Shown here: positions 1 through 34,594 of the stretch, one piece after another
Numbering within the stretch: the stretch's first letter is position 1
How the letters are laid out: each line of letters opens with the position of its first letter
Translations under genes and position numbers: made by a program
Virus record (IMG/VR): IMGVR_UViG_3300012920_000007
Coordinates: 1 to 34,594 of that record
DNA length: 34,594 nt
Direction: 5' to 3' (one strand)
DNA from: a virus
Notes under the pieces: generated by a model
What the model was told of the DNA's origin: nothing
Seen by the model: only the letters and a program-made list of their open reading frames with translations
Database searches by the model: none

Positions 1-109
1 ATGTTGGTAATCCATATAAAAGGACGGATTTTCTTGTCAGATTGTCAGTAAATCAGTAAAAAAAAGCGTTAGAATCGTGAATATTTGTATAAATAAAGAA
101 AATTTGTAG
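1..109. repeat. Left copy of 109-bp terminal direct repeat
   Basis: These bases are identical to 34486..34594. The repeat holds no gene. It contains a short run of 8-base near-repeats at 34-57 (TTGTCAGA, TTGTCAGT, AAATCAGT). It is either the overlap of a circular assembly or a true short terminal repeat of the packaged DNA; the sequence cannot separate the two. Either way the window is a complete genome of 34,485 unique bases. Confidence 0.95.
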
Positions 110-121
110 ACAATTATTTAT

Positions 122-148
122 AAAAAAACGCCTTAAGTTAATAAGGCG
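122..148 (-). terminator. Rho-independent terminator at end of early operon
   Basis: On the minus strand a perfect 7-bp stem (CGCCTTA/TAAGGCG, 129-148) with a 6-base loop is followed at once by seven T (122-128). It lies about 70 bases past the last gene on this strand. This is the textbook intrinsic terminator layout and probably ends early transcription before the terminase region. Confidence 0.9.
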
Positions 149-219
149 ATAATTAACACAATTAAAATAAATAGTGTTGTCGGCGTGTAATTTTCTAATT
201 TGTTTATATCATAGGCAAT

Positions 220-405
220 TTAATTTTTTATTGTTAGTATCTCTCTAATCCTTTTTGTAAGTTGGTAAGGATTTAAAAAACCATCATCAAACAAGTCTAT
301 TGCTAGTAGTATTTGTTTTTTAATAGATTGAATGTCTTTTCTAGTATTCATAAGCAATTTAATTAAAGTTAATAAATTAGTTTCGTATGTCATCATTATG
401 TACAT
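220..405 (-). CDS. Small hypothetical protein
   Basis: A 61-residue protein, the last gene before the terminator at 122-148. It is predicted to be mostly helical and basic, with no motif I recognise. The longest start overlaps the upstream 363-residue gene by 29 bases; two in-frame ATGs at 396 and 393 would shorten the overlap to 20 or 17 bases and are equally plausible. Position in a tightly packed operon and termination before a strong terminator support it as a gene. Confidence 0.55.
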   Translation of the reverse strand: MYIMMTYETNLLTLIKLLMNTRKDIQSIKKQILLAIDLFDDGFLNPYQLTKRIREILTIKN

Positions 406-1468
406 AGCTTTCTATGTTTCCGTCTATATAAGTAACATTTTCTGAAGCGTACCAAACATCATCAACGCTTGAATATACTGCACAATCTTCGCACCTTGTC
501 TCTTGCACATCTTCACACCAATACTCTGTGTCCTCATCTACTTCAACGCCACAACAATCGCAATAACTCTGCTCTATTTCTTCATAAGTTCCTCCCGTGC
601 AGTTTAGTTGGTAGCAGGTATCTGAATCCTTATCGGTTTGCAAATAAACATTATCAGAATATTGAAAGGTATCCATATAAGGCAACGCCCCAAAATCATC
701 AATTTCCATTTCATTTTTAATATGTACAAATTTAAAAGAGGGGTAAGAACTATAAATTGTGTGAGCGTCATCAACGCTCAAATTTAAGTTTCTACAATTA
801 AAAGCATTGATTTTTGTTTCTTTGCTTATTTTCTCAATCTCTCGAATCTTAAAAATAATCTTTCTGTACATTATTTTTGTAATTTCATCATTTCCGAAAC
901 TATATATTCTATCTATATAAATGTCAGTTGTTGTATGTCTCTCATTGTACCAAACAAGACAACGAGCGAGTAACTCGCCATTCTCAATAAGTGCAAATAG
1001 TTTTACAGGCAGATGCTCGTAAATCTCAAAATAACTCTTGTGTTTTTCCTGCATACAGGAAGACGCCCCTAGTCTATGCTTACTCATATTGTAAATATCT
1101 GCTATTTCTGCCCCCTCAAACGCTTTTAAATCTATTTTCTTTTGCTCTATGATATATTGGCTTAATTTATCTGCATAAGGTTGTAAATCATCTGAATCAA
1201 TGTGTACAAACTTTTTTAATAATTTAGCAGGGCTAGTATGATAAAAATATTTTTTTCTGTCTTCCTTTGTAAATTGCTTTGACTTTACAACATCATTTTC
1301 AATGAGCTGATTTTGTCGTTTTTCTGTAATGTAGCTAATTTTAGTAAAATCTGATTGACTAATCCCCAATTTTATCGGAGTAGTTTCTGAATATTCTTTC
1401 TTGTAATATTCTTTTAATATATCAGATATGATAGAATCAATTTTCTGTTTTAGTGTTTGCTTTTTCAT
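377..1468 (-). CDS. Conserved phage protein with SCM motif and C-terminal zinc ribbon
   Basis: A 363-residue protein. Its central part has LGASSCMQ (133-140), then NGELLARCLVWYN (163-175) and DIYIDRIYSFG (182-192). This order of an SCM motif, an A-R-x-L-V-W strand and a D-R-I-Y strand resembles an uncharacterised family I associate with many tailed phages; its function is unknown to me. The C-terminus has paired cysteines (C303, C305, C306, C318, C326, C329) that look like a zinc-binding ribbon in a very acidic context. It starts a few bases after the 67-residue gene and shares the start context TTTTAATCTTATG with it. A regulatory or nucleic-acid-binding role is only a guess. Confidence 0.8.
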   Translation of the reverse strand: MKKQTLKQKIDSIISDILKEYYKKEYSETTPIKLGISQSDFTKISYITEKRQNQLIENDVVKSKQFTKEDRKKYFYHTSPAKLLKKFVHIDSDDLQPYADKLSQYIIEQKKIDLKAFEGAEIADIYNMSKHRLGASSCMQEKHKSYFEIYEHLPVKLFALIENGELLARCLVWYNERHTTTDIYIDRIYSFGNDEITKIMYRKIIFKIREIEKISKETKINAFNCRNLNLSVDDAHTIYSSYPSFKFVHIKNEMEIDDFGALPYMDTFQYSDNVYLQTDKDSDTCYQLNCTGGTYEEIEQSYCDCCGVEVDEDTEYWCEDVQETRCEDCAVYSSVDDVWYASENVTYIDGNIESYVHNDDIRN

Positions 1469-1472
1469 AAGA

Positions 1473-1676
1473 TTAAAAGTTTATAATGTTTATATATCTT
1501 TCTTTTTTAATTTCTTTTTTAAAGTTTATTAGTACATTCATACCGAATAAATAAAAAAATATTTGTCCGTTTCCAACAGGAAACAAGGCAATAGATAGAA
1601 TACATTTATAATTTTTATATATTTTTCTATTCTCACTAGGTTTTAAATAAAAATATTTGATTTTTGTTAGTTTCAT
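1473..1676 (-). CDS. Small basic hypothetical protein
   Basis: A 67-residue lysine-rich protein with a central hydrophobic stretch (about residues 26-52) that could be membrane-associated. No family is recognised. It ends 4 bases before the next start at 1468 and begins 4 bases after the stop at 1681. The start context is nearly the same as that of the 363-residue gene (TTTAATCTTATG), which supports translation from this ATG. Low-complexity AT-rich sequence lowers confidence. Confidence 0.5.
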   Translation of the reverse strand: MKLTKIKYFYLKPSENRKIYKNYKCILSIALFPVGNGQIFFYLFGMNVLINFKKEIKKERYINIINF

Positions 1677-1680
1677 AAGA

Positions 1681-1830
1681 TTAAAAATTTAGTTTAATAA
1701 TTGCGTTAATGGTAGGGATTAAAAAGATAAATACAAAAGCTATGCACATCACTACATTAGTTCCACTTGGCTCTACTTCTGTTTGTCTTTTTACCTTGTC
1801 TAATAAATTGGGGTTTGTGTGTAATTTCAT
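1681..1830 (-). CDS. Small single-pass membrane protein
   Basis: A 49-residue reading frame starting MKLHTNPNLLDKVKRQ. The N-terminal half is polar and basic; residues about 25-44 (TNVVMCIAFVFIFLIPTINA) form one clear membrane segment. It ends 4 bases before the next gene and is the first gene after the 390-base intergenic region, with a Bacteroidetes-type promoter about 30 bases upstream. The function is unknown; positive charge before the helix suggests an N-in orientation. Confidence 0.6.
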   Translation of the reverse strand: MKLHTNPNLLDKVKRQTEVEPSGTNVVMCIAFVFIFLIPTINAIIKLNF

Positions 1831-1857
1831 AATATATAATTTGATTAAAAACTTTAG

Positions 1858-1888
1858 CAAATATATAAAAAAATTATATAAAAACTAA
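1858..1888 (-). promoter_or_regulatory. Candidate Bacteroidetes-type promoter
   Basis: On the minus strand TTAG (1888-1885) is followed after 19 bases by TATATTTG (1865-1858), which matches the TAnnTTTG -7 box. The -33 box has one mismatch to TTTG. It lies about 28 bases upstream of the start at 1830 and would drive the final small-gene operon. Confidence 0.5.
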
Positions 1889-1949
1889 AAAAGTTTAAGC
1901 CCTTAACAAATCTTTTTTAATATCCTAATAAAAATTAAAAAATTTAATA

Positions 1950-1984
1950 CAAACATAAATAAATGACACATTGACAGATGCAAA
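1950..1984 (-). promoter_or_regulatory. Second candidate promoter in the intergenic region
   Basis: On the minus strand TTTG (1984-1981) is followed by 23 bases and TATGTTTG (1957-1950), a perfect TAnnTTTG box. The spacing is at the long end of what is known for flavobacteria, so this is weaker than the promoters near 2680, 4790 and 8400. Confidence 0.35.
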
Positions 1985-2032
1985 AAAATCTAGGAAAACA
2001 CACCCACCATATATACTATAGCAGATGCCCAA

Positions 2033-2103
2033 CAGTTACTTAGCAGTTTCTTCAGCAGTTACTTGGCAGTTTCTTGACAGTTTCTTGAGTGTCGCAGTTT
2101 CTT
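2033..2103. repeat. Iteron-like array, six CAGTTWCTT repeats
   Basis: Copies of CAGTT(A/T)CTT start at 2033, 2044, 2056, 2067, 2078 and 2095. Spacing is 11, 12, 11, 11 and 17 bases, so the sites fall on one face of the helix. Variation is limited to one A/T position. Such helically phased direct repeats typically bind an initiator or regulator in a cooperative array. The array is flanked by an AT-rich segment on one side and a hairpin on the other. Confidence 0.75.
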
Positions 2104-2128
2104 GCAAAAAAAATTTGGCACAAAAAAA

Positions 2129-2163
2129 AGTAGGTGAGGAAATTACACATAAACCCACCTACT
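2129..2163. promoter_or_regulatory. Hairpin next to the iterons
   Basis: A perfect 8-bp inverted repeat, AGTAGGTG (2129-2136) and CACCTACT (2156-2163), with a 19-base loop. It lies between the end of the 110-residue gene and the iteron array. On the minus strand eight T follow the stem (2128-2122 region is an A-run on the plus strand), so it could be a terminator for the upstream gene, or part of the candidate origin. Confidence 0.55.
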
Positions 2164-2220
2164 CTCCTGAACTCTAGATAAATCTAAAGTCACTAAAAAA
2201 CAAACACTTTAATCAATAAA

Positions 2221-2553
2221 CTAAAAACTTTCTAAACAATAATTACATCTTCTGATGTCTTCATCAAATGATGCACCACAACAAGACGATTCTTTTTCGT
2301 CTGCATTTGTAAGATAATCTTCAAGCTCATAGTTCTCATAGCTATCCCAATCTAAATCGTTGTGTGTATAGAATATGCCGTGATATGTAAAAGAAATATC
2401 TAAATCGTTGTCACCTGTTCTAATATCTATCTCATCAAAGCCCATAGACTCTAAGTAGTTTTCTACTGATGAATCGCTTGGTCTGATGTCAATAGTATTG
2501 TTTTCTCTCCAATCGCTATCGCAATATCCTATGTCACTTCCTGCTCTACACAT
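2221..2553 (-). CDS. Acidic protein with C-terminal zinc-ribbon motif
   Basis: A 110-residue, strongly acidic protein of unknown function. The C-terminus has C91-C92 and C103-x-x-C106 (RRCNYCLESF at the very end), a possible zinc knuckle. A similar cysteine-rich tail occurs at the ends of the 363-residue protein and the peptidase nearby. It is transcribed alone from a good promoter at 2705-2674, through an unusual G-rich leader of about 110 bases, and is followed by a hairpin. Confidence 0.65.
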   Translation of the reverse strand: MCRAGSDIGYCDSDWRENNTIDIRPSDSSVENYLESMGFDEIDIRTGDNDLDISFTYHGIFYTHNDLDWDSYENYELEDYLTNADEKESSCCGASFDEDIRRCNYCLESF

Positions 2554-2602
2554 AATAATATTTTTTTTAAGGTTAGTTTTTTTGGTGTTTTTTCTGAGGA
2601 CA

Positions 2603-2654
2603 CCCCCCCCCTATACGCCCCTAGTGTACCCCCCTTTTAGGGGTAGCCCCACCC
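2603..2654 (-). promoter_or_regulatory. G-rich leader RNA, quadruplex-prone
   Basis: In an AT-rich genome the minus strand here carries five G runs: 2654-2652 (3), 2650-2647 (4), 2634-2629 (6), 2621-2618 (4) and 2611-2603 (9). They sit between the promoter at 2674-2705 and the start at 2553, so they would be in the 5' leader RNA. The same stretch can also form a CCCCT/AGGGG hairpin (around 2631-2643), and GGTGT/ACACC can pair at 2584-2604. Competing folds suggest a regulatory leader, but this is inference. Confidence 0.5.
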
Positions 2655-2673
2655 TCACCGTATAAATCTTTTA

Positions 2674-2705
2674 CAAAGATACAAAATTATTTATAACTAT
2701 GCAAA
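2674..2705 (-). promoter_or_regulatory. Bacteroidetes-type promoter for the 110-residue gene
   Basis: On the minus strand TTTG (2705-2702), 20 bases, then TATCTTTG (2681-2674). Both boxes match the Bacteroidetes sigma-A consensus exactly. The -33 box overlaps the end of the upstream HTH gene. Transcription would start near 2667, giving a leader of about 110 bases. Confidence 0.8.
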
Positions 2706-2903
2706 TTATTTTACATATGTTTTCTTTCTTAGTATCATATTTATAATGGGCTGAGACACATTATACTTTCTAGCAAGTTGGTTTTGAGAGATGCCCCCCT
2801 CGTCATATTCACATCTTATTTCTTCTGCCTCTTGCAAAGTAAACTTACGCTTTGCAAAGCCACCACCCCTGCTATCTTTTCTTTCAAATGGATTAACACT
2901 CAT
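2706..2903 (-). CDS. Small helix-turn-helix protein
   Basis: A 65-residue basic protein. Residues about 21-63 look like a helix-turn-helix: FTLQEAEEIRCEYDEGG, then ISQNQLARKYNVSQPIINM, the typical pair of helices with a V-S-x-P turn. The glycine-rich N-terminus SRGGGFAKRK is probably flexible. It overlaps the upstream DUF3310 gene by 11 bases. Likely a DNA-binding regulator of early genes; it could also come from the DNA-binding end of a homing endonuclease, as such modules share this motif. No nuclease domain is present. Confidence 0.7.
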   Translation of the reverse strand: MSVNPFERKDSRGGGFAKRKFTLQEAEEIRCEYDEGGISQNQLARKYNVSQPIINMILRKKTYVK

Positions 2904-3186
2904 TTTCTAATATTTCTAGTTCAAACTTTAAATGTGCAATAGCTTTCTTTAAATCCTCAACACCACCATCACTATGCTTGTTCTTGCTTCGCAAAATGTA
3001 AGTGGTGGCAGTCCCACAGTTGTAAGACAAATCAAAGTTAGCTACCACATCTTTAGCCATATATCCGTTCTTACCTTTATAGTAATCAGGAATATCAGGG
3101 TTGTCATTATCTATTCTTCTGCACAGACAAGCACCCCCACAGGAACAGTTGCGTGTGTAGTCATAGTAGTATTTACTTTTACTCAT
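2893..3186 (-). CDS. DUF3310 family protein
   Basis: A 97-residue protein. Residues about 34-92 (DYYKGKNGYMAKDVVANFDL, YNCGTATTYILRSKNKHSDG, VEDLKKAIAHLKFEL) match the pattern of DUF3310, a small phage family sometimes named nucleotide-kinase-like, with the diagnostic ATTYILR and the charged DLKKAIAHL helix. The N-terminus adds the cysteine cluster NCSCGGACLC, which is unusual and could bind metal. It overlaps both neighbours by 4 and 11 bases in the early operon. DUF3310 proteins have no firmly established role. Confidence 0.85.
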   Translation of the reverse strand: MSKSKYYYDYTRNCSCGGACLCRRIDNDNPDIPDYYKGKNGYMAKDVVANFDLSYNCGTATTYILRSKNKHSDGGVEDLKKAIAHLKFELEILENEC

Positions 3187-3560
3187 AGTTCTTCGTTTAG
3201 ATATTTATCAATCAGTTCTTTGCACTCCCTGAAACCTTTTGCACAAGTTGCGTAGTACCCCCTGTCCGAAGCCCTTGATATAAACTGCTTTTGTTCTGCA
3301 GTAGGATAACACTTTCTGTCTCGTTTCAATTCTATAAACAAACCACAGTAGCCACCTCTCGGCTCGAATATAAGCAAGTCGCTTACACCCTTTAAGTAGC
3401 CTGTACGCTTTGCCTTTAGTCTTTGAGAGTAGTGTCTTTGAAACTGACCACCCATTGTTGCAGTAAACAACAGATTTGGATATTGTAGTTTTAAGTATTC
3501 TACTATACTTATCTGTATGTTTTCTTCTGTCAACCTTACTTTTATGTCCTTCGATTTCAA
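3183..3560 (-). CDS. VRR-NUC domain nuclease
   Basis: A 125-residue PD-(D/E)xK-type nuclease of the VRR-NUC family. Key residues are visible: GVSDLLIF with the catalytic Asp, then CGLFIELKR with the E-x-K pair, followed by the family's EQKQFISRASDRGYYATCAKG segment. Phage single-domain VRR-NUC proteins act on branched or recombination DNA, and this one probably helps process replication intermediates. It starts inside the gene before it: the first 353 bases from 3560 are shared, in another frame, with the reading frame 3711-3208. Confidence 0.92.
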   Translation of the reverse strand: MKSKDIKVRLTEENIQISIVEYLKLQYPNLLFTATMGGQFQRHYSQRLKAKRTGYLKGVSDLLIFEPRGGYCGLFIELKRDRKCYPTAEQKQFISRASDRGYYATCAKGFRECKELIDKYLNEEL

Positions 3561-3711
3561 GCTTTCTGATTCTTTCTGAATTATACAGAGATGTTGACTT
3601 CAACTTATCTATCTGATAATGCAAGTCGTTTACCTCTGCAACAATACATCTGTGCTGAAATATAAGGTATAAAGTAATAATAGACAAGAAAATTATAAGG
3701 ATAGTTTCCAT
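3208..3711 (-). CDS. Membrane-anchored coiled-coil protein overlapping the nuclease gene
   Basis: A 167-residue frame whose start overlaps the peptidase stop by one base (TAATG). The first 18 residues (METILIIFLSIITLYLIF) are a membrane segment and residues about 24-55 look like a coiled coil. Only the first 50 codons are unique; the rest overlaps the VRR-NUC gene out of frame, and the protein there is basic and has no recognisable fold. I think the N-terminal part is a real small membrane protein and the tail is extra sequence gained by reading on into the nuclease gene. Confidence 0.45.
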   Translation of the reverse strand: METILIIFLSIITLYLIFQHRCIVAEVNDLHYQIDKLKSTSLYNSERIRKLEIEGHKSKVDRRKHTDKYSRILKTTISKSVVYCNNGWSVSKTLLSKTKGKAYRLLKGCKRLAYIRAERWLLWFVYRIETRQKVLSYCRTKAVYIKGFGQGVLRNLCKRFQGVQRTD

Positions 3712-4757
3712 TAGTCGTAAGATTGTATCATATCCCTACTTACAAGGCAATCACATCCATTGCAATACCCATAGTCCTCTCCAATGTCGTTAGAGCCATA
3801 GACTTCATCTAAACAATACTCACAGCTACCTATGATTTGTAAATCACCTATGTCTTCTTCCTTTTCTTTTTTTTTAAAGCTAAAGGATTCGTTCCAAGCA
3901 TCCATCTCATCTAAATCATCACACCAATAGCTTGGGTCGTAGTTGAAGTCATAATCCCAATTATATTTCTTTTTCCTGAAAGATATGTTTTTTCTTTTGG
4001 GTTTGTGTTGATACAGATTGCAACCAAGAACATCAATTAGATTTGATATGAGGTCAAGACAGTTCATAGCATCTGCAACATCAACAACTTCTTTGTCTGT
4101 GTGTGGTGCATAGTAGCCACTAGACATATTAGCAACACATACCTCTAGTCCATTGAGTTTGAGTTGATACACATCTGTCAATGCACCTGATGTTTCTTTG
4201 TAGCCACATTTGTGTAGTGTATCTGATATAGCAAGAGAGAAGTCCTCGCTGAATAGTTGTACGCCATAGATGTCTCTAACAAAGTCACGATTACCTCTAC
4301 GGTCTGATTGAAAGCAGTAACCAACATCTTTGAAGAAAGACATATCTGCATCAGAACTACCAATGCAACCAACTTCTTCGCTATGAAAGAAAGCACACTT
4401 GACAACATCTTTGTAAAGAAGCATTGCTAGTCCAATCCATACACCAACCTTGTCGTCGCCACCGATACCGACCTGCTGCTCAACATCATTGCTGAAAGCA
4501 AACAATACGCCATCTCTATCGTAAACTCCGAAGTCTTGGTACATATCGTGTACTGTATCTGTGTGTGCAACAATACAAGGATAGTAGTCTGCCTGTCCTT
4601 TGGTTACATATACATTTCTGTTTTTTACTTTTACAACTGCATCAGGAACATACTTAGAAACAAACTGCTTGATGTAAGCAATCATCTTGTCTTCTTCGCC
4701 TGATGTAGTCTGAATTGAAAGGGTGTCCTTGAGTAAGGACAAATAAGTGTCTGTCAT
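3711..4757 (-). CDS. M20/M42-like zinc metallopeptidase with zinc-ribbon tail
   Basis: A 348-residue protein whose first 240 residues follow the M20/M28/M42 co-catalytic metallopeptidase plan: AHTDTVHD (H65, D67), GGDDKVGV (D101/D102), HSEEVGCIGS (E127/E128), QSDRRG (D152) and APHTDKE (H219). All expected metal ligands and the general base are present, so it should be active. The family contains aminopeptidases and peptidase T-like enzymes. Residues 250-310 are charged and low-complexity, then CEYC (312-315) and CNGC (332-335) form a likely zinc ribbon. It leads an operon with its own promoter at 4818-4787. The role in infection is unknown; peptide scavenging or processing of a host protein are possible. 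Confidence 0.88.
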   Translation of the reverse strand: MTDTYLSLLKDTLSIQTTSGEEDKMIAYIKQFVSKYVPDAVVKVKNRNVYVTKGQADYYPCIVAHTDTVHDMYQDFGVYDRDGVLFAFSNDVEQQVGIGGDDKVGVWIGLAMLLYKDVVKCAFFHSEEVGCIGSSDADMSFFKDVGYCFQSDRRGNRDFVRDIYGVQLFSEDFSLAISDTLHKCGYKETSGALTDVYQLKLNGLEVCVANMSSGYYAPHTDKEVVDVADAMNCLDLISNLIDVLGCNLYQHKPKRKNISFRKKKYNWDYDFNYDPSYWCDDLDEMDAWNESFSFKKKEKEEDIGDLQIIGSCEYCLDEVYGSNDIGEDYGYCNGCDCLVSRDMIQSYD

Positions 4758-4765
4758 ATATTAGT

Positions 4766-4780
4766 GTTTTAGGGTTAATA
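4766..4780 (-). promoter_or_regulatory. Conserved leader element upstream of the peptidase
   Basis: Minus-strand TATTAACCCTAAAAC. The same 15-mer occurs at 6134-6120 and, with changes, at 8385-8369, each time 5-6 bases after a -7 box and 7-8 bases before an ATG. It fills most of the short 5' untranslated region, so it probably serves transcription or translation start. Confidence 0.6.
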
Positions 4781-4786
4781 ATAGTA

Positions 4787-4818
4787 CAAAGATACGAAAT
4801 AATTTCGTAACTACCAAA
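4787..4818 (-). promoter_or_regulatory. Bacteroidetes-type promoter for the peptidase operon
   Basis: On the minus strand TTTG (4818-4815), a 20-base spacer, then TATCTTTG (4794-4787), a perfect consensus match. The sequence around the -33 box (AAAAAAGTTTGGTAGTT) is nearly the same as at the promoter near 8421. The spacer contains a perfect palindrome. Confidence 0.85.
4793..4809. promoter_or_regulatory. Operator-like palindrome inside the promoter
   Basis: TACGAAAT-A-ATTTCGTA, a perfect 8-bp inverted repeat around one base. It fills the spacer between the -33 and -7 boxes and overlaps the -7 box by two bases. A dimeric repressor bound here would block RNA polymerase. The other two strong promoters lack it, so this operon may have its own control. 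Confidence 0.6.
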
Positions 4819-4834
4819 CTTTTTTACATAAAAA

Positions 4835-5068
4835 TTAAAATAATTGTGCCTGTTGATATTGTCTTTGCAATGTGTATCTAGCATATTTACAGGGCTCACC
4901 AAATCTATTTGTGCTTTTTTCTGTGTCAGACTTTATGTTATAGCCCTCGTCTCTAAGATTAAATATGATTGCACTCAATCTCATTATTGCATAATCTCTG
5001 AAGGCATCTAATGGTGTTATAGTACCATAGTGCTCAAGGTGTCTTAATACTTTATCTTTTTGTGTCAT
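4835..5068 (-). CDS. Winged helix-turn-helix protein (HTH_39-like)
   Basis: A 77-residue protein matching small phage winged-helix proteins: MTQKDKVLRHLEHYGTITPL, DAFRDYAIMRLSAIIFNLRD (recognition helix), then EGYNIKSD and the wing NRFGEPCKYARYTL. The family is common in phage replication regions. It probably binds DNA; whether it regulates or takes part in replication is unknown. It overlaps the upstream gene by 17 bases and ends just before the peptidase promoter. Confidence 0.85.
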   Translation of the reverse strand: MTQKDKVLRHLEHYGTITPLDAFRDYAIMRLSAIIFNLRDEGYNIKSDTEKSTNRFGEPCKYARYTLQRQYQQAQLF

Positions 5069-5459
5069 CTATTCTTTTTGCTTTAGTTATCGTAGCATCA
5101 ATATACTTTTGATTTCTTTGATGCTTTTGATAGTCGGTTATTAACTTTTGTTGTCTATTTAATTGTGCTTTGGACTTGTGTTCCTTTAGCCATATGTTCC
5201 AATTACGAACATTGATAAAGCCACCGTGCTCAGAGTTTCTTATACCCTGTTCAAATGCAAATGAAACTTCATCCATATCCATAGAGCCATAGTATCTTGA
5301 TAAGTCATCTACTAAGAACTTAGCCATCATTACAACTTGCTGTGTATCAGGTCTTTGCCCTAACATCATATAACACTTGCTAAGTAAGTCAACGCAATCA
5401 ACATTTAACTGCTCTATATCATTGCTAAATCTATACCATACTTGTCTAGTCTTATCCAT
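5052..5459 (-). CDS. Hypothetical replication-region protein
   Basis: A 135-residue protein with a helical body (residues about 15-85) and a charged C-terminal helix rich in Lys and Gln. The stretch MDMDEVSFAFEQGIRNSEHG followed by NVRNWNIWLKEH resembles proteins I associate with Bacteroidetes phages next to replication initiators, where a helicase-loader role is possible. It overlaps the replisome-organizer-like gene by 8 bases, so the two are probably translated together. I cannot name the family with confidence. Confidence 0.65.
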   Translation of the reverse strand: MDKTRQVWYRFSNDIEQLNVDCVDLLSKCYMMLGQRPDTQQVVMMAKFLVDDLSRYYGSMDMDEVSFAFEQGIRNSEHGGFINVRNWNIWLKEHKSKAQLNRQQKLITDYQKHQRNQKYIDATITKAKRIDDTKR

Positions 5460-6111
5460 TGTTTATCATTTGTCTTGCCTCTTGCCAAGTATTTAGAGAC
5501 TGTTCTACTTTGCTTTTTGTTTCCTCTTTGGTATTTTTTTCCCAAGTTCTAACTGCAGCCCTCCAATCTTTCATAGGATTCTTTCCTACCTTCCAACCAT
5601 TACTTTCATAATAGTTAAAGAACTTTTGAATATCAACCTTATTGTTTCTTTCAATACAGTAATGTTCTAAGTCATTTAAAGTTGGCTTAACAAATCTTTT
5701 AACCTTAGCTTTATCTTTAACTATAACCTTATCTTTATCTTGTACGGTATTAGGTAGGGTTTGTAAACCCTTCACATACCCTTCAAGGCTATATCTTTCC
5801 AATAACTGTATTACTGATTTGTGAACATTAGAGTTTGGATTTAGTTCGCCATATTGAAAGTCAATGAAGTCAGGTATAAACCACTTGTCGCCATTGTCAA
5901 ACGGTATAACTTTTTCTTCAAACGATGATGGTAAGCTGTCGTGTGACAAGTCAAAGCCTACCCTGATGGAAGCTACTTCTAAATCTACTTCCCATATTCC
6001 TGCGTGGTTGCAGTCATCAAGTATATAAAACCACAGAAGTTTGTGTTGTGGTGATAGGTCACGGACAAATCTTTTCTTCCACTTGTCCGTATCGGTCATT
6101 CTTTTTGCCAT
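5452..6111 (-). CDS. Replisome organizer / replication initiation-like protein
   Basis: A 219-residue protein. Its N-terminal 100 residues (KWKKRFVRDLSPQHKLLWFY, AGIWEVDLEVASIRVG) look like the winged-helix N-terminal domain of phage replisome organizers. A charged linker (DKDKVIVKDKAKVK) leads to a C-terminal domain with FFNYYESNGWKVGKNPMKDW and RAAVRTWEKN, a motif typical of DnaD/DnaT-like loading proteins and of Bacteroidetes replication proteins. It is the best candidate for the protein that brings the host helicase to the phage origin. A promoter-like box and the shared leader element lie just upstream. Confidence 0.75.
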   Translation of the reverse strand: MAKRMTDTDKWKKRFVRDLSPQHKLLWFYILDDCNHAGIWEVDLEVASIRVGFDLSHDSLPSSFEEKVIPFDNGDKWFIPDFIDFQYGELNPNSNVHKSVIQLLERYSLEGYVKGLQTLPNTVQDKDKVIVKDKAKVKRFVKPTLNDLEHYCIERNNKVDIQKFFNYYESNGWKVGKNPMKDWRAAVRTWEKNTKEETKSKVEQSLNTWQEARQMINNG

Positions 6112-6119
6112 AATTATTT

Positions 6120-6134
6120 GTTTTAGGGTTAATA
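6120..6134 (-). promoter_or_regulatory. Conserved leader element upstream of the replisome organizer
   Basis: Minus-strand TATTAACCCTAAAAC, identical to 4780-4766, 8 bases before the start at 6111 and 6 bases after the -7 box at 6148-6141. Repetition in front of three unrelated genes argues for function. Confidence 0.6.
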
Positions 6135-6140
6135 ATTTTA

Positions 6141-6148
6141 CAAAGATA
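6141..6148 (-). promoter_or_regulatory. Promoter -7 box for the replication genes
   Basis: Minus-strand TATCTTTG, identical to the -7 boxes at 2681-2674 and 4794-4787. No good -33 box is seen at 19-21 bases; a TTG lies only 12 bases upstream. The upstream part overlaps the end of the DnaA-like gene, which ends at 6158. It is probably a weaker or activator-dependent internal promoter. Confidence 0.55.
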
Positions 6149-6157
6149 GTAAATATT

Positions 6158-6571
6158 TTACAATCCTACATCTACCATCTCTTTTTCTATCTTATCTAAT
6201 CTTGCATTTATATCTGCTCTTGCTTTACTCAATCTTTGAAACTCAACTTCCCAACGCTTTAGCATAACATCTTGGTCTCCTAAGAACATAGACTTAACCT
6301 TTTCATAGTCATCAATATAGTCTTGATAAAACTTAGGATATTCATATGCGTTGTTGTGTTGCTTTTGATAATGATAGAAACTACTTCTATCTTTATTAAG
6401 ATACTGATTCATCTTGCCAATAGGTATCTGTAGTTCTTTCATCAATATATTTGAGTAAATCACTCTAGCTCTAACAAACTCTTGTTCTCTACAACTTTTA
6501 TCTAAAGCACTTCTAGGTATATTAAGTTGTATAGATATAATTTGTTTTAGCTTTGCTAATTCATTATCCAT
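6158..6571 (-). CDS. DnaA domain IV-like DNA-binding protein
   Basis: A 137-residue protein. Residues about 17-73 (IPRSALDKSCREQEFVRARV, IYSNILMKELQIPIGKMNQY, LNKDRSSFYHYQKQH) follow the DnaA C-terminal domain: a basic loop, a helix-turn-helix, and a D-R-S-S-F-Y-H version of the DnaA D-H-[ST]-T-V signature. The AAA+ domain is absent. The remaining 60 residues form a charged helical tail. Proteins of this kind bind DnaA-box-like sites. Near a replisome-organizer-like gene it may recognise the phage origin, perhaps the iteron array at 2033-2103. Confidence 0.72.
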   Translation of the reverse strand: MDNELAKLKQIISIQLNIPRSALDKSCREQEFVRARVIYSNILMKELQIPIGKMNQYLNKDRSSFYHYQKQHNNAYEYPKFYQDYIDDYEKVKSMFLGDQDVMLKRWEVEFQRLSKARADINARLDKIEKEMVDVGL

Positions 6572-6573
6572 AT

Positions 6574-6747
6574 TTACTTTATTTTTAACATATTATATTC
6601 AATCTCTAACAATCTTTTAAGTAACATTCTGTGTTTCTTTACTAACTCACTACTATCGTCTTTATACTGCTCAAGTTTTATTATAGTTCTTTGAACACTA
6701 TGTATAAGTAATGAAATTTCTTCTCGCATTAAAATGTTTTCTTCCAT
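6574..6747 (-). CDS. Small coiled-coil protein
   Basis: A 57-residue helical protein starting MEENILMREEISLLIHSVQR. Heptad-like hydrophobic spacing runs through most of it, suggesting a coiled coil. The frame is open further upstream to 6870, but that part overlaps the DUF3127 gene; the ATG at 6747 starts just after that gene's stop (6758) and gives a tidy 2-base gap to the next gene. Function unknown. Confidence 0.65.
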   Translation of the reverse strand: MEENILMREEISLLIHSVQRTIIKLEQYKDDSSELVKKHRMLLKRLLEIEYNMLKIK

Positions 6748-6757
6748 AACTAAATAT

Positions 6758-7063
6758 TTAAAAGGGAAGACCCTCGTCTTCATCTGTTTGCACCTGCTTT
6801 GGTTTTGCATCTGAATCAATCTTCCAAGCCACAATGTTATTGTAGTATGTGCCTTCCCAAAGCCTACCATTTATATTGATAGAGCACTTGATAAAATCAC
6901 CAACACTTACACCATCAAGCTTATCTATATTATCCTTGTGTGCTTCTAGTTTTATTGTTTGTGGGTAATCACCACCTGTGTTTATCACAAACTCTCTTTT
7001 CTTAAAACCACTTTGAAACTTCTTTGTTTCGTATTTAGCCTCTAACTTTCCTTCTAATTCCAT
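6758..7063 (-). CDS. DUF3127 protein, single-stranded DNA-binding-like
   Basis: A 101-residue protein that matches DUF3127, a Bacteroidetes family with an OB-like fold: MELEGKLEAKYETKKFQSGF, KKREFVINTGGDYPQTIKLE, DFIKCSININGRLWEGTYYN and IVAWKI in the family order. It ends in an acidic tail with the final residues DEDEGLPF, the kind of C-terminal peptide by which bacterial SSB recruits partners. It is probably the phage single-strand-binding protein, protecting replication intermediates. It is embedded between replication and regulatory genes with 1-base spacing. Confidence 0.88.
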   Translation of the reverse strand: MELEGKLEAKYETKKFQSGFKKREFVINTGGDYPQTIKLEAHKDNIDKLDGVSVGDFIKCSININGRLWEGTYYNNIVAWKIDSDAKPKQVQTDEDEGLPF

Positions 7064-7064
7064 T

Positions 7065-7280
7065 TTACTTTATTAAATAGTTTAATAATTCATTTTCATC
7101 ACACTCTATCTCATCTGCATTAGCCAAACATTGTATATGCTTTACTCTCAATAAAGATGGGTTTGCAAGATACTTATCTACAGTAGTACCTTTCGTTTCT
7201 GTGATTTCACCAAATCTTTTCTTAGTTATACCAAGAGTTCTTAGCATAACCTCAAAATCATTTCTTGCTTTCTTTTTCAT
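7065..7280 (-). CDS. Small XRE-like helix-turn-helix protein
   Basis: A 71-residue protein: FEVMLRTLGITKKRFGEITE then TKGTTVDKYLANPSLLRVKH. The arrangement fits a Cro/XRE-type helix-turn-helix, with GITKKRFGEIT as the second helix and TTVDKYLANPS as the recognition helix. It overlaps the upstream gene by 4 bases. It is likely an early regulator and is a candidate to bind the palindrome at 4793-4809, though nothing here shows that. Confidence 0.65.
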   Translation of the reverse strand: MKKKARNDFEVMLRTLGITKKRFGEITETKGTTVDKYLANPSLLRVKHIQCLANADEIECDENELLNYLIK

Positions 7281-7480
7281 TTTTCTTCTACAATTACTAA
7301 TTCAACATCAAAGGTTTTTTTATACAGCTCCTTTATCTTGCTGTCTTCTAGTTGCATATACAAGTCTAAAAAAGTTTTTCTTATCCCTTGTATATTTTTA
7401 CTGTCAAGCTCTTTCACTTGATGTCTAGTGATGCAAAGTATTGCACCCTCTTTTGTCATAGCGTGTTTTCTAATAGCCAT
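7277..7480 (-). CDS. Hypothetical protein
   Basis: A 67-residue protein from the ATG at 7480 (MAIRKHAMTKEGAILCITRH), which leaves only an 11-base overlap with the upstream gene. An earlier ATG at 7534 is possible but would overlap by 65 bases. Mixed helix and strand, a Lys-rich C-terminal helix, ending in DVELVIVEEK. No family recognised. Confidence 0.6.
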   Translation of the reverse strand: MAIRKHAMTKEGAILCITRHQVKELDSKNIQGIRKTFLDLYMQLEDSKIKELYKKTFDVELVIVEEK

Positions 7481-7694
7481 ATCTAAACATTCTTTTGTAT
7501 TGTTCTTTTGGGTCTTTTGGATTGTCGTTCTCATAAAGATGCTCTATTATTTCTTCTGCTTTTAGTATAGAAATATTTTCAAAGTCAATATCTCTATATT
7601 CATCTGCAACAGATGAGGTTTGCATCAGACCTTCTATAATAGTAATCTGATACAAATCACATCTATCGTCTAATAAATCATCTATCCAATCCAT
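7470..7694 (-). CDS. Small acidic hypothetical protein
   Basis: A 74-residue acidic protein (MDWIDDLLDDRCDLYQITII at the N-terminus). Its ATG overlaps the stop of the previous gene by one base (TAATG), and it overlaps the next gene by 11 bases, so it fits the operon. The charge and size would suit a DNA mimic or an inhibitor of a host protein, but I see no motif to support that. Confidence 0.6.
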   Translation of the reverse strand: MDWIDDLLDDRCDLYQITIIEGLMQTSSVADEYRDIDFENISILKAEEIIEHLYENDNPKDPKEQYKRMFRYGY

Positions 7695-8104
7695 TAGCCA
7701 TCCATCATTTCGTCTTGACCGTATATGCCTTGCTCATAGAATCCTGTAAGCATCAATACTGCTCTAGACTTGGCTCTCTTTTCTGCCATAGCAACAGGAT
7801 ATTTACCTGCTAGACCCATAGTGTTTTCTTGTGAGCACTCGCCAAAGCTTTCTACTTTAGTCATACCAATTTCTTTGCCCTTTACCATTTGAGCAACACA
7901 TCTTAGTACAACCCAATCTCTTTCCATTACAATAGGCTCATACTCAAGTTGTATAGAACGATTGCTTACAATCTTATCAATACCTGTTCTTGTAATAATA
8001 ACAAAGCCACGCTTGTCCTTATACACATCTTCTTGCACAAGACCATTTGCTTCAAACAATCTTCTTAGTGCTTCTTTTCTAGTTTCTTTTTTAAGTTCTG
8101 ACAT
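7694..8104 (-). CDS. Conserved phage protein, possible DNA-annealing or recombination role
   Basis: A 136-residue protein from the ATG at 8104 (MSELKKETRKEALRRLFEAN), which begins two bases after the upstream stop; the frame extends to 8176 but would overlap that gene. The core is RGFVIITRTGIDKIVSNRSI, then ESFGECS and YPVAMAEKRAKSRAVLMLTG. The A-E-K-R-A-x-S-R-A-x-L helix and preceding strands resemble a widespread phage protein found among recombination genes. Single-strand annealing is a reasonable guess, but the sequence gives no catalytic motif, and I cannot assign it to RecT, Erf or Sak families. Confidence 0.6.
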   Translation of the reverse strand: MSELKKETRKEALRRLFEANGLVQEDVYKDKRGFVIITRTGIDKIVSNRSIQLEYEPIVMERDWVVLRCVAQMVKGKEIGMTKVESFGECSQENTMGLAGKYPVAMAEKRAKSRAVLMLTGFYEQGIYGQDEMMDG

Positions 8105-8106
8105 AA

Positions 8107-8361
8107 CTATTTTTTTATTTCTGAGGTTAGTTGTTTTGATAGAATCTCTGTAGATATAAAGGCTAACTCTAGCCACGCCATATGATATGCGTGTGCTTCA
8201 TCATACCTTTCCTCGTTATGAGCTTTTGTTTGCAGATTCTTAATTCTATCTTTTGCTTCTTCAATTACTTTCTCAACATTAGACATATATACATATACCT
8301 CTTTGTTTGAGACCTGCTCGTAGTAGTTTGGCAGGGTTTTTTCGAATAGTTCTTTCAACAT
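8107..8361 (-). CDS. Hypothetical helical protein, first gene of early operon
   Basis: An 84-residue, mostly helical protein with heptad-like spacing (VEKVIEEAKDRIKNLQTKAH). No family recognised. It follows the strong promoter at 8421-8391 by about 30 bases and carries the conserved leader element, so it is the first gene of an early operon running down to the replication genes. Confidence 0.65.
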   Translation of the reverse strand: MLKELFEKTLPNYYEQVSNKEVYVYMSNVEKVIEEAKDRIKNLQTKAHNEERYDEAHAYHMAWLELAFISTEILSKQLTSEIKK

Positions 8362-8368
8362 AAATTCT

Positions 8369-8385
8369 GTTTTTGTGGGTTAATA
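8369..8385 (-). promoter_or_regulatory. Variant of the conserved leader element
   Basis: Minus-strand TATTAACCCACAAAAAC, close to the TATTAACCCTAAAAC at 4780 and 6134. It lies 5 bases after the -7 box and 7 bases before the ATG at 8361, the same geometry as the other two copies. Confidence 0.55.
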
Positions 8386-8390
8386 CTCTG

Positions 8391-8421
8391 CAAATATACA
8401 ACAAATTTACAAACCACCAAA
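8391..8421 (-). promoter_or_regulatory. Bacteroidetes-type promoter for the early operon
   Basis: On the minus strand TTTG (8421-8418), 19 bases, then TATATTTG (8398-8391), a full consensus match. The upstream flank AAAAAAGTTTGGTGGTTT is almost the same as at the peptidase promoter. It is the first clear promoter of the replication region. Confidence 0.85.
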
Positions 8422-8446
8422 CTTTTTTATGTTTTTTTTACTTTTT

Positions 8447-9208
8447 TTAGATATGTACTATCCTACTTCCTAAGTCCATAGGAATAAATAATGCAGTTTT
8501 TCCTTCGTCAAGAACGACTCCACAACCAAGAGTTGGCTTCTTTGGAAAGTTTTTACCATATGAAAAAGCCATAGCATCTACATCAATGCCACACCCCACA
8601 TTCATACCATATATTAAATCATTACGAGAAGCCATATAGTTTACGCCACCAAAGGAATGACAATGCCCTATAACTGTAGATTGCCTATTAGCAGTAGCCC
8701 TGTTAACTGCAGCTCTTGCTCCACTACTTCCTGTTCCGTGTTCATATAATACATTGTCTATTTGCCATTGCAACTGCCACTTCCAACCTTTGGGTGCGTT
8801 CCATATTTCTTCATACGACTTCATAAATCTTTTAGGAATACCTGCAGTTGTAGCCTGTCTAAATGGTAGTGCAGAGTGATTTCCAACACAAACTTTTACA
8901 TCAGGAAATGTTTGATACCACTTTTCCATAGCTAGTTGTGCCTTCTCTGCTTCGCTTTCAGCGTTTGGCATTTCGGTTTGTTTCTCGTGATATGATAAGG
9001 CAGCGTTATCTACCTCGTCTCCAATGTGTACTATTTGAGTAACACCAAATCTATTAAATACTTCGTAACAAAAATCTCTGTAATTAGGGTGGCAAAAAGG
9101 CTCGTGAGTGTCGCCTATAATTCCTACATTGCTAGTGTTTCTATGGTTTTCCACCATTTCAACTTCTTGTGGGGTAAGTCTTAGTCTTTTACCATAAATT
9201 TTTTTCAT
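8447..9208 (-). CDS. Calcineurin-like metallophosphoesterase
   Basis: A 253-residue protein with the complete set of metallophosphoesterase motifs: GDTHEPF (D33, H35), HIGDEVD (D64, D67), VGNHSAL (N110, H111), YEHGTG (H157) and IGHCHSFGG (H182, H184). It should bind two metal ions and hydrolyse phosphate mono- or diesters. Phage members of this superfamily act on DNA ends, cyclic nucleotides or protein phosphates; nothing here picks one. It stands alone between the terminator at 9241-9277 and the early promoter near 8421. Confidence 0.93.
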   Translation of the reverse strand: MKKIYGKRLRLTPQEVEMVENHRNTSNVGIIGDTHEPFCHPNYRDFCYEVFNRFGVTQIVHIGDEVDNAALSYHEKQTEMPNAESEAEKAQLAMEKWYQTFPDVKVCVGNHSALPFRQATTAGIPKRFMKSYEEIWNAPKGWKWQLQWQIDNVLYEHGTGSSGARAAVNRATANRQSTVIGHCHSFGGVNYMASRNDLIYGMNVGCGIDVDAMAFSYGKNFPKKPTLGCGVVLDEGKTALFIPMDLGSRIVHI

Positions 9209-9240
9209 TAAATTGTTTTATTGGTTGGGGCAATATATAA

Positions 9241-9277
9241 AAAAAAGTGAGAAATCAAACGGAAATCTCACTTTTTT
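9241..9277 (-). terminator. Strong terminator after the lysis genes
   Basis: A perfect 12-bp inverted repeat, AAAAAAGTGAGA (9241-9252) and TCTCACTTTTTT (9266-9277), with a 13-base loop and an A/T run on each side, so it can stop transcription from either direction. It lies between the holin gene and the metallophosphoesterase gene and probably ends late transcription. Confidence 0.9.
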
Positions 9278-9295
9278 ACCAACCCTAAAACATTG

Positions 9296-9332
9296 ATAAG
9301 CTGAATATAGCTTATTTGGAGCACCAAATATA
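9296..9332 (-). promoter_or_regulatory. Promoter-like box and small hairpin upstream of the terminator
   Basis: On the minus strand TATATTTG (9332-9325) matches the -7 consensus, although no -33 box is seen. It is followed by a 7-bp stem, ATAAGCT/AGCTTAT (9315-9296), and then the terminator at 9277. If active, the box would give a leader that meets a hairpin and a terminator before the gene at 9208, as in attenuation. Confidence 0.35.
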
Positions 9333-9362
9333 AGCATATATTTATAAATAAATTAGAAATTG

Positions 9363-9758
9363 TTAAGGTTTCTTTTTAATTTTTTCAACAGACCTTCCAC
9401 CAAAGTATGCTCCAAAGGCTGTGAGTGCTAAAAGTTGCCAAAGGTCAATCCAACTGTCTTTAATATGTAGGTCAACATAACCAAAGTCAACGAGAGTAAA
9501 TACAGTAAGGATAACAAGTAAGAAAGCCAAACTAAGAGGTCTGATAGATTTAGTAAGCCAATTACCCTGCATATCTGCTTCCCAACGCTTAGTAACTTCT
9601 TTTTGTATGTTGTAATCATAGTCTAATATCTTTTTCTTTATCTCTGATTTTATCAGTTCTTTTTCCTCTGCACTTGTATGAATTTTATCTATAGCACTAC
9701 CAACACTTTCTACTAAATCTTTTGCACCACTACTAAATATTTTACCTAAAACACTCAT
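9363..9758 (-). CDS. Holin, 3TM family
   Basis: A 131-residue protein of the type I know as 3TM holin: a helical soluble N-terminus (VGSAIDKIHTSAEEKELIKS), the conserved EVTKRWEADMQGNWLTKSIR, then hydrophobic segments (about 74-95 and 104-121) ending in AFGAYFGGRSVEKIKKK. It should make membrane lesions that release the endolysin. It is the last gene of the late block, after the DUF5675 enzyme, and is followed by a terminator. Confidence 0.85.
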   Translation of the reverse strand: MSVLGKIFSSGAKDLVESVGSAIDKIHTSAEEKELIKSEIKKKILDYDYNIQKEVTKRWEADMQGNWLTKSIRPLSLAFLLVILTVFTLVDFGYVDLHIKDSWIDLWQLLALTAFGAYFGGRSVEKIKKKP

Positions 9759-9795
9759 ATCTTTATATTTATCTTTAACCTTATCTTTATTATAT

Positions 9796-9812
9796 AGGGT
9801 ATATATAACCCT
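9796..9812. promoter_or_regulatory. Small palindrome upstream of the holin gene
   Basis: AGGGT-ATATATA-ACCCT, a 5-bp inverted repeat around an alternating AT core. It lies in the 64-base gap between the DUF5675 gene and the holin gene, about 40 bases before the holin ATG. It could be a protein-binding site or chance in AT-rich DNA. Confidence 0.3.
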
Positions 9813-9822
9813 TTACAAACCC

Positions 9823-10302
9823 TTAAAATTGTTTATCAAAATCTATATATTCTATGGTTACATCTTCACCACTTTCTAATTCTTTTGATATATCTTGATA
9901 AATTCTTTTGTAGGCATTTGTAGATTTGCCTATAAAACCATCTTTAATTATTTGGTTATTTTCTTGAGAATCACCGAGAAGCAAACATCCTGCAGTATTT
10001 TCATCAGTATTACCACAATGTAACAAAATGTAATCAAAATTTGGAACATCCATAACTTGCAACATTCCTTTATGAATATTAGAAAAACGCTTACTATATT
10101 TATTATGAAAGCCACCTTCTTTTCTATATTGTATAAAATATTTTCCTTTTGGTATTCTTGTCTCACCTTTTACTTTTAAAACTCTATGTTCGTCTTCCAA
10201 TGTATAACATAAAAACCGAAGACCAAAGCTTTCGGTTTTTTCAAATAATATACCATTAGTGCAATCTGACTCGCTACTAATTCTATATACAACTAAGTCC
10301 AT
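9823..10302 (-). CDS. DUF5675 family protein, probable lysis enzyme
   Basis: A 159-residue protein with the DUF5675 pattern: TLEDEHRVLKVKGETRIPKG early, GMLQVMDVPNFDYILLHCGN in the middle, then the motif HCGNTDENTAGCLLLG with H95 and C106. The paired His and Cys in an H-x-G...G-C setting recall the active site of YkuD-type L,D-transpeptidases. The gene lies between membrane genes and the holin, where an endolysin is expected, and no other cell-wall enzyme is visible in the window. It has no signal peptide, so it would rely on the holin. Confidence 0.78.
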   Translation of the reverse strand: MDLVVYRISSESDCTNGILFEKTESFGLRFLCYTLEDEHRVLKVKGETRIPKGKYFIQYRKEGGFHNKYSKRFSNIHKGMLQVMDVPNFDYILLHCGNTDENTAGCLLLGDSQENNQIIKDGFIGKSTNAYKRIYQDISKELESGEDVTIEYIDFDKQF

Positions 10303-10303
10303 A

Positions 10304-10513
10304 TTAGCTATTTTTCTTAATAAACTCTAAGATAATATCTATCTTACTTTTTATATACTGCATATCCTTAGCATTGTTCTCGTGATATTTTGAAAATTGA
10401 GATTTTACCTCATAAATGCTAAAAATAAAAAAACGATAAAGGGCATAACAACTACCTATAAGTAAAACTAATGTAATACCATATGTTTCTACTAATTTTA
10501 AAATATCTTCCAT
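10304..10513 (-). CDS. Small membrane protein with coiled coil, holin-like
   Basis: A 69-residue protein: one membrane helix (about residues 11-31, YGITLVLLIGSCYALYRFFI) followed by a charged helical tail to the end (SKYHENNAKDMQYIKSKIDI). The design, a single membrane segment plus cytoplasmic coiled coil, is frequent in phage lysis cassettes. Its ATG overlaps the stop of the 31-residue gene by one base and it ends one base before the DUF5675 gene. Confidence 0.72.
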   Translation of the reverse strand: MEDILKLVETYGITLVLLIGSCYALYRFFIFSIYEVKSQFSKYHENNAKDMQYIKSKIDIILEFIKKNS

Positions 10514-10608
10514 TATAGTTTGCAGTATTTACAGTTACCAAAACAAATTCTTTTGAATGATATTTTATATAATAATATACACGCCAATACTTTAAATTTT
10601 TCAATCAT
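10513..10608 (-). CDS. 31-residue cysteine-rich micro-gene
   Basis: A short frame reading MIEKFKVLACILLYKISFKR and ending CFGNCKYCKL. It has four cysteines, three of them in the last ten residues, and a hydrophobic core. It tiles exactly between neighbours: ATGA overlap with the upstream stop and TAATG overlap with the downstream start. That precise fit in a region where every junction is of this kind is the main reason to call it real. Function unknown; membrane association is likely. Confidence 0.55.
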   Translation of the reverse strand: MIEKFKVLACILLYKISFKRICFGNCKYCKL

Positions 10609-10826
10609 TTTTTACAATTTTTAATTGTTGCTAATTCTTTTTCTAATTCTACTATTCTATCTTCACACTCGTTGATTATCTTAATCTTTTTTTCAAGTCT
10701 TTTGTCTAGAACATTTATGTCTTCATCAAGTTGTGCTATTTGACTGTAAGCAATTCCCATTGTAAATATTATACCTATTATCCAAATTATATTACCTACT
10801 GATAATGTCAAATCTTTTTGTATCAC
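10605..10826 (-). CDS. Single-pass membrane coiled-coil protein, spanin- or holin-like
   Basis: A 73-residue protein beginning with GTG at 10826, which overlaps the stop of the 41-residue gene (GTGA). Residues about 10-28 (VGNIIWIIGIIFTMGIAYS) are a membrane helix, and the rest is a long coiled coil (LDEDINVLDKRLEKKIKIIN). This N-terminal anchor plus coiled coil is the layout of an inner-membrane spanin, though no outer-membrane partner lipoprotein is evident, so a holin-accessory role is equally possible. Confidence 0.7.
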   Translation of the reverse strand: MIQKDLTLSVGNIIWIIGIIFTMGIAYSQIAQLDEDINVLDKRLEKKIKIINECEDRIVELEKELATIKNCKK

Positions 10827-10948
10827 CTTCCTTGACCCCTATATTTTTTTCTGTACCCCTTTTGTCCTTTAGACGAGTTCTTTGAATGAACTCCTTTACG
10901 CTTAACTTTTGGTTTTGCTATAAAACTAATTATTACCTTTCTTGCCAT
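10823..10948 (-). CDS. 41-residue very basic protein
   Basis: A short frame starting MARKVIISFIAKPKVKRKGV and ending SKGQKGYRKKYRGQGR. About one third of the residues are Lys or Arg. Its KRKGVHSKNSSKGQKGYRKK motif resembles tiny basic proteins I associate with flavobacterial phages near lysis or structural genes. It overlaps the upstream gene by 23 bases and the downstream GTG by 4. It could bind nucleic acid or membranes; the function is not known to me. Confidence 0.65.
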   Translation of the reverse strand: MARKVIISFIAKPKVKRKGVHSKNSSKGQKGYRKKYRGQGR

Positions 10949-11099
10949 TTTTGTAATCTATAAATCTTTGTGTAGTATATATGATTGATATACACAATAA
11001 CACAATCTGTAATACCTGCTCAACCTCTGTAAGAGAAATGAAAAGAGTTAAACTGTTTAATCCTAATACATCTGCGTTTTGTGTAAGTAAAGTTTTCAT
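10926..11099 (-). CDS. Small membrane protein in the lysis cassette
   Basis: A 57-residue protein starting MKTLLTQNADVLGLNSLTLF. A membrane helix spans about residues 27-43 (EQVLQIVLLCISIIYTTQRF) and the C-terminus is basic (IDYKNGKKGNN). It begins the run of four tiny genes between the virion proteins and the DUF5675 enzyme, 3 bases after the stop of the 208-residue gene. It may be a holin or holin accessory factor. Confidence 0.65.
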   Translation of the reverse strand: MKTLLTQNADVLGLNSLTLFISLTEVEQVLQIVLLCISIIYTTQRFIDYKNGKKGNN

Positions 11100-11102
11100 A
11101 TC

Positions 11103-11729
11103 TTAATAGTCAAAAGTCAATTCTAAAGTTCCGTTCCACCAAATAGATTTACTACCTGCTGTTTGTTTTCTTAATACTTGTATAAGTACATCATTCTCTG
11201 CAAATGTCAATGTCCCTGTCAATCCCATCTCTACTTTTGTAACAAACTTGTTACCACTTGCACTATTTGTTAAATTTAATGTTTCACCTAACTTTGTAGG
11301 GTTTACATTAGCTCCTGTTCCTGATGTTACAGAAACCTTGTATAATTCCAAGTCCCAATCTGCACTAGCACTACCACCGTGCATACAAACCCACTTTGTA
11401 ACTGTACCTGCGTGACAACATACAAATTCTGAGTGCATATGTGCCCATTGCATACCACTATTGATACTATTATTTGTAGCATCTGCAGGGTCAACTTCAA
11501 CATTTAGATTGTGATAATCTGCAGAAAACTGCTTTGCATAATAAGTTCCTGCACTACCACTACCATTATGATATCCACCTGTAGATATATAATGCCTTGT
11601 TTTATTTCCTGACCAAACTAATGAGCCACTAGAGTTTTTTGTTAGATATGTATTATTTGCAGCATTAGCAAAACCTTTTGGGTTGTGCAACTGACTATCA
11701 TCTAAACTACTATGTAAATTACTTGCCAT
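11103..11729 (-). CDS. Virion surface or fibre protein
   Basis: A 208-residue, Ser/Thr/Gly/Asn-rich, beta-type protein. The N-terminus (HNPKGFANAANNTYLTKNSS) resembles short modules that attach marine phage fibres or surface proteins. The rest looks like a small jelly-roll or head-fibre domain. It lies after the connector genes and before the lysis genes. The specific role, fibre or head decoration, is inferred from composition and place only. Confidence 0.6.
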   Translation of the reverse strand: MASNLHSSLDDSQLHNPKGFANAANNTYLTKNSSGSLVWSGNKTRHYISTGGYHNGSGSAGTYYAKQFSADYHNLNVEVDPADATNNSINSGMQWAHMHSEFVCCHAGTVTKWVCMHGGSASADWDLELYKVSVTSGTGANVNPTKLGETLNLTNSASGNKFVTKVEMGLTGTLTFAENDVLIQVLRKQTAGSKSIWWNGTLELTFDY

Positions 11730-11730
11730 A

Positions 11731-12195
11731 TTATACTGAAGCTACTAAAATTTCTACATCTACATCATTACCTGCAGGATTTACCTGAATACTTGCTATA
11801 TCAGCCATTGTACCAAAAGAAGGGCTTGTATCTGCTTCTGCTAACATAAGGTCGTCAGGAGCTCCTAAAATGTGTGATTCACCTGCTCCTAGTCTTACCT
11901 GATACAATGTTGCAGCTCCAACAATAGCTAGTTCTATAGAGTTAGAATCATCAAGGTTTGTAACTCTTATATATTTTGCATCTTCTGTATCTATAGCATT
12001 ATCTGAAGCAAAAGCATTACCACTAAATGTTGCAATAGTTGTTGTTTGACTATTAACACATTTTACTATTCTTTTGTAAGCCTCATTTATTCCTGTAATT
12101 TCTAGTTGTTTTGTGCCACCAAACTGAGTTCCACCAAGAGTAATTGATTCTTGTATAGTAACTGTTAATGTAGCTGATGTTATTGTTGAAGCCAT
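11731..12195 (-). CDS. Probable virion decoration protein
   Basis: A 154-residue beta-rich protein with alternating hydrophobic and Thr/Ser positions (MASTITSATLTVTIQESITL) and a C-terminal strand VDVEILVASV. It has no cysteine-rich or catalytic motif. It is coupled to the gene before it by a one-base overlap (TAATG) and lies one base before the 208-residue gene. A head or tail surface role is likely from context. Confidence 0.5.
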   Translation of the reverse strand: MASTITSATLTVTIQESITLGGTQFGGTKQLEITGINEAYKRIVKCVNSQTTTIATFSGNAFASDNAIDTEDAKYIRVTNLDDSNSIELAIVGAATLYQVRLGAGESHILGAPDDLMLAEADTSPSFGTMADIASIQVNPAGNDVDVEILVASV

Positions 12196-13118
12196 TATTT
12201 ATCTTTTTTTATTAGTTTTATTTCTGTTATTAAATCTTCTTTGAGTATGTTCAAAAACTTAAGAAGCTCTTTCTCATCTACCTCATTTTTGTAGCCACCA
12301 CCACCGTGTCTTTTTCCACACATCCAAGAGCCATCAGGCATTTGGTGCTCATATCCATCAGGGCAATTTGGGTTTCTTCTTGCATTATCAGTTTCTTTCA
12401 TAGCCTTTTTCATTGGATGCTTTTCAGGAAGCAAATCAGTATCGTGTGTACCACCTTGAAATCTACCTTTACGCATCACAAAAAGGAAAGAATTTGTACG
12501 AGCATACGCCCACTGCTCCTCAGATTTTACATTGGGTCTAACCGATTGTCTGTTCGTTCTGTAAGCACCGACACCCCTGTCAAACACTTTTTCTAACTTC
12601 TTATAAGTTACTCTTGGATTCCAATCAACTTTTAAGTCTTTTACATCTTCATTATGCTTTTCAACTTTTGCTTCAAGTCCTTTCTTTACTGTTGGGCTAA
12701 CATTTTTCATATTATCTTTTCTTCCTTCTAGTTTTTTAGTCAACTCTAGTATTACATCTTTCATTCCCTGTACTCCTAAGTTTCCAATCACACCCCACTT
12801 TATTTGTGCAACCACACCTGCTACATTTGATAGGTTTGGCTCTGCATCACCCTTGAACTTTTGACCATCTCTAAAATGTCTTTTAGCCCAACTCTCTCTT
12901 TCTTTTATCCAAGCTCTTATAGATTCAGTATCTTCACCCTTTCTTGCCCTTCCCCAAAGCATAAAAGCATCATTACCACGAATGTTACCACCTGCCTTCC
13001 ATATCTTTGGCTGCTGCTCTTTTAAGTTCTTTGCAAACTCATAAGGAAACTGTTTTTCCTCACTATTACGCAAAGTAATCTTTTTGTCATCACCTTTTTT
13101 TGGAAAGTTTGTAGCCAT
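12195..13118 (-). CDS. Phage structural or assembly protein (DUF5824-like)
   Basis: A 307-residue, Lys/Arg-rich protein. The N-terminal part (IWKAGGNIRGNDAFMLWGRA, REPSWAKRHF-like segment at about 70-80) is followed by residues about 180-235 with GVGAYRTNRQSVRPNVKSEE and QWAYARTNSFLFVMRKGRF, which resemble the DUF5824 domain of phage proteins. A third part, about 240-275, has NCPDGYEHQMPDGSWMCGKR with two cysteines. It is one-base coupled to the connector and to the next gene. It may be a virion protein or an assembly factor; DUF5824 has no defined function that I know. Confidence 0.6.
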   Translation of the reverse strand: MATNFPKKGDDKKITLRNSEEKQFPYEFAKNLKEQQPKIWKAGGNIRGNDAFMLWGRARKGEDTESIRAWIKERESWAKRHFRDGQKFKGDAEPNLSNVAGVVAQIKWGVIGNLGVQGMKDVILELTKKLEGRKDNMKNVSPTVKKGLEAKVEKHNEDVKDLKVDWNPRVTYKKLEKVFDRGVGAYRTNRQSVRPNVKSEEQWAYARTNSFLFVMRKGRFQGGTHDTDLLPEKHPMKKAMKETDNARRNPNCPDGYEHQMPDGSWMCGKRHGGGGYKNEVDEKELLKFLNILKEDLITEIKLIKKDK

Positions 13119-13645
13119 TAGTAAAATATTATTCCGTTAAGTTTTGTAGCGTGGTCAACATTAGGCATTGACGAATCTCCATCCTGCCCAAACAAAGGAT
13201 ATTTACTTGTTTGGTCTTCGTGTTGTATAAAAGCAATCATATCGTCAAGCATAACTTTTGCCTTTCTATATGTGTCTTGCTTCATCTGATTAAACTGCTC
13301 TACATTTACAGGGTTGCTAAACTCTGATATGTTTGTTACAAGTCCTGCAGATGTTGTGTTATACTGTATCTCATTCATAACTTCAAATCTAACAAACCAA
13401 CAAAGTGCAGGTTTTAAAAAATCAGTTACGAGTGTGTTGTTATCAGTAGTAAGAGATGAGTTATGATTTTGCGTTTTTAGTTCTTCATAAAAATCAAGAC
13501 CAAGTTCAGGCTTGATATGTGCTAACTCTGCTATATCTAATATGCTATCACTAATCAAAGCTGTATCTGTAGCTTGATTTGTAAAAGAGTTTTGTATTAC
13601 TTCTGATGCAGTAACAAAATTATTTAAGTTTCTTACATTAGCCAT
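13118..13645 (-). CDS. Head-tail connector-like protein
   Basis: A 175-residue helical protein directly after the portal gene. It begins MANVRNLNNFVTASEVIQNS and has an all-alpha core (SILDIAELAHIKPELGLDFY, LKPALCWFVRFEVMNEIQYN) like the gp6/gp15 class of head-tail connectors, which form a ring below the portal. Order and fold type support the call; the sequence itself is too divergent for me to name the family. Confidence 0.6.
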   Translation of the reverse strand: MANVRNLNNFVTASEVIQNSFTNQATDTALISDSILDIAELAHIKPELGLDFYEELKTQNHNSSLTTDNNTLVTDFLKPALCWFVRFEVMNEIQYNTTSAGLVTNISEFSNPVNVEQFNQMKQDTYRKAKVMLDDMIAFIQHEDQTSKYPLFGQDGDSSMPNVDHATKLNGIIFY

Positions 13646-13646
13646 A

Positions 13647-14939
13647 TTAAGTTCTTGTTATAGTTTCTTCTTTTTCTACTCTAATTAATTGTCTATCTGC
13701 AAGTAACATATCCCCATCATCTAACTTGCCTAAATCTTTGTGTAACATAGCTCTTTGCTCGTTTATAGTAAGAACTTGTTTTGGGTCTATGTCAGATAAG
13801 AATGATATTGGTGGCTCATATATTACAGTTAAATCTTCTGTATCTATACCTAGCTCTTTGTTAATCACTCTTTTTATTGGCTCTAACAATATGTTAGTTG
13901 TGTCTTTGATTACTGTTGACATAGCCAATTCATAAGCTATTCTAATCTCACTACCTGTGTTGTTCATCTTTCCTGAAGAAACAATACCACTTAACGCAGG
14001 TTGCCATCTGTGAGCAGTAATTATATTTTGGTCAGTTAGCTTTTGTAAATCTAAGAAGTCACCATCCTCTTTGTTGTTAAGAATCTGAACATCAGTACCT
14101 CTACTTTCATCTGCGTTCTTAACTAAGAATAGTATCTTAGAGTTGTTACCACTACCTGTTAAAGTGTCCTTAGCAGTTTCTACAAACTTTTCTGCTTCAG
14201 CTTCACCAAAGTCGCCATTTACAGTAACTATAGCAGAAGGACTAAATCCATTTTTAAAGTTTGTATGATTAAACTTTCCTATTTCATAATCTATTGCAAT
14301 GTGCTCTAAAGCAGCTACATAGTCAGGTAAACCATAAAAGTTAAATGTGCTTTCATAGTCCTTGTAGTGTATTACAAAGCTACTATTAGAAATATTAGGA
14401 TAAATAGGAATTACCTGCTTCTTTTCAGGATTTCTCTTATAGTTATCCCAATCAGGATGAAAGCAAATACTTTTCTTGTTTTTGCTAACTCTGGCAGTAG
14501 CAGCATCTTTGTGGTAAAAGTTTATACCACCATCATAGACAACACCCTCTAAGTAGGCGTTACCATATGTGTAGTAATCATCTGCTAGTTTCTTAAAACA
14601 ATCCTTAAGAGATTCTCCGTTAGCATTTACATCAGAGATAAACTCTGCTAACCTATCGTTTTCTGTCTTAAATCCACTACCTGTTGTAAAAGTAGTTTTC
14701 TGTGCAAGTACAGAACGGTGTGTTGAAGAATGTCTTTTTAAATCTGCTAAATATTGTGGGAAAAGATTGTCTTTACCAAATGGTATATATTCTTCTCTTA
14801 CCCTATCTATTTGCTTTACTTCTCTATCTACATTAGGTGTACTAATGTTTACGAAAGCATATTTAGTATTAAAATTACTCTTTGTCTGAACTGTCTTTAC
14901 TTGACTTCTTTTTGCTTTTTGTTTTCTTTGGTGCTGCAT
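13647..14939 (-). CDS. Portal protein
   Basis: A 430-residue protein. Typical portal features follow in order: a basic N-terminus, REEYIPFGKDNLFPQYLADL, LADDYYTYGNAYLEGVVYDG in the wing domain, then a helical core ending VIKDTTNILLEPIKRVINKE. The length and the Y-G-N-A-Y motif fit HK97-type portals of Bacteroidetes phages, the dodecameric ring through which DNA enters. The start overlaps the 66-residue gene by 65 bases; no later Met would keep the conserved N-terminal part. It lies downstream of the capsid gene, which is unusual. Confidence 0.85.
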   Translation of the reverse strand: MQHQRKQKAKRSQVKTVQTKSNFNTKYAFVNISTPNVDREVKQIDRVREEYIPFGKDNLFPQYLADLKRHSSTHRSVLAQKTTFTTGSGFKTENDRLAEFISDVNANGESLKDCFKKLADDYYTYGNAYLEGVVYDGGINFYHKDAATARVSKNKKSICFHPDWDNYKRNPEKKQVIPIYPNISNSSFVIHYKDYESTFNFYGLPDYVAALEHIAIDYEIGKFNHTNFKNGFSPSAIVTVNGDFGEAEAEKFVETAKDTLTGSGNNSKILFLVKNADESRGTDVQILNNKEDGDFLDLQKLTDQNIITAHRWQPALSGIVSSGKMNNTGSEIRIAYELAMSTVIKDTTNILLEPIKRVINKELGIDTEDLTVIYEPPISFLSDIDPKQVLTINEQRAMLHKDLGKLDDGDMLLADRQLIRVEKEETITRT

Positions 14940-15075
14940 CTTCTACAAATTCTATGTGTTTTGTGTGACCAAGTTCATAGGCTTTTTTAAGTTCTTCTTG
15001 TGTAGCATCTGCCCACATAAAGCCTTTCATATTGTTGAAACGAGCCTCACCTTTTTTTACTTTTGATTTATACAT
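14875..15075 (-). CDS. Small basic protein upstream of portal
   Basis: A 66-residue protein with an N-terminal part MYKSKVKKGEARFNNMKGFM and WADATQEELKKAYELGHTKH, then a Lys/Ser-rich tail (KKTKSKKKSSKDSS). Short proteins with this ATQEELKKAYELG pattern occur near structural genes in Bacteroidetes phages. It overlaps the portal start by 65 bases in another frame. The ATG sits in a palindromic context, ATATTGCAATAT, that recurs in front of the gene at 18166. Function unknown. Confidence 0.65.
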   Translation of the reverse strand: MYKSKVKKGEARFNNMKGFMWADATQEELKKAYELGHTKHIEFVEDAAPKKTKSKKKSSKDSSDKE

Positions 15076-15085
15076 ATTGCAATAT
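15074..15085. promoter_or_regulatory. Palindrome overlapping a start codon
   Basis: ATATTGCAATAT, a perfect 12-bp palindrome covering part of the start codon of the gene at 15075. A near copy, ATATCGCAATAT, is at 18165-18176 with the same relation to the start at 18166. A protein bound here could control translation or transcription of both genes. Confidence 0.4.
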
Positions 15086-15088
15086 ATT

Positions 15089-15121
15089 AAAAAAATACAT
15101 AGCTAGGGGCATTTGCCCCTA
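15089..15121 (-). terminator. Hairpin terminator after the tail tube gene
   Basis: On the minus strand a 7-bp GC-rich stem, TAGGGGC/GCCCCTA (15121-15104), with a 4-base loop, followed 8 bases later by seven T (15095-15089). It lies 24 bases past the tail-tube-like gene. It is probably a terminator, perhaps partial, that sets the level of the portal genes below that of the capsid genes. Confidence 0.75.
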
Positions 15122-15145
15122 ACTTGTGTATCTTAATTACTATAA

Positions 15146-15706
15146 TTATGCTATAGAGTATGAGCCGTCAGAAGCATCAATAGTTACAGCAGGAGTTAGT
15201 AAGTATGGTAACTCACCTGACATAGCAGTAAATGTTAATGTAACTCCGTTCTCATCACCTAAAGCAGCACCTGTTGCAGCTTCAACACCTGATAGTCTAG
15301 CATACATTTGGTCATTTGAAATATCTCCTGTAAGAGAATACTTGTTAGAAAGACCAACTACATAAGTAACATCATTGAAGTCAGTAGCGAAAACAACTAA
15401 GTTCTCATTACTTAAAGTATCAATAGCAGACATATGTGCATCAGACATATTTGGTATATAAGCAGAAATAGTGTGTTCAAACATAATTGTTCCACCCTCT
15501 TTTGTTCCTGAGCTAGTTAGTGAGCCTGTACCTTGCTTAAGTTCAAATAACTTAACATTTGCTTCTGTGATAGTAGATATCGTGTGATTTGCAGCAGAGT
15601 CAAAAGCTACAGAACTAATATCAGAAAACAAGCAAACACCCAAGTGCTTTAGACCACCTCTCCTTTCCAAGTCGGAGTGAACAACGCTAATTTTTTCTAT
15701 TGCCAT
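15146..15706 (-). CDS. Probable major tail (tube) protein
   Basis: A 186-residue beta-rich protein without cysteines beyond C25. Regions such as GTKEGGTIMFEHTISAYIPN and VVFATDFNDVTYVVGLSNKY look like tail tube strands, and the C-terminus is Ser/Thr/Ala rich. It directly follows the major capsid gene and is isolated by hairpins on both sides, as expected for a highly expressed structural gene. The alternative is a head decoration protein. Confidence 0.65.
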   Translation of the reverse strand: MAIEKISVVHSDLERRGGLKHLGVCLFSDISSVAFDSAANHTISTITEANVKLFELKQGTGSLTSSGTKEGGTIMFEHTISAYIPNMSDAHMSAIDTLSNENLVVFATDFNDVTYVVGLSNKYSLTGDISNDQMYARLSGVEAATGAALGDENGVTLTFTAMSGELPYLLTPAVTIDASDGSYSIA

Positions 15707-15736
15707 TTTATTTTGGTTTTATTGTGTTAAAAATTA

Positions 15737-15762
15737 TTAGGGGGAGTATTTCATCCCCCTAA
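15737..15762 (-). terminator. Hairpin between capsid and tail tube genes
   Basis: A perfect 9-bp inverted repeat, TTAGGGGGA (15737-15745) and TCCCCCTAA (15754-15762), with an 8-base loop. On the minus strand it begins 5 bases after the capsid stop and is followed by TAATTTTTAAC. It is a likely partial terminator or an mRNA-stabilising 3' hairpin. Confidence 0.8.
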
Positions 15763-15766
15763 ATTA

Positions 15767-16789
15767 TTATGCCATATTATCAGGCGTATAGTAAGCAGCT
15801 AATTTAGCATCTTTCAAAGCTACAGCTATAGAGTAAGCTACTCTAAAACGATACTCTTTGTTATCGTTAGAATACCATTGCTCTACAGAGTTTTCGTTGA
15901 TGTCAGTAGCAACAACAAAAGCATCTTTAGTAGTTAACATAGCTCTGTGAGTTTCAGCAGCATTAGAAGCACCGTTAATGTTTGCAACATTAGAAGCGAT
16001 AGCCACATCCCAATCTCTACGAACAATAATAGGAATACCTCTATAAGTTAATTGCTGAACACCATTAACCAAAGCTCCATATCCTGCAGCAGCATATCCT
16101 GAGTTCTCAAGAGTTTGTGCCATATAATCATCAGCAATATCACCTGATACAAAGTAAACGTGATTTCCTGCTTCTAACAATTCAGGAGAAGCAATATCAT
16201 ATAAACCTTTCATAATTTTCAAGCCATATCCACTATCTAAAGCAGCATCAGTTGTCTGCTCAGGAGCGAAACTACCTCTGTTTAATTTGTTAGCAGTTAC
16301 ATTGAAAGCTGCATCAAATAAACCATCATATTGGTCAAAAGCACCTGTACCACCTGCAGCACTTGATAACCAAATCTGCTTGTTAAAATCACCTTTTATA
16401 CCTTGTCCGATAAGGTCTAATAAAATGTTTTTTACAATAGTTCCATCAACATTATCAAATTCGTGACCACCTCTCATAAGTTGTCCTTTGATTTTGTTGT
16501 ATAAAGAGTTACCTGCAAACGCAACCTCTGCTTCTCTACGAACAGGAGTTAATGTTACAGTATCACCGATTTCCTCATTACCTGCTGATGATGAGAAAGC
16601 TGATGAAGAAAAAGCAGTTGTAATATTTCCTAATTGCTTGAACTTATCAATAACGATAGTTCCTGATACATTAGGCATTACATCCATATAAGACATATAG
16701 TCTTGCCCCATAAATAGAGGCTCAATAATTGATTTACTTACATCATATTTATTTACTGTAGGTAAACTTGCACTTGTTAAAGTCGCCAT
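15767..16789 (-). CDS. Major capsid protein
   Basis: A 340-residue protein placed right after the ClpP-like protease. It has the composition and layout of HK97-fold capsid proteins of Bacteroidetes phages: an N-terminal arm, an axial-type helix region (GTIVKNILLDLIGQGIKGDF), a Gly/Ala-rich middle and a C-terminal AYSIAVALKDAKLAAYYTPD. The SSAFSSSAGN loop could be the extended E-loop. It should self-assemble into the icosahedral head. It is 14 bases from the protease gene and is followed by a strong hairpin. Confidence 0.85.
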   Translation of the reverse strand: MATLTSASLPTVNKYDVSKSIIEPLFMGQDYMSYMDVMPNVSGTIVIDKFKQLGNITTAFSSSAFSSSAGNEEIGDTVTLTPVRREAEVAFAGNSLYNKIKGQLMRGGHEFDNVDGTIVKNILLDLIGQGIKGDFNKQIWLSSAAGGTGAFDQYDGLFDAAFNVTANKLNRGSFAPEQTTDAALDSGYGLKIMKGLYDIASPELLEAGNHVYFVSGDIADDYMAQTLENSGYAAAGYGALVNGVQQLTYRGIPIIVRRDWDVAIASNVANINGASNAAETHRAMLTTKDAFVVATDINENSVEQWYSNDNKEYRFRVAYSIAVALKDAKLAAYYTPDNMA

Positions 16790-16803
16790 AATTTTCTAAT
16801 TTA

Positions 16804-17166
16804 TTATTTTAATAATGATTTAGCAAAAACATCCCATTCATTAACTACAACATCAGCTTCGTTAATTGCAGGGTCTTTTTCTGCTTCTACTTTAGTTTCT
16901 GTAGCGTTTAGCTTCGCTAATTCAGCTTCTAATTCAGACACCTTGTTTTCTAATTCAGAGATAGAAACCTCTTTGTCAGAAATGATGCTTGATAGTTCTT
17001 CTTTCTCGTTTGACAAGTCTGTAAGTTTGTTTACAACTTCTTCGTTATCAGAAAGAACAACGGAAACTTCCTCATTAGCAGGGGCTTCAGCTACGCCTTC
17101 TCCCTTCACAGCGTTAATGATTTCTTCTTTAACACCGTTAAACCAATTTTTCAATTCGTCAGTCAT
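16804..17166 (-). CDS. Nested scaffold protein from internal start
   Basis: The protease frame has an internal ATG at 17166 (M211, MTDELKNWFNGVKEEIINAV) just where the protease domain ends and the acidic coiled coil begins. Translation from it would give a 120-residue scaffold alone, as in lambda C/Nu3. The A-rich bases before it are suitable for a Bacteroidetes ribosome. The nested product is inferred, not shown. Confidence 0.5.
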   Translation of the reverse strand: MTDELKNWFNGVKEEIINAVKGEGVAEAPANEEVSVVLSDNEEVVNKLTDLSNEKEELSSIISDKEVSISELENKVSELEAELAKLNATETKVEAEKDPAINEADVVVNEWDVFAKSLLK

Positions 17167-17796
17167 TTTCGTTTTCTTAATATTACTAATTAGTTCCAAT
17201 CTATTTTTAACTTCTTTTTCATCTACATTAGTAAACTTTGAAAAGTTAAAACTAGCAGCTACTTTGATAGGCTCTGTTATAGTATCTATAAAACCCATCT
17301 CTTTAGCCTCTTGACTTGTCAGCCAAGTCTCTTTATCCATCATATCCGATATTGTCTCATCTGAAAGTTGAGTTTTGTTTGAATAGATAGACACAAGCTC
17401 TTGCTTGATTTTATCGAGTAAATCGGCAGTCTTACGCATATCATCTGCTCCACCTGCAGACTTACCAAAAGGATTGTGTATCATAAAGAATCCATTTTCT
17501 GCCATCTCTATATTATCACCTGCTAAGGCAATGATACTAGCTATTGATGCAGATAGTCCTTCAATCTTAACATTAACATATCCTCTGTGTGAACGCAAAA
17601 CATTGTAGATTGCAAGTCCATCAAAAACACTACCACCTACGGAGTTCATTCTGATGTTTATATCCTTGTCACCTGCCGACTTTAAGTCGTCTATAAATCT
17701 TTTTGCAGAAGTGCCGTAATCACCTATCTCATCATAGATAGATATTTCAACAGTTGAACTTTCTGCTTCATTCTGAAATTCGTACCAATTATTCAT
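16804..17796 (-). CDS. ClpP-like head maturation protease fused to scaffold domain
   Basis: A 330-residue protein. Residues 1-190 form an S14 ClpP-like serine protease: NSVGGSVFDGLAIYNVL, GLSASIASIIALAGD with the likely nucleophile S84, FMIHNPFG with H107, and MDKETWLTSQEAKEMGFID with D154 completing the triad. Residues 210-330 are an acidic Glu-rich coiled coil (ISELENKVSELEAELAKLNA), the usual form of a scaffold. The protease trims scaffold and capsid arms during head maturation. It lies directly upstream of the capsid gene. Confidence 0.92.
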   Translation of the reverse strand: MNNWYEFQNEAESSTVEISIYDEIGDYGTSAKRFIDDLKSAGDKDINIRMNSVGGSVFDGLAIYNVLRSHRGYVNVKIEGLSASIASIIALAGDNIEMAENGFFMIHNPFGKSAGGADDMRKTADLLDKIKQELVSIYSNKTQLSDETISDMMDKETWLTSQEAKEMGFIDTITEPIKVAASFNFSKFTNVDEKEVKNRLELISNIKKTKMTDELKNWFNGVKEEIINAVKGEGVAEAPANEEVSVVLSDNEEVVNKLTDLSNEKEELSSIISDKEVSISELENKVSELEAELAKLNATETKVEAEKDPAINEADVVVNEWDVFAKSLLK

Positions 17797-17839
17797 TTTG
17801 CAAATGTAATTATATCAATAATAGCTCTTTAGAAAAAGT

Positions 17840-18166
17840 TTACAAATTCTTTCTAATATTTGTTTTTGTGTAAAAATTAGACTTAGTTTTATATAAAATA
17901 TTTTGTACTGTTCTTTCCGAAATATCGTATTTAATACCTAAGTCAATCATAGTTACACAAATCTTACCATCATTCTTTTTTAAGAAATCAGCGTAATCTT
18001 TTATAATCATATAATCTCGTAATCTTCTAGGCTCTATCAGGCCTCTCTCTGCTAGGAACATCAAAACATCTTTTATTCCTGCTTCTTCAGAATGTCTATT
18101 TTTGATATCTACATAAGCACTTTCGACAAATTCTTTGACAACAGTAAGCTTATTATTTTTTATCAT
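17840..18166 (-). CDS. Helix-turn-helix regulator inside the structural operon
   Basis: A 108-residue protein with GIKDVLMFLAERGLIEPRRL, RDYMIIKDYADFLKKNDGKI, then a helix-turn-helix with ICVTMIDLGIKYDISERTVQ and NILYKTK. The pattern of a MIDLGIKYDISERTVQNI recognition unit recurs in Bacteroidetes mobile elements. It is likely a DNA-binding regulator. It stands between tape measure and protease genes with gaps of 66 and 43 bases, and its start codon lies in a palindromic context shared with the gene at 15075, which hints at autoregulation. Confidence 0.75.
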   Translation of the reverse strand: MIKNNKLTVVKEFVESAYVDIKNRHSEEAGIKDVLMFLAERGLIEPRRLRDYMIIKDYADFLKKNDGKICVTMIDLGIKYDISERTVQNILYKTKSNFYTKTNIRKNL

Positions 18167-18232
18167 ATCGCAATATATTCTTTTACAAAAACTATATAAT
18201 TTTATTAAAATTTATTTATCAACAATCTGTTG

Positions 18233-21200
18233 TTAAAACGAAGCTTGGCTTTCTAAAGACGAAACTCTGTTCTGTGTTGAGGTTACATCACTCTCCACCA
18301 TTACAACCTTTTGTTTTAAATTACCACCTGTAACCATTTGTTGTATGTTTGCTAGTTCACCACCCATAGCAAATTTCTCACCTGATGATATCAATCCACC
18401 ATCTGCAAACTTTACGCCATTGCCGTTATAGGAGTTTATAGCAGATAGTATAGGTCTAAACCTAGCAGTTGACTTTTTATTTATTATAGCCTCACCACCT
18501 TCTGCTTCGTGTATTCTGCCACCTACTGCAAACTTAACACCACCACTAGCGTGTGAACGACCTTTAAACATACCACCTTTTGTAAGACCACCCTTAGCAA
18601 ATCTAAATTCTTCACCCACTTCATCTACATTACCACCACCAAATCCACCAAAAAGAGAAAGTGCAGCAACTAAAACGCCAATAGTAGCAGCAATAGCACC
18701 TAAGTTTGCAGGGAATGGTGTTGTTGTTGCAGATTTAGAAACAGTTTCTGCAGCGTTTGCAGTTGTTGCTGCTGCCGAAGTAGCAATACCTGTAGTTTTT
18801 GTTTTTATGTTTAATTTTTCTTGTAATGTTTGTATTGAAGTAGCAAGAGCAGCAGCCTGTTGTAGTTTTGTTCCTATCTGAACAAGCTTATTGTTTTCAC
18901 CCATAACACCACCTAATTGCTGCATAGCACCACCCAAATCATTTACATCTGATATTCTTTGTGCTATGGCTTCTTTCTGTGTTTGTATTGTGGTTAAATC
19001 TATCTGTCTTTGTTCATCAGCTAGTCTTCTTTGCTCCTCTAAATCACCTACTAATATATCTTTTTTAGCAAGTAAAAAATCGGATTCTAATTGTAAAAGC
19101 TTTTGCTTGTGTTCTGCTTCAGTAATAAATTTTTTAGCTAATTGCTCATCTATATTATGTTTTTCTGTTTTAAAATTTTCTTCTGCCTTGAGGAGCTTTT
19201 CTTTTCTAATTTCTTCAAGAACTTTTAGTTCAGCTTTTTGTATCTTAAGATTTATTGCTGATGTATCTTTATTCTCCTCTAGCAATAGTTTTTTAAGTTC
19301 TTCTTGATGAAATATTTCTTCAAATAGCTCTGCCCTTTTTAATGCATTAGAATCATTTTTAAATTTTTCTCTTATTCTCAACAACTCCTCATTGTGTCGA
19401 GTCATCTCCATCTCTCTCCTTGTTGTAATACCTAATGGGTCTTTATCATCATCTTCACCTGTGCCTTCAGTACCCAATATACTTACACCCTCACTCATTT
19501 GCTTTTGTAAACTCTTTTGAATTTTAGATGTTTGTTCTTCAAAGAAACCTGACTCTATTGCTTCTGCAAAATCTTGTAGTGTCATACCCTCTGCCTCTAG
19601 CATATCTCTTAGCCTTGCTGCTCTTTGACGAGTAAAATCTTCTTGTGATATTTGACTTATATCGGTAGTAAAGTTCGTGTTTTCTTGAAGAAATTCAATA
19701 GCCCTTCTAGCGTTTGCAATTTCATCATTTATATCTTCAAATGTTGAAAAAAGTCTATTATTTCTCATTTCAAGAGGAGTTGCTCCTTTATTAAACTCCT
19801 CTAAAAGTAAATTAGCTCCAACTGCTTGTTCAAGAAAATCTTTAGATAATTTCTGAAAACTATCCTGCAACATTCTGTCTTTCATTTTAGTAATCAAATT
19901 GTCTGTGGATGTTATAATATCATCTATTGTTGATTTTTCTGTAAGTAAAGTTTGATTATATTTTCTGTTTATCTTGTTTACATTAACAAGCTCTAATCTA
20001 AACTTTTGTTTTTTATCATTATATATTGCTTGACCCTGTGCAGTATTATTTATAAGCTTACCCTCTTTATCAAGCAACTCATTCAGTTTTCTTTTAGAAT
20101 TAGCTAAAGATTGTGTTTGTATTACGGCTTCCTGAATATCTTCACGACCTTCTTTTTGTGCCTTGTTTAGTCTTTCTTGTACGTCAACAACATCAAATAT
20201 GGCAGACTTGCTTTTCATAAGATTTACAGCAAGTTGACCTAAAGCTACAACCAAAAGACCTATACCTGTGGAAGCTATAGACGCAGTTAAAGCTCTAAAA
20301 CCATTTCTTGCAACAACCAAACCCCTCATCAAAGAGCCTGATAGCGTTGCTCCTGCCCTTAATGAAACACTACTAAATACACTTGTTGCTAAAGATGCTG
20401 CTTTTACACCGATAACATATGTAGCTATAATTTTTATTAGACTACTTGTTGCTTTTGCAAACTTTGTTATTCTATTTATATTCTTTTCATTAGCTATAGT
20501 ATTAAAAGCTTTAGCAAAAGCATCAACAATATTTTGCATCCTTTTGCCTAAACCATCCATCAATGCAATTCTAAGTCCATCAACTGCCGATTTGAATCGT
20601 AAGAAAGCACCCTGTAAACTATCTCCAACAATCGCAGCCATGGCCTCTGCAGCTCCTTCTGAGTTTCTTAAAGCTTCAGTAAGCACTTCTACAGACTCAC
20701 CACTATCTAGTATTCTACCAAAAGCTGCTGCAGTTCTTCTGTCAGTAATACCTAAAACATCAGATAGTGCAACACCTGAATCTTTTAGCTGTTTTAGTTT
20801 TGGTATTAGTTCATCAACAGAGCCCACAGAGCCACCTAGTCTTTTTGATAAATCAGATGTAGGGTCAGCCAATCTAAGCAATATGTTTCTTAAAGATGTA
20901 CCTGCAATAGAAGCCTCAATACCTGCATCAGTAAGGGAAGCCAATATTGCAGTAGTGCCTTCAATTTCAAAACCTGCCATCTTAGCAATAGGAGCAACCT
21001 TAGTCATTGATGTTTGAAACTTCTCAATATCTAAAGCAGAACTTGTAAAAGCAGTAGCCATAACATCTGCTACTCTTGTTGCTTCACTAGCATCAAGCCC
21101 AAAACCTCGTATAGCAGACCCCATAACTGTTGCAGTCCTACCTAAGTCTTCACCTGCTGCAGTAGCTGTTGCAAGTGTCGCTGCCTGTGCATCTAGTATC

Positions 21201-21739
21201 TCAACAGATGTAAAACCAAGCTTTGAAAGATTTGTTTGTAGTTCTGCTACTTGTGTTGCAGTAAAGAATGTTGTTCTACCAAGTTCTTCTGCGCTAGTCT
21301 TTAGTCTTTTAAATTCTAAATCCGTTGCACCACTAATAGCTCTAACCTTAGCCATCTGAAAGTCAAACTCCTTGAATACTACAACACTTTCTTTAATTTG
21401 GTCGCCAAGAAACTTTGTTGCTTTTTTAAGACCATCTACTGCTAATGATGCAACACCAAAAGCAGTAGCCATCTTCATAGTAAAGCTAGTGCTCTTTTTG
21501 GTTTGTGCCTGTACTTCTTTTTGAACTTTAGAGCCTTCTCTAAATTCTTTTCTTTGCTTTTTTAGTTCATCTGTGAGCTCAAGGACTTGCTTCATATTTT
21601 CCTTTTGAGCATCCTTATCACCCTTTAAAGCTTTCTTTTTTTCACGAAGCTTTTCGGTGTTTGCTTGAATATCTTTATTGAGCTTAACAAGCTCATCAAT
21701 ACCTAATACTCTTACTCTATACTTTAATTCTTCAGCCAT
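18233..21739 (-). CDS. Tape measure protein
   Basis: A 1168-residue protein, the longest in the window. A coiled-coil N-terminus (residues about 15-75) leads to a TP901-type tape measure domain with AEELGRTTFFTATQVAELQT, ATATAAGEDLGRTATVMGSA and GTSLRNILLRLADPTSDLSK (about 130-390). Hydrophobic stretches at about 460-525 and 1010-1035 may insert into the host membrane. The C-terminus has repeated FAxGG units (FAKGG, FAVGG, FADGG, FAMGG). Tape measure length sets tail length; 1168 residues imply roughly 170 nm by the usual rule of 0.15 nm per residue. It overlaps the gp10-like gene by 8 bases. Confidence 0.95.
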   Translation of the reverse strand: MAEELKYRVRVLGIDELVKLNKDIQANTEKLREKKKALKGDKDAQKENMKQVLELTDELKKQRKEFREGSKVQKEVQAQTKKSTSFTMKMATAFGVASLAVDGLKKATKFLGDQIKESVVVFKEFDFQMAKVRAISGATDLEFKRLKTSAEELGRTTFFTATQVAELQTNLSKLGFTSVEILDAQAATLATATAAGEDLGRTATVMGSAIRGFGLDASEATRVADVMATAFTSSALDIEKFQTSMTKVAPIAKMAGFEIEGTTAILASLTDAGIEASIAGTSLRNILLRLADPTSDLSKRLGGSVGSVDELIPKLKQLKDSGVALSDVLGITDRRTAAAFGRILDSGESVEVLTEALRNSEGAAEAMAAIVGDSLQGAFLRFKSAVDGLRIALMDGLGKRMQNIVDAFAKAFNTIANEKNINRITKFAKATSSLIKIIATYVIGVKAASLATSVFSSVSLRAGATLSGSLMRGLVVARNGFRALTASIASTGIGLLVVALGQLAVNLMKSKSAIFDVVDVQERLNKAQKEGREDIQEAVIQTQSLANSKRKLNELLDKEGKLINNTAQGQAIYNDKKQKFRLELVNVNKINRKYNQTLLTEKSTIDDIITSTDNLITKMKDRMLQDSFQKLSKDFLEQAVGANLLLEEFNKGATPLEMRNNRLFSTFEDINDEIANARRAIEFLQENTNFTTDISQISQEDFTRQRAARLRDMLEAEGMTLQDFAEAIESGFFEEQTSKIQKSLQKQMSEGVSILGTEGTGEDDDKDPLGITTRREMEMTRHNEELLRIREKFKNDSNALKRAELFEEIFHQEELKKLLLEENKDTSAINLKIQKAELKVLEEIRKEKLLKAEENFKTEKHNIDEQLAKKFITEAEHKQKLLQLESDFLLAKKDILVGDLEEQRRLADEQRQIDLTTIQTQKEAIAQRISDVNDLGGAMQQLGGVMGENNKLVQIGTKLQQAAALATSIQTLQEKLNIKTKTTGIATSAAATTANAAETVSKSATTTPFPANLGAIAATIGVLVAALSLFGGFGGGNVDEVGEEFRFAKGGLTKGGMFKGRSHASGGVKFAVGGRIHEAEGGEAIINKKSTARFRPILSAINSYNGNGVKFADGGLISSGEKFAMGGELANIQQMVTGGNLKQKVVMVESDVTSTQNRVSSLESQASF

Positions 21740-22241
21740 CTTGGTTTGCTTTTTTTATGGTTTTTGTAAACTGTAATTTTATATTATCTCCAATAACCTT
21801 TTGTAATCTTTTTTTAATCTTAGCCTTTTTAGGATTTATAGCACGATTTATATAGTTTGTTCTATGAGTTGCTCCTGTTCTTGCAAAACTACCTTTCGTT
21901 GGAGTTCCCTCTATTTGTATTCTTCTAATAACAGCAGTTGCTATTCTTGCTTTCTCTGCTTCGTTTGCATAAGCTATACCCTTATCATCTATCCATTGCA
22001 TTATCTTATCAAATGGTGGTGAATGTGGTCTAGTGCCTTTATCTATAGCACTCCAATACTTTGCCTTTGATGTAATGCGTACTTCTGCTTCAGAGTTGCT
22101 TACATTAACTTTATGCTTAGTTGATGCAGCAAGTTTACCTGTAGCAATATGTTTTTGATTCATTAACTCATTTACAAGTGCCTTCTTGATATCTTTACCA
22201 ATCGTATCTAATTCGCTATTTAGTATTGTTTTTATATCCAT
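21732..22241 (-). CDS. HK97 gp10-like tail component
   Basis: A 169-residue protein with the gp10-like pattern: HIATGKLAASTKHKV, then AKYWSAIDKGTRPHSPPFDK and IMQWIDDKGIAYANE. Family members act at the head-tail joint or in tail completion. The C-terminus is very basic (PKKAKIKKRLQKVIGDNIKL). It is coupled by TAATG to the LamG-like gene before it and overlaps the tape measure start by 8 bases. Confidence 0.8.
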   Translation of the reverse strand: MDIKTILNSELDTIGKDIKKALVNELMNQKHIATGKLAASTKHKVNVSNSEAEVRITSKAKYWSAIDKGTRPHSPPFDKIMQWIDDKGIAYANEAEKARIATAVIRRIQIEGTPTKGSFARTGATHRTNYINRAINPKKAKIKKRLQKVIGDNIKLQFTKTIKKANQDG

Positions 22242-23188
22242 TAGTATGGTACTTTTGAATTTTGTTTAATAAGAGCACTTTCTATTTTATCTAATGACAG
22301 GCTCAACGCACCATTCCAAAACTGAACACCACCAATACTACCACCTAAAAATTCACCACTATCTATTGCTCTACCTAATGTATTTATTGTTAAATCATTG
22401 CTTGTAACACTTGTTTCTGCTTGTTTTACACCATCAATTCTAGTAGTCAAAACATTTGACTTTCTTACCAATGTTAATACATATGGTCTGTTTAATTCTA
22501 GTTTTGTAGATGTTGAGATGATATATGTGTTTCCTGAGCCAAACCCAACGTGTAAATTTGAATCTGCATTTTCATTGAAAGTTACAAAAACATCTGCATC
22601 AGAATTATTTCCAAGAAGCCTTGCTCTTTGTTTGACGTGTAAAGAAAACATAACAAATATTGTAAAGTTGTCACGCAAAAGTATATCTGAAGAACTTGTC
22701 ATAAAAGAACTAAACTTATCAAAATATGGTGCTGAAGCACCTACTATACCACCACTTCTTCCACCAACATATGGCTGATTTCCTGTTGTAGATTGCGTAA
22801 AAGATAAATCTGACTTTATAGAGTTCCAATCACTTACCCTTACACCTGAATATTTACCATCAGAATCATTACTTAATACACCTCTTTTGAATGTAAAAAA
22901 TGATGAGTTAGTTACAGAAACACTTGTGCTTGTTGTTGTAGTACCTTGTGCTGTTTGATTTATTAAAACTTCTAACTCATCAAAAGTAGAGTTTGAATTG
23001 TCTCTATTAACAATAGGTTGTTGCTTTGATACTCTTTCAGGGTCGGTAACCAAGACTTCACTATAGTAGTATTCACCATCAGACTCTTGTTGCTCATAAA
23101 GCATAGGCGTATATACACCATCTATAAGTGTGTACAGCTTATTTCTGTTTCTTCTTAATACTTTTCTTCCTGATATACCTGCTTTCAT
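22241..23188 (-). CDS. Virion protein with lectin-like (LamG) domain
   Basis: A 315-residue protein. The N-terminal 95 residues begin MKAGISGRKVLRRNRNKLYT and are a probable attachment part. Residues about 110-305 look like a concanavalin A/LamG jelly roll: DNFTIFVMFSLHVKQRARLL, LELNRPYVLTLVRKSNVLTT with RIDGVKQAE, and GGSIGGVQFWNGALSLSLDK near the end. Such domains bind sugars, so it may help adsorption to the host surface. It lies between the tail hub-like gene and the gp10-like gene. Confidence 0.75.
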   Translation of the reverse strand: MKAGISGRKVLRRNRNKLYTLIDGVYTPMLYEQQESDGEYYYSEVLVTDPERVSKQQPIVNRDNSNSTFDELEVLINQTAQGTTTTSTSVSVTNSSFFTFKRGVLSNDSDGKYSGVRVSDWNSIKSDLSFTQSTTGNQPYVGGRSGGIVGASAPYFDKFSSFMTSSSDILLRDNFTIFVMFSLHVKQRARLLGNNSDADVFVTFNENADSNLHVGFGSGNTYIISTSTKLELNRPYVLTLVRKSNVLTTRIDGVKQAETSVTSNDLTINTLGRAIDSGEFLGGSIGGVQFWNGALSLSLDKIESALIKQNSKVPY

Positions 23189-25941
23189 TATATATTCAAA
23201 CCATTAACTAAATTCATAACATCTCCTTCTAACACATCATCTTTACCTAAATCAAAGAACTCCATAAGCTCTACTTTTGTAGATTCTTGAACGTGTGGCT
23301 TATAATCAATAATTTTATTTATTCTATAATAAACACCATCTAAATAAACTAACCTTCTAAAATCTAACCTTAGTATGTCTTGATAGCTTAATTTAAAATA
23401 AGAAACTCTAATCTTTGGTCTTGATTTTAATTGTTTGAACATTCTGTTGTAAAAGTTGTAAAAAAGACCTCTTAACCTATGAGTTTTGTTAGGGTTTGAT
23501 GATGCAGTAAAACCATCAGAAAACTCACCACCTTCTTCGTGAAAATATACAACATCATTAAAAGATAAATTAGGGTCAATATTTATATGTGTATTTAAAG
23601 GTATATGAAACGCCTTTTCTTTAGTGTATGACCCAATACTATATTGTAGTCTAAATCTATTACTTGCTCCATCAGGGTCTCCTGTATTATCAAATGTTAT
23701 AAAATTAGCCCTAGTAAATTTAAAAGCAGCAGCGTTTGAAGGGTCTAGTTGATTTGTATTATTATAGCTAAAAGCTGTTGCGTGACCTGTGAGAGCACTA
23801 TCATATTCAGTTAATACACCACCTGTGTATAATGGTGCAGCTAATAGTATTCTTGCCCCTATCTGAAAGTTTTTGTCTGCTCTATCGGCAAACCTTTCTG
23901 CCATTAGATAAGAATAATCTCTATGATATATTGGTATTAAAGGTGCTCTAGACTTAGAGTGACCAACATCAGAATCTATATATTCAGGCTCATACCAATT
24001 AAATGTTGGGCTAAAAAACTTATTTTCTATAGTATATGTTCCGTCTTGAAAAACACCTGATGTGTTGATTTCTTTGTACTCACCCCAATCTATTAGATTT
24101 CTAGAATTGAATCTTTCTAAAAAGGCATCACTACTAGCGTCTTTGTATTTTACCCTTATTTCTGATTTAAGTTCGTGTGGGAATTCTTCTACCGTGTTTT
24201 TGCTATAGTCAATTTTATCTGACCAATCAAAAGCTTTTAATTTAGATTCATAAAAAAAGTCATATGGCTCAATATAAACTTTCTTTTGTATTGGGTCTGT
24301 GTGAAATTGTAAATTATACATTTGTGCTATACCCATAACAAAATCAGATTGCTTTCCATCAGGAAGAAAAAAGTGTGGGTCATCTATTGGCTCTCCAACT
24401 GTCATATCTGCTTTCCCACTTATCTGCAAGAAACTATCTGTATCAAACTGAAATGTAACACTATCACCATTATAATTTGAAGGATATTTAGGCTCTACAG
24501 ATAGTGCTATTATATACTTATTTCCAACACCACTAACAGATATAGGACTGCTTGGAGACCAAGTTCTTACAATATCTTGAGGTGCTTCTGCAGTATAGCT
24601 TTGCGATTGATACCATTTTAAAGTCCAATTTGCGTGAGCCGTGCCTACCCCATTATACACGTGATTAGCAGTTTGATAAAGTCCGTTAGCAGCAGACCCT
24701 TCATCATTCGGACATTCCCAAAGCTCTACCTTTGCAGTAAATGCTAAATGGTCGTCTGTTCCACCTGTATCTGCATCTCTTACAAACCTTGCTCTAATAT
24801 TAAAATCTATTTCGTGGTCTCCTGCTTCATTTATACAAACCATAGTTCCACTATATGTGTTTGTATAATTCGTATTACCTGCACTAGCTCCCATCTGAAC
24901 ATTACCTGTGCTTTGTGATGATGGCTCATTATAGTCATCTATAATCTCATTGCCACCAAAAAGAAACCTAGCAAACACTCCAGAATTTGTTCCTGATGGA
25001 TAAATGTATGCACCTGTGCTTCTGTTAACCTCACCATTACCAATCATAAAAACTACTGCACTTGTGGTTTGTCCATTTTTAAAGTATGAGGTTAATTTAG
25101 TAGTCTGAGGTGGGTCAATACTTGTTAAAGATATTTTTCCAAATTTATTATTTACTTGCTCTGCTCTTTTTTCAAATTCAAAAGGCATTATCAAGCTTTT
25201 AAAATAATCACTATTACAAAAAGTGCTTTCTACAGTATATCCCTGACCTTCAAATATCTTATCCCAAACATTTTTTACATAAAAAGCAGGAACAAAGTCA
25301 CCAAAAGTTACTTGATTTCTGTCACTCAACCCTTCGCCTACAGACATCAAAGGCCATAGTATTCTATCAAAGTTGCTAGAGAAATGATTGTGGTCATTAC
25401 CTATATGATTTAAATATGTACTATTAGCGGTTGTATTATCACTTGGACTAGAGGTGTTTAACTCAAAGCAGTTATCATAAACATATCCTTGCCCTGCAAT
25501 ACCTGATATTGAGCTAAATCTAAGGTCTTTAAGCTCTAGGTTTTTAATCTCTGAAGCCCAATCCATATTATCTCCTACAAATTCACAACTATAGCTTAAA
25601 GGATTGTCAGACCTAGTTACTTTGTTAACTCTTAGTTTACCTGAAACTATTGGAACATTATCGGCATATATTACTGCATCAATTTTACTAAATACATTTG
25701 TGCTTGAATCATCATAACCTTGATGAAAAACATTTTTTAGTATTCTGTTATTGTTATTAGTTGCAGGTATATCAAATGTTTTAGAAAAGCTTCCTGACCT
25801 AGAGTTTATATCTCTTATGTCAAAGTTTTGTATCGTTAAAGATAAAGGAAAGTCTTCGCTAGATGTTACATCTAACACTCCTATAACTTCTTTACTACTT
25901 GAAGCATCAAATTTTCTTAATTCTATTGTAATCTCAGCCAT
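23188..25941 (-). CDS. Tail tip / baseplate hub-like protein
   Basis: A 917-residue protein. Its N-terminal 130 residues (NFDIRDINSRSGSFSKTFDI, PATNNNNRILKNVF, GKLRVNKVTRSDNPLSYSCE) resemble a tail protein type I associate with Bacteroidetes phages and prophages, found downstream of tape measures. The middle (about 290-510) is beta-rich and may be an inserted adhesion domain. A later part (DFVMGIAQMYNLQFHTDPIQ, KKVYIEPYDFFYES) looks like a baseplate hub. It is one-base coupled to both neighbours. Confidence 0.75.
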   Translation of the reverse strand: MAEITIELRKFDASSSKEVIGVLDVTSSEDFPLSLTIQNFDIRDINSRSGSFSKTFDIPATNNNNRILKNVFHQGYDDSSTNVFSKIDAVIYADNVPIVSGKLRVNKVTRSDNPLSYSCEFVGDNMDWASEIKNLELKDLRFSSISGIAGQGYVYDNCFELNTSSPSDNTTANSTYLNHIGNDHNHFSSNFDRILWPLMSVGEGLSDRNQVTFGDFVPAFYVKNVWDKIFEGQGYTVESTFCNSDYFKSLIMPFEFEKRAEQVNNKFGKISLTSIDPPQTTKLTSYFKNGQTTSAVVFMIGNGEVNRSTGAYIYPSGTNSGVFARFLFGGNEIIDDYNEPSSQSTGNVQMGASAGNTNYTNTYSGTMVCINEAGDHEIDFNIRARFVRDADTGGTDDHLAFTAKVELWECPNDEGSAANGLYQTANHVYNGVGTAHANWTLKWYQSQSYTAEAPQDIVRTWSPSSPISVSGVGNKYIIALSVEPKYPSNYNGDSVTFQFDTDSFLQISGKADMTVGEPIDDPHFFLPDGKQSDFVMGIAQMYNLQFHTDPIQKKVYIEPYDFFYESKLKAFDWSDKIDYSKNTVEEFPHELKSEIRVKYKDASSDAFLERFNSRNLIDWGEYKEINTSGVFQDGTYTIENKFFSPTFNWYEPEYIDSDVGHSKSRAPLIPIYHRDYSYLMAERFADRADKNFQIGARILLAAPLYTGGVLTEYDSALTGHATAFSYNNTNQLDPSNAAAFKFTRANFITFDNTGDPDGASNRFRLQYSIGSYTKEKAFHIPLNTHINIDPNLSFNDVVYFHEEGGEFSDGFTASSNPNKTHRLRGLFYNFYNRMFKQLKSRPKIRVSYFKLSYQDILRLDFRRLVYLDGVYYRINKIIDYKPHVQESTKVELMEFFDLGKDDVLEGDVMNLVNGLNI

Positions 25942-28325
25942 TATGTAATTATTGTTCTTTTCTTTCTACTCTCAACATAATTAACAGTAACAGAAGTAGG
26001 GTTTTCAGAATCATAGGTGTTTATATTACCATCTTTTAGTAAAACAGGAACATAATAAGCTTTGTTACTAGAAGCAAATTGATTACTCTGATGAGGCTCA
26101 TCAGTTGAATATTCAGTAACCTTAATATAGTCAACATAACCTATTCCTGCATTGTTAGGGTGGTGTAGCAAAAACATAGGGGCAAAGTATTCTACTACTT
26201 TATCATCATAATTACTATATGCTCTTGCGTGATTTATAGGGACGCTCCTATCAGACCCATAAACTCCACTATCCCTTATATATCCACTAATATATCCTCT
26301 AGCAACTACCCACTTTGCTGAATTAGATAAATCCTGTGCTTGTAAAGTAATGTAGTGTTGGCTACTATATGAGTCACCACCATCATTAGCATTGACTTTT
26401 GTTCCATTAAAATCGCCATTACTACTTCCTGCATAACCTGTCAAACCACAATAATAATTCCCTGCTCCATTTTCATCTCTTAATCTTATTTCTACCTCGT
26501 AAAGCTTATTTGGGTCGTATTTAAAAAGTTTTTTACTTGATAACCAAGCTTGGTCATTACCACTATTATTACCTTTTTGATAAGCAGAATTTCCTGTTAT
26601 ATGACCCTTATCAGTAACAAATGATGCATCTGTAGTAAAATCTCCACTATCTGAGCCATTAACCCAATTATTTCCAATTTCTGAAACAGAGCTGTATGAG
26701 CTAAAATCTTCTTTAAATATTTCTTTTGCTCTCCAACCTCTTTCTACCCAAACATTAGGACTACTCATCATATCTTCTATCATTTGGCTTTCATCAAATG
26801 TTATAGGTCTTGTTGTTGCACTTCCGTTTCCATAGGCATCTACCGTATGTTTTCTAATAGATGGGTATTGGTCGTCTGTAACTCCTGCAATTCTTTGTAT
26901 TAAAGCACCACCATCAGCACCTGCAGTTGTCTGTTGTATGTGATTTCCTATAAAAAAAGTGTTGTCAGTATGAGTTCCTGATAATTGTCCTCTAAATTTA
27001 GGGTATATAGTTTGTTGATATGTAGATGAGCTTGTTTGCAATCCTCTAGTAGTAGTACCATCAAAAGTATAGCTATCTATACCACCTAACCTACATTGCC
27101 AATGGAATCTTGTGGTTTCGTTATAGTTTCTTCTTTTATGGTCAATAGTATATCTTATAGTTTCACCAATTCTTTGGTAAGGAGATGAGTTATTTCTAGT
27201 AACAACCTCATAATAAGCTACATTAGAAAAGTCAGATAATGGTTGAGAATTTTTAAATTTTCCTGAGTGTGTAATCGCCGTTTCTTTTATGTTTCTAGTG
27301 CCCACGCCTATCTGAATAACTGCGTAAGGTGCATTAGCATTTCCACCATCACCATAGCTAAATAAGCCTTGATGACCTGTAAGTGTGCCATCACCATCTG
27401 CAGTTCTATTTATGTCAATACCATAAAAACTATCAGTATGTGAGTTTGGTATAGTGTTGCCATTAAAATCATAAAAAGTTATTGTAGCATATATTCCACT
27501 TGCACCGTCTTTGGCTGCAAAAGTTAGGTATTCAGATTCATCAAGTCCTATAATTCTATTTTGTGGTTTTACAGATAGATACTTCATTCTGTTGTAATGC
27601 TTTTCTACATCATTAGAATCGTGAACATATATCTTTTCTATATGACTATCTTGTCTTTCAGCAACAAAATCATCCGTTTCATTATTATGAGCTTCTGCAA
27701 AATATCCATAAATTTCTTCGTTGTGTGTAAAAGCTGCATTTAATGCTCTTGGATAACAATACGCTTTTAAGTCAGGTCTTCCACCATTTCCATCAGCAAG
27801 AACTAACTTTCCTGTGGTATCTATGTATTCAGGAATAAAACCTATCTGATATCTAAAAAATAAATTATATGCTATTTGACTTAGCGTTATATCTCTATGT
27901 ATTCTAGGGTTACTTGTATCGTGAGAGCAAGGTCTTAGATTATAGCTTAGGTAATTTCTCATTAAAGGAGCACAATCCAAAGTAAAGTATCTGTAAAGAG
28001 CACCTGTACTAGCAGGAGTATTTTGTTTATTTGGAGTGCTATCAATAGACCATCCGTGAATAAATGGGGTATATGGTACGTGTACTGCAAAAGTTTCATT
28101 AGGCAATGCAGTATTAGTATAAGAACTGTCATTATTATTATTTAGCCATTGGTCTGTTGTTTCATTGTATGGAGTAAAGTGAAACCTACCACTTACAAAA
28201 TCTTCTACATTACCTGTTAACCCATCTACATCTCCACCATTAACCCTAAAGGTTAGTTTTATGGGACTATACACACTTTGAAGTCTATTATCTTTTGGAT
28301 TATCTATTTTTTGTATTGTAGCCAT
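25941..28325 (-). CDS. Large tail / receptor-binding protein with inserted CBM-like domain
   Basis: A 794-residue protein rich in Asn, Ser, Thr and Tyr. Residues about 1-545 and the last 45 look like parts of one tail protein, with WVERGWRAKEIF before and KAYYVPVLLKDGNINTY after. Between them, about 550-745, is a jelly-roll region (EDFSSYSSVSEIGNNWVNGS, LYEVEIRLRDENGAGNYYCG) like carbohydrate-binding modules of phage tail spikes. It probably contacts the host surface. The insertion reading is my inference from the sequence pattern. Confidence 0.68.
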   Translation of the reverse strand: MATIQKIDNPKDNRLQSVYSPIKLTFRVNGGDVDGLTGNVEDFVSGRFHFTPYNETTDQWLNNNNDSSYTNTALPNETFAVHVPYTPFIHGWSIDSTPNKQNTPASTGALYRYFTLDCAPLMRNYLSYNLRPCSHDTSNPRIHRDITLSQIAYNLFFRYQIGFIPEYIDTTGKLVLADGNGGRPDLKAYCYPRALNAAFTHNEEIYGYFAEAHNNETDDFVAERQDSHIEKIYVHDSNDVEKHYNRMKYLSVKPQNRIIGLDESEYLTFAAKDGASGIYATITFYDFNGNTIPNSHTDSFYGIDINRTADGDGTLTGHQGLFSYGDGGNANAPYAVIQIGVGTRNIKETAITHSGKFKNSQPLSDFSNVAYYEVVTRNNSSPYQRIGETIRYTIDHKRRNYNETTRFHWQCRLGGIDSYTFDGTTTRGLQTSSSTYQQTIYPKFRGQLSGTHTDNTFFIGNHIQQTTAGADGGALIQRIAGVTDDQYPSIRKHTVDAYGNGSATTRPITFDESQMIEDMMSSPNVWVERGWRAKEIFKEDFSSYSSVSEIGNNWVNGSDSGDFTTDASFVTDKGHITGNSAYQKGNNSGNDQAWLSSKKLFKYDPNKLYEVEIRLRDENGAGNYYCGLTGYAGSSNGDFNGTKVNANDGGDSYSSQHYITLQAQDLSNSAKWVVARGYISGYIRDSGVYGSDRSVPINHARAYSNYDDKVVEYFAPMFLLHHPNNAGIGYVDYIKVTEYSTDEPHQSNQFASSNKAYYVPVLLKDGNINTYDSENPTSVTVNYVESRKKRTIIT

Positions 28326-29530
28326 TATATATTATATTTTTGCTGTAATTCCGTACTTATGTTTTGAATAACTGTATCTGAGAATGATTGGTCATATACT
28401 ATCACTTCTTGAACATCATATTGCCCAAAATAATCAGGAGAGCCACTACTATTTAAAACAGAGCCCAATATAAGCTTGTTAGTGTCATCTGTAGCAGAAA
28501 AATTAAAACTAGCATTATCTGAGCCTTCTGTTTCTGTTCCATCTACATAAAGTGATACATCATCTGTGCTACCATCTAACCTAAATGCGTAAGATGATAT
28601 TTTAGTAGAGGCATCTGCAACTAAAACACCTTCAGTATCACCCTCATTATCTTCTACAATAAATTGCATTTTTAACTTATTAACTAGACCACCACCTATG
28701 TATATGCTATTGTTTGCTCCTGCTTGATTTATACTTAATAAACCATTATACACCTGACCATCTGACCCTGTTGCTTTAGTTACTATAAAAGCAGTAAAGT
28801 TTAAAAATCCTAAGGTTGTTATACCTGAAGTAAGTCCGTTTAAAGATAAATTTTTAGACTGTAAATACTGACTTGTACCATTAAATGAAATATAAGGCTT
28901 ACTGTTTTCAGAATGTGACAGATAATAGTTTGGAAGACTAGATGAGCTTTGGCTTGTATCTATTTCAAAGTGATTGTCATTACCACTTTGGTCTTGCCAA
29001 AATCTTACTCTTTCAGTTCCACCAACAATTTGAGTTGATACACCCTTGTCTGCTCTTAACCAAATTACAGGGCTATTATCAATAATGATACCACCATAGC
29101 TTGGTATGTCGTGAGTAAATGCGTTGAGAGTAAAAGATAATCTTACTTGTATTAACTTATCGTTATACATTTCTTTCTCTCGTTCTATTGATATACTATC
29201 AGGACTTAAAATTACCTCTTTTTTAGTGTAATAAGCAAGTACGCTTTTTATCCATAGTAAAGCATCATCTTTAAGTGTATTATAAGCAGATTCTATGCTT
29301 GTATTAGAGTTTTGAAAGTTTGGTCTAACAAAAAGACATTCAAAAGAATATTCTTCCTGAATATCTCCTTCAGCACCAATAACCTCTGATGTTGGGGGCA
29401 AAACTAAAAGCAAAGGATATGTGTTATTGTGCTTTTCGTTTATTTCGTTTTCATATCCAAAAATAAAGTCACCTAAGCTCCATCTATCTTTAAATACCTT
29501 AACTATTTCTTGCAGCGTGTTTATTGCCAT
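28325..29530 (-). CDS. Tail protein fused to a LamG-like domain
   Basis: A 401-residue two-part protein. Residues 1-140 (LQEIVKVFKDRWSLGDFIFG, EYSFECLFVRPNFQNSNTSI, KLIQVRLSFTLNAFT) look like a small tail-completion or tail-terminator domain. From about 150 a LamG jelly roll follows (VIWLRADKGVSTQIVGGTER, VRFWQDQSGNDNHFEIDTSQ, and VQEVIVYDQSFSDTVIQNIS at the end). The W-x-D-x-S-G-N-D motif is shared with the protein at 31352-32116 (LWDDSSGNNR). Fusion of a tail core domain to a lectin domain would place a sugar binder on the tail shaft. Confidence 0.72.
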   Translation of the reverse strand: MAINTLQEIVKVFKDRWSLGDFIFGYENEINEKHNNTYPLLLVLPPTSEVIGAEGDIQEEYSFECLFVRPNFQNSNTSIESAYNTLKDDALLWIKSVLAYYTKKEVILSPDSISIEREKEMYNDKLIQVRLSFTLNAFTHDIPSYGGIIIDNSPVIWLRADKGVSTQIVGGTERVRFWQDQSGNDNHFEIDTSQSSSSLPNYYLSHSENSKPYISFNGTSQYLQSKNLSLNGLTSGITTLGFLNFTAFIVTKATGSDGQVYNGLLSINQAGANNSIYIGGGLVNKLKMQFIVEDNEGDTEGVLVADASTKISSYAFRLDGSTDDVSLYVDGTETEGSDNASFNFSATDDTNKLILGSVLNSSGSPDYFGQYDVQEVIVYDQSFSDTVIQNISTELQQKYNI

Positions 29531-29838
29531 TATTTAATATTTTTTTGACTTTCTTCTTTTACAGCTATTTCAAAATCAGACTTGGATGTTTTCCAAGCTA
29601 TGTATGTTAAAACCTTATATAGTTTTTCGTCTTTAACGCTTTGTATGGCATCTTTACCGTCTTTTGTAAACAAACCATCCATAGCAACATCATAAAGGCT
29701 GTTAAGCCACCCATATGGCTTCATAATCCTACTAGCCTTTACGACTGCAACAGACTTTGAGTTTCCTGCTCTGAAAACATTCGGATAGCGTTCAGACACA
29801 TTGTTGTTCGTTTGTTCAAAAAAAAACTGAACTCCCAA
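29530..29838 (-). CDS. -1 frame extension of tail assembly chaperone (GT-like)
   Basis: An open frame of 102 codons in the -1 frame relative to the gene at 30392-29739, overlapping it by 100 bases. It has no good start before M38 (MKPYGWLNSLYDVAMDGLFT); the longest start is TTG. Homologous-looking segments (YGWLNSLYDVAMDGLFTKDG, LYKVLTYIAWKTS) are common in tail regions of Bacteroidetes phages. The T9 run at 29826-29818 lies at the very beginning of the overlap, so a -1 slip would give a 287-residue fusion. Independent translation from M38 is the alternative. Confidence 0.65.
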   Translation of the reverse strand: MGVQFFFEQTNNNVSERYPNVFRAGNSKSVAVVKASRIMKPYGWLNSLYDVAMDGLFTKDGKDAIQSVKDEKLYKVLTYIAWKTSKSDFEIAVKEESQKNIK

Positions 29839-30392
29839 ACGATATCCATTGTAAGTTTTCTAAATTTAGCGACTTTATCGTCTATATTATCTAAATCTAC
29901 TTCCTCATCAACTGCTTTGCACATTATAGCCATTTGTTCAGGCAAAATGTCAAACCTTCCGTTTTTCAAATACTCAACTCCCATCTCTAGCTGATTTGCT
30001 TCAATATATTCTCCAAATGTTCCTTCGCTAAAAAAGTTCATTGGAAAATAGTATTTTACGCCATCAACATCAAAACTATCTATTCCCTTCGGCTCATAAT
30101 CTTTCATTATATTATCTAATGAAGAAATTACAGCATCTACATCATCAACAGGATATTTATTTACATCTTTTTCGCTTACTCCTGTCATATAGCAAAAAAG
30201 CTCTCTATACATCTTAGTTTGTTGAACAAAGAAAAACTTGCTCAAATCTTTACCTTCATCTTCTTTTTTCTGCTCCTCTGTTCTTTGATACTTTTTGATT
30301 ATCTGATAAATACCACAATAGTAATCTATTGTCATTTCTTCCCATTGACAAGGTATAGACTTTTCTTTACCGTTAATCTCTAATACTAACAT
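29739..30392 (-). CDS. Tail assembly chaperone-like protein (G-like)
   Basis: A 217-residue protein, acidic, with a WEEMTIDYYCGIYQIIKKYQ start and GVKYYFPMNFFSEGTFGEYI followed by EANQLEMGVEYLKNG. This layout (substrate-like N-terminal strands and helices, then a helical end) fits tail assembly chaperones of Bacteroidetes phages. Frame 0 ends 25 codons after a slippery T run; the -1 frame continues for 95 codons. The product would bind the tape measure and tube during tail assembly. Such genes usually lie beside the tape measure, but here it is 8 kb upstream, which lowers confidence in the name. Confidence 0.6.
   Translation of the reverse strand: MLVLEINGKEKSIPCQWEEMTIDYYCGIYQIIKKYQRTEEQKKEDEGKDLSKFFFVQQTKMYRELFCYMTGVSEKDVNKYPVDDVDAVISSLDNIMKDYEPKGIDSFDVDGVKYYFPMNFFSEGTFGEYIEANQLEMGVEYLKNGRFDILPEQMAIMCKAVDEEVDLDNIDDKVAKFRKLTMDIVWEFSFFLNKRTTMCLNAIRMFSEQETQSLLQS
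29817..29826 (-). promoter_or_regulatory. Slippery site for -1 ribosomal frameshift
   Basis: Minus strand: nine T then G, read in frame 0 as AGT TTT TTT TTG. Two X_XXY_YYZ heptamers fit, T_TTT_TTT and T_TTT_TTG. A slip of -1 moves translation from residue 192 of the 217-residue protein into the frame ending at 29530, giving 287 residues. This mirrors the lambda G/GT arrangement. Confidence 0.65.
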
Positions 30393-30810
30393 CTTCTCTA
30401 AGTTTGATAAACTCTTTTTCTAGGTTTTCTCTTTCTTCGTGCTCTTTTAGTACATCAGAAAGGTTTCCTACTAAATTTAGTGTTGACTTTATAAATCTAT
30501 CTTGCTCTTGTTCAAAATCAACAAAATTTTCTATTTTTTTGTTTTTCATACCTGTCAAAAACCCTAAACAAGCATAAAGACTTAAAGTTGGTATCATATA
30601 CATCCATTCATCTTTACTTCTTTGTTTTTCAGTAAAAGATTTGAAATCATTGGAATATGTTATGATTGTATCTAAAATTTCTTGAAAATCTTTGAACTTA
30701 CCATAATTTTTATCGTGCTCAGTTATTTTATACAATCTAGACTGCAAAAACTTCAAATGACCTGTAATAAGCCTTTTATGTGCTGAGTTTAGTGTTTTTA
30801 CTCTTTTCAT
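30373..30810 (-). CDS. Hypothetical helical protein
   Basis: A 145-residue, basic, largely helical protein (MKRVKTLNSAHKRLITGHLK) with a weakly hydrophobic stretch at about 70-88 (MYMIPTLSLYACLGFLTGMK). It overlaps the chaperone-like gene by 20 bases and may work with it in tail assembly. No family recognised. Confidence 0.6.
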   Translation of the reverse strand: MKRVKTLNSAHKRLITGHLKFLQSRLYKITEHDKNYGKFKDFQEILDTIITYSNDFKSFTEKQRSKDEWMYMIPTLSLYACLGFLTGMKNKKIENFVDFEQEQDRFIKSTLNLVGNLSDVLKEHEERENLEKEFIKLREDVSIRD

Positions 30811-30812
30811 AA

Positions 30813-31352
30813 CTATACAGTTAGTGTTACTGTTTGTTTTTTACCACCAAAACCTGCTGAATATACTACAACATCATATCTGCCACCTCTAGGTATTATT
30901 GTTTGTATTGTGGTAGCCGTTATATTTGATGGTGTAAATATTTTCCAAGTATTTCTATCAAATAAAAATTTTGTTTTTTCCGTTCCTGTAGATGCTGAAG
31001 CAGTCCAAGTTACAGTATCTCCCTCTCTAAATTTTAGAACATTTGGTGTTAATTTTATTGTTCCTGTTCTAGTATAATGTACTTTTCCGTCAACGTGTTT
31101 TTCATAAGACTTTTCATTTTTTAGATATTCCATTTCTGCATCTTGTTCTCTTAATACTTTAAGCTTTTCAGATGTAGATAGTGAGTTTTTTTGTGTTGCT
31201 CCATCAATAACACACATATATATGTCGTTTGCAGCATCTAGCTCTGTAGGAAAATCTATACTCTCCCCTGATGGCTTTCCTAGTGCTGTATTAACTCTAT
31301 TTATTGCAGCTTGACACTCTGCCTGTGTTCCTTTGAAAAATTCTCTTGCCAT
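30813..31352 (-). CDS. Virion protein with Ig-like C-terminal domain
   Basis: A 179-residue protein. Residues 1-80 (EFFKGTQAECQAAINRVNTA, LGKPSGESIDFP) resemble an N-terminal module seen in Bacteroidetes phage tail proteins. Residues about 92-179 look like an Ig or PKD-type beta sandwich (TGTIKLTPNVLKFREGDTVT, GGRYDVVVYSAGFGGKKQTV). Such domains decorate virions and bind surfaces weakly. It is TAATG-coupled to the LamG protein before it. Confidence 0.6.
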   Translation of the reverse strand: MAREFFKGTQAECQAAINRVNTALGKPSGESIDFPTELDAANDIYMCVIDGATQKNSLSTSEKLKVLREQDAEMEYLKNEKSYEKHVDGKVHYTRTGTIKLTPNVLKFREGDTVTWTASASTGTEKTKFLFDRNTWKIFTPSNITATTIQTIIPRGGRYDVVVYSAGFGGKKQTVTLTV

Positions 31353-32116
31353 TATATTCCTACTCTTGTTTTTATATCATCTATTACTAAATCAAAATTT
31401 GCATCAGAAAGCCCTGAATTATATACTGCTACTTCTGCTATGGTAATTTCTGTTCCTGAAGCAGATTTAGTCCCCAAAACATCTATATCAAATGTAGCAG
31501 TTGTATTACTTTCTGTTGTGCTACTTACAACATTTGACCTGCTATTTCTAAAAAATTCCAATGTTGTGCCACTTCTTCTTACTGCAAAAACAAAAAGTTG
31601 ATTATTTACGTGAGGAAATGCTGTTTCAACACTATCTGTGTGGGCGTAATTTTGGTCACTAACATTTCCACCAAATGAATAATAGCTTCCTGTTAAAAAG
31701 CTAAGATTACCTACAGATAGACTATCGTTTGTTGTACTACCACTTATTACATTATTTATTTTAGTTGTTCCTGAGTTAAAAGGCATCCTTACTGCCATAA
31801 ATGCTGTAAATTCGTTTGTGTTTGGAAAATCACTATCTGTACCATATGTACTATTCAATTCCAAATACTTATCTGAACTAAAAATTACTGTATTGTCATA
31901 CGCCGTAAACTCAGGTCTTCTGTTGGTAGCAGTAATATTTCCCATTTTTCTGTTATTACCACTACTATCATCCCAAAGTGATACCTCTGTGCCACTTGTT
32001 GTTATACCTGTATTGAATTTATACCAAGCTTGTAGTCCACTAATATCTGTTAAAGCAAACCCACTTGACCTAACTCTAGGGCTACCTACGCCCATATGTA
32101 ATCCTAAACTAAGCAT
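31352..32116 (-). CDS. Virion protein, LamG / concanavalin A-like domain
   Basis: A 254-residue protein in which residues about 22-250 form one LamG-type domain: ISGLQAWYKFNTGITTSGTE, VSLWDDSSGNNRKMGNITAT, FTAFMAVRM, and IAEVAVYNSGLSDANFDLVI at the end. This family binds carbohydrate. The short N-terminus (MLSLGLHMGVGSPRVRSSG) probably docks to the virion. It lies between two small virion genes right after the terminase, a less usual place for a host-recognition protein. Confidence 0.75.
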   Translation of the reverse strand: MLSLGLHMGVGSPRVRSSGFALTDISGLQAWYKFNTGITTSGTEVSLWDDSSGNNRKMGNITATNRRPEFTAYDNTVIFSSDKYLELNSTYGTDSDFPNTNEFTAFMAVRMPFNSGTTKINNVISGSTTNDSLSVGNLSFLTGSYYSFGGNVSDQNYAHTDSVETAFPHVNNQLFVFAVRRSGTTLEFFRNSRSNVVSSTTESNTTATFDIDVLGTKSASGTEITIAEVAVYNSGLSDANFDLVIDDIKTRVGI

Positions 32117-32117
32117 A

Positions 32118-32396
32118 TTAGTTTCTAGGATATCCTATTACTACACCACTTGTAAGAGTAATCGCTGTTACATTTAGCATCAATGTAGTACCTGCAGGTA
32201 AAGTTGTCTGTAAACCTGCTGCATTGGTAACCTCACTATCGCAAGTTATAGAAGCAACAACAGTTTCCGTTACGCAATAAACGCAATAGAAGTCCTTACC
32301 TGTATGAGCATTTCCATCACTAATAATCTCAATGCCTTTGGTTTCACCCAACATTCTCATTAAAGCAATGTTATCATCTAAAAATTCGTAAGCCAT
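32118..32396 (-). CDS. Small beta-rich virion protein
   Basis: A 92-residue protein: a helical start (MAYEFLDDNIALMRMLGETK), then strands with FYCVYCVTETVVASITCDSE and PAGTTLMLNVTAITLTSGVV. Four cysteines, C38, C41 and two later, are unusual for a virion surface protein. The second half has a Thr-rich repeat look, as in trimeric fibre or decoration proteins. Role inferred from its place next to LamG genes. Confidence 0.5.
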   Translation of the reverse strand: MAYEFLDDNIALMRMLGETKGIEIISDGNAHTGKDFYCVYCVTETVVASITCDSEVTNAAGLQTTLPAGTTLMLNVTAITLTSGVVIGYPRN

Positions 32397-32486
32397 ATCG
32401 TTTCAATTTTATATATTATTATCCATTTTTGCAAAATTGCCACTTTATTTTCTTGTACATTAGAAAATTTGTTGTGAATTTACAAA

Positions 32487-33914
32487 TTATCCAAAATAAA
32501 GCACTTTTCCACCTCTAAAATGCTTATTTAGTGCCATAACTAAGCAATCTACCATATCGTCGTGCTTTGCAGCAGGAAATTGTTGACATTGCAACAAAAA
32601 CTCCTCATTCCAAGCACCTTTGAGCAAAGACACCCTACCACTCTCTATACTAGCACTAATATCTTGAACTCTGGCGACTTTATCCTTAGTTGGTGGCTTA
32701 TCTTCCTTAACATTCAGTCCTGTTTCCCTAATTAGTGTCTGAACAATGGATTTACCACTAGCTTTTGGCTCTACATATATTTTTGACCTACTTGAGTAAC
32801 CATTTTTATGCACAAACTTACCTATGTGCTTAATTAAATCAGGAAACTCCAATCTTACATTTTGAACTTCTAGTATCTGCCACTTGTTCTCAAAGAACTT
32901 ATAAGCCATAAGTGCAGATGGGTCGTTCTTCTGACTAGCAGTATATGCAGGGTCAATAACAAAATGCACATCACCATCAATTTTATCAGTATCAATTCTA
33001 AACCAATTTTTTTGTATCATACCACTATCTGCAGGTGTAGGTCTTTGTTGCAGTTGCCCTGCATACCCATAAGAGCCAAGAGCAGACTTATAGTCATCTA
33101 ATATCTCTCTACCAAACCTTTCTTCCCAAAAAAGTCCATTTTTATAGTTTTCTTCTAAGTGTTGAGGTTTTAAATCATCAGATAATTCTGCAGGAATACA
33201 TATATGCTTGTGCTTATCAGGTGAATTGTATAATAGATAGCCACTAAGGTCATCTTCGTGAACTCTCTGCATAATTATTATCCTTACCCCTGTCATTGGA
33301 TTGTTTAGTCTTGAGTATAGTGTTGACTTATACCATTCGTTAGCATTATCTCTTTCTGTTTCGGATGCTGCATTTTTTGGTGATGTTGGGTCGTCAACTA
33401 AAATTATATCCCCCCCCTGTCCTGTAACAGAGCCACCTACAGATGTTGCCCTGCGAACACCAAGAAAAGTGTTCTCATATCTAGCCTTGAGGTTTTGGTC
33501 TTTTTTGATTTGATATGTTTCGCCCCAATGATTTTGATACCATTCGCTTTGAATAATATCTCTACTCCTAGTTGCGTGTTCTATACTAATCTCTGCAGAA
33601 TAGGAAGCAGTAATAAATCTCATTTTGGGGTAAACAGCCCAACACCAAGCAGGAAACATAACTGTTACAAGAAGTGATTTGGTACTACGGAAGGGTATAT
33701 TGATTATTATGTCTTTATCTTTCTTTCTGCCTTCTTTGATTCTTTCTGCTTCTGCTTGTAATATATCACAAAGGTATTTATGGTGAAAGTTTGTTGATAG
33801 GGGTACTGATGGCTCTGCTATATCCCAAGCCTTTACAAAGAACTCGTAAAAGGATTTTTCACAAATGGCTTTTTCCATAGCCATCATCAGTTGCTTCTTA
33901 TGATTTTCTTTCAT
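32487..33914 (-). CDS. terL: Terminase large subunit
   Basis: A 475-residue packaging ATPase-nuclease. Walker A-like IPFRSTKS (73-80) has T-K-S instead of the usual G-K-S/T, as in the Terminase_6 class; Walker B is IILVDDP (170-176). The C-terminal nuclease has D321 (HFVIDPAYTA), E382 (IYVEPKAS) and D452/D453 (KHDDMVDCLVMAL). It cuts concatemers and pumps DNA into the head through the portal. Its start overlaps the small terminase stop by one base. Confidence 0.96.
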   Translation of the reverse strand: MKENHKKQLMMAMEKAICEKSFYEFFVKAWDIAEPSVPLSTNFHHKYLCDILQAEAERIKEGRKKDKDIIINIPFRSTKSLLVTVMFPAWCWAVYPKMRFITASYSAEISIEHATRSRDIIQSEWYQNHWGETYQIKKDQNLKARYENTFLGVRRATSVGGSVTGQGGDIILVDDPTSPKNAASETERDNANEWYKSTLYSRLNNPMTGVRIIIMQRVHEDDLSGYLLYNSPDKHKHICIPAELSDDLKPQHLEENYKNGLFWEERFGREILDDYKSALGSYGYAGQLQQRPTPADSGMIQKNWFRIDTDKIDGDVHFVIDPAYTASQKNDPSALMAYKFFENKWQILEVQNVRLEFPDLIKHIGKFVHKNGYSSRSKIYVEPKASGKSIVQTLIRETGLNVKEDKPPTKDKVARVQDISASIESGRVSLLKGAWNEEFLLQCQQFPAAKHDDMVDCLVMALNKHFRGGKVLYFG

Positions 33915-34282
33915 TATACTTCTTCAAATTCTGTATCATCTGCTTCCATCTCAGCCATCTTTTCTTTTAGCTGCTCAACACTCATTGAATCGTCAAGAGT
34001 TATTTCTATTTTGGTATTACCATTGGCACTAATCTCAGTTGCCTGTAATTTAGGTATAGCATAATTTAAAAGCTTGGCTACTGCACCAATATATGCTTCA
34101 GGATTTTTCTCTGCTAACTTTTCTAAAGCATTCCTAATATTTTCTTCCTGCCCTGCTAAAGCCATAGTCAAAACTTCTCTTGAAAATTTTGTAACTCTAT
34201 TCATTGAGCCCTTAGTTCTGCCCCCAACAGTATTGCCAACTGCAAAAGGTTTACCAATAACTTTCTTCTTTTTTTCTTCCAT
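33914..34282 (-). CDS. Terminase small subunit-like protein
   Basis: A 122-residue protein upstream of and coupled to the large subunit (TAATG). The N-terminus GKPFAVGNTVGGRTKGSMNR, with the K-P-F-x-x-G-N-x-G-G-R pattern, is common in phage small terminase-like proteins. The middle is helical (YIGAVAKLLNYAIPK) and the C-terminus acidic. It should recognise the packaging site, which may lie in the 34283-34594 region directly upstream. Confidence 0.8.
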   Translation of the reverse strand: MEEKKKKVIGKPFAVGNTVGGRTKGSMNRVTKFSREVLTMALAGQEENIRNALEKLAEKNPEAYIGAVAKLLNYAIPKLQATEISANGNTKIEITLDDSMSVEQLKEKMAEMEADDTEFEEV

Positions 34283-34485
34283 AATGCAACTATACTAATA
34301 AAATTGAAATATCTCTCACATTTTTATTGCAAACTGCACTTTTCACAATGCTTTTTCTAAAAATTAAGTTTTCTAAACGCTAACTTCGTATCTCTATTCC
34401 AAAGTGTTTTAATCTAAACAACTTTTCTAAAAATAACAACATATAAAATTGAAATAGGATTTGTTATGGTTGCATATATGTGGCT
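34283..34485. other. Intergenic region upstream of the terminase genes
   Basis: No gene seen. Contains a 14-bp direct repeat, ATAAAATTGAAATA, at 34298-34311 and 34443-34456, and three copies of TTTTCTAAA at 34353, 34369 and 34423. No consensus TAnnTTTG promoter is found on the minus strand; late transcription may use a different signal or a phage activator. Together with 1-219 it forms the only long gap besides 1831-2220. Confidence 0.55.
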
Positions 34486-34594
34486 ATGTTGGTAATCCAT
34501 ATAAAAGGACGGATTTTCTTGTCAGATTGTCAGTAAATCAGTAAAAAAAAGCGTTAGAATCGTGAATATTTGTATAAATAAAGAAAATTTGTAG
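34486..34594. repeat. Right copy of 109-bp terminal direct repeat
   Basis: Exact copy of bases 1..109, in the intergenic space upstream of the terminase genes. Once the two copies are merged, the gap between the last early gene (ending at 220) and the small terminase gene is about 420 bases. That is a usual place for a packaging site and for divergence between the end of the early operon and the start of the late operon. Confidence 0.95.

Follow-up and report, generated by a model that had tools for sequence, protein, structure and literature searches.

A selected intergenic array of direct repeats as a candidate replication origin in a large group of uncultured phages

An intergenic array of six short direct repeats in a complete phage genome, whose full stretch of 34,594 nucleotides is here termed the window, has a layout that suggests an origin of replication of an established general class, resembling oriR of phage SPP1. 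We place the probability that these repeats are the iterons of such an origin at about 0.5; on this reading a phage protein would bind them and replication would start at this site. The repeats themselves, the selection acting on them, their fixed place and direction, a terminator-like hairpin, a weak DNA duplex and the types of replication genes present are all directly established in the window and its relatives. An iteron origin fits this ensemble because it accommodates selected repeats, the weakest duplex, insulation from transcription, a phage initiator and the lack of a phage polymerase. The coordinates of the features discussed below are collected in Table 1.

The first and last 109 bases of the window are identical, and the genome, with a unique length of 34,485 bp, is therefore a circle or a terminally redundant molecule. 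Nearly all of its clear genes lie on the minus strand, and they include those for terminase, portal, head protease, tape measure, holin, a single-strand DNA binding protein (SSB), a DnaD-like initiator and many small early proteins. Among the window proteins scanned there was no DNA polymerase, helicase, integrase or partition protein, and as neither a phage polymerase nor a phage helicase was found, the host replisome is probably recruited. Comparison of the array region with named phages by blastn gave no match, tblastn with the initiator, terminase, HTH and partner proteins recovered no named phage having such a gene set, and the motif array is absent from Pan5, P2559Y and three bacterial loci; an Rfam scan of 1400-2700 gave no match, and a literature search for the motif letters returned nothing relevant. 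The relatives of the window are uncultured, being viral contigs from metagenomes. The initiator has weak relatives in Bacteroidetes genomes, and these, together with boxes matching TAnnTTTG, the consensus of the Bacteroidetes-type -7 promoter box, suggest a Bacteroidetes host.

Table 1. Features of the window in and around the repeat array, and candidate binding and replication genes
Feature	Coordinates	Strand	Remarks
Iteron 1, CAGTTACTT	2033..2041	+	gene sense strand is minus, there AAGTAACTG
Iteron 2, CAGTTTCTT	2044..2052	+	
Iteron 3, CAGTTACTT	2056..2064	+	
Iteron 4, CAGTTTCTT	2067..2075	+	
Iteron 5, CAGTTTCTT	2078..2086	+	
Iteron 6, CAGTTTCTT	2095..2103	+	step of 17 bp from iteron 5 departs from the helical phase
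Degenerate end unit, CAGATGCCC	2022..2030	+	11 bp before iteron 1
Intrinsic-terminator-like hairpin GTAGGTG...CACCTAC, then T8	2122..2163	-	
Smaller hairpin CTTTAGA-TTTA-TCTAGAG	2172..2189	-	just upstream of terminator; from sequence and fold
AT-rich block, candidate DNA unwinding element	1855..1960	.	89% invariant in five relatives
Promoter-like box TATATTTG, TAnnTTTG match	1858..1865	-	upstream of next gene
Second TAnnTTTG match TATGTTTG	1950..1957	-	
Probable small membrane-protein ORF	1681..1830	-	downstream of promoters, conserved in group A
Small acidic/Cys-containing conserved protein gene	2221..2553	-	directly before terminator
65-aa HTH protein, Arg/Gly-rich N-terminal arm	2706..2903	-	candidate binder
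Partner gene, 135 aa, conserved	5052..5459	-	adjoins initiator
Replication initiator candidate, DnaD/replisome-organiser-like	5452..6111	-	homology only
Stand-alone DnaA domain IV-like protein	6158..6571	-	window copy divergent, orthologs clear
Single-strand DNA binding protein (SSB)	6758..7063	-	

The preliminary description had reported six exact copies of CAGTTWCTT between 2033 and 2103, with start-to-start steps of 11, 12, 11, 11 and 17 bp and a single variable A/T position, and these particulars are borne out in the window genome. Its proposal that the array is helically phased holds for the 11- and 12-bp steps and fails for the last one; the 17-bp step recurs unchanged in group A, one of two groups of close relatives. 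The array does not lie in the largest internal gap of the genome, as had been stated, but in one of about 390 bp (1831-2220) that ranks second to a gap of 422 bp, located upstream of terS and spanning the ends of the record; the array gap is taken to start at 1831 because a small conserved ORF probably occupies the positions before it. By TRF the array is the top tandem repeat of the genome (score 80), and the largest cluster of any one-wildcard 9-mer per 75 bp reaches 6 copies at the array, whereas 100 dinucleotide-shuffled versions of the genome, which set the chance level, never exceeded 3. Outside the array a single further exact copy of CAGTTWCTT occurs, at 12389, and when one mismatch is allowed the genome-wide count is at chance level (39 observed, 33 expected), so that the signal resides in the cluster and not in the word. 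The word TGRAACTGC has no copy in the window. As with the degenerate end unit here, the arrays of relatives terminate in a GCAG... half unit.

A pattern scan and a scan with the initiator gathered more than 80 related contigs. The earlier claim that the array is under selection is upheld by five close relatives, in which 48 of 48 core bases are invariant (a count that excludes the variable A/T position of each copy), compared with 65% of the spacer bases; the corresponding figures are 75% for the third codon positions of the neighbouring gene and 89% for the AT block. Close relatives that retain the flanking genes possess the array, whose absence from them had been named in advance as evidence against the proposed interpretation. 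Scores of relatives have the array at the same site, in the same orientation and with the same 11-bp step, also where the genes beside it have been exchanged; it follows the HTH gene and the terminator hairpin and precedes the promoter and the terminase genes. The array and its 11-12-11 core are shared by the close groups A and B; in groups C and D the arrays contain 3 to 6 copies, every 11 bp and always in one orientation, and in every case stand after the early genes and before the accessory genes and terminase. A wider scan with the 65-aa HTH protein gave 62 loci in which 900 nt or more follow the HTH gene, and 55 of these have the array; as for the other seven, L181, L230 and L231 hold three spaced copies each, L228 has an array of variant wording, two contigs end before the array position, and the end of L177 looks like unrelated sequence. 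Across this survey the step was 11 bp in 98 instances, 12 bp in 15 and 21-22 bp in 17, in copies that are not independent of one another.

Direct repeats of 11 bp are also found in R1 parC, the ParR site (PMC9426499), a resemblance that raises the highly improbable alternative of a partition or centromere-like site, of the ParR/TubR/ParB type, in a plasmid-like phage. Against it, no ParM, TubZ, ParA, integrase or plasmid-maintenance gene was found among the genes scanned, and the repeats are not flanked by genes for a partition motor and adaptor, as a ParMRC or TubZRC centromere would be, the neighbouring genes being unlike those for partition proteins. An interpretation as integrase arm-type sites (attP) was likewise considered, and no integrase match was found among the scanned proteins.

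The wording of the repeat differs among relatives in a manner that bears on its function. On the sense strand the main wording is AAGWAACTGC; more distant relatives use a second, TGAAACTGC; and relatives that seemed to be array-less have TGAAACTGCC on the sense strand every 11-13 bp at the same spot. A third wording, TGAGACTGC, is confined to L228, where four copies of TGAGACTGCC are present, all of them changed; a scan of all viral contigs found no other instance of it. In each case the wording shifts in all copies of an array together, as expected for a set of sites that would be recognized by one binding protein. In some group D phages a further array, of two copies, lies about 1.1 kb downstream of the main array (L031 5351-5370; G015 10281-10301).

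The location of the array upstream of the terminase genes, with accessory genes alone between them, would also be compatible with a packaging or replication-switch signal, recognized by the terminase small subunit or by a bound initiator and serving as the start of packaging or a point of fork stalling, such as has been proposed for SPP1 oriR (PMC6316719). The sites are strictly one-directional along the relatives' genomes, as polar signals are; however, the distance from the array to terS differs by kilobases among relatives, and a residue-wording correlation identified no residues in the terminase proteins that track the array wording. We consider this explanation unlikely.

Along the direction of the genes, the order of elements is early gene, hairpin with T run, array, degenerate end unit, operator-like element, AT-rich stretch, TAnnTTTG promoter-like box and next gene. 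The hairpin reported beside the array proves to be terminator-like (2130-2163, with its T run on the minus strand), and this design is kept in all 34 genomes examined, with differing sequence. In one large branch a copy of the repeat is located within the terminator hairpin. This arrangement, along with the uniform direction of all copies relative to transcription, is what could be cited for a signal at the RNA level, in which the transcribed repeat GAAACUGC would be read, e.g. by a phage RNA-binding protein or a small RNA. We deem that very unlikely, as the main array should be little transcribed, given its position just after the terminator, and its near-helical 11-bp step points to DNA. An 18-nt inverted repeat (94%; 1811-1828 / 2139-2156), whose arms fall at the start of the small ORF and in the loop of the terminator hairpin, shows no compensating changes in relatives and is treated as a chance occurrence. 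C-rich tracts (C9 and others) are present at 2600-2660, between the HTH gene and the gene that directly precedes the terminator, and are seen in relatives too.

The AT-rich neighbour of the array noted earlier is likewise supported, as the 100-bp stretch of lowest stability in the whole genome falls within the AT-rich block, some 80 nt from the array. In 14 of 14 genomes, the weakest 100 bp within 350 nt past the array rank at the 99.4th percentile or higher for their genome. Low stability is by itself no proof of an unwinding element, because the promoter of the next genes shares the same AT-rich stretch. Operator-like, exchangeable elements occur between the array and the promoter in L012, L046, L067, L104, L106, L128 and L082, and are 1) TTATTAACA-N7-TGTTAATAA pairs; 2) AGTGTAC...GTACACTAA repeats of 22 bp; and 3) TTAGAATnATTCTAAAT. 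The TTATTAACA inverted pair was considered as a DnaA box, which it resembles near the arrays of some branches; since other branches have swapped it for other elements, it is probably an exchangeable operator.

The chief rival to an origin is a regulatory array at the boundary of early and late genes, which we regard as possible rather than probable. Copies of an early protein, for which the 65-aa HTH protein is the best candidate, would coat the repeats and switch the promoters at about 1858 and 1950, and with them expression from early to late/accessory genes. The placement of the array, between the terminator-like hairpin of the early operon and a conserved TAnnTTTG promoter-like box, is in keeping with this, as is the nearby HTH gene, which almost every array-bearing phage retains, its product having an RGGG arm and an HTH core that do not vary; direct repeats of 11 bp would suit a monomeric HTH protein with an arm. 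On the other hand, the distance between array and promoter varies from about 80 to 300 nt, the array is farther from the promoter than other, swapped elements of operator-like appearance (TTATTAACA pairs, AGTGTAC repeats and TTAGAATnATTCTAA), the wording of L228 has changed while the HTH recognition helix has not, and copies of the motif within genes show no nearby promoter role. The preliminary description had offered an iteron origin or a cooperative repressor array as joint options; of these the origin is in our view the likelier, and the iteron-like layout, the selection and the AT-rich neighbour to which it pointed are supported.

On the origin reading, an early phage protein, most likely the DnaD/replisome-organiser-like initiator, would bind the direct repeats side by side; the bound initiator would strain or open the AT-rich DNA about 80 nt away (~1860-1960), host helicase and replisome would be loaded at the opened DNA, and the terminator before the array would keep early transcription out. 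The features that mark iteron origins are found here as selected direct repeats in the same orientation, a low-stability AT-rich neighbour that is shared with a promoter, and a phage initiator recognized by homology. SPP1 oriR is intergenic, with direct repeats and an AT-rich DUE, and has transcription signals on either side and extra genes close by; further sites, forming a second set, are located within a coding gene, and a fork-stalling role has been proposed for oriR (PMC6316719). Our array is similar to these gp38 binding sites (oriR/oriL) in its direct repeats beside a candidate AT-rich unwinding region, its intergenic position and the transcription signals bracketing it, and the likeness to SPP1, a lytic siphovirus, extends to the second sites inside a coding gene (PMC6316719). 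It differs in the repeat sequence and in being built of 9-mers every 11 bp, in that the in-gene copies, seen in relatives only, are in small early genes and not in the initiator gene, and in that SPP1 encodes its own helicase, whereas none was seen in the window phage.

Lambda and lambdoid origins similarly combine iterons adjoining an AT-rich tract with a phage initiator and the host replisome, but the lambda iterons lie inside the O (initiator) gene (PMC7466680), whereas the present array occupies an intergenic region some 3 kb away from the initiator gene, a distance that counts against the origin reading. The linker of the initiator gene contains a short 18-bp repeat (5698-5741), at the place where lambda-type origins have their iterons, and this, the main competing site, could itself be the origin. 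Also counting against an origin at the array are the occurrence of the motif elsewhere in relatives' genomes, including coding regions, and the lack of a GC-skew switch: neither GC nor AT skew, computed over all sites and over third codon positions, showed a switch at the array or any origin signal. In iteron plasmids, same-direction repeats are bound by an initiator and their helical spacing matters (PMC4980987); the origins of RK2, P1 and R6K share with our array the several repeats in the same direction, and have iterons of 17-22 bp as opposed to a unit of 9-11 bp here.

Bacterial oriC regions contain DnaA-box 9-mers that lie 2 bp apart in arrays. The likeness in 9-mers beside an unwinding element is accompanied by a DnaA-type DNA-binding domain encoded by these phages; however, the canonical box TTWTNCACA does not occur between 1800 and 2200 and is present in the genome at the number expected by chance, the phage protein lacks the AAA+ domain, and the array wording is independent of its subfamily. 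The DnaA-like protein, which had been suggested as a binder, does belong to a real family, its orthologs matching PF08299 (Bac_DnaA_C; E 8e-19 in L015, 1.7e-19 in L030 and 0.027 in the window copy), and nothing ties it to the array in preference to the initiator or the HTH protein. In the phage group it is common to find a DnaA domain IV encoded on its own (also L015 3385-3765 and L030 1165-1545), and these proteins form two subfamilies, with the recognition helices NHATVIHH and DRSSFYHY; the array wording cuts across both.

The most constant DNA-binding candidates are the initiator and the HTH protein. The initiator has a predicted winged-helix-like N-terminal part and a DnaD-like C-terminal part, and its structural model, of modest confidence (pLDDT 65), gave no significant Foldseek match in the PDB; the adjoining 135-aa partner protein might possibly have a role in helicase loading. 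When residues were correlated with wording, no column of the initiator separated the two main wordings, and the DnaA-like family, which evolves fast, had three separating columns, all outside the recognition helix; the only others came from small or fragmentary sets. Changes of wording, or dialect, number 2 to 6 on the protein trees and pick out no single protein. L228 weighs a little against the HTH protein as the binder, because there the array wording changed and the recognition helix did not.

The second wording also extends into genes. In 13 genomes of its branch (G001-G011, G013 and G014; loci L133-L154, L171 and L172) TGAAACTGC is the most over-represented 9-mer, with 98 copies in the sense direction and none on the opposite strand, against 2.6 expected from a third-order model; part of these copies form the main array and part are tandem copies within genes. 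The latter recur every 9 bp within small early genes that belong to two or three families unrelated to one another, and read (Glu-Thr-Ala)n; examples are found in L091 (6596-7054), L110 (4114-4368), L080, L103, L128, L071, L072, L078 and others. All 77 of 77 tandem units use GAA ACT GCT, codons with background shares of 0.65, 0.36 and 0.46, a figure that is not to be read as a probability, as homology and recent duplication make the counts non-independent. That diverged genes show no synonymous drift here suggests that the DNA or RNA is constrained, or else that the expansion is very recent. Single copies of TGAAACTGC are scattered through late genes, nearly all in a Glu/Gly-Thr-Ala frame, and may reflect mere codon use. 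The in-gene and array wordings do not always agree, since the TT-worded genome G015 carries coding repeats of the TGAAACTGC type. A rather doubtful extension of these observations is that the motif represents spreading, one-directional sites for a phage protein, within genes as well, with several origins or fork-control points and a wording that tracks the binding protein; the binder would be the initiator or another phage protein, and the in-gene sites would be tolerated as Glu-Thr-Ala repeats with fixed codons.

If the array is indeed an origin, it would provide a first sequence-level handle on where DNA copying starts in a large group of uncultured phages, probably those of Bacteroidetes, and a defined repeat, an unwinding site and an initiator would become testable. 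Comparison of arrays whose copies have all changed wording together offers a test of binding-protein specificity, and the copies within genes would show a DNA signal written through protein-coding sequence.

Follow-up and report, generated by a model that had tools for sequence, protein, structure and literature searches.

In phage lambda, gpG binds the tape-measure protein, and recruitment of the tail tube subunit falls to the T part of gpGT (PMC5009743). The -1 frameshift of dnaX takes place at A_AAA_AAG, with a Shine-Dalgarno-like stimulator on the 5' side and a hairpin on the 3' side (PMC3711429). Runs of T can also be sites of transcriptional realignment, which has been reported for runs of more than eight T's (PMC3711429). 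The anti-Shine-Dalgarno sequence of Bacteroidota is occluded; the prfB frameshift with a Shine-Dalgarno-like sequence is nevertheless common among them (PMC8710568).

The DNA analyzed here, called the window, is the whole stretch of 34,594 nt (positions 1 to 34,594 of the IMG/VR record IMGVR_UViG_3300012920_000007). We believe that it very likely carries a programmed -1 ribosomal frameshift yielding a 217-aa protein and a 287-aa fusion, probably a chaperone pair of the gpG/gpGT kind. No report of this frameshift was found in the open-access literature. Like lambda gpG/gpGT, the locus has a short protein of chaperone size and, near its 3' end, a C-terminal extension in the -1 frame, and both products are presumably required in unequal amounts. 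It differs in the slip site, which is T_TTT_TTT/T_TTT_TTG, in the extension of 95 aa, in the lack of a detectable sequence or solved-fold match, and in its position: the lambda pair adjoins the tape-measure gene, whereas the pair here lies about 8 kb away. As in dnaX, a slippery heptamer is preceded within a few bases by a Shine-Dalgarno-like sequence, GGGAG. The gene is a different one, the first heptamer here follows GGGAG after 5 nt and the second after 8 nt, and no conserved downstream hairpin was found. The window shares a nine-T run with the transcriptional realignment sites, but its homologues keep only T7 in frame.

The coordinates of the features are listed in Table 1. The 217-aa gene and the -1-frame ORF overlap by exactly 100 nt, and the -1 frame is open from stop to stop, from about 29859 to 29530. 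Slippery heptamers of the X_XXY_YYZ type are present in phase within this overlap, and the T9 run is the only run of at least nine T's on the coding strand of the whole window. By translation, a slip at either heptamer leads to the same 287-aa fusion with 95 residues past the run. The TAA that ends the -1 frame and the ATG of the following gene overlap as TAATG, at 29530. The overlap in the -1 relation, the T9G with two heptamers at its start and the length of the fusion had all been described in the first-pass annotation and agree with our measurements. The first internal ATG had been placed at codon 38 and is in fact codon 39 of the -1 ORF; this ATG is not conserved among relatives.

Table 1. 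Features of the putative frameshift locus and of the tail genes near it.
Feature	Position	Strand	Basis or detail
Tail tape-measure protein, 1168 aa	18233..21739	-	phrog_1533, E 3.5e-60; PF10145
Neck/connector-like protein	21732-22241		
0-frame gene, candidate gpG-like product, 217 aa	29739..30392	-	stop TAA at 29741-29739
-1-frame ORF, 102 codons from TTG	29838-29530	-	ORF list
T9 slippery run, read AGT TTT TTT TTG AAC	29818..29826	-	T_TTT_TTT and T_TTT_TTG in phase
-1-frame extension, 95 aa, which the slip is predicted to add to the 217-aa gene	29530..29817	-	codon-position statistics
Stretch 3' of the slip site with constraint on both frames	29739..29817	-	codon-position differences
GGGAGTTC element directly 5' of the slip site, Shine-Dalgarno-like GGGAG	29829..29836	-	synonymous diversity

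A protein scan with the 217-aa protein matched 79 IMG/VR loci at 34-99% identity. Alignment-based scans enlarged this set, family 1, to a total of 116 distinct IMG/VR sequences. The register of the run was identical in 116/116. The run was T9 in 107 and T10 in 8, and the last one, L156, has nine T's. The T10 clade reads GTT or ATT TTT TTT TTG, which is the same register as T9. Past the run, the -1 frame is open in all family 1 relatives but L156, where it is broken about 40 nt after the run, at the contig edge; the sequences of L028 and L092 are truncated at contig ends. The extension protein is kept from the first codon after the run to the stop (FFFEQTN...YPNVF...PYGWLNSLY...LYKVLTYLSW). The internal ATG is not kept: the RIMKPYGW of the window corresponds to KFIKPYGW in a second clade, F replacing the ATG. 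Part of the set was found through the extension pattern P[YF]GWLN[ST]L, which does not touch the run; therefore, the conservation of the run is not an artefact of the search. No match to the family 1 proteins was found in the annotated phage collection or in bacterial genomes. In one relative, L029, a difference near the stop lets the extension continue in frame into the next gene, to 384 aa after the run.

The proposal of a programmed -1 frameshift is thus supported by the relatives, because the run is conserved, the internal ATG is not, and the second frame is conserved as a protein. The opposite pattern, a conserved internal ATG without a conserved T run, was absent among the 116 sequences.

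The distribution of differences over codon positions changes along the locus. Upstream of the run, differences fell on 0-frame positions 1/2/3 at 0.20/0.12/0.68. After the run and before the 0-frame stop, they fell on -1 codon positions 1/2/3 at 0.44/0.26/0.30, and past the 0-frame stop at 0.22/0.07/0.70. This pattern therefore indicates dual coding in the overlap and ordinary coding past the 0-frame stop; the statistics count related sequence pairs and are descriptive, with no formal test. With the site and the phase conserved, the comparison points to purifying selection on the -1-frame protein.

Synonymous diversity per codon was computed over 65 non-redundant family 1 sequences. It was 0, 0 and 0 at codons 189-191 (S/A/V-F-F), and the gene mean was 0.41. 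This, together with the recurrence of run and register in the 116 relatives, exceeds what chance would give. The two codons just 5' of these also showed very low values, 0.034 (Glu) and 0.031 (Phe). In the window's family the Glu codon is GAG in 57/58 and the Phe codon is TTC in 64/65, contrary to the commoner codons of the gene, GAA and TTT. The low diversity at these codons marks an element conserved at the nucleotide level, GGGAGTTC. It sits upstream of the slip, and therefore coding in the overlap cannot explain its conservation. The element occurs only in the T9 members of this family. It is weakened to GGGAATTC in three loci (L087, L096 and L100) and is missing from the T10 clade and from family 2, described below, so that it would be a lineage-specific stimulator at most. 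GGGAG looks Shine-Dalgarno-like, and it may stimulate the slip.

Downstream of the run, single-sequence z-scores were near zero, alignment folds were weak only, and no conserved stem that could act as a stimulator was found. A long-range stem, GUUUGGGAG/CUUUCCAAAC, was proposed around the run by RNAalifold in some clades. Its central pair shows no covariation and the stem is missing from clades with TATAAAAAC, so it was rejected. No Rfam family was found within the window.

Deeper homologues were reached through structure and profiles. The predicted fold of the 217-aa protein had a mean pLDDT of 75.9, and a structure search with this model returned 33 viral models at E<=1e-3, including gp38 of the Nonlabens phage P12024S (Inhavirus; NC_018271). 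In this isolate, gp39 lies in the -1 frame of gp38 and their overlap holds a T9 at the position aligned with the run of the window. The run is read xTT TTT TTT TAT, without GGGAG. The pair is placed just after the terminase, and the two genes are annotated as separate and unrelated hypothetical genes, gp39 as an ATG gene. From the sequence, gp38/gp39 (L187:23136-23830) looks like one frameshift pair with a T9 site. Single sequences of family 1 and of the gp38 family, family 2, matched weakly, and the profiles matched at E 1.2e-10 over the body and at 3.8e-11 over the extension; the Phe-Phe slip codons coincide in this alignment. Both parts of the P12024S pair are therefore homologous to the window's pair at the profile level.

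Family 2 consists of 63 gp38 relatives in IMG/VR, P12024S, and six loci in bacterial genomes, regarded as prophages; together they reduce to 43 distinct sequences. The bacterial-genome loci come from Galbibacter pacificus and from MAGs labelled Bacteroidetes, Dysgonomonas, Winogradskyella and Flavobacterium. The run was T9 or T10 in 43/43 distinct sequences; two L247 matches in the family 2 tally are an unrelated gene. Internal ATGs are not conserved in this family either. Two more T9 cases (L259 and L260) were found, together with a third family from sampled Bacteroidota genomes. Family 3 was present in 36/201 genomes sampled from one Bacteroidota family, and its homology is stronger to family 2 (E 2e-8) than to family 1 (E 5.9e-6). 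An in-phase T_TTT_TTT was present at the aligned Phe-Phe in 30/31 distinct loci, at a GC of 0.38-0.50. The runs are as short as seven T's, and many loci have exactly seven. The exception, L271, is a single 199-codon ORF. In both L271 and L262 (209 codons), the extension profile is matched by a single ORF in one uninterrupted frame, and judging by their reading frames these are possible natural fusions that need no frameshift. The constant feature across the three families is thus the in-frame -1 heptamer T_TTT_TTT.

Two further candidates did not hold. The Croceibacter phage P2559Y, which is the best terminase match, has no equivalent pair in its 10403-10647 gap. The gp10 of Flavobacterium phage 6H (L188:10047-10927) is a fold match, but a simple -1 event does not account for its frames. 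The 3' end of this gene changes frame, and the next gap of 305 nt holds an unannotated open frame; a sequencing error or another recoding event is possible there.

Because the in-phase T_TTT_TTT is common to the three families, the comparison points to ribosomal -1 slippage. Under such a mechanism, most ribosomes would read the 217-aa gene to its stop. The few that carry tRNA-Phe in both sites (P and A) on T_TTT_TTT, or Phe and Leu on T_TTT_TTG, when they slip one base back would continue in the -1 frame, giving the 287-aa fusion with its 95-residue helical extension. We infer that the slip is made by the ribosome and not by RNA polymerase, and that its efficiency is low.

The rival that survives best is slippage of RNA polymerase, by which one U would be added (or two dropped) on the T9 template and a share of the mRNA would encode the fusion. 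Runs in the window's family are never shorter than nine T's, one heptamer needs fewer, and so polymerase slippage would also explain this family. The lengths are in the range for which realignment has been reported (PMC3711429), and family 2 attains its nine T's by another codon layout (2+6+1 vs 1+6+2). However, runs of more than eight T's are present in families 1 and 2 and absent from many members of family 3, whose T7 is exactly the in-phase heptamer, and these relatives disfavour polymerase slippage as the general mechanism. The T's outside the heptamer can derive from the flanking amino acids. An upstream terminator-like hairpin abutting the run, which would aid polymerase slippage, is not conserved (the mean z was about -0.2 to -0.6 for T9 groups and +0.3 for the T10 group), and the nucleotide conservation of GGGAG better fits a ribosomal stimulator. 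Taken as the whole explanation, polymerase slippage is improbable, and the ribosome is favoured as the slipping machine, although both kinds of slippage could operate in the window itself. It is also unlikely that in the T9/T10 families the fusion comes at least partly from polymerase slippage, which would set the tail-chaperone ratio at transcription; if so, the T7 relatives would depend on the ribosome alone.

The second frame could otherwise be a separate gene, initiating at the NTG at 29838 or at an internal start by coupling or re-initiation. An NTG does stand just 5' of the run in the -1 frame in nearly all relatives examined, and gp39 of P12024S has been annotated as a gene with its own ATG. 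This NTG arises from the conserved Trp codon: the nominal TTG start of the window exists only because a T precedes TGG. It is TTG in 56/77 and CTG in L160, and selection for ATG is not apparent; neither family 1 nor family 2 conserves internal ATGs, and the T run would be superfluous for initiation. We consider a separate gene very unlikely. The last reading, one ORF broken by an assembly or sequencing error or by decay, starts from the error-proneness of homopolymers and is refuted by the same run length and phase in more than 100 independently assembled relatives, by the run in the isolate P12024S and in bacterial-genome homologues, and by the constraint on the 0-frame C-terminus past the slip.

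We think it likely that the 217-aa protein and the fusion act as tail assembly chaperones in the manner of lambda gpG/gpGT. This role is suggested by the location of the pair among tail and connector genes. No Pfam or PHROG tail-chaperone family matched the pair, and no solved structure in the PDB matched the predicted fold of the 217-aa protein. The best named structural matches were weak (viral models called 'tail assembly chaperone', E 0.14 and 0.59), and family 2 weakly matched phrog_166, 'tail protein'. As no curated family or solved structure stands behind the chaperone name, we rate the role as likely and not higher. The first-pass annotation had spoken of tail genes with the logic of lambda G/GT, which is plausible by location; the matches to curated families or solved structures that would anchor the name were not found. 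It had also remarked on a gap of 8 kb to the tape measure, and this was reproduced: the tape-measure gene starts 8.1 kb downstream of the slip site, and the gap is conserved in close relatives. In relatives with both genes on the contig the distance is about 7.5-8 kb, and it is 6.2 kb in the T10 member L164. In P12024S the pair is 6.4 kb from gp49, which is a weak tape-measure match only. Thus, in the window, in the close relatives checked (6-8 kb) and in P12024S, the pair does not immediately precede the tape-measure gene as it does in lambda, which counts against the chaperone role. The ORF list of the window shows no other overlapping -1 pair beside the tape measure, and this and the conserved distance speak for the role.

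The window has other features. The region 13647-21739 has an unusual order: the tape measure is followed by the head protease, a capsid-like protein of 340 aa, a possible tail tube protein of 186 aa at 15146-15706, and the portal. All of these genes are distant from the terminase; protease, portal and tape measure were named by PHROG, capsid and tube by eye. Three structural genes, 31352-32116, 28325-29530 and 22241-23188, look like members of a single lectin-like (LamG) group. The profile phrog_10356 is common to 31352-32116 and 28325-29530, the latter has a sub-threshold Laminin_G_3 match, and 22241-23188 was assigned by eye only. An A9 run at 3867-3875, read TTT AAA AAA AAA GAA, lies inside a 348-aa ORF (4757-3711). 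Upstream of minus-strand genes, 4752-4805 and 6106-6159 are 80% identical copies. The minus strand of the first copy has TATCTTTG and that of the second a similar sequence, and both resemble the Bacteroidota -7 promoter element, TAnnTTTG. An identical direct terminal repeat of 109 nt is present at 1-109 and 34486-34594, so the record probably represents a whole genome of about 34.5 kb, circular or terminally redundant.

The terminase is closest to those of Croceibacter, Cellulophaga and other Bacteroidota phages. Bacteroidota genomes also contain homologues of families 2 and 3. These similarities suggest that the marine phage group of the window probably infects Bacteroidota. Since the prfB frameshift with its Shine-Dalgarno-like sequence is common in this phylum, a stimulator of that kind is possible in such hosts.

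Overall, the locus is a well-supported further case of a known type of recoding. It assigns a firm, testable frameshift to genes that lack annotation in a large group of marine phages, which probably infect Bacteroidota. In the isolate P12024S, parts that were annotated separately can now be assigned to a probable frameshift pair, and two protein families without curated annotation gain a probable name. The locus also offers a test case for a Shine-Dalgarno-like stimulator in hosts whose ribosomes hide the anti-Shine-Dalgarno sequence.
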